Position numbers and translations under genes: made by a program. DNA of 64,000 nucleotides, from NCBI GenBank assembly GCA_030141605.1, contig JAQGDQ010000231.1, positions 124,001 to 188,000 on the forward strand, in the 5' to 3' direction. Numbering within the stretch: position 1 is the first letter of the stretch; every line of letters starts with the position of its first letter. This DNA is from Tubiluchus corallicola. Taxonomy: Eukaryota; Priapulida; Priapulimorpha; Priapulimorphida; Tubiluchidae. Under the pieces are notes generated by a model. The model worked only from the letters and a program-made list of their open reading frames with translations, was not told the origin of the DNA and ran no database searches. This document shows, in pieces, positions 1 through 64,000 of this stretch.

Positions 1-1829
1 AATGATATCATTAGTTGCTAGCTAATTTGGGAAAGTATTATACAAAAATTGTTGATAAATTTCACACAATGATGTGTCGGTCAGCTAATGATGTCTGCAA
101 TACTTACGTAGCTTATTGAGAATTGAGAGATAGAGCTCATATTTTGTTTTTGAACAGATGTACATATCAACAGTATATAAACTTGATGACTTAGCAATAT
201 AAGAAATCCTTGATAGATGCTACTAAGTTACTAACCTGATCACATGCACCTAATCTGAACATGGATCTGGTGCTCATGGTTTTCCCTTGTATTTTTGCAT
301 AATCTGTAATTATTATATTTTATACTGTTGCTGAGTTAGTAAGTATTTCATCATTTCACAAGTTATGTTAAAATATGGAACATTACAAGTAGTAGCAATA
401 GCTAGCACTAAAATCAGAGGGGTAGACCTGGTATCACTTGAAGTATCACCTTGAATCACTTGCGCATAGCAATACCATAATGTACCATGGGCTTTTCCTT
501 ATATTGAAGGGTTAAGCTTGGAAATTAGCCTCTCCCATGAATAGCTATAACAGTGTTAGTAAAAAGATCAGTCTCCAATGTGGTAGAACTTACAAATTTG
601 TAAGTAACTTGTTACTATCAAATCCTAGTGTTACTATTGTACTTTTGATTATTTATTTATAATGCTCTTTGGCCACACTTGTCATTATATTGGCAGAGAG
701 CAATCTAAAATGCTCAAAAGTATAATAGTAACATTCTACTTAAGTTACGTTCAGGTTGGCTAGATTTTTGACAGGTATGTGGATAATGCTTAGTAGCCTA
801 GATGCAGTGCGCCAAGTTACCAACCAGGCAGTGTTTGCTGCCAATGGGCTGATTGCAGGCTGTCACAGATGTGTCCTACTTCCTAGCCTCCCTGACCGTT
901 CCCGCGATTTATCATGGCATTTTGGTGTACTGTGTGCAACACGTGCAACGTGAATGGAAAATTGGCTGTTGTGTTTATTGAAATGTTTATAAATTTTTCT
1001 TCGTAATTATTTTTCGGGGCAGCGTTACAGTTATGGTGTTAAGTAATATTTGACTTTTGTGAAACTTGTGACAATTTTGTGAATGTATGTACGAACTGTG
1101 GTATCGTCCCTCATGGTAACGCGCTTTTATGTCAAATTTCTTTAGAGATGATCTCACTCATTTAGCCATGATTCACATGTGTGTTGAATAGATTAGCAAT
1201 TTTATTAACGAATCCAGACATTTGATAAACTTAACACTGGTAGACTGTGTGACTATTAAAATTGCTTTGCTTCTTCTGGCGACTTCTTAAAATTTGAATT
1301 AAAGCCACCAAAGTATAGTGTATTATAGCCGCATCATTGGGATTTGGTCCATTTAGATGAAATCTACAGGACAGTTGTCGTAATATTTCACTTTGTGAGC
1401 TCAGAGCATTCAGTCAGTTTTTGCTACATTTATAATGACTTTTTGAAATATGCAGCTTTAGTTCTCTAATTGGCACTAGAGAATTTGCTGCTAGGAGCTT
1501 TTTCTATATTCTAGGTTTTTGGTACACATTTTGTATGTGGCATAAATTATATGTATCAACTCTGTTATGTATTGGAGATCTATATTGCTTATGCATATTA
1601 GATTTTATAATTATTGCATTTCTTAGCAACTAAACACTGACTGTTCAGTTTTGAGAGCTTATTTGTAGTGGGTAAATGAACTTTGGAGCTCACTAGTTAT
1701 AATGTTTGCATCTAGGTCACTTGACTGCATCATTTTGTCAATGTTTGCACTAAGCTAAATACTAGGTCATTCTTCTAGTAAAGAAAGAATCATCTTAAAA
1801 TAAAGCATCAGACAACTGAAGTTTTGATA
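1..1829. other. no gene recognised upstream of the pogo-like MITE
   Basis: AT-rich sequence with no open frame that resembles a known protein. A patch around 780-950 is richer in G+C and holds a 65-codon frame that begins at TTG, not ATG, and has no recognisable domain. It could be an unrelated exon or chance. No RNA gene was seen. Confidence 0.4.
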
Positions 1830-2257
1830 TACCGTATTTTCCCATGTATAAGAGACCCTTTTTTGCTCAGAATTTTCACTTTAAAAATAGGGGGTCTCTT
1901 ATACATGGGAGTAAGCCAACCCTAGGAGAAGTCTGCAGCTGGGTCCTCAAGGCATGGAATGGTGTAAAGCCAGAGGTCATTATTAAATCTTTCAAGAAGT
2001 GTGGCATCTCCAATGCCATGGACGGCACAGAGGACAATGCCATTTTTGAGCAGAGTGACTCCTCTGATGATGAACTGGCTGGAATTGCTGAAGGTCTGAC
2101 TCCAGTTGATATTTTTGATGAGAGTGATGAGGAATTTAATGATTTCTATAATGAATAAAGTTATTCATTCCCAAAAAACTTTTTTCCAGAATTTATGCCT
2201 AAAAATTGAAGGGGTCTCTTATACACAAGGGTCTCTTATACATGGGAAAATACGGTA
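1830..2257 (+). mobile_element. pogo/Tigger-like non-autonomous DNA transposon (MITE)
   Basis: A perfect 27-bp terminal inverted repeat is visible: the left arm at 1832-1858 begins CCGTATTTTCCC, and the right arm at 2229-2255 is its exact reverse complement. Both ends are flanked by TA (1830-1831 and 2256-2257), the target duplication expected of the Tc1/mariner/pogo superfamily. The end sequence is reused inside the element, at 1892-1910 in inverted orientation and at about 2211-2226 as a direct copy, giving subterminal repeats and a left-end hairpin. The interior keeps a piece of transposase C-terminus. The body is only 424 bp, so it is a deletion derivative that must be moved by a relative elsewhere. 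The perfect arms suggest fairly recent activity. Confidence 0.85.
1844..2158 (+). pseudogene. remnant of a pogo-type transposase C-terminus
   Basis: The frame carries SFKKCGISNAMDGTEDNAIF followed by an acidic Ser/Asp/Glu-rich end. This resembles the segment after the DDE catalytic core in pogo/Tigger-like transposases, where a conserved 'SFKKCGI' block precedes an acidic tail. The catalytic triad and the DNA-binding helix-turn-helix are absent. The apparent ATG lies inside the terminal inverted repeat, so it is not a genuine start; the frame is simply open through the left end. About 75 of the 104 residues look like original coding sequence. Function is lost. The tail may survive only because the deletion that made the MITE joined the left end to this part of the parent element. 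Confidence 0.7.
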
Positions 2258-2583
2258 GTTAGTCATAACATATTATAATTATAGGTATGGCAAAGTAATG
2301 ACTTAAATTTTTGTAATTTTCCATGTGCATGAATTGACTTTAAAAGTTTTTCCAATGTGATTCTCATAAAGCAGAAATGCATAGTGAGGTTTACAACTCT
2401 CCATGACGCAGATGTGCTGATTACTACATATGTTTGTGTATAGTGTTACTTGTGCATGTACTTCCAGTGCCTTACTGTTGTTTTCACTTTCGATGTTTGC
2501 TTCAGTGGTGTATTGTTGCAAGTAATATGTCTAGACATGAAACTGCTAAGTAGTGCTAGAATCCAAAAAAATACAAAGCGACA

Positions 2584-15060
<12,477 letters not shown>

Positions 15061-15402
15061 AGCATTCAGTTGCTGGTGTGATAAACAGCATGTGACTGCT
15101 GATGTTAACTGTGATGCTTAAAAGATGGTCATGAGTTGTTCGTCTTTTAACAATACACGATTTCTAAATCGTTGAAACTGATGAATTTACCTTGTGCGGT
15201 TTCACAAAAAAGTAGCAAACAAACTATACAGAGGCCTTTATAATTCACTGCTCAAAGTTTTTTAATAACCACATATGGCTTGCTTATTCAAAAATAACAT
15301 TAAATGAAAACAGATATAAACAGTGTGAGCTTTTTTTGCATTTTTGCCTGCTTGTGTCTTATGCTTACTCGTAGGATAATAAGAAATGTTTGCATTTCCT
15401 AT

Positions 15403-15408
15403 AATAAA
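15403..15408 (+). terminator. PI4K2: candidate polyadenylation signal of PI4K2
   Basis: AATAAA about 340 bp after the stop codon, in an AT-rich 3' region. Other AATAAA-like words occur nearby, so which one is used is unknown. The rest of 15061-15790 shows no coding sequence. Confidence 0.35.
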
Positions 15409-16916
15409 TTATTATGTAAATTATAGAGCTATAAAAATTTTGATTATTGTAATTATAAATGAAATTTAATCTGTTTATAAATAAAAAGATAAATAGGATG
15501 TACTAGTGTTTCTTGTCTCCTGTTTTATCGATTTATCTAATTTATCGAGTTGATATGCTATTAAATACAATAAAAGTATCAGCATGTCTTTCCCTTTCTT
15601 GGTAAAAAAATTGGTAAAGCAGTTTTGAAATGCAGTAGTCATGTTGCTTTTCTGGCTGTGTAATAGTTTATAATTTTAATATTTACCTGTGCCAAAACAA
15701 CAAACAAACGCTGTAGTGTTGAACAATCTATTGTGTTAACGAATTCGTAATCATCATGAACTCACATCACGACAATAATACAAGGAAACACACTGCTTGC
15801 TTCAAAGTAAATAATTTTTACACTTCATTTTGTTAGAACTGTCTAAAATCAGCATGGAGGAAAAGTATAGATAGAACTGACTAATGCAATTATAGGGTAT
15901 GTTTATTCAAATAATAAACTGTTTTGTTGTACTGACGACAATTAGCTGTTTGACAAGGGTCTTAAATGAATGTCAAATGAAAAGATCAGAGAACTAAGAT
16001 TAAATTCTTCTAACAATAGCGTGGCATGTAGACTTTGTAAAGGTAAACAGTATGCTGATTATAGACCTAAATGCAAAAGTAACATGAGTCTCAAATTCAA
16101 AATTGAATTTTATTAAGTAATTATTACAAAGTGCAAACAAGCCTATATTGGGTTTAAAAAAAACTTGTTTAATCCTCCAAAATTGAAGTGCAAGGGAAAA
16201 ACTGTTTACATAATTATGCCCGTAAGTGCAAGCCTATTAAATTTTGCAAGAGATTTAAAGTTGTAAATCTTTTCTAGGCTGAATTAAGTCAAGCTCTTTT
16301 GAGCCTGTTTTCATATAAATTTATCCAAACAGCTTTGATTTGTAGTGAATCGAAATAGGTTTAACATCTTAAAAATAAGACAGTGCTCTACGGAGGGCAA
16401 ATTTCGTCTGAGGTAATTTGCTTCGGGCAATTTGTTGTAAAAATTAGCTTTATGATTACCTCATAATCGTACTACTTAAGCTCAAGTAGCGATAACACAA
16501 GCAATATAAGCATGCCTGAGTTGTCATCGTCTTTATTATGATATCGTATCATATGAGCTTAGAATGGCGCAATGAGTGGTATTCGGGCAAAACTGGTAAC
16601 TTGTATTACAATGATGGGTATAAAAATACATTTTAAAAATGGGATGTGTAAACCGGAAAATATACTTTTATTCTTGTCTTCATTGAGAAATAAAAATGAT
16701 ATTGTAGATGAAAAAAGTAACAGAACTCAAAAGAACTAATTGAGTTGTGTTGCTTCAAATATAAAGACACTAGACTCGAGATTGCCAGATAGGATGCGTG
16801 CTTTTCTGCATGACGTGGGAGTTTTCTAATGCTTTCATGAATTACTGCATAAATTTTAACATTTTCTGACGTATTTCCTGTCTTAACTGCATATTTGGCA
16901 CCATGGTGAAATGACA

Positions 16917-16954
16917 TTAACTATTCCTGTTTCGTCTGCGTTTCTTGCCCGCAC
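16917..16954 (-). CDS. candidate terminal coding exon of collagen A (basic tail)
   Basis: Read on the minus strand, acceptor ctttatctag is followed by GT GCG GGC AAG AAA CGC AGA CGA AAC AGG AAT AGT TAA. In phase 1, the phase left by the giant exon, this gives a Gly then AGKKRRRNRNS and stop. Block B has the same frame, stop and basic tail, and two of the three changes in the shared part are synonymous. A cluster of Arg/Lys after a collagen helix could be a processing or heparin-binding site; that is inference. The joining intron would be about 5.4 kb and other exons between may have been missed. Confidence 0.4.
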
Positions 16955-17699
16955 CTAGATAAAGAACAAAAGTTTTCAATTTTTGTTCTGAAAATAAAAA
17001 TGACAAAAGTGAATATTTAGAACAATGTCACAGACAAAGATAATATTAATCGTGAACGCCAGGATCATTCATCATGAGAGATGTTGAATTTTAATGGCTT
17101 ATGGCGTTACGATTATAGCACTGTGGGCCAAAGAAAACAATTTACGGACCTGGAGCACCTATCCATACTCGTGAATCAGAAATGGGGTAAATGGTCAACA
17201 TACTAAAACCAATGTGCAAACATGAAAAACATGTTGTGAAAAGATTGATGAGCACAAATTTATGAACATCATATTGTACCTGGAAAAGCACAAACATTCG
17301 AGCATGTAAAACTGAATGACAAGAAGTTCACAAACCGCGTACACTTAAACCATCCTATTCCAAGATGTTTAGTCAATCACATCTAAGAACACCTGAAATT
17401 GCAATCTCACATAATCTGCCATATGAACAATATGGGCAATGTGAGGCCCTGGGCAAGTGACCGTGTCAATGCTTCAAATGAAACCTGATCATCATAACAC
17501 GACTTGCTGCACAAAACTCAGTAATATCAAATTCTGTTAACCAAAAAAGGTTATGATGTGTGTGCCGTGTGGCTGCCGAGTGCTGGTAAATCTGTGCGTG
17601 TTCTTAGGATATTGCGTCATGACGTGAATAAAATCATTAAACTGTAAATTTACCGTGTCTTGTTTCACTAACTTTGTTTGCTGTACCGAGTGCTGAATA

Positions 17700-20600
17700 T
17701 TACACATTTAAGTCGTGTTTGTTACAGACTTATGTTTATTACAGATTTGTATTTATTATGTAATTCACATGATTAGCTAACTCGTTCTATCAGTCATTAC
17801 GTGGCTTTCTACCAGCTATAAGCATTATAAATAGTCAACAATATGTAGCATACTTTATCAGTCATTTCTGGGAACTCCGCCGTGATTTAGTCAAATTTAT
17901 CCTTACATTACGATGATTGCTTTTGCATTAGTTGATATAAATACCATGTAGTCTTTTATTAGGTGCCAACACATGACTAGTTGTGTTTCATATAATGCCT
18001 ACACCCGTTTGTTCATTAGCAGTTTAGCTGATATTTGCATTTCGACATTTGCTTATTTCAAAGAAAACGTTTGGTCATGTAAATACATTTTAACATATGT
18101 TCTCGTCGTCACTTTTTGATCGCACCACGACCATAATTTTTAGTTTGTTTCAGTCAAACTACGATCCCGCGGTTTTAAATGACCGCAGCTTCATTAACTT
18201 CCTCGGTTCTCCCACCCTCTCCTCTTAAATAAATTTTTAGTATTTTCAAATAGGAAAATATTTGCTCCATCGCACATTTAGTTAGTTTGTTTTTACGGTA
18301 ATCTCACGTCAGATTTCTTTTGGAATGTAATATTATAATCACAAAGTCTGTATTTTAACTAGCAATATAGACTTTACCTTCATCTGTATAGAATGTGTAG
18401 TGACAAAGCAAAACTGACGAGCTAAATGGGTTTGACTGTAGTAATTATCTCTAAGAAAACGATTAGTTATAGTTTTACCCGGAAGTTTTACAGAATTCAT
18501 TAAAATTCCATTAAAATTCTTCGACTTTACCAATTAATTAATTAGCTAATGAACACTAACGAATTCGTTAATTAAATGACTACTGATTAGGCTGTACAGT
18601 CCAGTCAAATTATGACCATCCCGTAAACTGATTGCAGCAAATCTTTTTTTGTACCTAGTGCAGAAAACATGATGATTCGCATACCAAAAATCGAAGGCGC
18701 AAAACTTGGTGGAAGATTCTCAAAGCTACTGATAACTGTCTGTTATTACCAAAAAACAGTATTAGGGGTAAAACTCCGTAAAATGTCGAAAGAAAACTAT
18801 AGTTTGCGTATACCATTTTGTTCAGGGACAGAGAAAACAATGGTTAGCATTTCTAAGATTATCAAAATATTTTAGAATGCTAAAAATGGAAATTATATCC
18901 ACCATTATAAAAAAGGGTTTTGCGTCGTAACTAAATAATAAATTGGCAAAATGTGGCCAACGTTGTATTAATATTTTTTAAGATAAATAATATGATGACC
19001 ATGTTTTAGTATAAGTAATATTTTCCCAGTGGTCACTATTATTTGCAACGGTAACTTACTAACTTTCAAGTACCATAAGAGCTAAATACAGAGATTGTTT
19101 TTAAAAAAAGCATACCCAGGGATAAGCATAACGTAATCCTCTGTTAATGCATACCTTTCATTACTTATTAAAAACAATTTTGACTTCTTTGGTTTCTCTT
19201 ATTTAGTTACTAATATTATTTATTAGTTATTATAATGCGTCTTAAGCCAGATTCAACTTTTAACACCTATCGAAGTCCACAAGTATATATTCACATGTTG
19301 GCCCAGTACACGTACTAGTGTGTGCCTTCATGCTATTTACATGTACTAGACTGTGTGTAGGCTAACTTGGTCCCGTGTCATCAGCATGCGTCTTCAAAGG
19401 CAATTAATCTGTGATAGGCTATTGTTAATACTGACGGTGAACCTCGGTACTAACGTTAGCCCCGTGATGTCTTCATTCGAAAGTATGCTGGACCAGTGGT
19501 AAAGTAGACATCGGCCAATTGGAAAGGTTACACATTGTGGCGACTCAAATTTCAAAATAAAAATCGGCCTGGTATTGGAACCAAAGCTGGCGTAACTATT
19601 TGCCCATATTCGACGTTGGACTGATGTTGCACTGATGAGCAGGCTGCCGACGCAAAGAGGCACACAGGGCCGACGTTGAGCCTACATTAGGATTGCCGCG
19701 CTGTCGTTAGCCGCAGTCAGGAGTCAAGAGCTAACTAGGGGCCTGTAAGGTCCCCCAATGAGGCCCGGGCAGAGCGCCAGAAACCAAACATTTCCTGCAT
19801 TGTAGATGTTTTATGAGGTATTTTCAGAAACTAAAATCAAGAAAATTTGGCTAAAAAGTAGTACAAATTCTTGGTTTCAAACTAAACAGAAAAAACGCCC
19901 GAAAAATCTAAAACTTTCAAAAGTGCAAGCAGTGTACATCAATTTTTGGAGTTTCTTCCCAGTTTTCTGGGATAGATTTAGCAGTCAAATTATTATGTAC
20001 TTTATGTATGTGAAGCAAAGCTAAAGCGGAAGAATACTTCCTTTGCTGTAGTTGTCGCTGCAGCAAAAATTGGCGAAAAATTTAGAAGGGGTGAAATGAT
20101 GAAGGCATGCGACCGATTATATTTAATTTTTAAAGTTTGCTGTTACCTAAATTAACAGACTTAGCTCTTTCTGGCTTAATCTTTTGTAAAGTGTCAATAG
20201 CAAGCAAGATGTATTTCCGCTGTTTTTTCCGCTTAAATTTCAATGTGGTGGTCGAAATCAGAAGATTTAAGAATTATTCTAAATCCGACCGAATTACGAA
20301 TCTATGGCTGAATTTCAGGAGACTCCGGGTCAAATTAAGCGTGGGGGCAACCCTAGTCTACATAAGAATGCTATCTTGGATGTAAGTGAATACAATCTGA
20401 TACAGTCCTCTATTTTGTCAATATAATTGGCAAACAGTACATTATACTTTATCCATTATCACAGGTACTTGGTAATTTTCCATTTAAGTATCAAATTTAC
20501 GTTAAAGCGACTTTGAACAATGAGAACTGCCTTTATACCTAAACCTATACTTGCTGATGTCTTCTACAAATTAACAGTGACGAATTCTGAAATAATCAAA

Positions 20601-20700
20601 GAATTAATGTTTGCCAGTTTCTACAATAAAAACATGCTAATAATACTAACTAACCAGAGATACAGGCTGATTTATAATAGTCATGTACAACTTATGGAAT
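17700..20700. other. extra sequence in block A, no gene recognised
   Basis: Most of the 3.7 kb by which block A exceeds block B lies here. At about 19390-19790 G+C rises and motifs such as cgacgttgga and ggccgacgttg recur, as in decayed palindromic repeats, but no ends or target duplication could be defined. Open frames on both strands are short, mostly overlapping and unlike known proteins. Confidence 0.4.
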
Positions 20701-20710
20701 AAGGTCTGCT

Positions 20711-21219
20711 CAGGGGCGTAGCCAGGTTCTAAAGTTAGTTGGAGCAAGCACATCAAAAAGGTGCCGTGACACATACCAAACAATTTTTAACGCATTGATT
20801 ATTACATTTTAATTGTTTAAAATCAAAACACAAAAAAGTTTTAAAGGAAGTATATAAATAACAGGTACATCGTTATTTTGTATTTAAAATTACATTACAA
20901 AAAAAAGTTAAATTAGCTTTGTGGCAATTTGATACTTGGTTCAATCAGTCAACCTTGACAAATGAATTGAGTAAATGCATGCTCATTTAAAAAACACGGG
21001 AGGCAGGTTGGTCAAATAAAGTAATGACTCCAAAAACTAGTTCTAGGGCAAAGCAATTAAAAAATAAAAAAGATTCCACTTTTATCGCACAAGTTAAGCG
21101 AAGAGTTGAAAAATTGTTGAAAAAGCACGAATTTTGAAAAAAATCGTTTGTGGGAGCGAATATTTTGAAAAAATATGCCTGGGGTTGTTCCCCTTGTTCT
21201 TCTGTTAGCTACGCCACTG
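20711..21219. mobile_element. probable hAT-type non-autonomous element
   Basis: The left end, CAGGGGCGTAGCCAGG, is a widespread hAT terminus. At 21206-21219 the sequence TAGCTACGCCACTG is the reverse complement of a close variant (CAGTGGCGTAGCTA). The candidate target repeat is ggtctgct on the left against ggctgct on the right, with one base missing. The interior has no transposase frame. Its right end was later caught in the 291-bp duplication described separately. Confidence 0.6.
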
Positions 21220-21628
21220 GCTGCTTTTTTAAATTCTTGACAAATGCCAACAAAATCACACTGAAAAGGTGCACGGTTGTCTTTCTTTCTCACTTAAAAC
21301 ACTACTCTGCACACCATAATTCTTATTTAAACCTTATTAGTTCTAGGGCAAAGCAATTAAAAAATAAAAAAGATTCCACTTTTATCGCACAAGTTAAGCG
21401 AAGAGTTGAAAAATTGTTGAAAAAGCACGAATTTTGAAAAAAATCGTTTGTGGGAGCGAATATTTTGAAAAAATATGCCTGGGGTTGTTCCCCTTGTTCT
21501 TCTGTTAGCTACGCCACTGGCTGCTTTTTTAAATTCTTGACAAATGCCAACAAAATCACACTGAAAAGGTGCACGGTTGTCTTTCTTTCTCACTTAAAAC
21601 ACTACTCTGCACACCATAATTCTTATTT
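21038..21628. repeat. two identical 291-bp direct repeats, 9 bp apart
   Basis: Copies at 21038-21328 and 21338-21628 appear identical by eye, separated by aaaccttat. Each contains the right end of the hAT-type element plus about 110 bp of flank, so the copying followed the transposon insertion. Identity implies a recent event or an assembly artefact. The frames they contain are present twice for the same reason and are not genes. Confidence 0.9.
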
Positions 21629-22398
21629 TGTTCATTTTTTCAGTTAAAATACTGTTACTAGCATATGCATGTAACTAGTTATAGTGACATTTAAAAAATA
21701 TTTTTGGTCATGGTAACAGCTTCGGTTGCAACCTTGAAAACATGCTCATCGTATTCTCTGACCTTAAAAACATGGGTATTGCCGTATTGGTACAACATTG
21801 GCCACATTGGGCACTTTAATATTTAATTGCATTGGAAACCACTCTTTGTGTAATTGCGGGCATATTTTTCATTTTAGGCATATTAGAAATATCACCATTG
21901 TTTTGTTTGGAGGGTAGACTCGTTTCCCAGAAATTTTTTCCAAGAGCCGCCATTTCTCAGAACATAAAATTCACAGAAAGATGAAGCGAAATGAAAAGTA
22001 GTTCATTTTAACTACGTGTATTGATTAATACCGATTGGATGATAAAAATTTGGTCAACTCATTAAGGCAAGAAAGTGTATTTGTAACGTCAGAACGATCA
22101 TAGTAGTGATCTTTGCATATGATTACTTAAACCCTTCTGCTGATGAGGTCTAATTGGCATTTACTGATTGTGTGTTACAAAGATGAAACCAGCATTTTGA
22201 GTTGAAAGCGGATAATCTCAATTGGCTTGAGCCCCTTAACTGTTTGTACTCAAGTACCACTTGGTAAACAATTCTGGACTGTCCCCTTTATTGAATAAAT
22301 AAGCATGAAAATGCCCAAATGGACAAGGTAATGCTTTGGATTTTGTATTGACTTTTCAGATTTTTACCAATTTATCGCATAAAATGTTGACATCTTAC

Positions 22399-24015
22399 CT
22401 TTATAAGGTCCATACGTGCCAGGTGGGCCAGGAATACCTGGTTTACCCGGTGGACCATGAGATCCAGGAGGACCCGGTTCTCCTGTCAAACCTTGAGGCC
22501 CTGGTAGACCCATAACACCGGGATCACCTTTGTCTCCCTTATCTCCTTTGTCACCTTTTGGACCTTCCGGGCTGGGCTCACCAGGCATGCCAGGTAGACC
22601 TGGTTCTACTCCATCTGTTCCATTTATCCCAGGTATACCAGGCCATCCATCTAATCCAGGAATTCCTACAAAACCTTGTGGGCCTCTTTGCCCAGTTAGG
22701 CCAGGCAATCCATCAAGTCCATCAAATCCCAGTTTGCCGGGATAACCTTTGTCCCCTTTATTGCCTCTGGGGCCAGGTTGTCCTGGAACTCCATCTTCAC
22801 CATCGTTACCATCCTCTCCAGGATCCCCCTTTTCGCCTATTTCACCTTTGTGACCTTTTCCACCTTTTTCACCTTTTAGTCCGGTTGGACCAGCTTGGCC
22901 AGGAGCACCTGGGGCACCTGCTTCTCCTCTTTCACCAGGAACACCAGGATCTCCTTGTTGACCATTTACTCCATCTACACCTGGTAGTCCAGTGCCTCCT
23001 TTGTCACCTTTATGCCCTTTTTCTCCTGGGTCACCTTTAGGCCCTTTATTACCAGGAGCACCAGGAGCACCTGGCGTTCCTGGTGAACCAGGTGCACCAA
23101 GATATCCTCTAGGACCCTCTAGACCTTGCGCTCCTACTGGTCCTGGCAGACCCATTGGTCCAGTTGGGCCTGGAGGCCCACCTGGTGGTCCAGAATGTCC
23201 ATATGGTCCCATTAGGCCAGGCCGTCCTCTCCAACCTTTTGGACCAGTAGGACCACTTGAACCTAAATATCCAGTTGGTCCCGGTGGGCCAGGTGGACCG
23301 GTTACTGCTACTCCACGTTGCCCTATGCTACCCTTTGCACCTGTAGGACCAGTTTGGCCTTTAGATCCTGGTGGTCCTGCTGGACCAGGTGGACCTGTTA
23401 CATCTGCTCCAGACGGTCCACTTAGACCTTTTGGACCCGGCGGACCTGCTGGGCCTGTTACATCTGCTCCAGGTGGTCCACTCGGGCCAGTTGGGCCTGA
23501 AAGACCATTTGGGCCTGTAGATCCTGATGGTCCTGGTGGACCACGTGGACCTGTTATATCTGCTCCAGACGGTCCATTTTGACCTTTTGGACCCGGAGGA
23601 CCTCGTGGGCCTGTTACAGTTGCTCCAGGTGGTCCAGGTGGACCTGTTACATCTACACCAGATGGCCCACTTGCACCACTTGGACCCCAAGGACCACGTG
23701 GGCCTGTTACAGTTGCTCCTGGTGGCCCAATTGGTCCACTTCCGCCTGAAGGACCAGGTGGTCCTGGAGGTCCTGTTGACCCCATTAAACCAGGTGGACC
23801 TGCTACAGTTGCTCCAGGTTGTCCCTGCACACCTTTTGGGCCTGGAGGACCAATTTGTCCTGTAGCTCCCGGTGGACCAGGTGGGCCTGGTATTATAGCA
23901 TTTCCGGGTGGCCCAGGTGGACCCTGCATACCTTTAGGACCTCGACGACCTTTAGGACCCCGCATTCCTCGAGAACCTGGTTCGCCGGGTGGTCCAGGCG
24001 GACAATGTACACAAC
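22399..24015 (-). CDS. collagen A, giant triple-helix exon
   Basis: An exon of 1617 bp (539 codons), phase 1-1. On the minus strand the acceptor is gtgctacag and the donor GTAAGA after AAA G. It starts [10 protein letters not shown], a two-Cys knot able to cross-link chains, then runs as Gly-X-Y almost throughout to [11 protein letters not shown]. The first half has eight G4G interruptions of the pattern G-x-x-V/I-T/A-G (ATVTG, VDVTG, ADVTG and similar) and one G5G (GNAIIPG). The second half is charged ([11 protein letters not shown]) with few breaks. It holds GVPGER, similar to integrin-binding GxOGER sites, and an NGT sequon. The product is predicted to be secreted or membrane-linked extracellular matrix, not fibrillar type (no COLFI domain seen). 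Signal peptide and 5' exons were not identified. Block B holds its paralogue. Confidence 0.93.
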
Positions 24016-24499
24016 CTGTAGCACAAAACACATCATTATTACTATCATCTTCAATTTGATGATCTAAAATGCTCTGAATATGTCATAAATTGCAACTAAA
24101 GATGAAAATAGATCTTACATTTGAAATTACAAATCATGGGTGCTGCAAAAATACGCGTCTTGCCTCATTGTTGCACTGGCTTCTGCACTATAAAGATGCC
24201 GCCGCATTTTATTACTTTCCCGAGTAATTTTAATACTTTCTTTAACATTGTACTATATAATAATCTTTCACAGCCATGCATGGGCTGAGAAAACAGAAAC
24301 CTGCTTCACTGTTATCGTCGCTATAGTCGGGGACCTGTGCTAGATTAGTAAACTCATGACCTTTGCTGCTAGGTTATCTGCAAAGCACTGTAAACTCTTT
24401 CACTAAAGTCCTGGAGTAAAACCGCAGCACAAATACAAATCGTGCCTTTGTCCAACTTAGAAGTTTTTAATAACTGTGAATAATTTCACTTCATCTCTC

Positions 24500-27400
24500 T
24501 TACCTTTGAATTATGATTCTATCTAATGTAATGTAACCCAAATCATCTAAGAGAATTTGTTTATCTTGTTCAGTTAGTTTTCCGTTTGTGTAAAATGACT
24601 TCATCGGGGATATTAAGGTCAGGAGTAGCAGGTCGTTTTCAAACGTAACCGTCATTTTTTGAACTTTTTTGAACACAAAAGAGTCATTAGCAATCTGTGC
24701 TGTGTACATGTTAACAACGCTCTATGTGTATTAAAAGACAAATTTATAATCTGTTTCAATTTCAATTTAACACAACCAGAATAAATGATTTTGCTTTTCT
24801 CTGTAAAGCAGACGTTTGCCCAGCAATCCATCGCAAAAGCTCATTTCAAGGTTTCGGAATGAGATAAACAATGAATCAAAAATGACTCACTGAATACAAA
24901 AATTTAAAAAGAAATATAAAGCATTTATTTTAAAATAAACAACTACACTTCCTGATATCACAGTACGTCACAGATCTGTACTGCAGTACAAATTTTTGCT
25001 TTTATGCGAATATTGGGTATAGGTGACACGATATTACTGTTAAGCGTTTATAGCATAACATCGTGTTTTTCTTTAAAATTGTGATGAACGTGACTCTTTA
25101 ATGCAGTGTCGCTATATAACTATCAATAGTGTGCCTGAAATGACCTGGCGAGATAAAGTTTAAATGCGCTGTTGACAACCCTATTCAACAAGCTCCACAA
25201 AGATCATAGCAGCTTTAATCCACTTTTAAAATCTGCAAAATGAAAGATTCTGTCGATAAAACAAGTGTGTGCATGCAAGGTCAGGTTTCCTGTGCCTCTT
25301 TAGTACAAATATGCCTTAAAAATGAATTAAAAACCTATAACGAGTAAGGCTACTGGGCTGGACAGATTGCTTGAAACGTGTTAAAACCCACAGCTGATAT
25401 TCTAGCACTGCCCTGGCACTTCATAATAAGCCGCACAATTATCTTGTAACCGACGACATTTTGACAACTTAAGAATGTAATTTTAGACCCTAGTCACTTG
25501 TGCTTCCGATAACTGGTTAACCAATAGACCTAGTGCTTTCGAGAACTGGTTAACGAATAGACCTAGTGCTTCCAACAACTGGTTAACCAACCTGCACAAT
25601 GGCTTTCTAACTGGTGGACTTAAAAAGCATTTGACCATGTTAATCATAAGATGCAATCGCAAAAAGCTAGTTAACACTCTCCAGCTGCTGGTTCTGCTCA
25701 TATCTCATAAAGGACAACAATTTGTAAGTCTAGAAAGAGTCAGTTCCATTTTTGCCTATCATTAGTCAAAACATTATTACATTGTCATTACATATATAGA
25801 ATAGGATTACAAATGCTTAGATCACCTTCAAGAGATGTACAAAATTAAGCATGGGCTAAACACAAAAATTGAAGATAGCTCCTACGCAATTAATGCAATT
25901 CTTGCAGAATGTGCAGCAGTGAAGAGTGTTGCAATGCTGCATTGCTTTATTGGTATAGTGCAAAAATTCTGCTGATTGTGTGTATTGGATAAATGCTGCA
26001 AAACTTATTGACAGTAACAAATGAAATGTTGGCAGAGATTATAGAAAAATTCAAGTTTCTGACAGTTGTTAGTACTATCATCATCGTTATTATTAAAGAA
26101 GTATCGTTACGAGATGGAAACATATTATGCAGGCGCCCTACCATTTGAGCTTTTACTGATTTATTGGTGACTGATCCTCGTAATGCTCACTTTGTCCGTA
26201 TAACTTGATGAGCTCTTCATAAGTTCAACCAGCAGTTGATTTAAAAGTCTTATACCCTTTTTTTAATTATTACTATGCTTTAACTTTTATTGTACTATTA
26301 AATGCAAGTCTCGGTCTAGGACCAGAGTTTGTGTTACATGATTAGCATTACTTGTTTTGGCATAAACCTATTTTCAAACTCTCTTGCTGTTCTTATGCTA
26401 TAGCCAAGCCATGATGCTAAGAGTAAATAATTGTTCATTCTGGTGTATTTGGTGAACAACAAAAGGTGAGTGCGCAAGCAACAGCGCTGAATAACAACGT
26501 CCGCTATACAGAAAAGAATGTTGCGCGCAAATAAGCAATTAAACAAGTTAATGGTGAGGCAAGTAGACACGAGCTTGAAAAACTAATTGGCACACCATCG
26601 CCTCCTTTACTTGAGTTAAGAAACTGCGATTTCCAGAGATAATCAACAGTAGCTGATTATTAATTCAATAAAATTCTGCAAAAGTGGTTAGCATAATTAT
26701 AATTATCAGTTTACAATTTCCAAGACCACGCACAGATAGAGAAACTTGTCAAAAAAGAACAAAACGTTGAAAACAGCTCACAGTGCAAACGTACCTATTG
26801 ATTTCAGTGCATTTTATTATATCCCAATTCAGCATACCACGCAATACCACGCCTAGTTAAATATAAGGAAGTTGAAATGAAACCATTACTGTACATTACA
26901 ACGTACTGTTAAACCTGTATTGATTTTTTTGTCTTCCTTTCACTTATACTGTAAATTGAGTGTCCCTGTTCTGAAAGTCTATTCATATAAATGTGATAGT
27001 AACTAAAACCATAGGTGTTATTTAGGTATAGTTTTCACTAAATTTTCTTTTGGACTCTTAAGCTTATTTATCAAACTCAGACTTTTCGCAGAACAGGCGT
27101 GGTACGTTAGTTCATTGTCAATGTTGGTCAAGCTCTTTGAACTGAATTAGATGAAGAATCAAAATCTATTTTGTTATCACGGAAATTCAAAAATAAATAC
27201 AAAGCTAACATGTTCAATTAGTAATTCGCCCTAAAACATCTGTTGCAGCTGCTGTATCCACCTATTATCACCACGACTATTATCAATAAATATAATTTAT
27301 ATATATATGGTAAGAGTACAGCATCTATCACAGCATACACCACCCTTTTCTTCTCCTTAACTCTTCGTACTAGTTTTCTTTCAAATTTTATTACTAACTT

Positions 27401-27600
27401 TGCTTTTTTCTCCTTTTATTTCAGAAAGCTTTTAAAGCTCTCGGCTTCTTCAGTTTTCTGCAGGACAATTAGCTAGGACCCCAACATGTAAGTTGTAATT
27501 AAAATCATTTTAATTATTTAATTATTTTGTATTATAATTTTATTATTCTATACGTTTTGTACTGTTGTGCTGGATGTAGAAAATAAATTACAAATTACAA
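24500..27600. other. spacer between blocks A and B, no gene recognised
   Basis: AT-rich sequence in which the 5' exons of collagen A would be expected on the minus strand; none could be supported. A 69-codon frame ending at 24500 is followed by a plausible donor, but it is in phase 2 and cannot join the phase-1 collagen exon. A 33-bp minisatellite lies inside. Near 27540-27600 the sequence gctggatgtagaaaataaattacaaatta looks like the 3' end of an old LINE. Confidence 0.4.
25497..25594 (-). repeat. 33-bp minisatellite, three copies
   Basis: Units of the type 'cctagtgctt..gaactggttaacgaataga' occur three times head to tail with a few substitutions. As 33 is a multiple of three, the minus strand reads an 11-residue repeat (LVNQLSEALGL-like) inside a 72-codon frame. 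The frame has no other support, so the in-frame repeat is probably incidental. Confidence 0.7.
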
Positions 27601-28552
27601 CTTAATAGCTGTGAACATTATTCCCTTAAGGCATATACATGCGTACACTACATGAAATAACAGGCATAATAAAATTTATGCTAAAATCTCTAGCAATGTC
27701 GGATTCAGATTTAATCAAAAGTCATATAATAGAGATTAGTCGTGATCCCACAATCGGTCATAGACATTTCATTCGAGAATTACTGGCTTCTAGTGGACAA
27801 TATTTAAAATTGTGTAAAAATTATCATTCACGTACTATTGATTACGGTAATATACCGCTGAATATCCTTGAGTACAAAAAACAGGATATTGGACATTTTA
27901 TATCACACCTATGGAAAAATAGATGCCGTGCTCGCTACCAATGCCAGGAGTTATCTATTCTTCCTGGAAATGTATTTTTAACTCCACGAGACCTTCCTTT
28001 TCATACAGGTAGCAGAAGGCTAGAAAAACTATCTTGTAGCATTTTACTAGGACAAGGTAACTTTAAAGATTTTCTTTTTAAAATTGGATACATACATGAA
28101 AATGCCTGTATCCGTTCAGAGGAAGCACAAACAGTTGAACATTTGCTTTTTAATTGTACTCTGGTCGATGAAAATAAAAGATTAGCGCTTGCAAATATCC
28201 TACAGTCCCAGAACATTAGTAAAATTTATACATCTCGTGACAAAAACCTGCTAGATGCTTTCTCTGAGTTAGTTTGTGATTCGTTTTTACAAACTTTAGC
28301 ATAAAATATTGAACTTTTATATTATATCTGTTTCTAGTCTCTTTTACATTATACAGGTCGTTTTGTGTAAACTGGTACTATTTGATTTTAGTTGTTCTTT
28401 TATTGGTATATCCGTGATTTATTGGTATATAAAAGTGTTACGAATATAACAGATATTTTATTTACAAAGTTTTTTTAACTTTTAACCCTACCCTGCAAAT
28501 AGAGGGTCACTGTATGTATTTTATTTAAAGAATTATAATAATAATAATAGGT
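27600..28552 (+). mobile_element. 5'-truncated non-LTR retrotransposon with (AAT)n tail
   Basis: Contains the C-terminal part of a LINE ORF2, then a 3' region with accctgcaaatagagg and tgtatgtatttta, ending in (AAT/ATA)n at about 28527-28552. The minus-strand LINE at 50 kb has the same 3' words, the same kind of tail and the same C-terminal domain, so the two belong to related families. The 5' end is missing, as is usual for incomplete reverse transcription. Confidence 0.75.
27639..28304 (+). pseudogene. LINE ORF2 C-terminal domain
   Basis: A 221-codon frame beginning inside the protein. Landmarks are LSCSILLGQGNFKDFLFKIG and a zinc-binding-like C/H segment ending EHLLFNC, then a short helical end. 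These match the part after reverse transcriptase in the LINE at 50.2-50.6 kb (TFLTGQGNFNDFLFNIGY, HHLLFEC). The frame is open over this part, so the copy is less damaged than the other, but endonuclease and reverse transcriptase are missing. Confidence 0.75.
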
Positions 28553-28597
28553 ACGAGTAACTTCGTAAACTTCATAAAGCTTCATAATGAAGCATTG

Positions 28598-29125
28598 GAT
28601 AGGCATTTACACTGGGAAACTGCCGACACAGTAACAGAACATTTTATTCGACTCTCCCAATTAGGGAAACATTTGTTGTAAACCCCAGAAATTTTAAACT
28701 GCTGTTTCCCTGTTTTTTCTTCGTGAAATTGAATGCAGCTTTTAATGCTGACGTCTACGCATGCCTACCAAGGGCATAGCAGAGTCCGAATTTCTGTTTT
28801 ACCCTATGGAGATCGGGAATGATAACTTCTACAGTTAGAAAAACATGCTGAACATTCATAAAAAGCGATCAGATCGCGGACAAATCTGGTAGGCACATAC
28901 GCTTAGGAACTATCCGGCAACACAGTAATGGAGAGCTTTTCTGAACCATTCCCTTTTTCAGGGTATACTTTTTGGGTAATCCCAGAAGATTTCAAAGTAG
29001 TATTTTTCCGCCATTTTTTCGCCAAATTGAATGCGGCTTTCGGTGCTGCTGTCTATGCATGCGTACCAAGGGTGTAACAGGACCTCACACAGCGTCAAAT
29101 TTGGATTCCTCCCCATGAAGTGTTA
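28598..29125. repeat. diverged tandem duplication, about 290-bp unit
   Basis: Stretches from 28598 (aggcatttacac) and 28889 (aggcacatacgc) share a series of words in order: gacacagtaa/caacacagtaa, aattgaatgcagcttt/aattgaatgcggcttt, and gcatgcctaccaagggcat/gcatgcgtaccaagggtgt. Identity is clearly below perfect. No protein frame. It lies between the truncated LINE and block B. Confidence 0.65.
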
Positions 29126-29709
29126 CCTACTTTGTAGTCAATAATTTTTACATTTTATTTTGTCGCACTTGACGAACCACAGCATGAATGGAACACTACA
29201 AATGAAATATGATTATAATGGGCTTTATTGCTAATGTTAATGATATTGTTAATTATTTACAAATGATTGTCTTTCAACTATATAACAAAGTTGTGCTAAC
29301 GACAATGAGCTGTCTGACAAGTCGTCAAGTGAAGACGTCAGAGAATTGATATTTTCTAGTTATAGCATGGCATGCAGACATTTAAATTTTATTTGATATA
29401 TATCATAATAAACGATTTAACAGTAACATTATGTTGTGTGGTGTGCTAGAATTATTAGCAAGATATTTGTGTGCTTCAATATTTAAAAATAGAACATAAA
29501 ATAAAAATTAACCAGCAAACAATGAATTGGGCTAGACCCTTTCAACATTTCCAGGCAAAGTAATAGGTTTTGTTTGATCGCAAAACAAAAGAAAAAGTCC
29601 ATACTGCTAAAGTAATGGTTTACAAAGAACGAAAAAGCAGCAATAAGCAAAAATTTCACTTTAAGTGCTACAAAATGGCGGTATCGCCAAAGGTCTTTTT
29701 ATTATTACC

Positions 29710-29760
29710 GAAATAATAATAATAATAATAATAATATATATATATACCGCCCCATATATA
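29710..29760. repeat. (AAT)n and (TA)n microsatellite
   Basis: aataataataat followed by tatatatata, directly before the large pentanucleotide satellite region. Simple repeat only. Confidence 0.8.
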
Positions 29761-29914
29761 TGACAATCGCCCGCATAATTGAATATCTTAGCGCAAATAG
29801 CTTGTTGTATTCAACTATTCGAGTTACTTATTTTTATGTAAAATTTATGATGTGGCTAAACTAAAGGTTTAGTTTAATATCTTTGTTTATTGTGTTATAA
29901 TTATATTGTGCTGT

Positions 29915-30345
29915 ATTAATTGTATTGTATTGTATTGTATTGTATTGTATTGTATTGTATTGTATTGTATTGTATTGTATTGTATTGTATTGTATTGTAT
30001 TGTATTGTATTGTATTGTATTGTATTGTATTGTATTGTATTGTATTGTATTGTATTGTATTGTATTGTATTGTATTGTATTGTATTGTATTGTATTGCAT
30101 TGCATTGTATTGCACTGTGTTGTATTGTATTGCATTGTATTGTATTGCATTGCATTGCATTGTATTTTATTTTATTTTATTTTATTGTATTGTATTGTAT
30201 TGCATTGCATTGCATTGCATTGCGTTGCGTTGCGTTGCGTTGCGCTGTGCTGGGCTGCGCTGCGCTGCGCTGTGCTGCGCTGTGCTGTGCTGTGCTGTGC
30301 TATGCTGTGCTGTACTGTACTGTACTGTACTGCACTGAACTGTAC
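29915..30345. repeat. TATTG pentanucleotide satellite with drifting composition
   Basis: About 86 pentamers. The left part is uniform TATTG. The right part passes through CATTG, TTTTA, CATTG, CGTTG, CGCTG, TGCTG and TACTG units while the 5-bp register is kept. Because 5 is not a multiple of 3, all frames of each strand read repetitive peptides (YCIVL-type or NTIQY-type), so the several long frames here are not genes. Confidence 0.95.
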
Positions 30346-31635
30346 AATTGTACTGTGCTGTATTCATCAGTAAACTGATTATCATTACATCACCAAGGCG
30401 AAAGCACCATAACAACAAAGTATAATTCTAATTTGGTTTGTCTTTTGATATTTTTAATTGAGTTAATTACCGATTACGATTAAGTACCACGTTTACATTT
30501 GACTTGTCTAAGTCACATTTCACTTACCAAAACATATTTGAAATTTTTGTGTCTAAACTTGACTTACCTAAGTCATATTTGAACTTACTAGTTATTAGTA
30601 AGGAGAAGTTACTAGAGCCAAGAACATGATCCAAACCACGGTGGTAACTTGAAATAAAAATCAACTTAACGAGTACTCCATAATTTTATTACTTAAGCTC
30701 TAATAATGTTGTCGTCGTGAACGACCGAAAATCATAAAAAATACATTATAATTTCCAATTAGATGAATAACCTGTAAAACCGCTGTTACTGTAGTAGATG
30801 TGGCTTCTATCGATCTGTTACCTATTCTAAAAATGTGCTTAACCTAATGGTGAACGTCTTGCTCTAGTTTTGATATATTCTATACTACTACTTGGTTGTT
30901 ATAAGATATTATATGCGGATATCTTTTTACCTATATTTCTGTTGAAACTTCTACATCAATAAAAGTTTAAAGTGTATTCGATTGTTATACCTTTTGTCAA
31001 TACGACAAATGTAAAACGTGCAAGTTAAGCTGGAAAAGTAGTCATCATTCCTATTATATAACATCCACACATAATTCCTTGGATTGATGTAATGAGTATA
31101 CTGAATTATTACGATAATGCAGCATAAAAAATTACTTTTTAAAGTTGGGATGCCGAAACCGAAATGCATTTTAATTCTTGATCTCACTGAGAGGTAGTTC
31201 GCATTAGTAATTACAACATTTTTAATGTCGCAAACTGCTGTGCTCCTTTGCTGCTTTGGCCGTCATTTAATTGTAATTTGGTTGTTAATAAGCTAATAAT
31301 AATCCTAAAAATAATAGAATTCACGTGTTATCCAAATGACCCAAAAATGAATAATTACGTATGTATGTACAAAATATAGAAGGTATATTAATGGTGTCTA
31401 AAAAACGAAATGCTAAAAAGATTCATAAATAAAAAATACAGGAGTAGCAGAACCTAAGAGAACAAGCTGCAACGTGTTGTCCCAAAGGAAACACTTATGC
31501 ACGAGACTGCCAGACTACTATGCTTTAGCACCAGTGTGTAACTTTTTAATGGTTTAATGACTACATAGAACATTTTTCACGTTTTCTGACGTTTTTCCTG
31601 TCTCCTGGCGTATTTGGCAACACGGTGAACGGAGT

Positions 31636-31664
31636 TTAACTGTCTCTGTTTCGTCTGCGCTTCA
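31636..31664 (-). CDS. candidate terminal coding exon of collagen B (basic tail)
   Basis: The block B counterpart of 16917-16954. In the same frame the minus strand reads TG AAG CGC AGA CGA AAC AGA GAC AGT TAA, that is VKRRRNRDS and stop when joined in phase 1. The acceptor used in block A (ctag) is changed to cttg here, so block B would need the nearby cgggag as acceptor, or this copy is no longer spliced. The intron to the giant exon would be about 1.76 kb. Confidence 0.33.
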
Positions 31665-33427
31665 CTCCCGAACCAAGATAAGGAACTAAAGTTTTCAATT
31701 TCGGTTCTGAAAATAACAAAATGGTAAAAGTGAGTATTTAGAATAATGTCACAAACAAAGATAATATTAATCGTGAAAGTCAGGGCATAAGAGCGATGTT
31801 CATGGCTTGTGGCGTAATGATCATCAGGGTAATCTTAACAGCATTGTAAGTCTGGCCAAAGAATTAACGGGGCACTTATCCAAAAATGTAAATGGTTGGC
31901 ATACTTAAACCAATGGGTCTAATGTGCAAACATAAAAAACATGCTGTGAAGGGAGGATTGGTGAACACATAGCTATGAAAAACATAATATGCCTAGAAAA
32001 GCACAAAACACACATCATACAGTTGAACCATGCAATGACCACAGGTATTTAGTGACCTAGAATTATCTAAAAACACCTAACAAATTGTAATCTGACAATC
32101 TCCTATATGAACAATATGGCAACTTCAGGCTCTGGGCATGTGGCTAGTGCGCCCACATTTTAACATGACCTTCATCATCATGACAAAGCTTACTATACAA
32201 AATTAGTATCAAACTGATGATTCTTTTGGTTGTTGAGCGCTGCTAAATTAAATAAAGGCACCACATTAACATTTTCTTTCATATTTTGAATAAAACGTAA
32301 AATCTCTTGTTTCAAATATTTTCGTAATTATAAAGACAACAAGAAAAAAGCGAAAATAATTTTGATAACGTAGCGGAAAGTTGCATTTCGCGATTTAAAT
32401 ATTTCAAGTAGCATTTCATTTATTTTAAATATTAGTCATAATAAAATAAAAAGTTCTAAAAGTTTATAAGCAGAACATTTTACAGAAATGACCATTCTAT
32501 AAAAAAGCTCTGCAGGTCATGAACAGCAGGCGTTGCAAAAGGTCCTGTAATTTCATGGTTTCCGTGCGATACCAAAATAAAGATCCTTTAGCAGCACTAC
32601 CCCAGCTGCTGTTCAGAACAGATTTTTGGAATGCAACTGTCAGCAGCTAATCATAAAATATGGAAACAGAAATAATTCGGTATTTTCTATAGGCTTAAAA
32701 TTTATTATAAGCCTATAATTGCTGGGCGATTCCCCTAGCTAATCAGCACGTTCTACAGTTCATTAACTTACATTGCTACCTATTAGCAGCAGTTATAAAT
32801 ACTAGTCTGCTACGTATGTAGTTTGTCAGCTATTTTTGAGAGCACAAGATCGCCACTATGATGCTTGTTTTTGCGTGACAGCAGTATGATTATTGCTAAC
32901 CTTTTTCATTAGGTGCTTAACACATTTGTAGTTTAGTTATGAAGTTATACGACCACCAATTCATTAGCTATGAGTATCAAAGTTGATTTTTTTTGTTTAT
33001 ATACACAGTGTTTGTAATGAAGTAATTATAGGTCCCCATTTACATTAAATTTTATTATATTAAGATACTGTTGATCATTACAATAAGCGATAAAGTGTAT
33101 TAATTTCTGATGTTCAGCTAATTAAATGATTAGCTAGACCCTTCTGTTTGTGAGCACTAATTGGCATTAACCGATTCTGAGCCACAAGGATAAAGACAGC
33201 AATTTCAGTTAAGACAGAATAATTTCAAAAGCGGCTTGAGCTCTTAAATGTCTCGTATTCAAATTCCTACTTGGTAAACAATTCTTTACTGTACAATTCT
33301 TCTCCACACTACCACTTTGTTGAACAAATTAAACCTGAAAATCGCTAAATGGACAACATAATTTCTCGGACTTCGTATTCAATTTTCGTATTTAAGCCAT
33401 TTATTGAGTAAAATGCTAAAATCTTAC

Positions 33428-35038
33428 CTTTATGAGGTCTGTATGTGCCAGGTAGCCCAGGAATACCTGGTTTACCTGGTGGACCATAAGATCCAGGAGG
33501 ACCTGGTACTCCTTTCAGACCTTGAGGTCCTGGTATACCCATAAGACCGGGATCACCTTTGTCTCCTTTATCTCCTTTGTCACCTTTTGGACCACTTGGG
33601 CCGGGTCCACCTGGCATGCCAGGATCACCTGGTCCTCCATCTGTTCCATTTATACCCGGTATACCAGGCCATCCATCTAATCCGGGAATTCCTGGAAAAC
33701 CACGTGGACCTCTTTGCCCAATTAAGCCAGGTAATCCATCAAGCCCATCAAATCCTGGTACTCCAGGATAACCCTTGTCTCCCTTCTCCCCCTTGGGGCC
33801 TGGGTATCCTGGAGTTCCATCTTCACCATTTTTACCATCATCTCCAGGATCCCCCTTTTCACCTCTCTCACCTTTGTCGCCTTTTTCCCCCTTTTCACCT
33901 CTCTGTCCAGCAAGACCATGTTGGCCAGGAACTCCTTGGGCACCGGTTTCGCCTCTTACACCAGGAAGACCAAGATCTCCTTGTTGACCATTTACTCCAT
34001 CTACACCTGGTAGTCCAGTGTCTCCTTTGTCACCTTTATGCCCTTTTTCTCCTGGGTCACCTTTATGTCCTTTATTACCAGGAGCACCAGGAGCACCTGG
34101 CGTTCCTGGTGAACCAGGTGCACCAGGATGTCCTTTAGGACCCTCTAGACCTTTCGCTCCTACTGGTCCTGGTGGTCCTATTGGTCCAATTGAGCCTGGA
34201 GGTCCATCATATGGCCCAGGAGGTCCAGGTGGTCCAGGTGGTCCAGGCCACCCTCTCCTACCTTTTTGGCCTTTAGATCCACTTGGGCCTGAAAGTCCTT
34301 CTGGTCCAGATGGACCAGGTGGGCCTGTTACAGTTTTTCCAGGTCGCCCTTGTCTACCTCTTGGGCCTTTAGGACCACTTGAGCCTCTGCGTCCTTTTGG
34401 TCCAGTTGCACCAGATGGACCTGCAACAGTTAACCCAGAAGGACCACTTGGACCGGTAAGACCCATAGGACCTGGTGGGCCTGTTACTGTATTCCCAGGT
34501 GGCCCACTCGGGCCATCATCACCTGTAGGACCTGGCGGGCCTGTGGGACCTGGTGGGCCTGAGGGACCTGGTGGGCCTGTTACTGTTTTCCCAGGTGGCC
34601 CGCTCGGGCCATCATCACCTGTAGGACCTGGCGGGCCTGAAGAACCTGGTGGTCCCGGAGGACCTGGTGGGCCTGTTACTGTATTCCCAGGTGGGCCAGA
34701 AGGGCCATCTGGGCCTGTTGGACCTGGTGGACCAGGTGGACCTGTTACAGCTACTCCTTCTGGTCCACTTGGACCAGATGGGCCTGGAGGACCTGGTGGA
34801 CCAGGTGGGCCTGTTGACCCCTGTGGACCAGGGGGGCCTGTTACAGCTACTCCAGGTGGCCCTGTTGCTCCCCTTGGACCAGGAGGACCAGTTGCTCCGG
34901 TAAATCCTGGTGGACCAGGTGGGCCTGTTACATCATCTCCAGGTGGTCCCACGCCCCCCTTCATACCACGTCGACCCATGGAACCTGGAGGACCTGGTAC
35001 TCCTGGAAGCCCCGGTTGTCCAGGTGGACAGTCGCATG
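33428..35038 (-). CDS. collagen B, giant triple-helix exon
   Basis: An exon of 1611 bp (537 codons), phase 1-1: acceptor ttgttttcacag, donor GTAAGA after AAA G. It begins with a split Ala codon, then [12 protein letters not shown], another two-Cys start, and is Gly-X-Y to [11 protein letters not shown]. As in paralogue A there are eight G4G breaks of the form G-x-x-V-T/A-G in the first half (DDVTG, VAVTG, NTVTG, KTVTG), plus one GPYDG break. A 96-bp unit near 34500-34690 is directly repeated, showing growth by in-frame duplication. The GVPGER of A reads GLPGVR here. The second half is charged and very close to A ([14 protein letters not shown]). Non-fibrillar collagen; likely 5' exons lie at 44.4 and 45.7 kb. 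Confidence 0.93.
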
Positions 35039-35639
35039 CTGTGAAAACAAAACAAAAAGCCAAATAAATGGTAACGCAATTATTATTATCTTTAATTTAA
35101 TAACAACAGCTTAATGATGAGGAATATGTGAACCTATATTGATTACCTGAGAATGTTGATATATCCCAATAAAATGCTCTGAAATCGACATCCTTTGCAA
35201 GTATAGGTTAAAAGATAGCTCTCGCGTGTGGAATCACAAAATCCTGTTTACTAGGTGGGTGCTGCAAGAATACGCTTCCTGCTTTATTATTGCACTGCAC
35301 TATGAAGACGCTGCGGCATTTTATTTCTCTTCTGAACGTATTCGCTTTAATATTGAAATAGCCACACAATAATCTGTCACAATCAATGCAGTAATAGAGA
35401 GGTCTGTTTCACTGTTATCATTGCTGTAGCCAAAGCTAGCTTAGGAGACGCATAAAGACGCATGATCTTTGCAGCTAGGTTGTCAGTAAACTGCCAGGGT
35501 AAGGTCCCAGCACAAATGCATGTCCAACTTAGAAAGCTTCTCCCAATTGCTGAGAATATTTTTTGTAAAATTAGATTAAGATTGAGATTATGATTTTCTT
35601 CTATTTGGCTGATTTGCATAACTTGACATGAATTATATA

Positions 35640-37920
35640 CATACGGTACATACCAGCAAAATAATATTACATTGACAAACGGTAGAACAAACTACAAACC
35701 AATCTTTCAATGTGGAGGAGCGAAGGCTGTATCACGACGCCTCACTCCAGGCTGTGGGTCTGCGGCAGAGCAACTTACAGGGCAGAGAGAAACTAAGTTA
35801 GTTAAATAGTATATACAAAAATAAAGCATACGAAATTGAGTATTTACGACGCAAAAATGTTGTGTTGCAATGCTACTTAAAAGGAGTGGGAAACATACGT
35901 TTAACCTTGTACTGAATAAATAATTTTTGGCAGCAGTGGGTGTTTGCCGGCCAAAGTTGAATACAGGTATATGATGGTTTACGATGACCATAATTAGTAT
36001 GAATAACCAAAAAATAGTAATCGGCAAGCGACGTACGAGTACAACAAGAATGAATTTGCAGAACAGGGATTAAAAATCACGAAAGGCTGGAGGCTGGATG
36101 AAAATATTTACAAATAAACAAATGCTTCAATTGTTTAATGTCTGTACTTAAATCATGTTGTAAATTTCTGAAAATCTACTATGTGTAATCCGTGTAATTG
36201 CAATTGGTTAGTAGTAGATGTTTTACATCACTTTTATACATCTATTTTGTAGTGACTGTATCAATATTTTAATTGGCTAATTTTATACAATATTCCTAAT
36301 GCCTTGGCTAGTTTGGCTTTGACGTAACTAATTTGGTGTTGCGAAGACATTTTAGTGTCAGTCTAAAATACCTAGATATTTAATAATAATAATTAGTAAT
36401 AATTTATTAGCCTGACCTCCCAGATGCGTCCTCGGCTTTGCAGAGTTGAAAATACGAGAAGATCACAGAAAAAATATTGCACTCATTACACAAATTAAAA
36501 TCAAATTGTGTCAGGCGACTAAAATTTACAGAAACAACTAAAATTTGCAGGAACACACGTGAAAATAAAGATGTTTTTAGTCGAGATTTAAGACAAGGAA
36601 GTGGCGGAGGCGTTTTGACATGAAGGGGCAGCTAGGTCCAAAGATACGGGACGGCATAAGCAAATGACCGACAACCATAACATTCTCCCTCTTCAATTTT
36701 TAACCACTAGCTGCAAAATACAATGTGTATCAATATCTGCGCTTTATCTGCTGGGAGACAATAGACAGATCAAGCACGCACTTTAGTTGAGAGACACTTT
36801 ATTATAATTATATGAAACCAACTGCTTAATTTGGGAATTTCTGTATAGACTTCACTTTGAATATCTGCTAAAGAAGGATCTACATAAAAAAATTTTGTAT
36901 TGTCTGCAAATAGGCTGAAGTTTAACAAAGCAAAGACATTTGGCACAGAAATAAAAGAATAATCTTAGAATATAAGAAAGGATCCTAGAATGAACCCCTG
37001 TGCGATATCACACACATGACCAAACCATCCAGGCATGCACGATGTATTTTAGCCAAATGGGTTCTGCAAAATGGATAATTTTTAAAGCAAAACTAGTTCA
37101 ACGTTTTTACACTACAGTGATTTGATTTTTAGAAGAATGTTAAAGACAAGCCTTTCTAACAAATAATAACAATTATTGAACGAAGTAGTTGATTTAGACT
37201 TGTGGACAGACGCCATTTCAGCGCGCTAGAATTTCTCAGGAAATGTCCCAGCGTGATTACAGTGGTGAGCCACTATTGGCAGAGATATGCTGGGCCAAGC
37301 TAGAACCAATGTTACAAAAATATTCATTGAATATATGGCTGCTCTTTAGTGGGTGTAATTTTATCGCCATTATCAGTCTCAATTAAATTACAGATTTATT
37401 TATTAGAACTTTCAAGGTTAACAATCTCTGGCTTATAATTCACGTGATTGAATTTATTTTATTATTTGCAAATTTATTTAAATTAATTGCGTAGTATACC
37501 CTGCGTTTTTTTACTTTTTTTCTCTAACATGACAAAGAATATCTGAACATTTTTGCAGGCATGTTTGTCTAATTCACCATCATTTTCAAAGAGACATTGT
37601 TTGTTTTATTTTCCACTGGTGGTCTAAGTGTGCACATCTTTGTTTTAATATTTGGGTTTTTTTATAAAACAGGTGGGTAATCTTTGCAATCTGGTGTGTA
37701 ACTTCTTCGTGCGTATTAACAATAATATCAGCCGCCAGCTTTAGAACGCCTAAAGACGGCCAAAAATGGTTACGGTTACGGTACAGTACGGTTACGGCCA
37801 AAATGACTGTGTGAATGTCTGATGATATAAAAGGCATAATTGATGGAATCCACACTTATGATGAAATAACAAAAATACTCAATATTGATGCCCCTCTTTC
37901 AAATGGTCGTACTATTTGAA
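35640..37920. other. no gene recognised
   Basis: Beyond the end of the duplication the sequence is AT-rich without coding signatures. A minus-strand frame at 35707-36027 begins with a hydrophobic run (TIFWLFILIMVIV), but it opens at TTG, has a weak donor in the wrong phase for the collagen exon, and is absent from block A. It is not accepted as a signal-anchor exon. AAT-type short repeats lie near 36380-36410. Confidence 0.35.
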
Positions 37921-37926
37921 CTTGGG

Positions 37927-38013
37927 TAGTTTCCAAACCAAGTTAAAAAGGCAAACATTATGCTCATACACAAATCAGGTAAAAAATCTTTTCCGGTTAA
38001 ACTAAATCAGTAA
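37927..38013 (+). pseudogene. LINE reverse-transcriptase fragment, plus strand
   Basis: A short frame reads SFPNQVKKANIMLIHKSGKK and then SFPVKLNQ. This matches the finger region of LINE reverse transcriptases, where 'FP..WK.A.V.PI.KSG' is standard. Only about 28 residues remain and a stop follows. Confidence 0.45.
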
Positions 38014-38332
38014 ATTTCGAGGTGACGGAACTGTCTATAGTGCGAACTGCAACAGGGTAGGAGTTTAAGTCCCGGCGGTTTTAGTGCTTACTGAACGATA
38101 TCTACGGCTAGATATGCAAGATTAACAAGATGAAATTGCTTGCGCTGCCTCGTTTCGTACAAGTGTGTAATAGCTCCCTAATTTTTAAGCTGATTTATTT
38201 AGCAATGCTGGCCGGTTTTTTACACGTCAGAGGCCCATTCTAGCTTTCCATTTTAAGTTATCTGAAATTTTTATTCTCAAAAATTTGAAGCCTTTAAATC
38301 TATGACTATCACAGGTTATGTTTTTCTTATTA

Positions 38333-38921
38333 TTAGAGGTGCTTTTTCGTCAAGTTCTGGTGTAAAATTTGTGTTTTTGAAACGTTCGATTCTGAATTAT
38401 TCAGTTCACACCACCGTACTAAATTTTGAAATTCCGAATGTTTATCGCTCCCGTTATTTTTGCAAATAAGACCACTAAGACTAATGAGAGTGAGTAAGAC
38501 TAAAGGTGGTATCATGCAAATTTACCATCCTAGTATACTGGCAAGTTACTTCCCAGTCGTATCTAAACAAAATGCACAACATGAGTGATAGTATGCAACC
38601 TTGAGAAGCCGCTGTACTAAGGAACCTAAAGTTGAGGAAACGGTACTCCTATCATTACTTGACCTTACGTCGTGCAAGCGCCGGTAAAAAACTCAAGTAT
38701 GAACACAACCAGACATGTATGTTAAGCCTTACATTTTATGATACGTTGAGACATTTATAGTGCAGATAATGGGAAGTAGTAGTGAAAGTAGAACGGAAAT
38801 CGACAAAACAGATTCTGGTATAACAATTACGTTTATCAAGATACATTACTACATCGCAAACTAGGGCTAAGGCGCCATATGTGGAACGATTGGCGCAATA
38901 TATAAACTGAAAGGGACCCAA
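38333..38921 (-). pseudogene. LINE reverse-transcriptase fragments (Rex/CR1-like)
   Basis: Two frames on one strand. The upstream one (38921-38736) reads FQFIYCANRSTYGALALVCD and later LDKRNCYTRICFVDFRSTFT, matching the RT block 'QFAY..NRST..A......LDKRN.YVRMLF.DYSSAFNT', with the catalytic Asp kept. The downstream one (38515-38333) holds FQNLVRWCELNNSESNVSKT, matching 'L..LV.WC..NNL.LNVSKTK'. The segment between, which should carry the YADD box, is unreadable. Degenerate and inactive. Confidence 0.6.
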
Positions 38922-39681
38922 AAAAGACTTCTGGAAATATAAGGCAAGGCGTTCTGATGTGTTATGGCCACGGGCACAGAGACGTTAACTATGGTAACTG
39001 GGTTCTTTTGGAAGAATGACAACTTCTTAAAAATGTTTAAAAATTTACAGACACTTAAAAACCAATTAGATATGTTGGCTTTTAAGCACACAAGTGGAAA
39101 TATAAGCAAATTCTTTTGAACTGAACAGTATATCGCATGCTGAGGTGCCACGCCGGTCTTGTTAATCTCTTAACTTTCAGTTTAAAGAACTGCCACTGCA
39201 CATCGTTTTCCTGCATAACAAGAGGTAAAAGTAGGCCTATTCGTGTTGTCTAGTATTGGTCCAGTTTCTTTATTCTGTTTGTAACCATAAAAGTATCCAA
39301 TAAAGTGGGCTCGTCTGCCGATGCTAATATTTTTATTGCGGTTTATAATTTGCAATTTTATTTATTCTTTCAACATGCAGATCAGCACTTTTGTCCAGTT
39401 TACAGAGATCGACCACTTGCTGTCTTATCGTACCACGCTTTCTGTTCAAGATTGGTTAATTCAGAAATTCATGTGCAACCATTGCTCTAACCACCGTGCA
39501 ATCGTGATTCTTACAAAATCATTGTTGTATGCTTCCATTTGTGTCGACAAAGCATCTCTTTTAAAGCACAAGAAAACCTTTTACTTACATAAAGCTAAAA
39601 AATCGTCTTGAAATTTTAAATTACCTACTCATTGCTTTATTGCTCCTAGAGCCTGTATTAGCAGCAACGCTGTATAAGACG

Positions 39682-40045
39682 TGAAAATTTAAACACCTAG
39701 GATGACCGTTAGGAGCAGCCATTTTGACGGTAAGTCGTTTAGATAACATTGTGTACAGTTTGAAAAATAGTCAGAGCATTCGTAGCACACACTTCACTTA
39801 ACTAAGTAAAAGTAAAAATTACTATATCTTGTCGATAAGATAAAATTACGATTTTTGATGAGGCAGTTGTACACACCGGGAAGGTGAGTCAGAACGTTCT
39901 ACCAGTTGGCACGAACATTATAAATTGCTATGATTTTTTTCTAGTTGCATAAGTCTTTCAAGCTGGTGAGCCTAATGCTAAGTAATATATCTTTGTGTGG
40001 AAAGTTTTGTGGGGCATACTTTAAAATTGTTTTTTCTTCTCTTTA
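39682..40045 (+). repeat. dispersed repeat, copy 1
   Basis: Matches 62472-62826 in the same orientation. Shared words in order include gaaaatttaaac, agataacatt, cagagcattcgtagcac, attactatatcttgtc, ggtgag, cacgaacatt and atgctaa. Estimated identity is about three in four. No coding frame, no terminal repeats found; class unknown. Confidence 0.65.
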
Positions 40046-40556
40046 AGAGCAAGGAGACCACGAATATGTACAAGCTCAAATACAGATTTGTAGGAAAAAC
40101 TCTCTATAAGTATCAATGGAATAATTTATCCCAGGGCAGTTGTTGTTCATTCATTTCTAGTTCGTGAAGAAGCTTAAAACCAGTTCAACCGTTCAACGTA
40201 GCCATTAACCTGGGCATGATAACACAAATCAGGAATGTCCTGAATTGTCACTATCATCCATAAATTTTGTATCATATTAGGCTTAATATTATGTATTCAT
40301 ATTGCTATGGCGTGGGTTCAATAGAAATAAGTATCAGAAATCCATAACTTTATTTCACAAAATTGGTAGACTTCCCTATCTCCCGTGCGCACCCGGCGTA
40401 CACAAACATAAAGACAGGCGTGTAAACCCAATTTGTAACACATAATTTCTCTTAGAGTCTGAGGTTTAGAAAGGAACTAGAGAGAAATTATTTAATAGGT
40501 GAAACTCAGTCAAACAACTCCGGAAACACTCGCGTGAGCGTCTTCTTAAAGATGCT

Positions 40557-40876
40557 GTGGATTCTCATACTTCAACAGTCTTTAATAATGTGCTTACAGT
40601 CAATCCGTAAGAAATTGCAAATAATGTGAACTATTGGTTTATTATCTAAATAGTAACTAATTCGCGTGTTGATAACACCGCCAGCCGAGATAAACTGTCA
40701 GCTATTGGCAATAAACGTGGATTCTCATACTTCAACAGTCTTTAATAATGTGCTTACAGTCAATCCGTAAGAAATTGCAAATAATGTGAACTATTGGTTT
40801 ATTATCTAAATAGTAACCAGTTCACGTGTTGATAATACCGCCAGTCGAGATAAACTGTCAGCTATTGGCAATAAAC
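40557..40876. repeat. 160-bp tandem duplication, two copies
   Basis: Copies 40557-40716 and 40717-40876 both begin gtggattctcatacttc and end ggcaataaac. They differ at only a few positions (taactaattcgcg against taaccagttcacg). No frame runs through both copies. Confidence 0.9.
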
Positions 40877-40879
40877 GTA

Positions 40880-41716
40880 GTAATGGGGCGAGATATCTTG
40901 TTCCTCTAATTTCTGAAGAATATCGTAAAACTTAAATTCCAAAAAAATAAATGGGAAAAAGTCAGTGTTCATTACTGTGTGGTAGTTTCGCTTTCTTTCA
41001 ATTTCTCACCTTCGCTCATGTACTTGTTCCTTCTTTAACAAATGCCTTAATTTATTACAGCTAGCAAGTTTCCTTTTGCATGGATGATTGCTAGAGTAAC
41101 CGCTTTGCATGAGGATGGTTCTACTGATGATCCTTATGTAAAAGTCAGTAGGTTTCCACTCAAGATCTGGTAAAACTGGCAATTGTAGCTTTATTCGCTT
41201 TAATTCTATAGGTTTTTTTGATGTGACGACCTTGACCTTTGACCCTTTGAACCCAAAATTTGTGGGCTTTCAACTATTGGCCAGTTTTGTGATAACAGCT
41301 TCATTTGTTTTCAATTTTGCGAGCTGGATATTTGACCTGTGAAATCAAAATTTATTTATTTTCACCTGTTGTGCCGTTTGCCAAGTTTGGTAACTACAGT
41401 TTCATCCAATTTGATTTAATTTTGCACTCACACACGCGCGCGCGCACACATACACAAACATGCATATATGACTAAACGCCCTGTCCACGGTGGATAAGAG
41501 TAAAAAGACATCGGTAGTGCTTGGTAAACTCAAAGGCCAAAGTTCTTCGTGACGACCTTGATAAAGAGTAGCAGCAGTAATAATTAAGATTGCTGATTTA
41601 ACCATTTTTATAAACAATGTCTTTCCAGATTGTCTCACTAGAAACACGCTCATCTCTCGCTCTTAATTTGGCCCGTCAACTCTACCTAAATAATATTTTG
41701 GATATATCTAACAAGT
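40880..41716. other. no firm gene; exon-like pieces and repeat signatures
   Basis: An acceptor-like ttattacag at about 41060 precedes a short plus frame (SKFPFAWMIARVTALHEDGS) that looks protein-like but matches nothing I know. From 41220 the words gtgacgaccttgacctttgaccc resemble 3' regions of old LINE-type repeats. A frame from ATG 41617 runs into the hAT element at 41718. Confidence 0.35.
41427..41452. repeat. (CA)/(CG) dinucleotide microsatellite
   Basis: cacacacgcgcgcgcgcacaca: alternating purine-pyrimidine, the composition that favours Z-DNA. Short. Confidence 0.8.
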
Positions 41717-42507
41717 TCAGGGCCGGTTTTGAATTGAAACTAGATTTCCCCAATTTAGGACCCTCGCTAAATGAGGCACCGCAGCTTGCATTGCTTGCAT
41801 TACTGAACGAACAAAACGTCTTGTGATTAAAATGAGAGAGAGCACAGGGTTAGTACTGCATGTGTTGTGAATGTAAGCTGTAGGTTATTAAATATATTTG
41901 ACTTAACACCACGGTAACGGTACAATCTGAATGTCTATAGAACCTATGTGGAAACAGCGCGCATTATTGATTATTGGGTGCGTAGGGCTAGTGGCTGATT
42001 GCGTCGTTGTTGGTTAGTACAGGGATGGACAGTGTATTGGATGGTAGATAGTTTGTTGGTAGGATGACAGTAGAAGAGTAATGTTTTGTTTGGTTTGGTT
42101 GAGGAATGATGTGCAGAAAGAAATGAACAAATGAACGAAGCAACCAGCTGAGTAATGCCAGCTCAAGTTGCACATTAGTGCCCAAAGCAACCAAACCACC
42201 AACTACCCCGCCATACAAACGACAATTTGCCAGTTCACAGATATTTAGGAACAGCACACCTTCGGCATATCCCTAAACCTAACCTAAAAGTAATGGAAAC
42301 CGATCAAAATGATGGCAATTAATACCATGCATAATTAAATATTCCTGTTTTGTATAAATCACAATTGATTTTTATTCATTCTATGTTATTGTGACACATT
42401 TTTACATGAAGTCTACACTCAGTCCGGACAGCGTAATGTTCATTTTTAATAAGCTTATTTCTCCCTATATATATATATGTATGTATTTTCCTATCAGCAG
42501 AGTAGCC

Positions 42508-42674
42508 CATTCATTACAGGCAACACTGAATACTTCACTGTATAATTTATGCTATCACTTTTCGACAAATAAAGATGTATGTATATATATGTAAAGATGT
42601 ATATATATGTATGTACCGTAAAAATTATAGCATAAATTATACAATGAAATATTCAGTGTTGCATGTAATGAATG
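42508..42674. repeat. long inverted repeat (hairpin) inside the hAT element
   Basis: The left arm (42508-42557, cattcattacaggcaacac...) and right arm (42625-42674) are reverse complements at all but a few of about 50 positions. The loop of about 67 bp is mostly TA/ATGT repeat. It could be a nested foldback element or MITE. No target duplication was found. Confidence 0.8.
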
Positions 42675-42746
42675 TGCTAACTGGCAAACATCTGGTGCAA
42701 AACTACCAGTGCAATAGGGGAAGCAATGAAATAAAAAATGATTATG

Positions 42747-42943
42747 TAACTCTAATTCTAATCCTAACCCTAATTCTAACCCTAACCCTAATCCTAACCC
42801 TAACTCTAACGCTAACCCTAACCCTAACTCTAGCCCTAACTCTAACTCTAACCCTAGCCCTAACCCTAACCCTAACCTAACTCTAACCCTAACTCTAGCT
42901 GTAACCCTAACCCTAACCCTAACTCTAACTCTAACCCTAACCC
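42747..42943. repeat. interstitial telomere-type array, (CCCTAA)n degenerate
   Basis: About 33 hexamers, mostly CCTAAC with variants TCTAAC, TCTAAT, GCTAAC and CCTAGC; the minus strand reads TTAGGG. All frames of the array read LTLTLT-type peptides, which is why long frames occur here. It lies wholly inside the hAT element. Confidence 0.92.
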
Positions 42944-44375
42944 AATCCGACTAACTACTTACAAATCAAGAAATTGAAACGGACGTTCAGCTCTGCCGTT
43001 AACTTTTTGTTAAACACAACAGTCTCGTCAGCAACAGAACGTTATATTTTTACATATTCAAGTAAAATATAAATTTCTATTCTATTCTATTCAATCGATC
43101 GACATGTGGATAAGTACAAATTACGTCATAAGCAGCAGTTCGATATCAGCACCCAGTGATTCATAACGCTGTTAGTACATGATGCGAAAATTTCAAGTCA
43201 CTAAACATACTAAAAATATGGGCATTTATCTATAATAACTTATAGTCATCTATAATTATGTTAAAATGCACTGCGCATACACATTGCGCACAGTCTATTT
43301 GGCGCTCTGTTAGACGCTAATTCCGTTAACGTAGCGCATATTGCGTGTTGAAAGCCTGCTAATTATATAATTATAACACTTGTACATTATTCTTTTAATG
43401 TACAAAGAATCTTTAAATTTTTTTAGGCTTTTAGAATTTTATTTTTATTTCAGCACAGTAGCATTAAAGCATTTCAGCACACTAAAATTATAGTGTATAT
43501 CTGAAAATTAAGTATAATATGTTGAACGGCTGCACCATGACTGACAATCCTTTAACAACAACTGAAGCACTTTTTGTTTCTATATAGAGAAACGCATAAC
43601 AATAACAAACCACGATATATATGATTAATATTTTCTTATTAATTTTATAGAAATTGGTTTTGTTACAATATGATGAAAGGAACGCAGGCTCAAATATTTT
43701 GGTTATGTAAGCTTATTACCTACATCCACGCTTACTTCGTGAACAGAATTATATATGTTAATATAGCAGTGAGTTACACGACTTTCGTAATAGTGGTGGT
43801 TTGGTAGTATGCTTGTATGCAGGGCGATCCCCTGCGTATCAGCGAGACATAAATCAGGCGATACGGAGAAAAAATTATTCTCAGCTATTTGGAGAGAGGC
43901 TTTTGGGCCGTCAAACGCACTGCCGTTGACTCCTACTGGGGCTAACTTTTTCTAGCTGCAAAGGTCTTAATCAGCTTTTCGTTTCTCCTAAATTCTGACC
44001 CGTATTTTTTAAAACCGGCCCTGAACAAGTTTTTGCTTTACACGCTTATTGTTATAGCAACCGTCATATGTCTATATATCTGTCGACGTTCTATAGGATT
44101 TCGTAGCACGCAAGATGACTTTATAGAAAATAATACGGGGCCTGCAACATGACATACAGGAAAACATGTCGATTCCTAGGTATTGTGTTCAGGCAACGAA
44201 TCACTCTGTCAAATTAATGACAGTACGAAATGTACGGATGTACGGTAATCACGTATTGCACTGTTCACTCCATGTTTAATACCTTTTGGAATTCTTTCAA
44301 TATCCGTTGTTTTTCCCTCTGCATAGCTGTCTGTGTCATTTCACAGGCCGCGTAAAACAATCACAAATTACTTAC

Positions 44376-44471
44376 CAGGAGGACGAAACAATTCTGGGTC
44401 AGCCAGTTCAGGAAATAAAATAGGTAACCGTTGTAGTAGCATGTTTCTTTCTATTGTAACTGGATCGTTTT
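44376..44471 (-). CDS. putative 5' exon of the collagen B gene (non-collagenous)
   Basis: A 96-bp exon, phase 1-1, with strong signals: acceptor actgttttttttag and donor GTAAGT. It reads NDPVTIERNMLLQRLPILFP then ELADPELFRPP, with the final G of the exon starting the next codon. Joined to the giant exon at 35038 it gives ...RPP-A-CDCPPG; joined upstream to the 45.7 kb exon, ...QPP-E-NDP. Family unknown; it resembles a short linker between an N-terminal domain and the helix. The intron to collagen B would be about 9.3 kb and includes the hAT element and LINE debris. Expression is untested. Confidence 0.5.
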
Positions 44472-44959
44472 CTAAAAAAAACAGTCCAAACATCGTGAAG
44501 TCCATAAAATTCAAACGCCGATTCACAATTTCATGCTTTCACCAATGGTAATGGTTACCCAGCCTACTGATAAACATGTGTGGACATAATACAAACTAGA
44601 CCTAATGAGTGTTTGTTTAAGTTTAAATTTAAGTTTTTTTTATTTTTGATATAGCGTAAAATCCATGTAAATACGTGCTTGAACGCTGTACAGAAAAAAT
44701 ACAAAAAACAGCACTAAAATATCGACTTAAACCAGCTAAAAAACGAAAGTAAATTTAGTAAAATTAAACTGAAAATGTAGAAAATAGTTATTCCGTTATA
44801 AAATGGTTAATGAATCCATTAGGAAGAGACAGTTTACTGTATATTAGATTTCATTTTGAAACGTAAGAATCACAGTAAAACTTTACGTGTTCAGTCACAA
44901 TAATACCAATAAAATTCAGTTTGGTTATAAACTCCAAAACTATAATCAATTATACGATT

Positions 44960-45470
44960 GCATGAACAAATGAGTCTTTAAAAGGTGTCTAAACGTTTTT
45001 TCAAAATTTTTGCAGGACCTGATTCCGTACGGAAGAGCATTCCAAAGACTGAGGCTACTAGAACTAAAAGAACGGTTTTGAACGGTTTGAACCATGTTAA
45101 GTTTATACCCAGGTTGAAACAGTAAAGGCTTTCGTTTGATCTTAGCCTGTAAGATGAACGTCGTAAAGAAAGAAGTTCACAGATGTACTGAGGGGCATCA
45201 TTATTTAATGCTCGAGACAAAAGAATTAAAATTTTAAAAATAATACGGTATTTGACGTGTAATCAATGCAGAGGATAGAAATGAAGTTAACATTTGTTAT
45301 AAGACGTGTAGCATTATTTTGTTGCAATTTAGGGTTACTATAATTTTGTAAACCACAAAACAGGCTATTTTCATAGTCAAGTTGAGACTTTACCAGACTA
45401 TGCACGAAAATGACAGTAGAATCCCTGTCTAAGTGTTTTCTAATCTGTCTCAACTTATACAGAATAAGTC
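44960..45470 (-). pseudogene. L2/CR1-like LINE ORF2 3' fragment
   Basis: Frames read IRKHLDRDSTVIFVHSLVKS then QLDYENSLFCGL, and after a frame change LSRALNNDAPQYICELLSL with RRSSYRLRS. This is the typical L2/CR1 end: 'SLV.S.LDYCN.L..GLP', 'LHWLPV..RI.FKIL.L..KALN..AP.YL..LL'. The Trp of LHWLPV has become a stop and at least one frameshift is present. It sits between the two putative collagen 5' exons, on the same strand. Confidence 0.75.
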
Positions 45471-45729
45471 GCTTTCCTGCAAATTTTGTCTACGTGTTTT
45501 AAAAAGCTGACATCCACATAAAAGCCTGACATTTTACATCCACCAACTACAATATGGTTAATCATTAACCATAATCTGTATAATATGTTGTTTACTATGT
45601 ATGTTGTGCATAGTAGCATTTTAGAGTAATTTTTATTCTTTTACTGTGTAATGTGATGTCTTCATGTTTTAAATGGTTTTTATGCTGAAATAAAGTGATA
45701 AAAATAATCTAATTTAATCATACTCTTAC

Positions 45730-46035
45730 CAGGAGGTTGCCTATCAGGCTGCTGAAGAGTAACCCCAGAAAAACTTGGGTCTCCATTTACCATAAGAGCA
45801 GGATTATCTTGTTGTCCGTTAGCAGGATCTAGCATAAACGTTTCTTCGTTTCTTTGTTGCTGTTCTATGGCGTCATCTTGTAGCTGAGTCTGTATTGGCA
45901 TTTCTTCAGTTCCACTCGAAAATGAAAAAACTGGGTGATTGTACGGAATATCATCGAAACTTAACTGTTGTTGTTCATCCAAAAATATCAAGCGCTCACG
46001 TTCTTCATCTGATTCAAAACCCTGATTAGAACCAC
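45730..46035 (-). CDS. putative 5' exon of the collagen B gene (acidic/Gln-rich)
   Basis: A 306-bp exon, phase 1-1: acceptor ataattactgtag, donor GTAAGA. It is read as GSNQGFESDEERERLIFLDE, then a Gln-rich region with QQQLSFDDIPYNHPVFSF, DDAIEQQQRNEETFMLDPA and DPSFSGVTLQQPDRQPP. It is acidic, Gln/Asp/Glu-rich, with no Cys and no transmembrane segment, so it is likely an N-terminal non-helical domain. Phase and the PP|G-type end match the 44.4 kb exon. Upstream exons, including any signal peptide or membrane anchor, were not found. It could instead belong to a separate minus-strand gene. Confidence 0.55.
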
Positions 46036-46039
46036 CTAC

Positions 46040-47455
46040 AGTAATTATAAATTAAATGAGTAAATCGGCAAATTAATGTACATAAACTATTAGAATAACT
46101 TTTACATAAATTTGTTACTTGTCTAATATTAAGCGATAGATGAAACACTTCTGTTCTAAACACTTAGTAAGTTCATAATATTTTTTGACCTCATACAAAA
46201 CGAATAATGCCATCAGAGTCACAAATATCAAGATTTATTGTTATAAAACATGGACATGCTGTGAAAAGCTTTGGTTTTGTTTGGCTTGGTTTACTCTGGT
46301 TTAATTTCGTTACAATTCAATTCAATTCAATCTCAGTTTTATTTCAGATATAAAAGCGTCCAGAAAGTTAGTTACACATCAGACAGCCTGAAGCATCTCA
46401 GATAGGTATTATCACACATTTCAAGGATCGATTTTAAGGAAAATGAACGTTTCCTTGTTAATACATCAAAATAGTACGGTTTACTGTCATTTACCTTGCA
46501 ACTGCAGTGATAAGGCAGAGAAAACAATTTCCTAGTAAACAACAGTGACTAAAATTTCTTATAAGAATATTAGCTCCAGGTACTAGCATACATTTCTGTC
46601 GTCTAACATCATTACTATGACTGCCAGTGATGTGAATAATATCTCAGATATTTTTCTGTAGAGGCAGACTTGATAACATTACCATTGTAGGGCATACCAC
46701 CAATAAGGACTGGTTTGATTTTGCTTTGCTTTGCCTAGTTTTCTGGCTTAGTTGGGTTTCTTCAGTCTGTTTAAAGTTGTTTTACTGGGCTTTCGTAATC
46801 GGGCCGAATTTACGTCAAAATTCACTTCTTTCTGACGGCCTTGATTCACTTCTTCACACTAGACTAGCTACGTTACTACCAAAACAACGTATTCTGGTAC
46901 TCTGTTCATTAACTGTCATCAAGTCTAACCGGTACAGAAAAGTGATACTTTACATGGCCATGCATAGCAGACTTTGATAAACTCTGTATCTTAAATAAGC
47001 GAAAATGTGGCCATATTTAAATAAAAGTTAACAGTAAACGTTTTCACCGGACAATGGACGATCAATCTGTATACAACAAAACATTGCTAAAAGCTGATTC
47101 GGGGGCTTTTTATGCATTTTAGTCCCTGTAAAAGTTCATATGCACTAGCGTTTAGGAACCACAATATTGTAAAATTTATGTACTGTTGCATTACGAAAAA
47201 TGTAGTACAGTTGCCTAAACGTCACTATATTTTATTACAGTAATCACAATGTGCTTAGTTTTTTAGCCAAAGGATTTATTACGAACGTGTTAGATGAAGT
47301 TTACATTAAAGCAAGTGAGTATGTAAATAAATTTCGAAAATAAATTTTTTGTTATTCCTACACCTTAAGTTGAAGACAGGACTTCCATGAATGGTATAGC
47401 AACAAACGTAAAGAATAACAACAAAAGGCCATACAAATTTGTGTCAGTAAAGGAA
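46040..47455. other. no gene recognised
   Basis: T-rich low-complexity stretches (caattcaattcaattc at about 46310; ttgctttgctttgcc at 46720) and short frames only. A plus-strand piece at about 47268-47316 has splice-like borders but no recognisable product. Confidence 0.35.
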
Positions 47456-47457
47456 AA

Positions 47458-47604
47458 TGTAGGTAGGTAGATATATAGATAGATAGATAGGTAGGTAGGT
47501 AAGCAGGTAGGTAGGTAGGTGGATAGATAGGTAGGCACGTAGGTAGGTAGGTAGGTAAGTAGGTAGATAAATAGGTAAGTAGATAGGTTGGTTGGTAGAT
47601 AGGT
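47458..47604. repeat. GTAG/GATA tetranucleotide microsatellite, left part
   Basis: Imperfect gtag units mixed with gata. It was one array with 48178-48590 before the 5S-derived element inserted. Confidence 0.9.
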
Positions 47605-48177
47605 ATGTGGGCATGTAGACTACGGCCAAATCACGTTGAAAACACCGGTTCTGGTCTGATCACCGAAGATAAGCAACGTAGAGCCTGGTTAGTGCTTGGA
47701 TGGGTGACCACCTAGGAATACCAGGTGCTGTAGGCTTGCGGGATGCCCACACTGTATCTCGACACTAGGCGAAGGAGCTGGACAAGCAGCCAACGGCTAT
47801 AGGGCGGAGGAGGTCAAGTGACCCAACGGCCTTGTGCAGAGGAGTAAACCTTCCAAATCAGGAGTGGAGCCCCGAAGGCGGACCAGTGCAGCATGCTCAC
47901 TGACTCCGGCAGCTCCTGCGGCCAACCTGGTTTCCAAACGTATCGCTCCGCTTTCCTTTGGACTACATCAGCGATGAAGAGAGGGGGTTCCTGTTGTCTG
48001 GGCAACTCAGGATCTCCATACACCTTGCCCAGGCGTGCGCCCTGGAGACGTTCAAGGATCGCACTGCTCAGCCACAGTCGCGGCTGCAGCTCCATCAATG
48101 TGATCAATAACTGACTCTCTTGGCGCACACTCCATTGTCTTCCGAGACAGAAGGATGCCAACCATGTGGGCATGTAG
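47605..48177 (+). mobile_element. 5S rRNA-derived SINE-like element with 14-bp target duplication
   Basis: Identical atgtgggcatgtag copies at 47605-47618 and 48164-48177 flank a 545-bp insert within a GTAG microsatellite. The insert begins with a 5S rRNA-like head (47618-47738) and continues into a GC-rich body of about 425 bp with no similarity I recognise and no poly-A tail. A 5S head plus unrelated body is the structure of SINE3-type retroposons, transcribed by RNA polymerase III from the internal 5S promoter. Alternatives are a stray 5S repeat unit with its spacer, or a segment of another gene fused to 5S. Confidence 0.7.
47618..47738 (+). pseudogene. 5S rRNA-like sequence (promoter head)
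   Basis: Starts ctacggcc and keeps acgttgaaaacaccggttct, ctgatcaccgaag, taagcaacg, gcctggttagt, cttggatgggtgacc, ggaataccaggtgctgtag, in the order of metazoan 5S rRNA. Box A (agataagcaacg), the intermediate element and box C (ggatgggtgacc) are close to consensus. No T-run terminator follows the 3' end, so transcription would run on into the body. Several stem positions appear changed, so it is unlikely to be a working ribosomal RNA. Confidence 0.85.
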
Positions 48178-48590
48178 GAAGGTAGGTAGGTAGGTAGGTA
48201 GGTAGGTAGGTAGGTACGCAGCTAGGTCGGTACGTAGGTAGGTAAGTAACTAAGTAAGTAGGCAGGTAGGTAGGTAGGTAGGTAGGTAGGTAGGTAGGTA
48301 GGTAGGTAGGTAGGTAGGTAGGTAGGTAGGTAGGTAGGTAGGTAGGTAGGCAGGTATTTAGGTATGTAGGTAGGTAGGTATTTAGGTATGTAGGTATGTA
48401 GGTAGTTAGGTAGCTAGGCAGGTAGGTAGGTAGGTAGGTAGATAGATAGGTAGGGAAGTGGGTGAGTAGTAAGTTAGGTAGATAGATAGGTAGGTTGGTA
48501 GGTAAGTAGGTAGGTAGGTAGGTATTTAGGTATGTAGGTAGGTAGGCAGCTAGGCAGGTAGGTAGGTAGGTAGATAGGTAGGTAGGTATA
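48178..48590. repeat. GTAG tetranucleotide microsatellite, right part
   Basis: Over 400 bp of mostly uninterrupted ggta units with gata and ggtatttaggtat variants. The purest run is about 48260-48350. Confidence 0.95.
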
Positions 48591-49291
48591 GATATAGGTA
48601 ATTGTAGATATAGACAGTAAAATATTTAAATATTTCAATGTTTCAAATTTTTAGTTTAAGTGTTGTTATCTTTGTTTGTATTAAGAACATATACTGTAAA
48701 ATTGTATTGCTGAGCGAATAAATAAATATTTAAATACGTGTATCAAAGTATATTATTGTACGAACTTTGGTCGATTTCGCCTCCGAGTTGTGCTTGCACG
48801 ATTCCGAATAGAGAAGGTAGAATTAAAATTAAAACTCGGCGTTGCGCTACTCCCATCATCGTGTTAGAATGGCTATAAAAAGGAAATGCAAAATAAAAAA
48901 TAATGATGATACTCTTTTAGCAAACATGTACGAATTGAATCCCATTTATTGACCAACATAATTTGTAGTTAACAATTACAAAATCGTGTCTCGGAGTAAC
49001 ACATTATGCTCGACGTAATTATATTGGTCCAAGTCAGATAGTGTACGTGCAATCATCATTAATTAATCAGTTAGTACTTTACAACGTAAAATTACCAATA
49101 TAGTATAATATATCAGAGCTGCAGCTAGAATTAGCATTGTTGTGACTAAAAACTGGTTGCAAACTCTTAAAGTTGTTGGACGATAAAGGTATTCCAGCTA
49201 AACGACTTCCGATAGAGAGCACTCACATATTACATGAAACTCGGACTGAAATGGCGAATTCACGCCATTACAGAAACATATCCTGTTTTGT

Positions 49292-49687
49292 CTAAGGGTT
49301 CTCGACCTGCCCATCTCGATGCGGAGATTGTGAGCAGAAAGCCGAGATCTGCTGCAGAAAATTCGATTGGTCATTAATGTTAGTTCGTGTCATATAAACA
49401 TTATGCGTCTTGAGTTCAGGATTGCATAGTTTGTATACATTAATTTTACTGCTTTCACTGTTTGCAGAAATTAAACCTTTACTTTTCGCAAAATCTTTTT
49501 TAACATGATCAAGTTCTTCAGTGCTATTGCTTGTGTACGTAACCACAGAACAGCGATGTTCTGACGCTAAGTTATATGCAAATAACAAAGGAGCATATTT
49601 GTCAGGTTTACTAAAGACTTTTCTAAAAAAATCTAGTTTGTTGACGTTTACATGTACTAATGATGATGGAAGCCCGATGACAGTTCT
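49292..49687 (-). CDS. unidentified open frame, possible exon or element fragment
   Basis: 132 codons open between stops with no convincing ATG near the start. It reads VNKLDFFRKVFSKPDKYAPL, LFAYNLASEHRCSVVTYTSN and, further on, SSKINVYKLCNPELK, with a residue mix like real protein and unlike the low-complexity frames around it. I do not recognise the family. No strong acceptor precedes it. It lies just downstream, on the same strand, of the large LINE's (AAT)n tail, so it may be target sequence or part of an older element. Confidence 0.3.
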   Translation of the reverse strand, partial: RTVIGLPSSLVHVNVNKLDFFRKVFSKPDKYAPLLFAYNLASEHRCSVVTYTSNSTEELDHVKKDFAKSKGLISANSESSKINVYKLCNPELKTHNVYMTRTNINDQSNFLQQISAFCSQSPHRDGQVENP

Positions 49688-49870
49688 TTAGACAACCCAT
49701 GTACACTGTCGTCTCCAGTTTCAGATTTTGAGTTAAACACGCCTCACATCCGTACAAATTGGATGAAGTTAAGGCACTCCTTAACAAGTTCAAGTACAAA
49801 GCTTAAAAGTTCTTTAACCCAGAACGGGCCAGAATGCCAGATTCGTTTTTATAAAGGCTGCATATTAAAG

Positions 49871-49871
<1 letters not shown>

Positions 49872-49963
<92 letters not shown>

Positions 49964-50006
49964 ATTATTATTATTATTATTATTGTTATTATTATTATTA
50001 TTATTT
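49872..50006 (-). repeat. (AAT)n tail of the minus-strand LINE
   Basis: About 45 ATT triplets on the plus strand with two interruptions. On the minus strand this is (AAT)n directly after the LINE 3' region, so it is best read as the element's tail, possibly lengthened later as a microsatellite. The plus-strand frame of poly-isoleucine is spurious. Confidence 0.9.
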
Positions 50007-50174
50007 ATTTTGAGCATATAAATACATACATATATACATGCGTCCTCTATTTGCAGGGCTATAACAGTTAACAGTATTTACATTGCATATTTAACAACTT
50101 ACAATAGCAATGCTAACATTGTATTATTATCATTACCTTCCTAACTGACATTGATAACAATTTCCTAAAATTAA

Positions 50175-53100
50175 TTAATCCCGTTTGGTTAGTGACAAAA
50201 TAAAATTATCTAACAAGATCATTGTTAACAGATAATTGGCAAAGTTAATTAAAATCAGATTATCACGACAAGTTAACATATAATTAACATCCTGGTGCTG
50301 TAAAATGCTTACAAAGTTTTCTCGTTTAATGCAACTTACGAATTTACATTCAAACAACAGATGATGTGGGGTTTGCCTCCCCTCTAAACACTGGCACATA
50401 TTATTGTCTGCATAACCAATATTGAATAGAAAATCATTAAAATTGCCTTGACCTGTTAGAAATGTGCAGACTAAAACCTCAAGTTTTCTATTATCTCTTT
50501 GTACAGGAATATTCAAGGGAGCTGTACTTAAACAATATGGATAAACTGGAGATGCCCCACAAAGATATCTGTTGCGGCACTTACATTTCCATATCATATA
50601 TAATTAAGAATATCACTTTTATTATATTTAATGACTGCCTCGTGGATTTCTCGTAAATATCAATTTCGGGCAGTAAAATCTTTAGTTATTCTTAAAAATT
50701 CATTAGTCGCCAATAAAGCCAAACGTAAAAAGTGCCTGTTTAGCGGTATAGGACTGTTATTTAGTCGAAACAAATTTAATTTTACTAGATCACTGTTCGG
50801 CATTGACAAAGTTTTTAAGATAAATTTCGTTGTTAAGCATTTCCACATAATTTCTAAAGGCGGCAATCCACATATTAATTCCAACTTGTTCGGGATGGGT
50901 GGAAGCGACAATCTGTCGCAGTTTTAATAACGTCATAAATTAGGTCGTCAAAGAACGCATGTTTACAAGCCGTCTAAGCAGTGGCACCATATAAATTAAT
51001 AGGTAATGCCAGTGCTTTAAACAATGCAGTTACTGTCATCAAACTAAAACCTTTATACAAATAAGATATACGTCGAATTATCATCCATCTGTTCCAAGCC
51101 TTCTTTCTAACATTATTAATGTGTTTACTGAATGTTAATGAGTTATCTATGGTGACTCCCAAAATTTGGCTATCTTTAACGTAATTTATGTCAACATTTC
51201 CAATATTTAATTTATCTGTCAAATTATCCATAGAAAAAGGAATAACTTCTGTTTTACCAGGTGCACAGTTTAAAATTAAACGCCAGCGATGACACCAGTT
51301 ATAGAGCAGATTACAACAGGTTTGAGCTAGCCTAATTGTTTCTGTGCCACTATCACCAGTTACATAAATAGTACCATCAAAGCGTACTTAAAACAGTCAA
51401 CACTGTCAACTCTAGTAATTTCACGAGGGATATCTGCAGTATAAAAAATAATCAATAAAGGGGAGATTACAGAGCATTGTGGTAATCCTACTTTGCAATT
51501 ATATGATTGTGATGTGAAGTCACCAAGTCTAACATTTACCCTCCTGTTATATAAAAGATTTCTTATTAAATGTAGAATTTTACCATTTAAATTTGCGTTA
51601 CTTAATTTGTACATAAGTCCATCGAGCCAGACACTGTCAAATGCTCGTTGAAAATCACAGCCAACTGCTAAACCGGGCAAATTTTGTAATAGATTATCTT
51701 GAATGCATGAAATTAAACGCACTAAATACCTATTGGTGTTATGTTTTTTCACAAATCCTTCCTGCTCTTCATCTATCAAGTCATGTTCCAAAAAGAAATG
51801 TCTTAATCTATTAGCTTTTAATCGTTCAGTGAATTTATCAAAGTACGAAAACTTGAAGGATCTGCGTAATTTTCTTTTCCTTCTTTAAGTATAAAAATCA
51901 TTTTAAACTGGGTCCATGGCCACATCCCCGTATTCAAGCTTAAATTTGATAGATGTAAAATCACACACCTTGCCAAAAACCCTAGATGCTTAAGCATTAA
52001 TGGATGAAAGCCATCAGCATACAGCAGCTACAATTTCAGACATTGTAAGATCACAATTCAAAAAATTTACAACACTACTAGCATTATTAAAAACATCCAA
52101 TAAATTATCCAATACTGATCGTTTCCATCTTTCATCAAAATCTGCATTTAAGACATGGTCGCCACTTAAAAAAACTTCTATGGAAAACATCACAAATATC
52201 CTCTTTTTCAGTATAAATTGTCCCATTTAGCTCTAGCATGCAGATATCTGGGGGTTTCTTCGGACAAAAGATCTTTTTGTAGCATTTCTAAAATTTGCTG
52301 TTAGTCTTTGGGTTAAGGGAAGCACATTTTTCGTAAAACCACTTATCAGCAGTTTTCTGCAGCTCCTCTTCAAACACACTTTTTGCTTGTTCGTGTGCCC
52401 ATTTATTTGTGTAATTCGAGCATCTCGGGTAATTCTTCCTCAGCTATCGTAGCTCATTAGATAAGTTGCTCAAGTGTTGCGACCAAAAAGGTTTTGAATG
52501 AGAACAAATACTTTCAGTTGACGAAGTTTCCGCGTTTGTTTCAGTCAACAGTGTTTTAAAAACACGCCACAATTCAATTTGGTCACGATTATTCACAATT
52601 TCATTAATTTGTGGGAAAGCTTGCCTTATTTTAGCCTCTAAATTTGAGCACCATACTGTCCAATTACAAGACTTAAAATCATATACGGTCTCAATATTCT
52701 TTGTTTCACGAAATTTAACGGCAAAATCAGTACTGACCGGGAAGTGACCCATGTTTGGCGAGCCAGTAAAAAGTTAAACGGTTTCGTGCACTAATGAAGA
52801 TGAAATGATCAAGTCTATGCTACTTTAACCGTTATAAGAACTAAATGTTTCTGATCTTGGCGCAGTGATACACATCTACCTATTACAGTTAACAATGAAG
52901 CTTGTCAGGATGCTACCATGGTTATTAGTCTTGCTATCCCGCAAGAAATCTCCCGTAGTTATAATCACCCACAGCCATATACCCGTAGAAACCGTGTTTC
53001 TGTGAATAATCATGAACTTTTTCTAATGATGCAAGAAATTGTCTCAGTTGATTAGGTGATTCAGGAGGAATGTAAACAGACGCTACCAAGATATTTACTC

Positions 53101-53383
53101 CTGTAACCTGGACTAAAACCCACAGAGAGTCAGTTGAGTTGTCTTCTAAATTTCTGATTCTGCAACACGTGTATTGATTATGAACAAACAAAGCACAGCC
53201 GCCACGGGTGGGTCTAGAGATTTTAGAAAATGGTGTGTAATTAGTTAATTCTAAGTCATTATCATTTACTACTTTAGTTTCTTGTACGTCTGTGACATCA
53301 TATCTGGCTTGGTTCACGTAATTGTCAAGAGCAAGCTTGGAACGTACGGAAAAATAATTTATATTAATTTGGCAAACCGTCAA
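50175..53383 (-). pseudogene. LINE ORF2: AP endonuclease and reverse transcriptase, frame-broken
   Basis: Endonuclease part (53383-52934): VCQININYFSVRSKLAL, a VQETK glutamate motif, GGCALFVHNQ, VASVYIPPES and GDYNYG. A linker follows in two frames (about 52750-52010). Reverse transcriptase (51791-51360): LAVGCDFQRAFDSVWLDGL carries the first catalytic Asp. GLPQCSVISPLL has Cys where Gly is usual, and the expected YADD is lost at a frameshift after FKYA. The thumb (51231-50974) holds SQILGVTIDNSLTFSKHINN. The C-terminus (50911-50175) ends with a CQC...HHLLFEC putative zinc motif. At least five frame breaks; no activity expected. Confidence 0.85.
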
Positions 53384-53464
53384 ATGTTTATCACTGCTTG
53401 TTATTATGAACGGTTAAGACGATTCAGCTCTTCTACGTATCTTGGGCAACTTTTCTCCCATACT

Positions 53465-54647
53465 TGATGCTCTCCTTTACAATTGGCGCAGAAAACATTT
53501 TCCGATTTGCACTCATTTGTTTTGTGTTATGAACAACATTTTTCACACATTGAGTGATTCCCACACCATTTTGCAACATGGTTGTATTGCTGACATTTGA
53601 AGCATCTTAATGGCCTAGCTTCGTTTATAAATTTTTCCACTGAACAATAAATTTGACCAATTGGTATACCATATTCTATCGCCATGTCCAGATCTTCTTC
53701 GGAGTCAAATTTTACTTTGACTAACGGTAGGTAGGCACCAGTTTTATTTTCAAAACCCTTTGCTGCAACATTGGGAAATCTCGTTTGAATATCAGATTCT
53801 ACTTCTTTATCTGAAAGCCCCGTATCAACGTCTCTGATTAATCCTACGTACTGAGTGACCGGTTTCCTGGCTTTTGTACCAGCACCTAAGTTTCTCGTTC
53901 TCCAGGCTTCAACAATTTCATCAGCAGTTTCTTCGTCTTCTAGCTGTATTTGAATTTTCCCCCAAGCTGTTTTGTAAGCTGTCACAAATTTAGTACGAGG
54001 GAATAATTGACTCAATTTTTACTTAATTGTCATGCTGCCTTGAACAATTTTTCTATCTTTGACATTTTCAATCAGGACTGTCCTATTAGGATCATATCGT
54101 ACTTCCTTTGCTGTAACTGGTAAATTGCGATTGTGGCATGTTAGACTTCACTATTCCACTGTACGAGGTTTGTCCCCGCCCTGGGGACTCATTTTGGACA
54201 ATAATATTTACAGTTTTGTCTATTTTTCGAAGTACTTGGCTCATTTCTGTCAATTTGTTATTTGCCAAACAACCACCTTTTTCACCACGCATAACATTGA
54301 TTACCTCTTGAATTTTTGTCGAATCATTTTTTCTCTTTTTCTATTAATTTTTTCGCCTGGGCTTTCATTTCTGATAGCGTGGTAAATGTATTACTAATTC
54401 CTATCTGAGTCCTATTACCCTCCGTATCAACACCATGATCGCCGCCCTGCAACTTAGCGCCATCTATTAGTAACAGATCGTCTGAATCAAGTTCCTGGGG
54501 ATGTTGCTCATTATGTTTATTCCAGCATTTATCACATGCCACTGCTATTATACTTCGCAACCCGATAGACTTGTCTTTCTTCCTGCAGATTTCACAGCTT
54601 TTTCTTAAAGCTGCCTGGCGACTATCAATAGAGTCGTCGTCCCCCAT
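53465..54647 (-). pseudogene. LINE ORF1, nucleic-acid-binding protein, frame-broken
   Basis: Begins at ATG 54647 with MGDDDSIDSRQAALRKSCEI and a CxxC...CDKC putative zinc finger, then an acidic and Lys-rich coil. After frame changes a second part (54015-53527) has KIQIQLEDEETADEIVEAWR, an RRM-like region, and the knuckle CFKCQQYNHVAKWC (CX2CX4HX4C). A second knuckle of the CX2CX3HX6C type, CANCKGEHQVWEKSC, follows past an in-frame stop. Paired knuckles are usual for the gag-like ORF1 of Jockey/I-type elements. At least two frameshifts and one stop. Confidence 0.75.
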
Positions 54648-54962
54648 TGTTAAGTAATGCACAGTCAGTGCCAGGTAATCAGAGTCTTAATTATCCGGAA
54701 CATGTAACTTAGGTGAAACAACCAGGTTTCAGGTTTCCCGCCAAAAGTCTAAATTCACCACTGTATCTGACAAAAACGAAAAACGTTTTATCACAAAAAC
54801 TCAGAACTGCAGCTTGTCACTATCACCTTTCTTGAGTTTTCACAATCCTGTTAATATAACTTGGTATAAACTTTGCGCACAAAAAATCGCCAAAACGTGG
54901 GAGACCCAAAACCTACGTGTGTACTCACTCATGTCACTTTCTGACGAAAAAAAAGTTTATGA

Positions 54963-55391
54963 TTAAATTTCTCTGTACAGTGTTCTTTCAAGGCTGAATG
55001 TATTTTTCCATCCGCAGTTATAGCGGGACCTAAATAGAATGTAATGGTCACAATAACTTATGGACATGTCACGACGATGAAGCGATTCTCTATGAAGAAC
55101 AGCGTCATTAATGACCGAGAACTGGGTCTTAATGTTAGTGATTATCATGCCATAGGCACGGCAGAATTGATTCAAGACTCTAGTTTTCCTGAGCACCTGT
55201 CACGTGAGGTAGCAAACAAGACTGAGTCGTACATCCTGGAGAGTTTTTGTAATGCTCCCAAAAACGAGTCCTTGGCTAATTGTTTTAAACAGCGAAAAAG
55301 TGGATTTATGAACAGCACAAACAAGAGAGATGAAGACGAAGTACTTGGCTTTACTACTACAGTGACATTGATAGCCATGCTCCTCAAGTAA
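54963..55391 (-). pseudogene. fragment of a different LINE reverse transcriptase
   Basis: Two frames on the minus strand. Upstream reads DSVLFATSRDRCSGKLES, where a YADDT-VLFATSR box is expected and the catalytic Asp pair is damaged (MYDS). Downstream reads LNQFCRAYGMIITNIKTQFS then SISYCDHYI, matching 'L..FC..YGM.IN..KT.FFVIN' and the 'YLG' block of R2/CR1-type LINEs. It abuts the 5' end of the large LINE, which may have inserted into it. Confidence 0.6.
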
Positions 55392-56362
55392 GCTTGGGAG
55401 TGATATACATAGGAAATACCTTAAATATCGTGAAAGACAATGTCATTAAATTTTGGCAGTAACCGTTTTCAGGTTTTACTCTGACTTAGAAATCTTGAAA
55501 ATCTGTTATAAAAAAAATCAATTGTTTGTCAGTTATTTGCTATAATATACATGATCAATTCTCTACTAAAATGTCTGAAGCATCTGAAGAACTGGCAATT
55601 CGATCGCTAAACTCTTTAACGGATTTTTCAGATCAACTAGGGGCTTAAACAATCAAGTCTCATTAAATAAAATTCAGTAACAGCGTTCTTTCAGTTTGAA
55701 TGAATCATATAGTATTATTAAAGGTGTGAATGAAACTTAAATGACCATTTAAAAACCAGATCCTGTTTTAATAAAATTTTTGAATGTTCATATTAAAAAA
55801 CAATATTTTCTGAACATCCTTGGTACTTAGATATGTCCCGGCTCCATCGGGACTATTTACTTTACATAGGTTCTGTCTTCAAGCTGGGATTAACAAGGTC
55901 CCCTTCATAACTACCATGCAGCAAACTTCATTAGCAGAGTATGTTTAGCGTGTCACAGTTGTATACTTGTTAAATTTGCTTTAGTCTCGTTCTTTTTTCA
56001 ATTGCACAGTAATAATTTGGACAAGTTTTTGTAATCGTAAGTTTGTTGGTGAAATAAACTGAATTTGAATTTGAAATGTCAATTTGGATCCCAATTTCTG
56101 TTTAAAAGATTCCTGTCAAATGTGCTTCTTTTTTCTTAGCCAGTAAGGATCATTCTCATCACCTTAATAATCATCATCTTCGTTATTATTATAGTTATTG
56201 TCATAACCATCTCCAACACCGTCATCACCATTGCCATCATATTGTCATCATGATTGTCTACTTTGATACTCCGACGGGGGTGAATTAAGTTAAATAAATA
56301 AATTCTTAAAAAATTCTTATCATCTGAAGCGAGAACAGAGAGGGTCGCCGTTAGTGTGTGTA

Positions 56363-56440
56363 TGATTTACGACCAAAGTTAAGCAACACTAAGGTTAGTC
56401 ATGTATAATGTGCGACCATCTCCGTTTAACATTCCCTAGG
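56363..56440 (+). pseudogene. possible second, highly degraded 5S-derived fragment
   Basis: The series gaccaaagttaagcaacac, aaggttagtcatg and gtgcgaccatct follows the order of the 5S internal promoter (accgaagttaagcaacg, cggttagt, gatgggtgacca) with many changes. No boundaries seen. Confidence 0.35.
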
Positions 56441-56810
56441 AAGTTTCATTCGGCACATCAATTCTACTCGTTTACTTCGTTGGGGGAAAACGTGGCCTAG
56501 CCACCTTTACCGGTTCAGTGCCTCATATTAAAAGGTTATCATTGATAGTGATTGTAGAGGTCGTATATACAGTACGTAACGCATATCGTTTGCTGTAAAA
56601 GATTGGATTTATTGATAGAGTTCTTTACAATATAATATGTCCCAATATAATAAACATGTTGCCTTTCCATCTAATCTAATCTTTGTTAGTCTCTATCGTC
56701 TGTTCATTCTTGTTTAAATTCATCGACATAACACGATAATGAGCAACGTTCCTTTCTTGCCACGTGGCCATAACTCAGATTTTGGTTTTCACTATACGAG
56801 AGTTTACCGA

Positions 56811-56935
56811 AATCATCCTCGTCATCGTCGTCATAGTATTCCTTCTCCTCGTCGTCATCGTTGTCGTCGTCGTCATAATCGTCGCAGTGTCGTCATTAGT
56901 CATCGTTATTTATCGATAAGTAATCGTTATTATTA
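56811..56935. repeat. (GTC/CTC)n-like triplet tract
   Basis: Imperfect gtcgtcgtcat units. The plus frame reads Arg/His-rich peptide, which is an artefact of the repeat. Confidence 0.7.
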
Positions 56936-58377
56936 TGACCTAGAGATTTGCGAGGAGCAAGAAATAGTATTTCATTTTCTAGGCTGAATATACCTACTAA
57001 TGAGGTGTTACTCATGTACAAACAGTGATTTATTTCTGTGCTTATGATATAATTTTTAACAGCTTTTTCCTCCAAAATAGAAATCATAAACAGAGTGTCG
57101 AAAAACTCTAAAACCGCGCATTTCTAAAGAACTTACCTTACATTCAACTGGACTGTTCTTGATTACGACACACACTAACACTTGGTCTCGGAGTAATGTC
57201 TTATGCTATCAACTACAAGAAGCTACAAGAAATAATTAGAGCAGTAGTGTGTTTATTTTTCATAAAATTTCTTATGAATGTCTTTAAAAGAGCAGGTCAC
57301 TTCTCAGAGCAGAACGACTATGTCCAAGGGGCAGTACAGGTCCTCAATAAAATAATGTCAGGCCCTCATTGTTTTATGCAGCACGTATTTGCTACACGCT
57401 GAACATTATAAATTTTGTAGTATAACGTTGTGAAATACCGTTAGCAGATCTAGTATCTTACCAGTTACTTGGCTATAAAGTTGTAGTCATTTAGGAACAA
57501 CTCCAGTTTGGCAAGTCGTAATGAAGTCTGCTCTTATTACAAAGCCAGACATAAACAACTCCTGATCGAACACTAGAAGATGCCCAAGCTTAACTAACCA
57601 ACTTCCCAAAGTTTTTGAGTGATAACGCCGTCTTCAAAATTGTGGGATTACAGAAAGGTGCAATTTGAAACAGTCAGCAATAGTAATTGATTTATATATT
57701 GCTAGATGAGATCAGCTTTACTATTGGTGATACAAGCAAGATAAAATTAAGACAAGAACAACCACCATTTTTTGAAAACCTAATCAATTTCGGAGTGTTT
57801 ATTTATTTAAACTCCAATATCAGTGGCGTGACATTTTTTCTGCTTTATATTTCATTAGTAAAATAGCTGGAAATGGTGAATATTTGAGACAATCGAGAAA
57901 CCTTGAATCTCTTCGGGGAAGACGAAATTATCTAAGAAAGCTCATCAAAAGACTAGTTCATTTCCCGTGCTCATTTAGCAGATATCATTAGCATGAGAAG
58001 GTGTTGCGATTTACACTTACAATAACCAGTGATGGATTAAGGCTCTGCTGCTGACCTACGGCATATTTTTGTAAGTGGACTGGAAACACAGACATTTTAG
58101 TTCGTCGACAAAAGGAAAAAAGTTAAACTTAGCAAAAGAAAATTCATTACGCAAAAGTTTAGAACAACCAATGTTTTTTGACAGCATTATTATTGGTACA
58201 TGTGCCATGCCTAGCTCGCCCTTGGATTTCTTGGGCTTTTCGATGGACAATATTTTGCGATATGCCCCATCTCCTGGTAGGACCAGAACTTGAATTTCTT
58301 AAGTTTATTGCTAGACTTAGAAAATTCCATATCCAACAAAAAAGAGGTTTTCTGAGTGTTGCCTAGAGTCACTCATT

Positions 58378-58978
58378 TCAGTAACCTTAACAGAAGAAGA
58401 CTCACTGGCTCGGGTGATATCGGTGGTATTGGACAAAGTGAGTTTCTTTTCAGTCAGTAATTTTCTCCTGATGCGATTGAACTTAAACCCTATTATGATT
58501 TAGTCACGCACCATTTAGTTCTCATTGGTTTCAATGGAGGTGTCAGTAAAATTACAATTTTTAACAAAGATTCGGCCACAAAGTTGTCAATGCTTTCATT
58601 AGGACCCTGTTCTCTAGATCGAAAGACATAACGTTCATACACTGAGTTAGCAGTGGGAGCAAAATACTGTTGCAAAATGGCTTTCACAGATTTATAGTTG
58701 TCAAGCTGGTTTGTGTAAAAATCTTGAGTAACATATTCTAAACCTCAAAGAATCCTTTTAACCTCCAACCCCATCCTATTCAGAAACTAGGATTTTTTGA
58801 GATCTGCAGTCAGTGGAATACTTTGAAAGCTCAACCAATCTTCAAAATCATCCACATACAGCTCATACTCCTCCCTCAAATCTTTTGCAACAAGATTAAA
58901 AGGACCAGGTGCAGAGAAAATGTCTTGGACAATTACAGTTGACCCACTATCATCATGAGATGTACTAGGAACAGACAT
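58378..58978 (-). pseudogene. Ty3/gypsy-type gag fragment
   Basis: The minus strand begins MSVPSTSHDDSGSTVIVQD and holds EEYELYVDDFEDWLSF, then after stops ILQQYFAPTANSVYERYVFR and SREQGPNESIDNFVAESL, then in another frame KNCNFTDTSIETNEN and RRKLLTEKKLTLSNTTDI. This order is that of gag in a widespread invertebrate Ty3/gypsy lineage ('YF.P..N...ERY.FR.R.Q...ES...F...L', 'R..LL....LTL..A..I'). Stops and one frameshift are present, and no zinc knuckle, protease or LTR was recognised. Confidence 0.65.
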
Positions 58979-58979
58979 G

Positions 58980-60034
58980 CTTTACGCAAGAAGTAGCAGG
59001 TACTCGTCTAAAAGAAACCAATGATAGATAAGGGCCTTTTAAGCAAAAACAGAATAGTAGAGCTTTTAGCTCAAAAATAACAAATAAAATATCACGTGGT
59101 TAACAACAAAAAATATTCCTGCCTGAATAGCGCCCTATTCATTCGTCATCACATAGGTCACAATAAAAAATACAAAACATTTATTTACATAAAAATAAAG
59201 GAAAACATTTTTGTCATCACCTGAGAATTTATTAAAAAATTTTACTTTATTTTTTTGGGGCCTGGATTTTTGGCTCTAAAGCATGTGCCTTGTTCGCCTA
59301 ATGGTTAATCCGGCACTGACAATAACGCAAGCAAAGTCGTAGTGGGCAAACACGAATAACATAGAGGGCATTCGTGTCCTAGTAATGGTTGCTACCAAAG
59401 AGAAAAGAGTCTGCAACCAAAGACTGCAACCACTAAGAGTGTCTGGAGTGTACAATATAGACATCGAATTCGCGACTAATAAACCATTTCAATAAATCAA
59501 ACATTACTGAGTCAACAAAAAGCTAATTTTTAAGTGGTTTTATGGTTACCCGAAAAAACGAATTTAATGTTAAAAAAAGCACACGTAACAAAAGCGTTAT
59601 GCAAAAAAGTTTGTCAGTTTTTAAAACGCGTTTGTCTATTTTATTTATTTTTATTTTATAATAGTCCATACAAATTCCTGTTCACTACATACTATAACCA
59701 ATTACACTAAGAAAACATGTTTATTAAAATCGTGTTAAATCTTATAATAATGTAGCTAATACAGAACAAAAGAGCATTCAACGAATATCTTAGAATCCTG
59801 GAGGTGATCCGTCTTCAAGTGTTTTAATCCGTTTATGCTGTTTATTGAGTGAAAATTATTTGCAAGTTAATGCTCCGTTACATTGCTGATGACATTTGTC
59901 TAAATTCGATTCATGGAAGCAAACTCTTGAAATCCGTCTGAAAAAGAAACGATGGGTCTAAAGTCAAAATCAGAAAAGTGCCGATCGTTGAGTTTTACAA
60001 GAGGATGACTATTTATTTCTAGAAATTTAGCGAT
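58980..60034. other. no gene recognised
   Basis: AT-rich sequence. The only frame near 59276-59464 is short and shows no motif. No LTR for the gag fragment was recognised here. Confidence 0.35.
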
Positions 60035-60137
60035 GTAAGTAAGTGAGTGAGTGAGTGAGTAAGTAAGTGAGTGAGTGAGTAAGTGAGTAACTGAGTAAGT
60101 GAGTAAGTGAGTAAGTGAGTAAGTGAGTAAGTGAGTG

Positions 60138-60199
<62 letters not shown>

Positions 60200-60222
60200 T
60201 AAGTAAGTAAGCAAGTAAGTAG
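60035..60222. repeat. (AAGT/GAGT)n tetranucleotide microsatellite
   Basis: gtga-type units on the left and gtaa-type on the right, then decaying into gcaag and aaat variants. Leu/Thr-rich frames here are artefacts. Confidence 0.95.
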
Positions 60223-61911
60223 TTTATTTATCGCATGTAACATGTAATATTTCAGTCAAGCTGTTGAACCACCTCCAAAACCCAATCTACCTCTCTCAAT
60301 TTATGTTAAGGCGTATCGTCGATACTACTTATTGGTTATTTTGTATACAACTTTCTCAGCCTTTTTCGATTCATTTCAAATTAATTTAATAACACCGTTT
60401 ACACATTTTTATTACAATAGGCAGGCATTATTAATGTAGTTGAATTAATTTTTGCGAGGTACTGTCAGGTACATGTACTCGTTTATGTACCTGAAATGTC
60501 CACTGACCTTGTGTCTAATAAATCCTACTAAATGATCTTTTCAAAAAAGCAATTTCATTAGTTATTTTAGATCAATGTCGTCTACCAAACTATATATTAT
60601 TTCGATCTGCGTGTATTGATCGTCGCTTCATAAATTGCTCGAGAGTTTGTCAGTGTGATCTGCCGATTTATCAATAATTGAGAATTTTTGATCAACACGA
60701 CAATTAGATAGACTAACTGACATATAAACAGAGGTAGATTTAGTTGATGATTAGATGGTTAATTTGCATTTTATTTATGAGGCAGTTGTATGTGTTCCAC
60801 AACTGCGTCATACATCTTACAAACTTTTTATTTATTTATCTATTTATACCAATTATTCGTACGCCTGAAGTAGAGTGAATATAAAAAATAGCAAGAAATG
60901 ATAAGAAAATGTAAAAATATAGGTCAAATTACAATGTTAGTTAGCTCTGGCAGTACGTAGTAAAAACAATTTGTTAAAGAAAAGAAAAAAACATGCAACC
61001 ATTAACCGCATAATCATGCTCTCAACAAATGACATTTGATGTCATTAACAAACTAGCAAATCACAGCAGGTGAGTGACTGAATGCCAAGAAGTAGGAGGT
61101 CACTGTCCCCATTAGCACCTGGGGTCGTTGACATTATTATGTACAGCACCGAATCTGAATTTAATTGCACTACTGGTTTTTGTTCCTAAACAGTTCCATT
61201 TTTCTCACAGCACAATAGCTAAAATTAGTTCAGTTTGAAATGAACTTACTTTCAGCTATCAGACAGGAGTAGCCACAAAGTAGTAAGTTCTATGATAACT
61301 TTATTATTATTTTGAAACAGTTTTTGCGCGAGCTTTAGTGTAAATTATACGATTACAATGAAAGTAAATTCGTACTTCTAAGTATTTTAAAATCATTACT
61401 TAGATTTTTACTTAATTACTTAAAATTTTAATGCTAAAATCACTGGCAACGGGTGAATTGTGGGCATTTTAAACAACATTTAGCACTTTTCGATAACAAT
61501 TTCTGCATTTCTTATTCAACGGAAGCCATTTTAAAAACTCGCAGCTTTAGAGCACTCTAATTTCCAAGGACAGACATTCTCTTATTGTCGATGTCCCATT
61601 AAATAAACTTTGTAATTTAATATAATTTAATTTTCTTACAAGCTTCAGCAAATGATCTGGCATTTATCAAAAACCTAACCATAGAAGGATAGTAAAACTG
61701 AAACTAACTATCTTATATGCCGAGGTTGATTTTAAGATTGCACGCGGAGGAATTTAGGACTTCTTTTTGGCTTCTTTGTAGTGAAAATACAGTGAACGAC
61801 AGGTTGATTTCGTATAAGCTGCTATTTACCGCAGTGTGTTAAGGTAACTTAAAAGTTGGCTTACTATGAGATTTTGAATACGAAGATTATTTAATTTTGC
61901 ACAGACACAAA
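60223..61911. other. upstream region of GALE, no gene recognised
   Basis: AT-rich. No clear TATA box or CpG island. Direct words such as tttatttatttatctattta are low complexity. A 5' untranslated exon of GALE could lie here unseen. Confidence 0.35.
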
Positions 61912-62062
61912 ATGCAAAACGGATCAGTGAAAAAAAGGGAAGATCAAAAATGCGTTTTAGTAACAGGAGGCGCAGGATTCATTGGAAGTCATACCGTGGT
62001 GGAGCTTGTCAACTCGGGTTACACGCCCATCATCGTCGACAATTTTGACAACTCTTTTCCAG
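61912..62062 (+). CDS. GALE: UDP-glucose 4-epimerase, first coding exon (partial gene)
   Basis: Interconverts UDP-glucose and UDP-galactose (and in animals the N-acetyl forms) with bound NAD in the cytosol, in the Leloir pathway and to supply glycan precursors. The exon begins at ATG 61912, [13 protein letters not shown], then [20 protein letters not shown] with the Rossmann [11 protein letters not shown]-binding glycine motif, and continues to [12 protein letters not shown], where the Asp binds the adenosine ribose. It ends in phase 1 at donor CCAG|GTTTGT. The 13-residue head before the Rossmann strand is longer than in human GALE. The rest (SSATVYG, the YGKSK catalytic Tyr-Lys) was not found in the remaining 1.9 kb, so intron 1 probably extends past the window. 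Confidence 0.92.
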
Positions 62063-62471
62063 GTTTGTGCAGTAATATAATTTCATTTTCAACAAATGAG
62101 CTAGCAGTAATCACAAAGTTAACTGTAGAAGTTTTCTTACAATGCGTATGGGGTCGGAAGTCAAGAAACGGTAGAGAGAGGCGCGTCACACACGATTCAG
62201 TGATGAATTCGCACGCGCTCAGAGAAAATTTAAATACATACTTACACCTTTAATTTGAGTTAAAAAAAAGTTGATATAAAATTGGGTCGTGCACTTTTAT
62301 TGTATTTCATCAATACTTTTAAACTAACATTTTTATTGATTTATAGCTGACTTATAATTATTATAAATGTCTTTGAATTTTTGTGAACACGTTTATAAAA
62401 TTTAATTGGTTTTTGTTCACCGAACAAATAAAACAAAAATACAGCTCAAGTGATATAGCGAGTGATAAAGC

Positions 62472-62826
62472 TTGAAAATTTAAACTCCCGCGATTACCAT
62501 TACGCAGCCATTTGAATGGTAGGTCGTTTGATACAAGTTTAGATAACATTACGTGAAGTTTGAAAAAATAATCAGAGCATTCGTAGCACTAAGTAAAATT
62601 TTAAATTACTATATCTTGTCAATAAAATTAAAAATACGTTTTTGGTTAGTGCTTGACACACGCTGGAGGGTGAGCCAGCGATATTTTACCAATTGACACG
62701 AACATTTTAAATTATTATTTCTAGTTACATACGTTTTTCCGACAGGTAAGCGAAATGCTAACTAATATAGATTTGCATGGAAAAATGTTCTTGTGACATA
62801 ATTTAACATTGCCTTTCCTTCCCTGA
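62472..62826 (+). repeat. dispersed repeat, copy 2 (in GALE intron 1)
   Basis: The partner of 39682-40045 in the same orientation (see there). It ends just before a GC-richer stretch with a CRE-like site. Confidence 0.65.
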
Positions 62827-62842
62827 TTTACGTTTGCGTCGG

Positions 62843-62850
62843 TGACGTCA
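62843..62850. promoter_or_regulatory. CRE-like palindrome TGACGTCA
   Basis: A perfect cAMP-response element consensus, in a locally GC-richer patch (gcgtcggtgacgtcatgta, then ggcgccgtcgg) inside GALE intron 1. It might mark an alternative promoter or an enhancer. An 8-mer can occur by chance. Confidence 0.35.
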
Positions 62851-64000
62851 TGTAATGGCGCCGTCGGAACTGTATTGCGAGAGATTTAAAGTGAAAACAA
62901 GACAAAAATTGCTTTTAACGCGAGTACGATATATGCATGAAATTGCTGTAAAGTAATATAATTTTTCAAGGCGATTTTTCTGAAACTTACTTCAGGTACC
63001 CCTTTTCTTGTCCTTTAAAAACTGCGAAGCGAAGGATGAACTGACGGCCATTTGTTAACTGTGGGCACCGTACTGTTCATACAGCCAATGTTTTCTCCTC
63101 CTCCTTGTTCAAGTGATAGAGATTCCGATTTGTTCACTGCGCATGCCCGAAACCAACGACGTATCCACTACACTAAAGAACAAAAAGCACTAAGACAGAG
63201 TTATGCTTCGTTCAGCGTGAACCACTGCCGCTCACACGAAATGGGGCGCCCCCAAGCTTAAAAGAATGATGAATATGGAAACGATGCTCACTTTCCGTTA
63301 TAGGGGGAATCATTCCGCCTGCCTGGCTTCCTACTGTAGCTCGATTTGTTTTTCGCTGCAGTATCGCAGCAAACAAGTAAGCAATAAAACTTTCAAAAGG
63401 ATGGTACAGAACAGTAATAAAGAACTGAAAGTAGCAAAATTTTTATATTTTATGCATGATAGTGATGTTGGTGCAGAAAATAATGTATGGTTGTACGGTA
63501 AGTTTTAATTTGAATGTGAAGCAGCACATCTACTTGCAGGCCTGTCATTATTTTGCCTCTCCTCTTATATTCTATTTTGTTGTTTTGTGCGATTCGTTTT
63601 ATTGTGTACTCTGCATAATGAGCTGCATTATTTTTTGCGAAATAAATAAAATAAAAAACTATAATGTTAGTTGACCAATTAATACAGTTAGTTAACAACT
63701 GCAAGCTTCACTTTTGAACTGCGGGCCTACGATTTCCCATATGTCACAGTGAAACGATAAATTTCCTTGTAAATCACACTGCCATGGGTCACTAGCCCGT
63801 AGTTCAAAAGGGAGGCTTGTACTTGTTATTTCTTACCTTCACTTAATTTCTCTTTCGAAAGCAAGTCTTACAGTTATCATGATTGCGCGATAATGAGACG
63901 TAACCGGTCCTGAGAAACTGGCCATTTTCAGTACAAAGGAGACACTCCTTTCAATTGTTGCCCACTTAATGCAAAAGAAAAGAACTACTAAACGCTACAG
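62851..64000. other. GALE intron 1 remainder, no exon recognised
   Basis: Frames at 63052-63261 and 63266-63508 have no recognisable domain. The second ends near a good donor (TACG|GTAAGT at about 63499), but its peptide does not align with the expected next part of GALE. Confidence 0.35.

Follow-up and report, generated by a model that had tools for sequence, protein, structure and literature searches.

A tandem pair of one-exon triple helices in a priapulid collagen locus: one gene with two 3' modules, or two genes?

Introduction

Do two giant collagen exons lying in tandem belong to two genes, or to one gene that can choose between two triple helices? The question is raised by a 64,000-nucleotide stretch of Tubiluchus corallicola DNA (GenBank assembly GCA_030141605.1, contig JAQGDQ010000231.1, positions 124,001 to 188,000 of the forward strand), called the window here. 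Collagens usually diversify through separate genes and small in-frame exons, and we know of no case in which splicing swaps a whole triple helix; a literature search covering titles and the starts of abstracts found none among the papers listed. The initial annotation had offered both options. The exons, phases and duplication that it described are real, and one 5' side serving two alternative 3' helix modules comes marginally ahead of two tandem genes in our reading of the sequence.

Results

Coordinates and strand of the helix exons were as first proposed, with lengths of 1611 and 1617 bp (Table 1), and both exons are indeed phase 1-1, each boundary falling one base into a codon, on the same strand and with zero stops. 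The strict counts of Gly-X-Y triplets fall short of the roughly 180 originally given, because G-4-G breaks punctuate the first halves of the helices. Splice sites at both exons are canonical GT-AG (exon boundary marked by a slash): the copy 1 acceptor reads ...tttgttttcacag/CATGCG and its donor CATAAAG/GTAAGA, while copy 2 has ...gtgctacag/GTTGTG and TATAAAG/GTAAGA, with a pyrimidine tract poorer than that of copy 1. Both copies carry the long Gly-X-Y repeat of the collagen superfamily and match Pfam Collagen (PF01391) at E 1.9e-74 (copy 1) and 2.6e-71 (copy 2).

Table 1. Features of the duplicated collagen locus, in window coordinates
Feature	Copy	Position	Strand	Remarks
Predicted first coding exon, encoding a signal peptide, MMGVAQRRVLILILPSLFGIVQAQ...		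48766..48859	minus	scan, splice sites and homology
Non-collagenous acidic/Gln-rich exon		45730..46035	minus	306 bp, phase 1-1, open frame, AG/GT sites
Small non-collagenous exon (NDPVTIERNMLLQRLPILFPELADPELFRPP)		44376..44471	minus	96 bp, phase 1-1
Duplicated unit	1	30643..35490	minus	outermost aligned bases, blastn blocks
Helix exon	1	33428..35038	minus	1611 bp, 160 Gly-X-Y triplets, eight G-4-G breaks
Low-difference stretch, helix 1 vs helix 2	1	33981..34160	minus	7/180 bases differ
Terminal coding exon	1	31636..31706	minus	EPKLKTLVPYLGSGVKRRRNRDS-stop
Duplicated unit	2	16426..24384	minus	outermost aligned bases, blastn blocks
Helix exon	2	22399..24015	minus	1617 bp, 157 Gly-X-Y triplets
Terminal coding exon	2	16917..16987	minus	EQKLKTFVLYLGAGKKRRRNRNS-stop

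The N-terminal halves contain regular breaks, eight in copy 1 and nine in copy 2, and 16 of these 17 have the form G-x-x-V/I-T/A-G, the remaining one being a G-5-G break in copy 2. Their register is largely shared: every copy 1 break (8/8) lies no more than 3 residues from one in copy 2, and the reverse holds for 8/9 (P 0.003 and 0.02 with two null models, both of which ignore shared ancestry). Two second-half breaks, GVEPG and GEPSPEG, are present in copy 2 and absent from copy 1. A literature search for VTGPPGPPG found no paper.

Each helix is followed by its own terminal exon and stop, and the predicted chains end in a basic tail of 23 residues. Terminal-exon starts had been placed at 31664 and 16954; the best starts are 31706 and 16987, after ...ttattttcag, with frame and stop unchanged. 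Poly(A) signals follow both copies (ATTAAA at 31558 and 31550 and AATAAA at 30690 for copy 1; AATAAA at 16672 for copy 2). With a separate terminal exon and stop behind each helix, the freedom to skip, include or join the helices, which the phases do allow, reduces in its simple forms to a choice of one copy or the other, together with the tail that follows it. The flanks were also said to be duplicated, and non-coding blocks on either side do align at 62-73% identity. The duplicated unit runs from the pre-helix intron to past the stop; as detected, it begins within the intron that precedes the helix.

A credible 5' side for copy 1 was assembled from three exons. The upstream donor at 44376 does belong to an exon, and further 5' exons lie at 46.0 and 48.9 kb. 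The predicted signal-peptide exon has a weak phase-1 donor (CAAA/GTTCGT) and an acceptor 13 nt upstream of the ATG, and the hydrophobic N-terminus of the predicted chain resembles a signal peptide by hydropathy alone. Window positions 48919-48788 match a family signal-peptide exon at about 165.3 kb on contig C1958 (65% identity, E 7e-8), the match taking in upstream non-coding bases. An alternative first exon at 41605 (MVKSAILIITAATLYQ) lies within the intron of copy 1 and its listed donor is low-scoring, leaving it a weak alternative only. Neither non-collagenous exon has a second copy in the window or in the 343.5-Mb assembly, where they match only themselves; the sole other genome match has E 0.6, near a frame that we take to be Wee1-like.

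Both helix copies look functional: they are free of stops, their branch counts are similar and a single glycine has been lost. In the aligned second half, silent and replacement changes number 13/20 on the copy 1 branch and 11/20 on the copy 2 branch (31 more are unassigned), branch lengths are 0.078 and 0.072, and glycine losses are 0 and 1 respectively. When drift of the full exon was simulated with substitutions only, 12% of runs stayed stop-free at 0.05 changes per site, with a mean of 17 glycines lost, and 1.8% at 0.10 changes per site, with a mean of 33.

Exons of this size had been contrasted with those of classical collagens, which is true, yet large one-exon helices occur family-wide in this genome. 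A PF01391 search in which 150 of 364 candidates were scored gave at least 20 further open frames for collagen, each 220 aa or longer and together spread over 14 contigs. In this family an acceptor is followed by C-x(1-2)-C-PPG or one of its variants (CRCRPG, CDCPSG and CHPCPSG among them) and the entire helix sits in a single exon; the window pair belongs to it. In many relatives the helix exon starts at the C-x(1-2)-C-PPG motif, with a phase-1 signal-peptide exon where one was found. Those at C1770:30 kb and C1958:126 and 150 kb resemble the window pair in their single large helix exon and in 60-64% helix identity; they differ in that their helices are shorter, lying in frames of 266-277 aa, with a single early break against eight or nine and a stop within the helix exon, and the window's non-collagenous exons are unmatched in the bases fetched there. 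Besides the signal peptide, we recognised no exon common to the window's 5' side and C1958 or C1770. L010, L009 and L022 align to the window with higher bits and over longer stretches, at 46-54% identity.

Fibrillar collagens have an uninterrupted helix and a C-propeptide domain; here the helix is interrupted and the C-terminal tails match no C-propeptide domain. Spongin short-chain collagens are likewise non-fibrillar invertebrate chains with interruptions, but have a C-terminal domain related to the NC1 of collagen IV; no such domain was found in the window chains, whose predicted tails match no NC1 (C4) model and thus fit neither class, though further unlinked exons may exist. Nematode cuticle collagens are comparable in forming large families of secreted chains with few introns and cysteines flanking an interrupted helix, but they have a cuticle-collagen domain at the N-terminus; in Pfam, residues 1-213 of the predicted chain give Collagen as their sole match, with no cuticle-collagen domain. 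Large collagen exons are also reported for the collagen IV genes of the ctenophore Mnemiopsis, at 40 to 4867 bp (PMC5395295); those chains end in an NC1 domain, where the window has its predicted basic tail. MACIT membrane collagens are characterised as type II transmembrane proteins with a short cytosolic N-terminus (PMC4678570).

Discussion

The reading that we tentatively place first, at somewhat below even chances, holds that the locus is one gene of the one-exon helix family, encodes a secreted, non-fibrillar collagen and has had its 3' module, helix and terminal exon together, duplicated in tandem, both modules probably still being functional. Copy 2 would be most economically expressed through the single 5' side (the signal peptide at 48.9 kb and the exons at 46.0 and 44.4 kb). 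Splicing of donor 44376 to 35038 would yield copy 1 with its own stop and poly(A), and splicing to 24015, when copy 1 is skipped, copy 2 with its own stop. The phases fit, the non-collagenous exons are single-copy and no convincing first exon was found before copy 2; the 5' exons of copy 1 sit 9.3-13.8 kb before their helix, farther than the gap from stop 1 to helix 2 (7.6 kb) would allow. Against this, duplicated 5' exons could have diverged or been lost, and the poorer acceptor of copy 2 would be a handicap if acceptors compete.

Almost as probable are two ordinary tandem genes. Copy 2 would then have a promoter of its own and, like the family gene at C1958:126 kb, a short signal-peptide exon joined directly to the helix, though one too diverged for recognition. 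That each copy has a terminal exon, a stop and poly(A) signals to itself suits this arrangement, and relatives, examined as stretches of about 10 kb, offer precedents: 8 of 20 fetched helix loci have a signal-peptide exon upstream, downstream tandem members included. Exons or candidates lie 0.4-1.8 kb ahead of the helix frame at L010, L014, L020, L022 and L025, the first three being downstream members. L020, on C1958, has its own in-phase exon some 1.7 kb upstream, which shares homology with the corresponding exons of L010, L022 and L023; L010 lies downstream of L011 on C1901. Three helices stand in tandem on C1903, and the last of them, L014, has a candidate 1.1 kb upstream by hydropathy only. 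What speaks against two genes, apart from the missing second copy of the non-collagenous exons, is that homology, strict and relaxed scans gave nothing convincing in 24016-31638. The acceptor-requiring scan of this gap returned one candidate, on the strand opposite a LINE-like open frame; six came from the relaxed scan, and none of these looks like the signal peptides of the family; the best homology match (30651-30598, E 0.28) adjoins the duplicated 3' flank and meets a stop soon after. A frame at 26.4 kb (MNNYLLL...), read by eye, has a good acceptor but lacks a phase-1 donor, and one at 24655 (MTVTFEN...) lacks an acceptor. The missing exon is nevertheless weak evidence, because the searches likewise gave no trusted signal-peptide exon in 12 of the 20 relatives. 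The strict scan misses the known L010 exon and makes 6 hits on the minus strand of the window (true exon included) and 10 on the plus strand by chance, and true signal-peptide homologues reach no better than E ~1 (window vs C1958).

A silent or decaying copy 2, left as a partial duplicate with no 5' side, seems improbable. Its unfound 5' exon and its two private second-half breaks, one with the lost glycine, would agree with decay, but 538 stop-free codons, the similar branch counts and the rarity of such preservation in simulated drift argue for constraint, and in alignment relatives too show a helix break close to GVEPG. Least probable is a double-length chain with the helices in series (33428 to 24015), which the phases permit but which must skip a well-formed terminal exon 1 and would leave the C-V-H-C motif of copy 2 mid-chain.

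If copy 2 does use the shared 5' side, splicing would decide which entire triple helix is made; if not, what we describe is one more unremarkable tandem pair of a family that is expanding. Many collagens with the full helix in one exon would in any case mean that helices act as single movable modules. With one 5' side, and supposing that its signal-peptide exon is used and shared by both copies, the locus would yield two chains with identical N-termini and differing helices that could co-assemble. It is possible, at slightly lower odds than the shared 5' side itself, that these helices are interchangeable and matched in register, with splicing or poly(A) choice between the two complete 3' modules setting trimer composition.

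The two helices may also have exchanged sequence. The longest identical fourfold run gave no significant sign of gene conversion (P 0.24), whereas the low-difference stretch of Table 1, with 1 silent difference in its 54 codons, is a possible conversion tract: the windowed silent-site test gave a permutation P of 0.006, and a Fisher value computed after the stretch was picked was 6e-6.

The duplicated helix exons

The genome searched was an assembly of 2344 contigs totalling 343.5 Mb, in which the window is positions 124001-188000 of contig JAQGDQ010000231.1 (C1803); its collagen genes, which have GT-AG introns, identify an animal genome. Two giant, stop-free collagen exons of phase 1-1 were confirmed on the minus strand where the initial annotation had placed them, together with duplicated flanks, as non-coding blocks outside the exons align between the copies.

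Features of the collagen locus
Feature	Coordinates	Strand	Remarks
Predicted signal-peptide exon	48859-48766	-	upstream of copy 1; joinable in phase 1; weak donor
Acidic/Gln-rich exon, 306 bp	46035-45730	-	upstream of copy 1; joinable in phase 1
96-bp exon	44471-44376	-	upstream of copy 1; joinable in phase 1
Helix exon, copy 1, 1611 bp	35038-33428	-	phase 1-1; no stops
Helix exon, copy 2, 1617 bp	24015-22399	-	phase 1-1; no stops
Aligned non-coding block	35490-35170 vs 24384-24065	-	66%
Aligned non-coding block	33427-33126 vs 22398-22119	-	70%
Aligned non-coding block	32208-31729 vs 17523-17008	-	64%

A further non-coding piece of 37 bases aligns between the copies, as do three blocks past the stops (62-73%; outer ends 30643 and 16426). 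The 5' exons of copy 1 have no partner elsewhere in the window, and the two non-collagenous exons found none in the genome search.

Strict parsing gives 160 Gly-X-Y triplets in copy 1 and 157 in copy 2. The first half of each copy is built of Gly-X-Y blocks, mostly closed by a five-residue break of G-x-x-V-T type; the most frequent block size (7/15) is 32 residues, nine triplets plus the break, or 96 bp, and a tandem-repeat finder detected this period among others. The second half is charged (KGDKGD), with 84 uninterrupted triplets in copy 1 and two breaks, GVEPG and GEPSPEG, in copy 2. The terminal exon after each helix encodes a 23-residue basic tail, identical at 17 of 23 residues.

Copy 1 and copy 2 agree at 69.5% of 541 aligned positions, whereas helices L015, L020 and L021 elsewhere in the genome reach 60-64%; bit scores higher than for these three come from L010, L009 and L022, whose alignments are longer, at 46-54% identity. 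Judged by sequence, the two copies are each other's nearest relatives among the helices compared, with which the introns and a five-sequence tree are consistent.

When positions are counted back from the C-terminus of the helix exon, each of the eight breaks in copy 1 has one in copy 2 no more than 3 residues away, and 8 of 9 copy 2 breaks are matched in return (P 0.003 and 0.02, under nulls that ignore ancestry). Common ancestry may explain much of this register; selection for co-assembly we infer as a possible cause. Some blocks are more alike within a copy (1.4/1.5, 0.91; 2.5/2.7, 0.90) than any between copies (at most 0.78), a hint of rearrangement or homogenisation since the copies diverged.

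Over the second half (244 codons) dS is 0.25 and dN 0.11, and all 79 glycine codon pairs common to both copies are identical or differ silently. Values are 0.41 and 0.22 over all 531 aligned codons, and 0.56 and 0.33 in the first half alone, where alignment is uncertain. With three outgroup helices, the branch to copy 1 carries 13 silent and 20 replacement changes and the branch to copy 2 carries 11 and 20, a further 31 differences being unassigned. Simulated drift removed 17 to 33 glycines from the whole exon; over the second half compared, copy 2 has lost one and copy 1 none. Constraint is moderate, not extreme, as expected of X and Y positions. One stretch of 180 bases differs little between the copies and may be a conversion tract (P 0.006; another test was not significant).

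One-exon helices across the genome

A Collagen profile search, which scored 150 of 364 candidates and so sets a lower bound, found at least 20 further open collagen frames of at least 220 aa on 14 contigs (C1770, C2099, C1162, C1328, C1958, C1152, C2311, C1901, C842, C1903, C1472, C1504, C1887 and C2243). The 20 stretches examined took in 19 of 20 of those frames (C1887 left out), and every stretch held a collagen frame, 19 of at least 220 aa and one of 180 aa. Among these loci there are probably allelic pairs or recent duplicates: C1770:30 kb and C1958:150 kb (L015 and L021) are about 90% identical across long DNA blocks, and C1770/C2099 and C1472/C1504 look similar by eye.

Signal-peptide exons were detected for 8 of the 20 loci, and no trusted one in the other 12, for which mostly about 4-5 kb upstream was searched. 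Those of L010, L022, L023 and L020 are mutually homologous, those of L021 and L015 are homologous to the window's, and those of L025 and L014 are candidates by hydropathy. They lie about 14 kb (L021), 9.5 kb (L015) or 0.4-1.8 kb (others) upstream of the helix. The window's predicted exon matches, non-coding bases included, the exon encoding MMLRKPRWLVLTFVLFSAPGIVQAQ upstream of L021, an exon with a close relative at C1770:21 kb; this homology supports the window's exon being real despite its weak donor. An AG-type acceptor stands 0-13 bases before the ATG at 48859, L031, L020, L010 and L022, less clearly in L014 and L025, perhaps marking a 5' UTR intron that reaches the start codon or spliced-leader trans-splicing. 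At L020 (C1958:126 kb) the helix ends in a stop (GACACGTATTGA) just ahead of the position of the window's donor, followed by a still recognisable intron start; its terminal exon appears lost.

One gene or two

The pair had been proposed as two tandem genes or one gene with interchangeable helices. We tentatively favour a single 5' side with alternative 3' helix modules, a nominal preference, as copy 2 being a gene of its own is very nearly as plausible. Downstream tandem members elsewhere have a signal-peptide exon or a candidate: L020, which follows L021 and whose exon can be joined to the helix in phase 1; L010, which follows L011; and L014, the last of three. If copy 2 conformed to this pattern, it would be a separate gene. 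Against this, neither homology nor scans, searches of low sensitivity, found a convincing signal-peptide exon in 31638-24016 (strongest match E 0.28 at 30651-30598, adjoining the duplicated 3' flank), and the non-collagenous exons are not duplicated. A partial duplication, after which copy 2 kept using the old 5' side, would explain both and need no new promoter. Long and similar constraint on both copies speaks against copy 2 ever having been orphaned. The single 5' side is weakened by the weaker-looking acceptor of copy 2 and by the low sensitivity of those searches.

Neighbouring genes and repeats

To one side lies a plus-strand gene that we take to be phosphatidylinositol 4-kinase type 2 (exons near 2.6 and 12 kb), an identity with no Pfam backing in the one exon tested; to the other is a plus-strand epimerase exon at 61.9 kb (PF01370, above cut-off). 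An open frame at 49292-49687 (-), which resembles BRICHOS (E 4e-4) and DUF5648 (E 6e-4) weakly, both under cut-off, stops a little before the collagen gene. The last intron of copy 2 contains a 300-bp tandem duplication (21038-21628) that, given 100% matches, would be very recent or an assembly artefact. Frames at 50175-54686 (-) and 27630-28304 (+) resemble LINE-type retrotransposon remains, with weak zinc-knuckle and zf-RVT matches under cut-off. A full-length 5S rRNA match (47618-47736, +; 99 bits), adjoined by GTAG tetranucleotide arrays, sits in the intron that separates the signal-peptide exon from the acidic/Gln-rich exon, and an internal telomere-like TAACCC/TTAGGG array of 33 units (83% matches) occupies 42747-42943.
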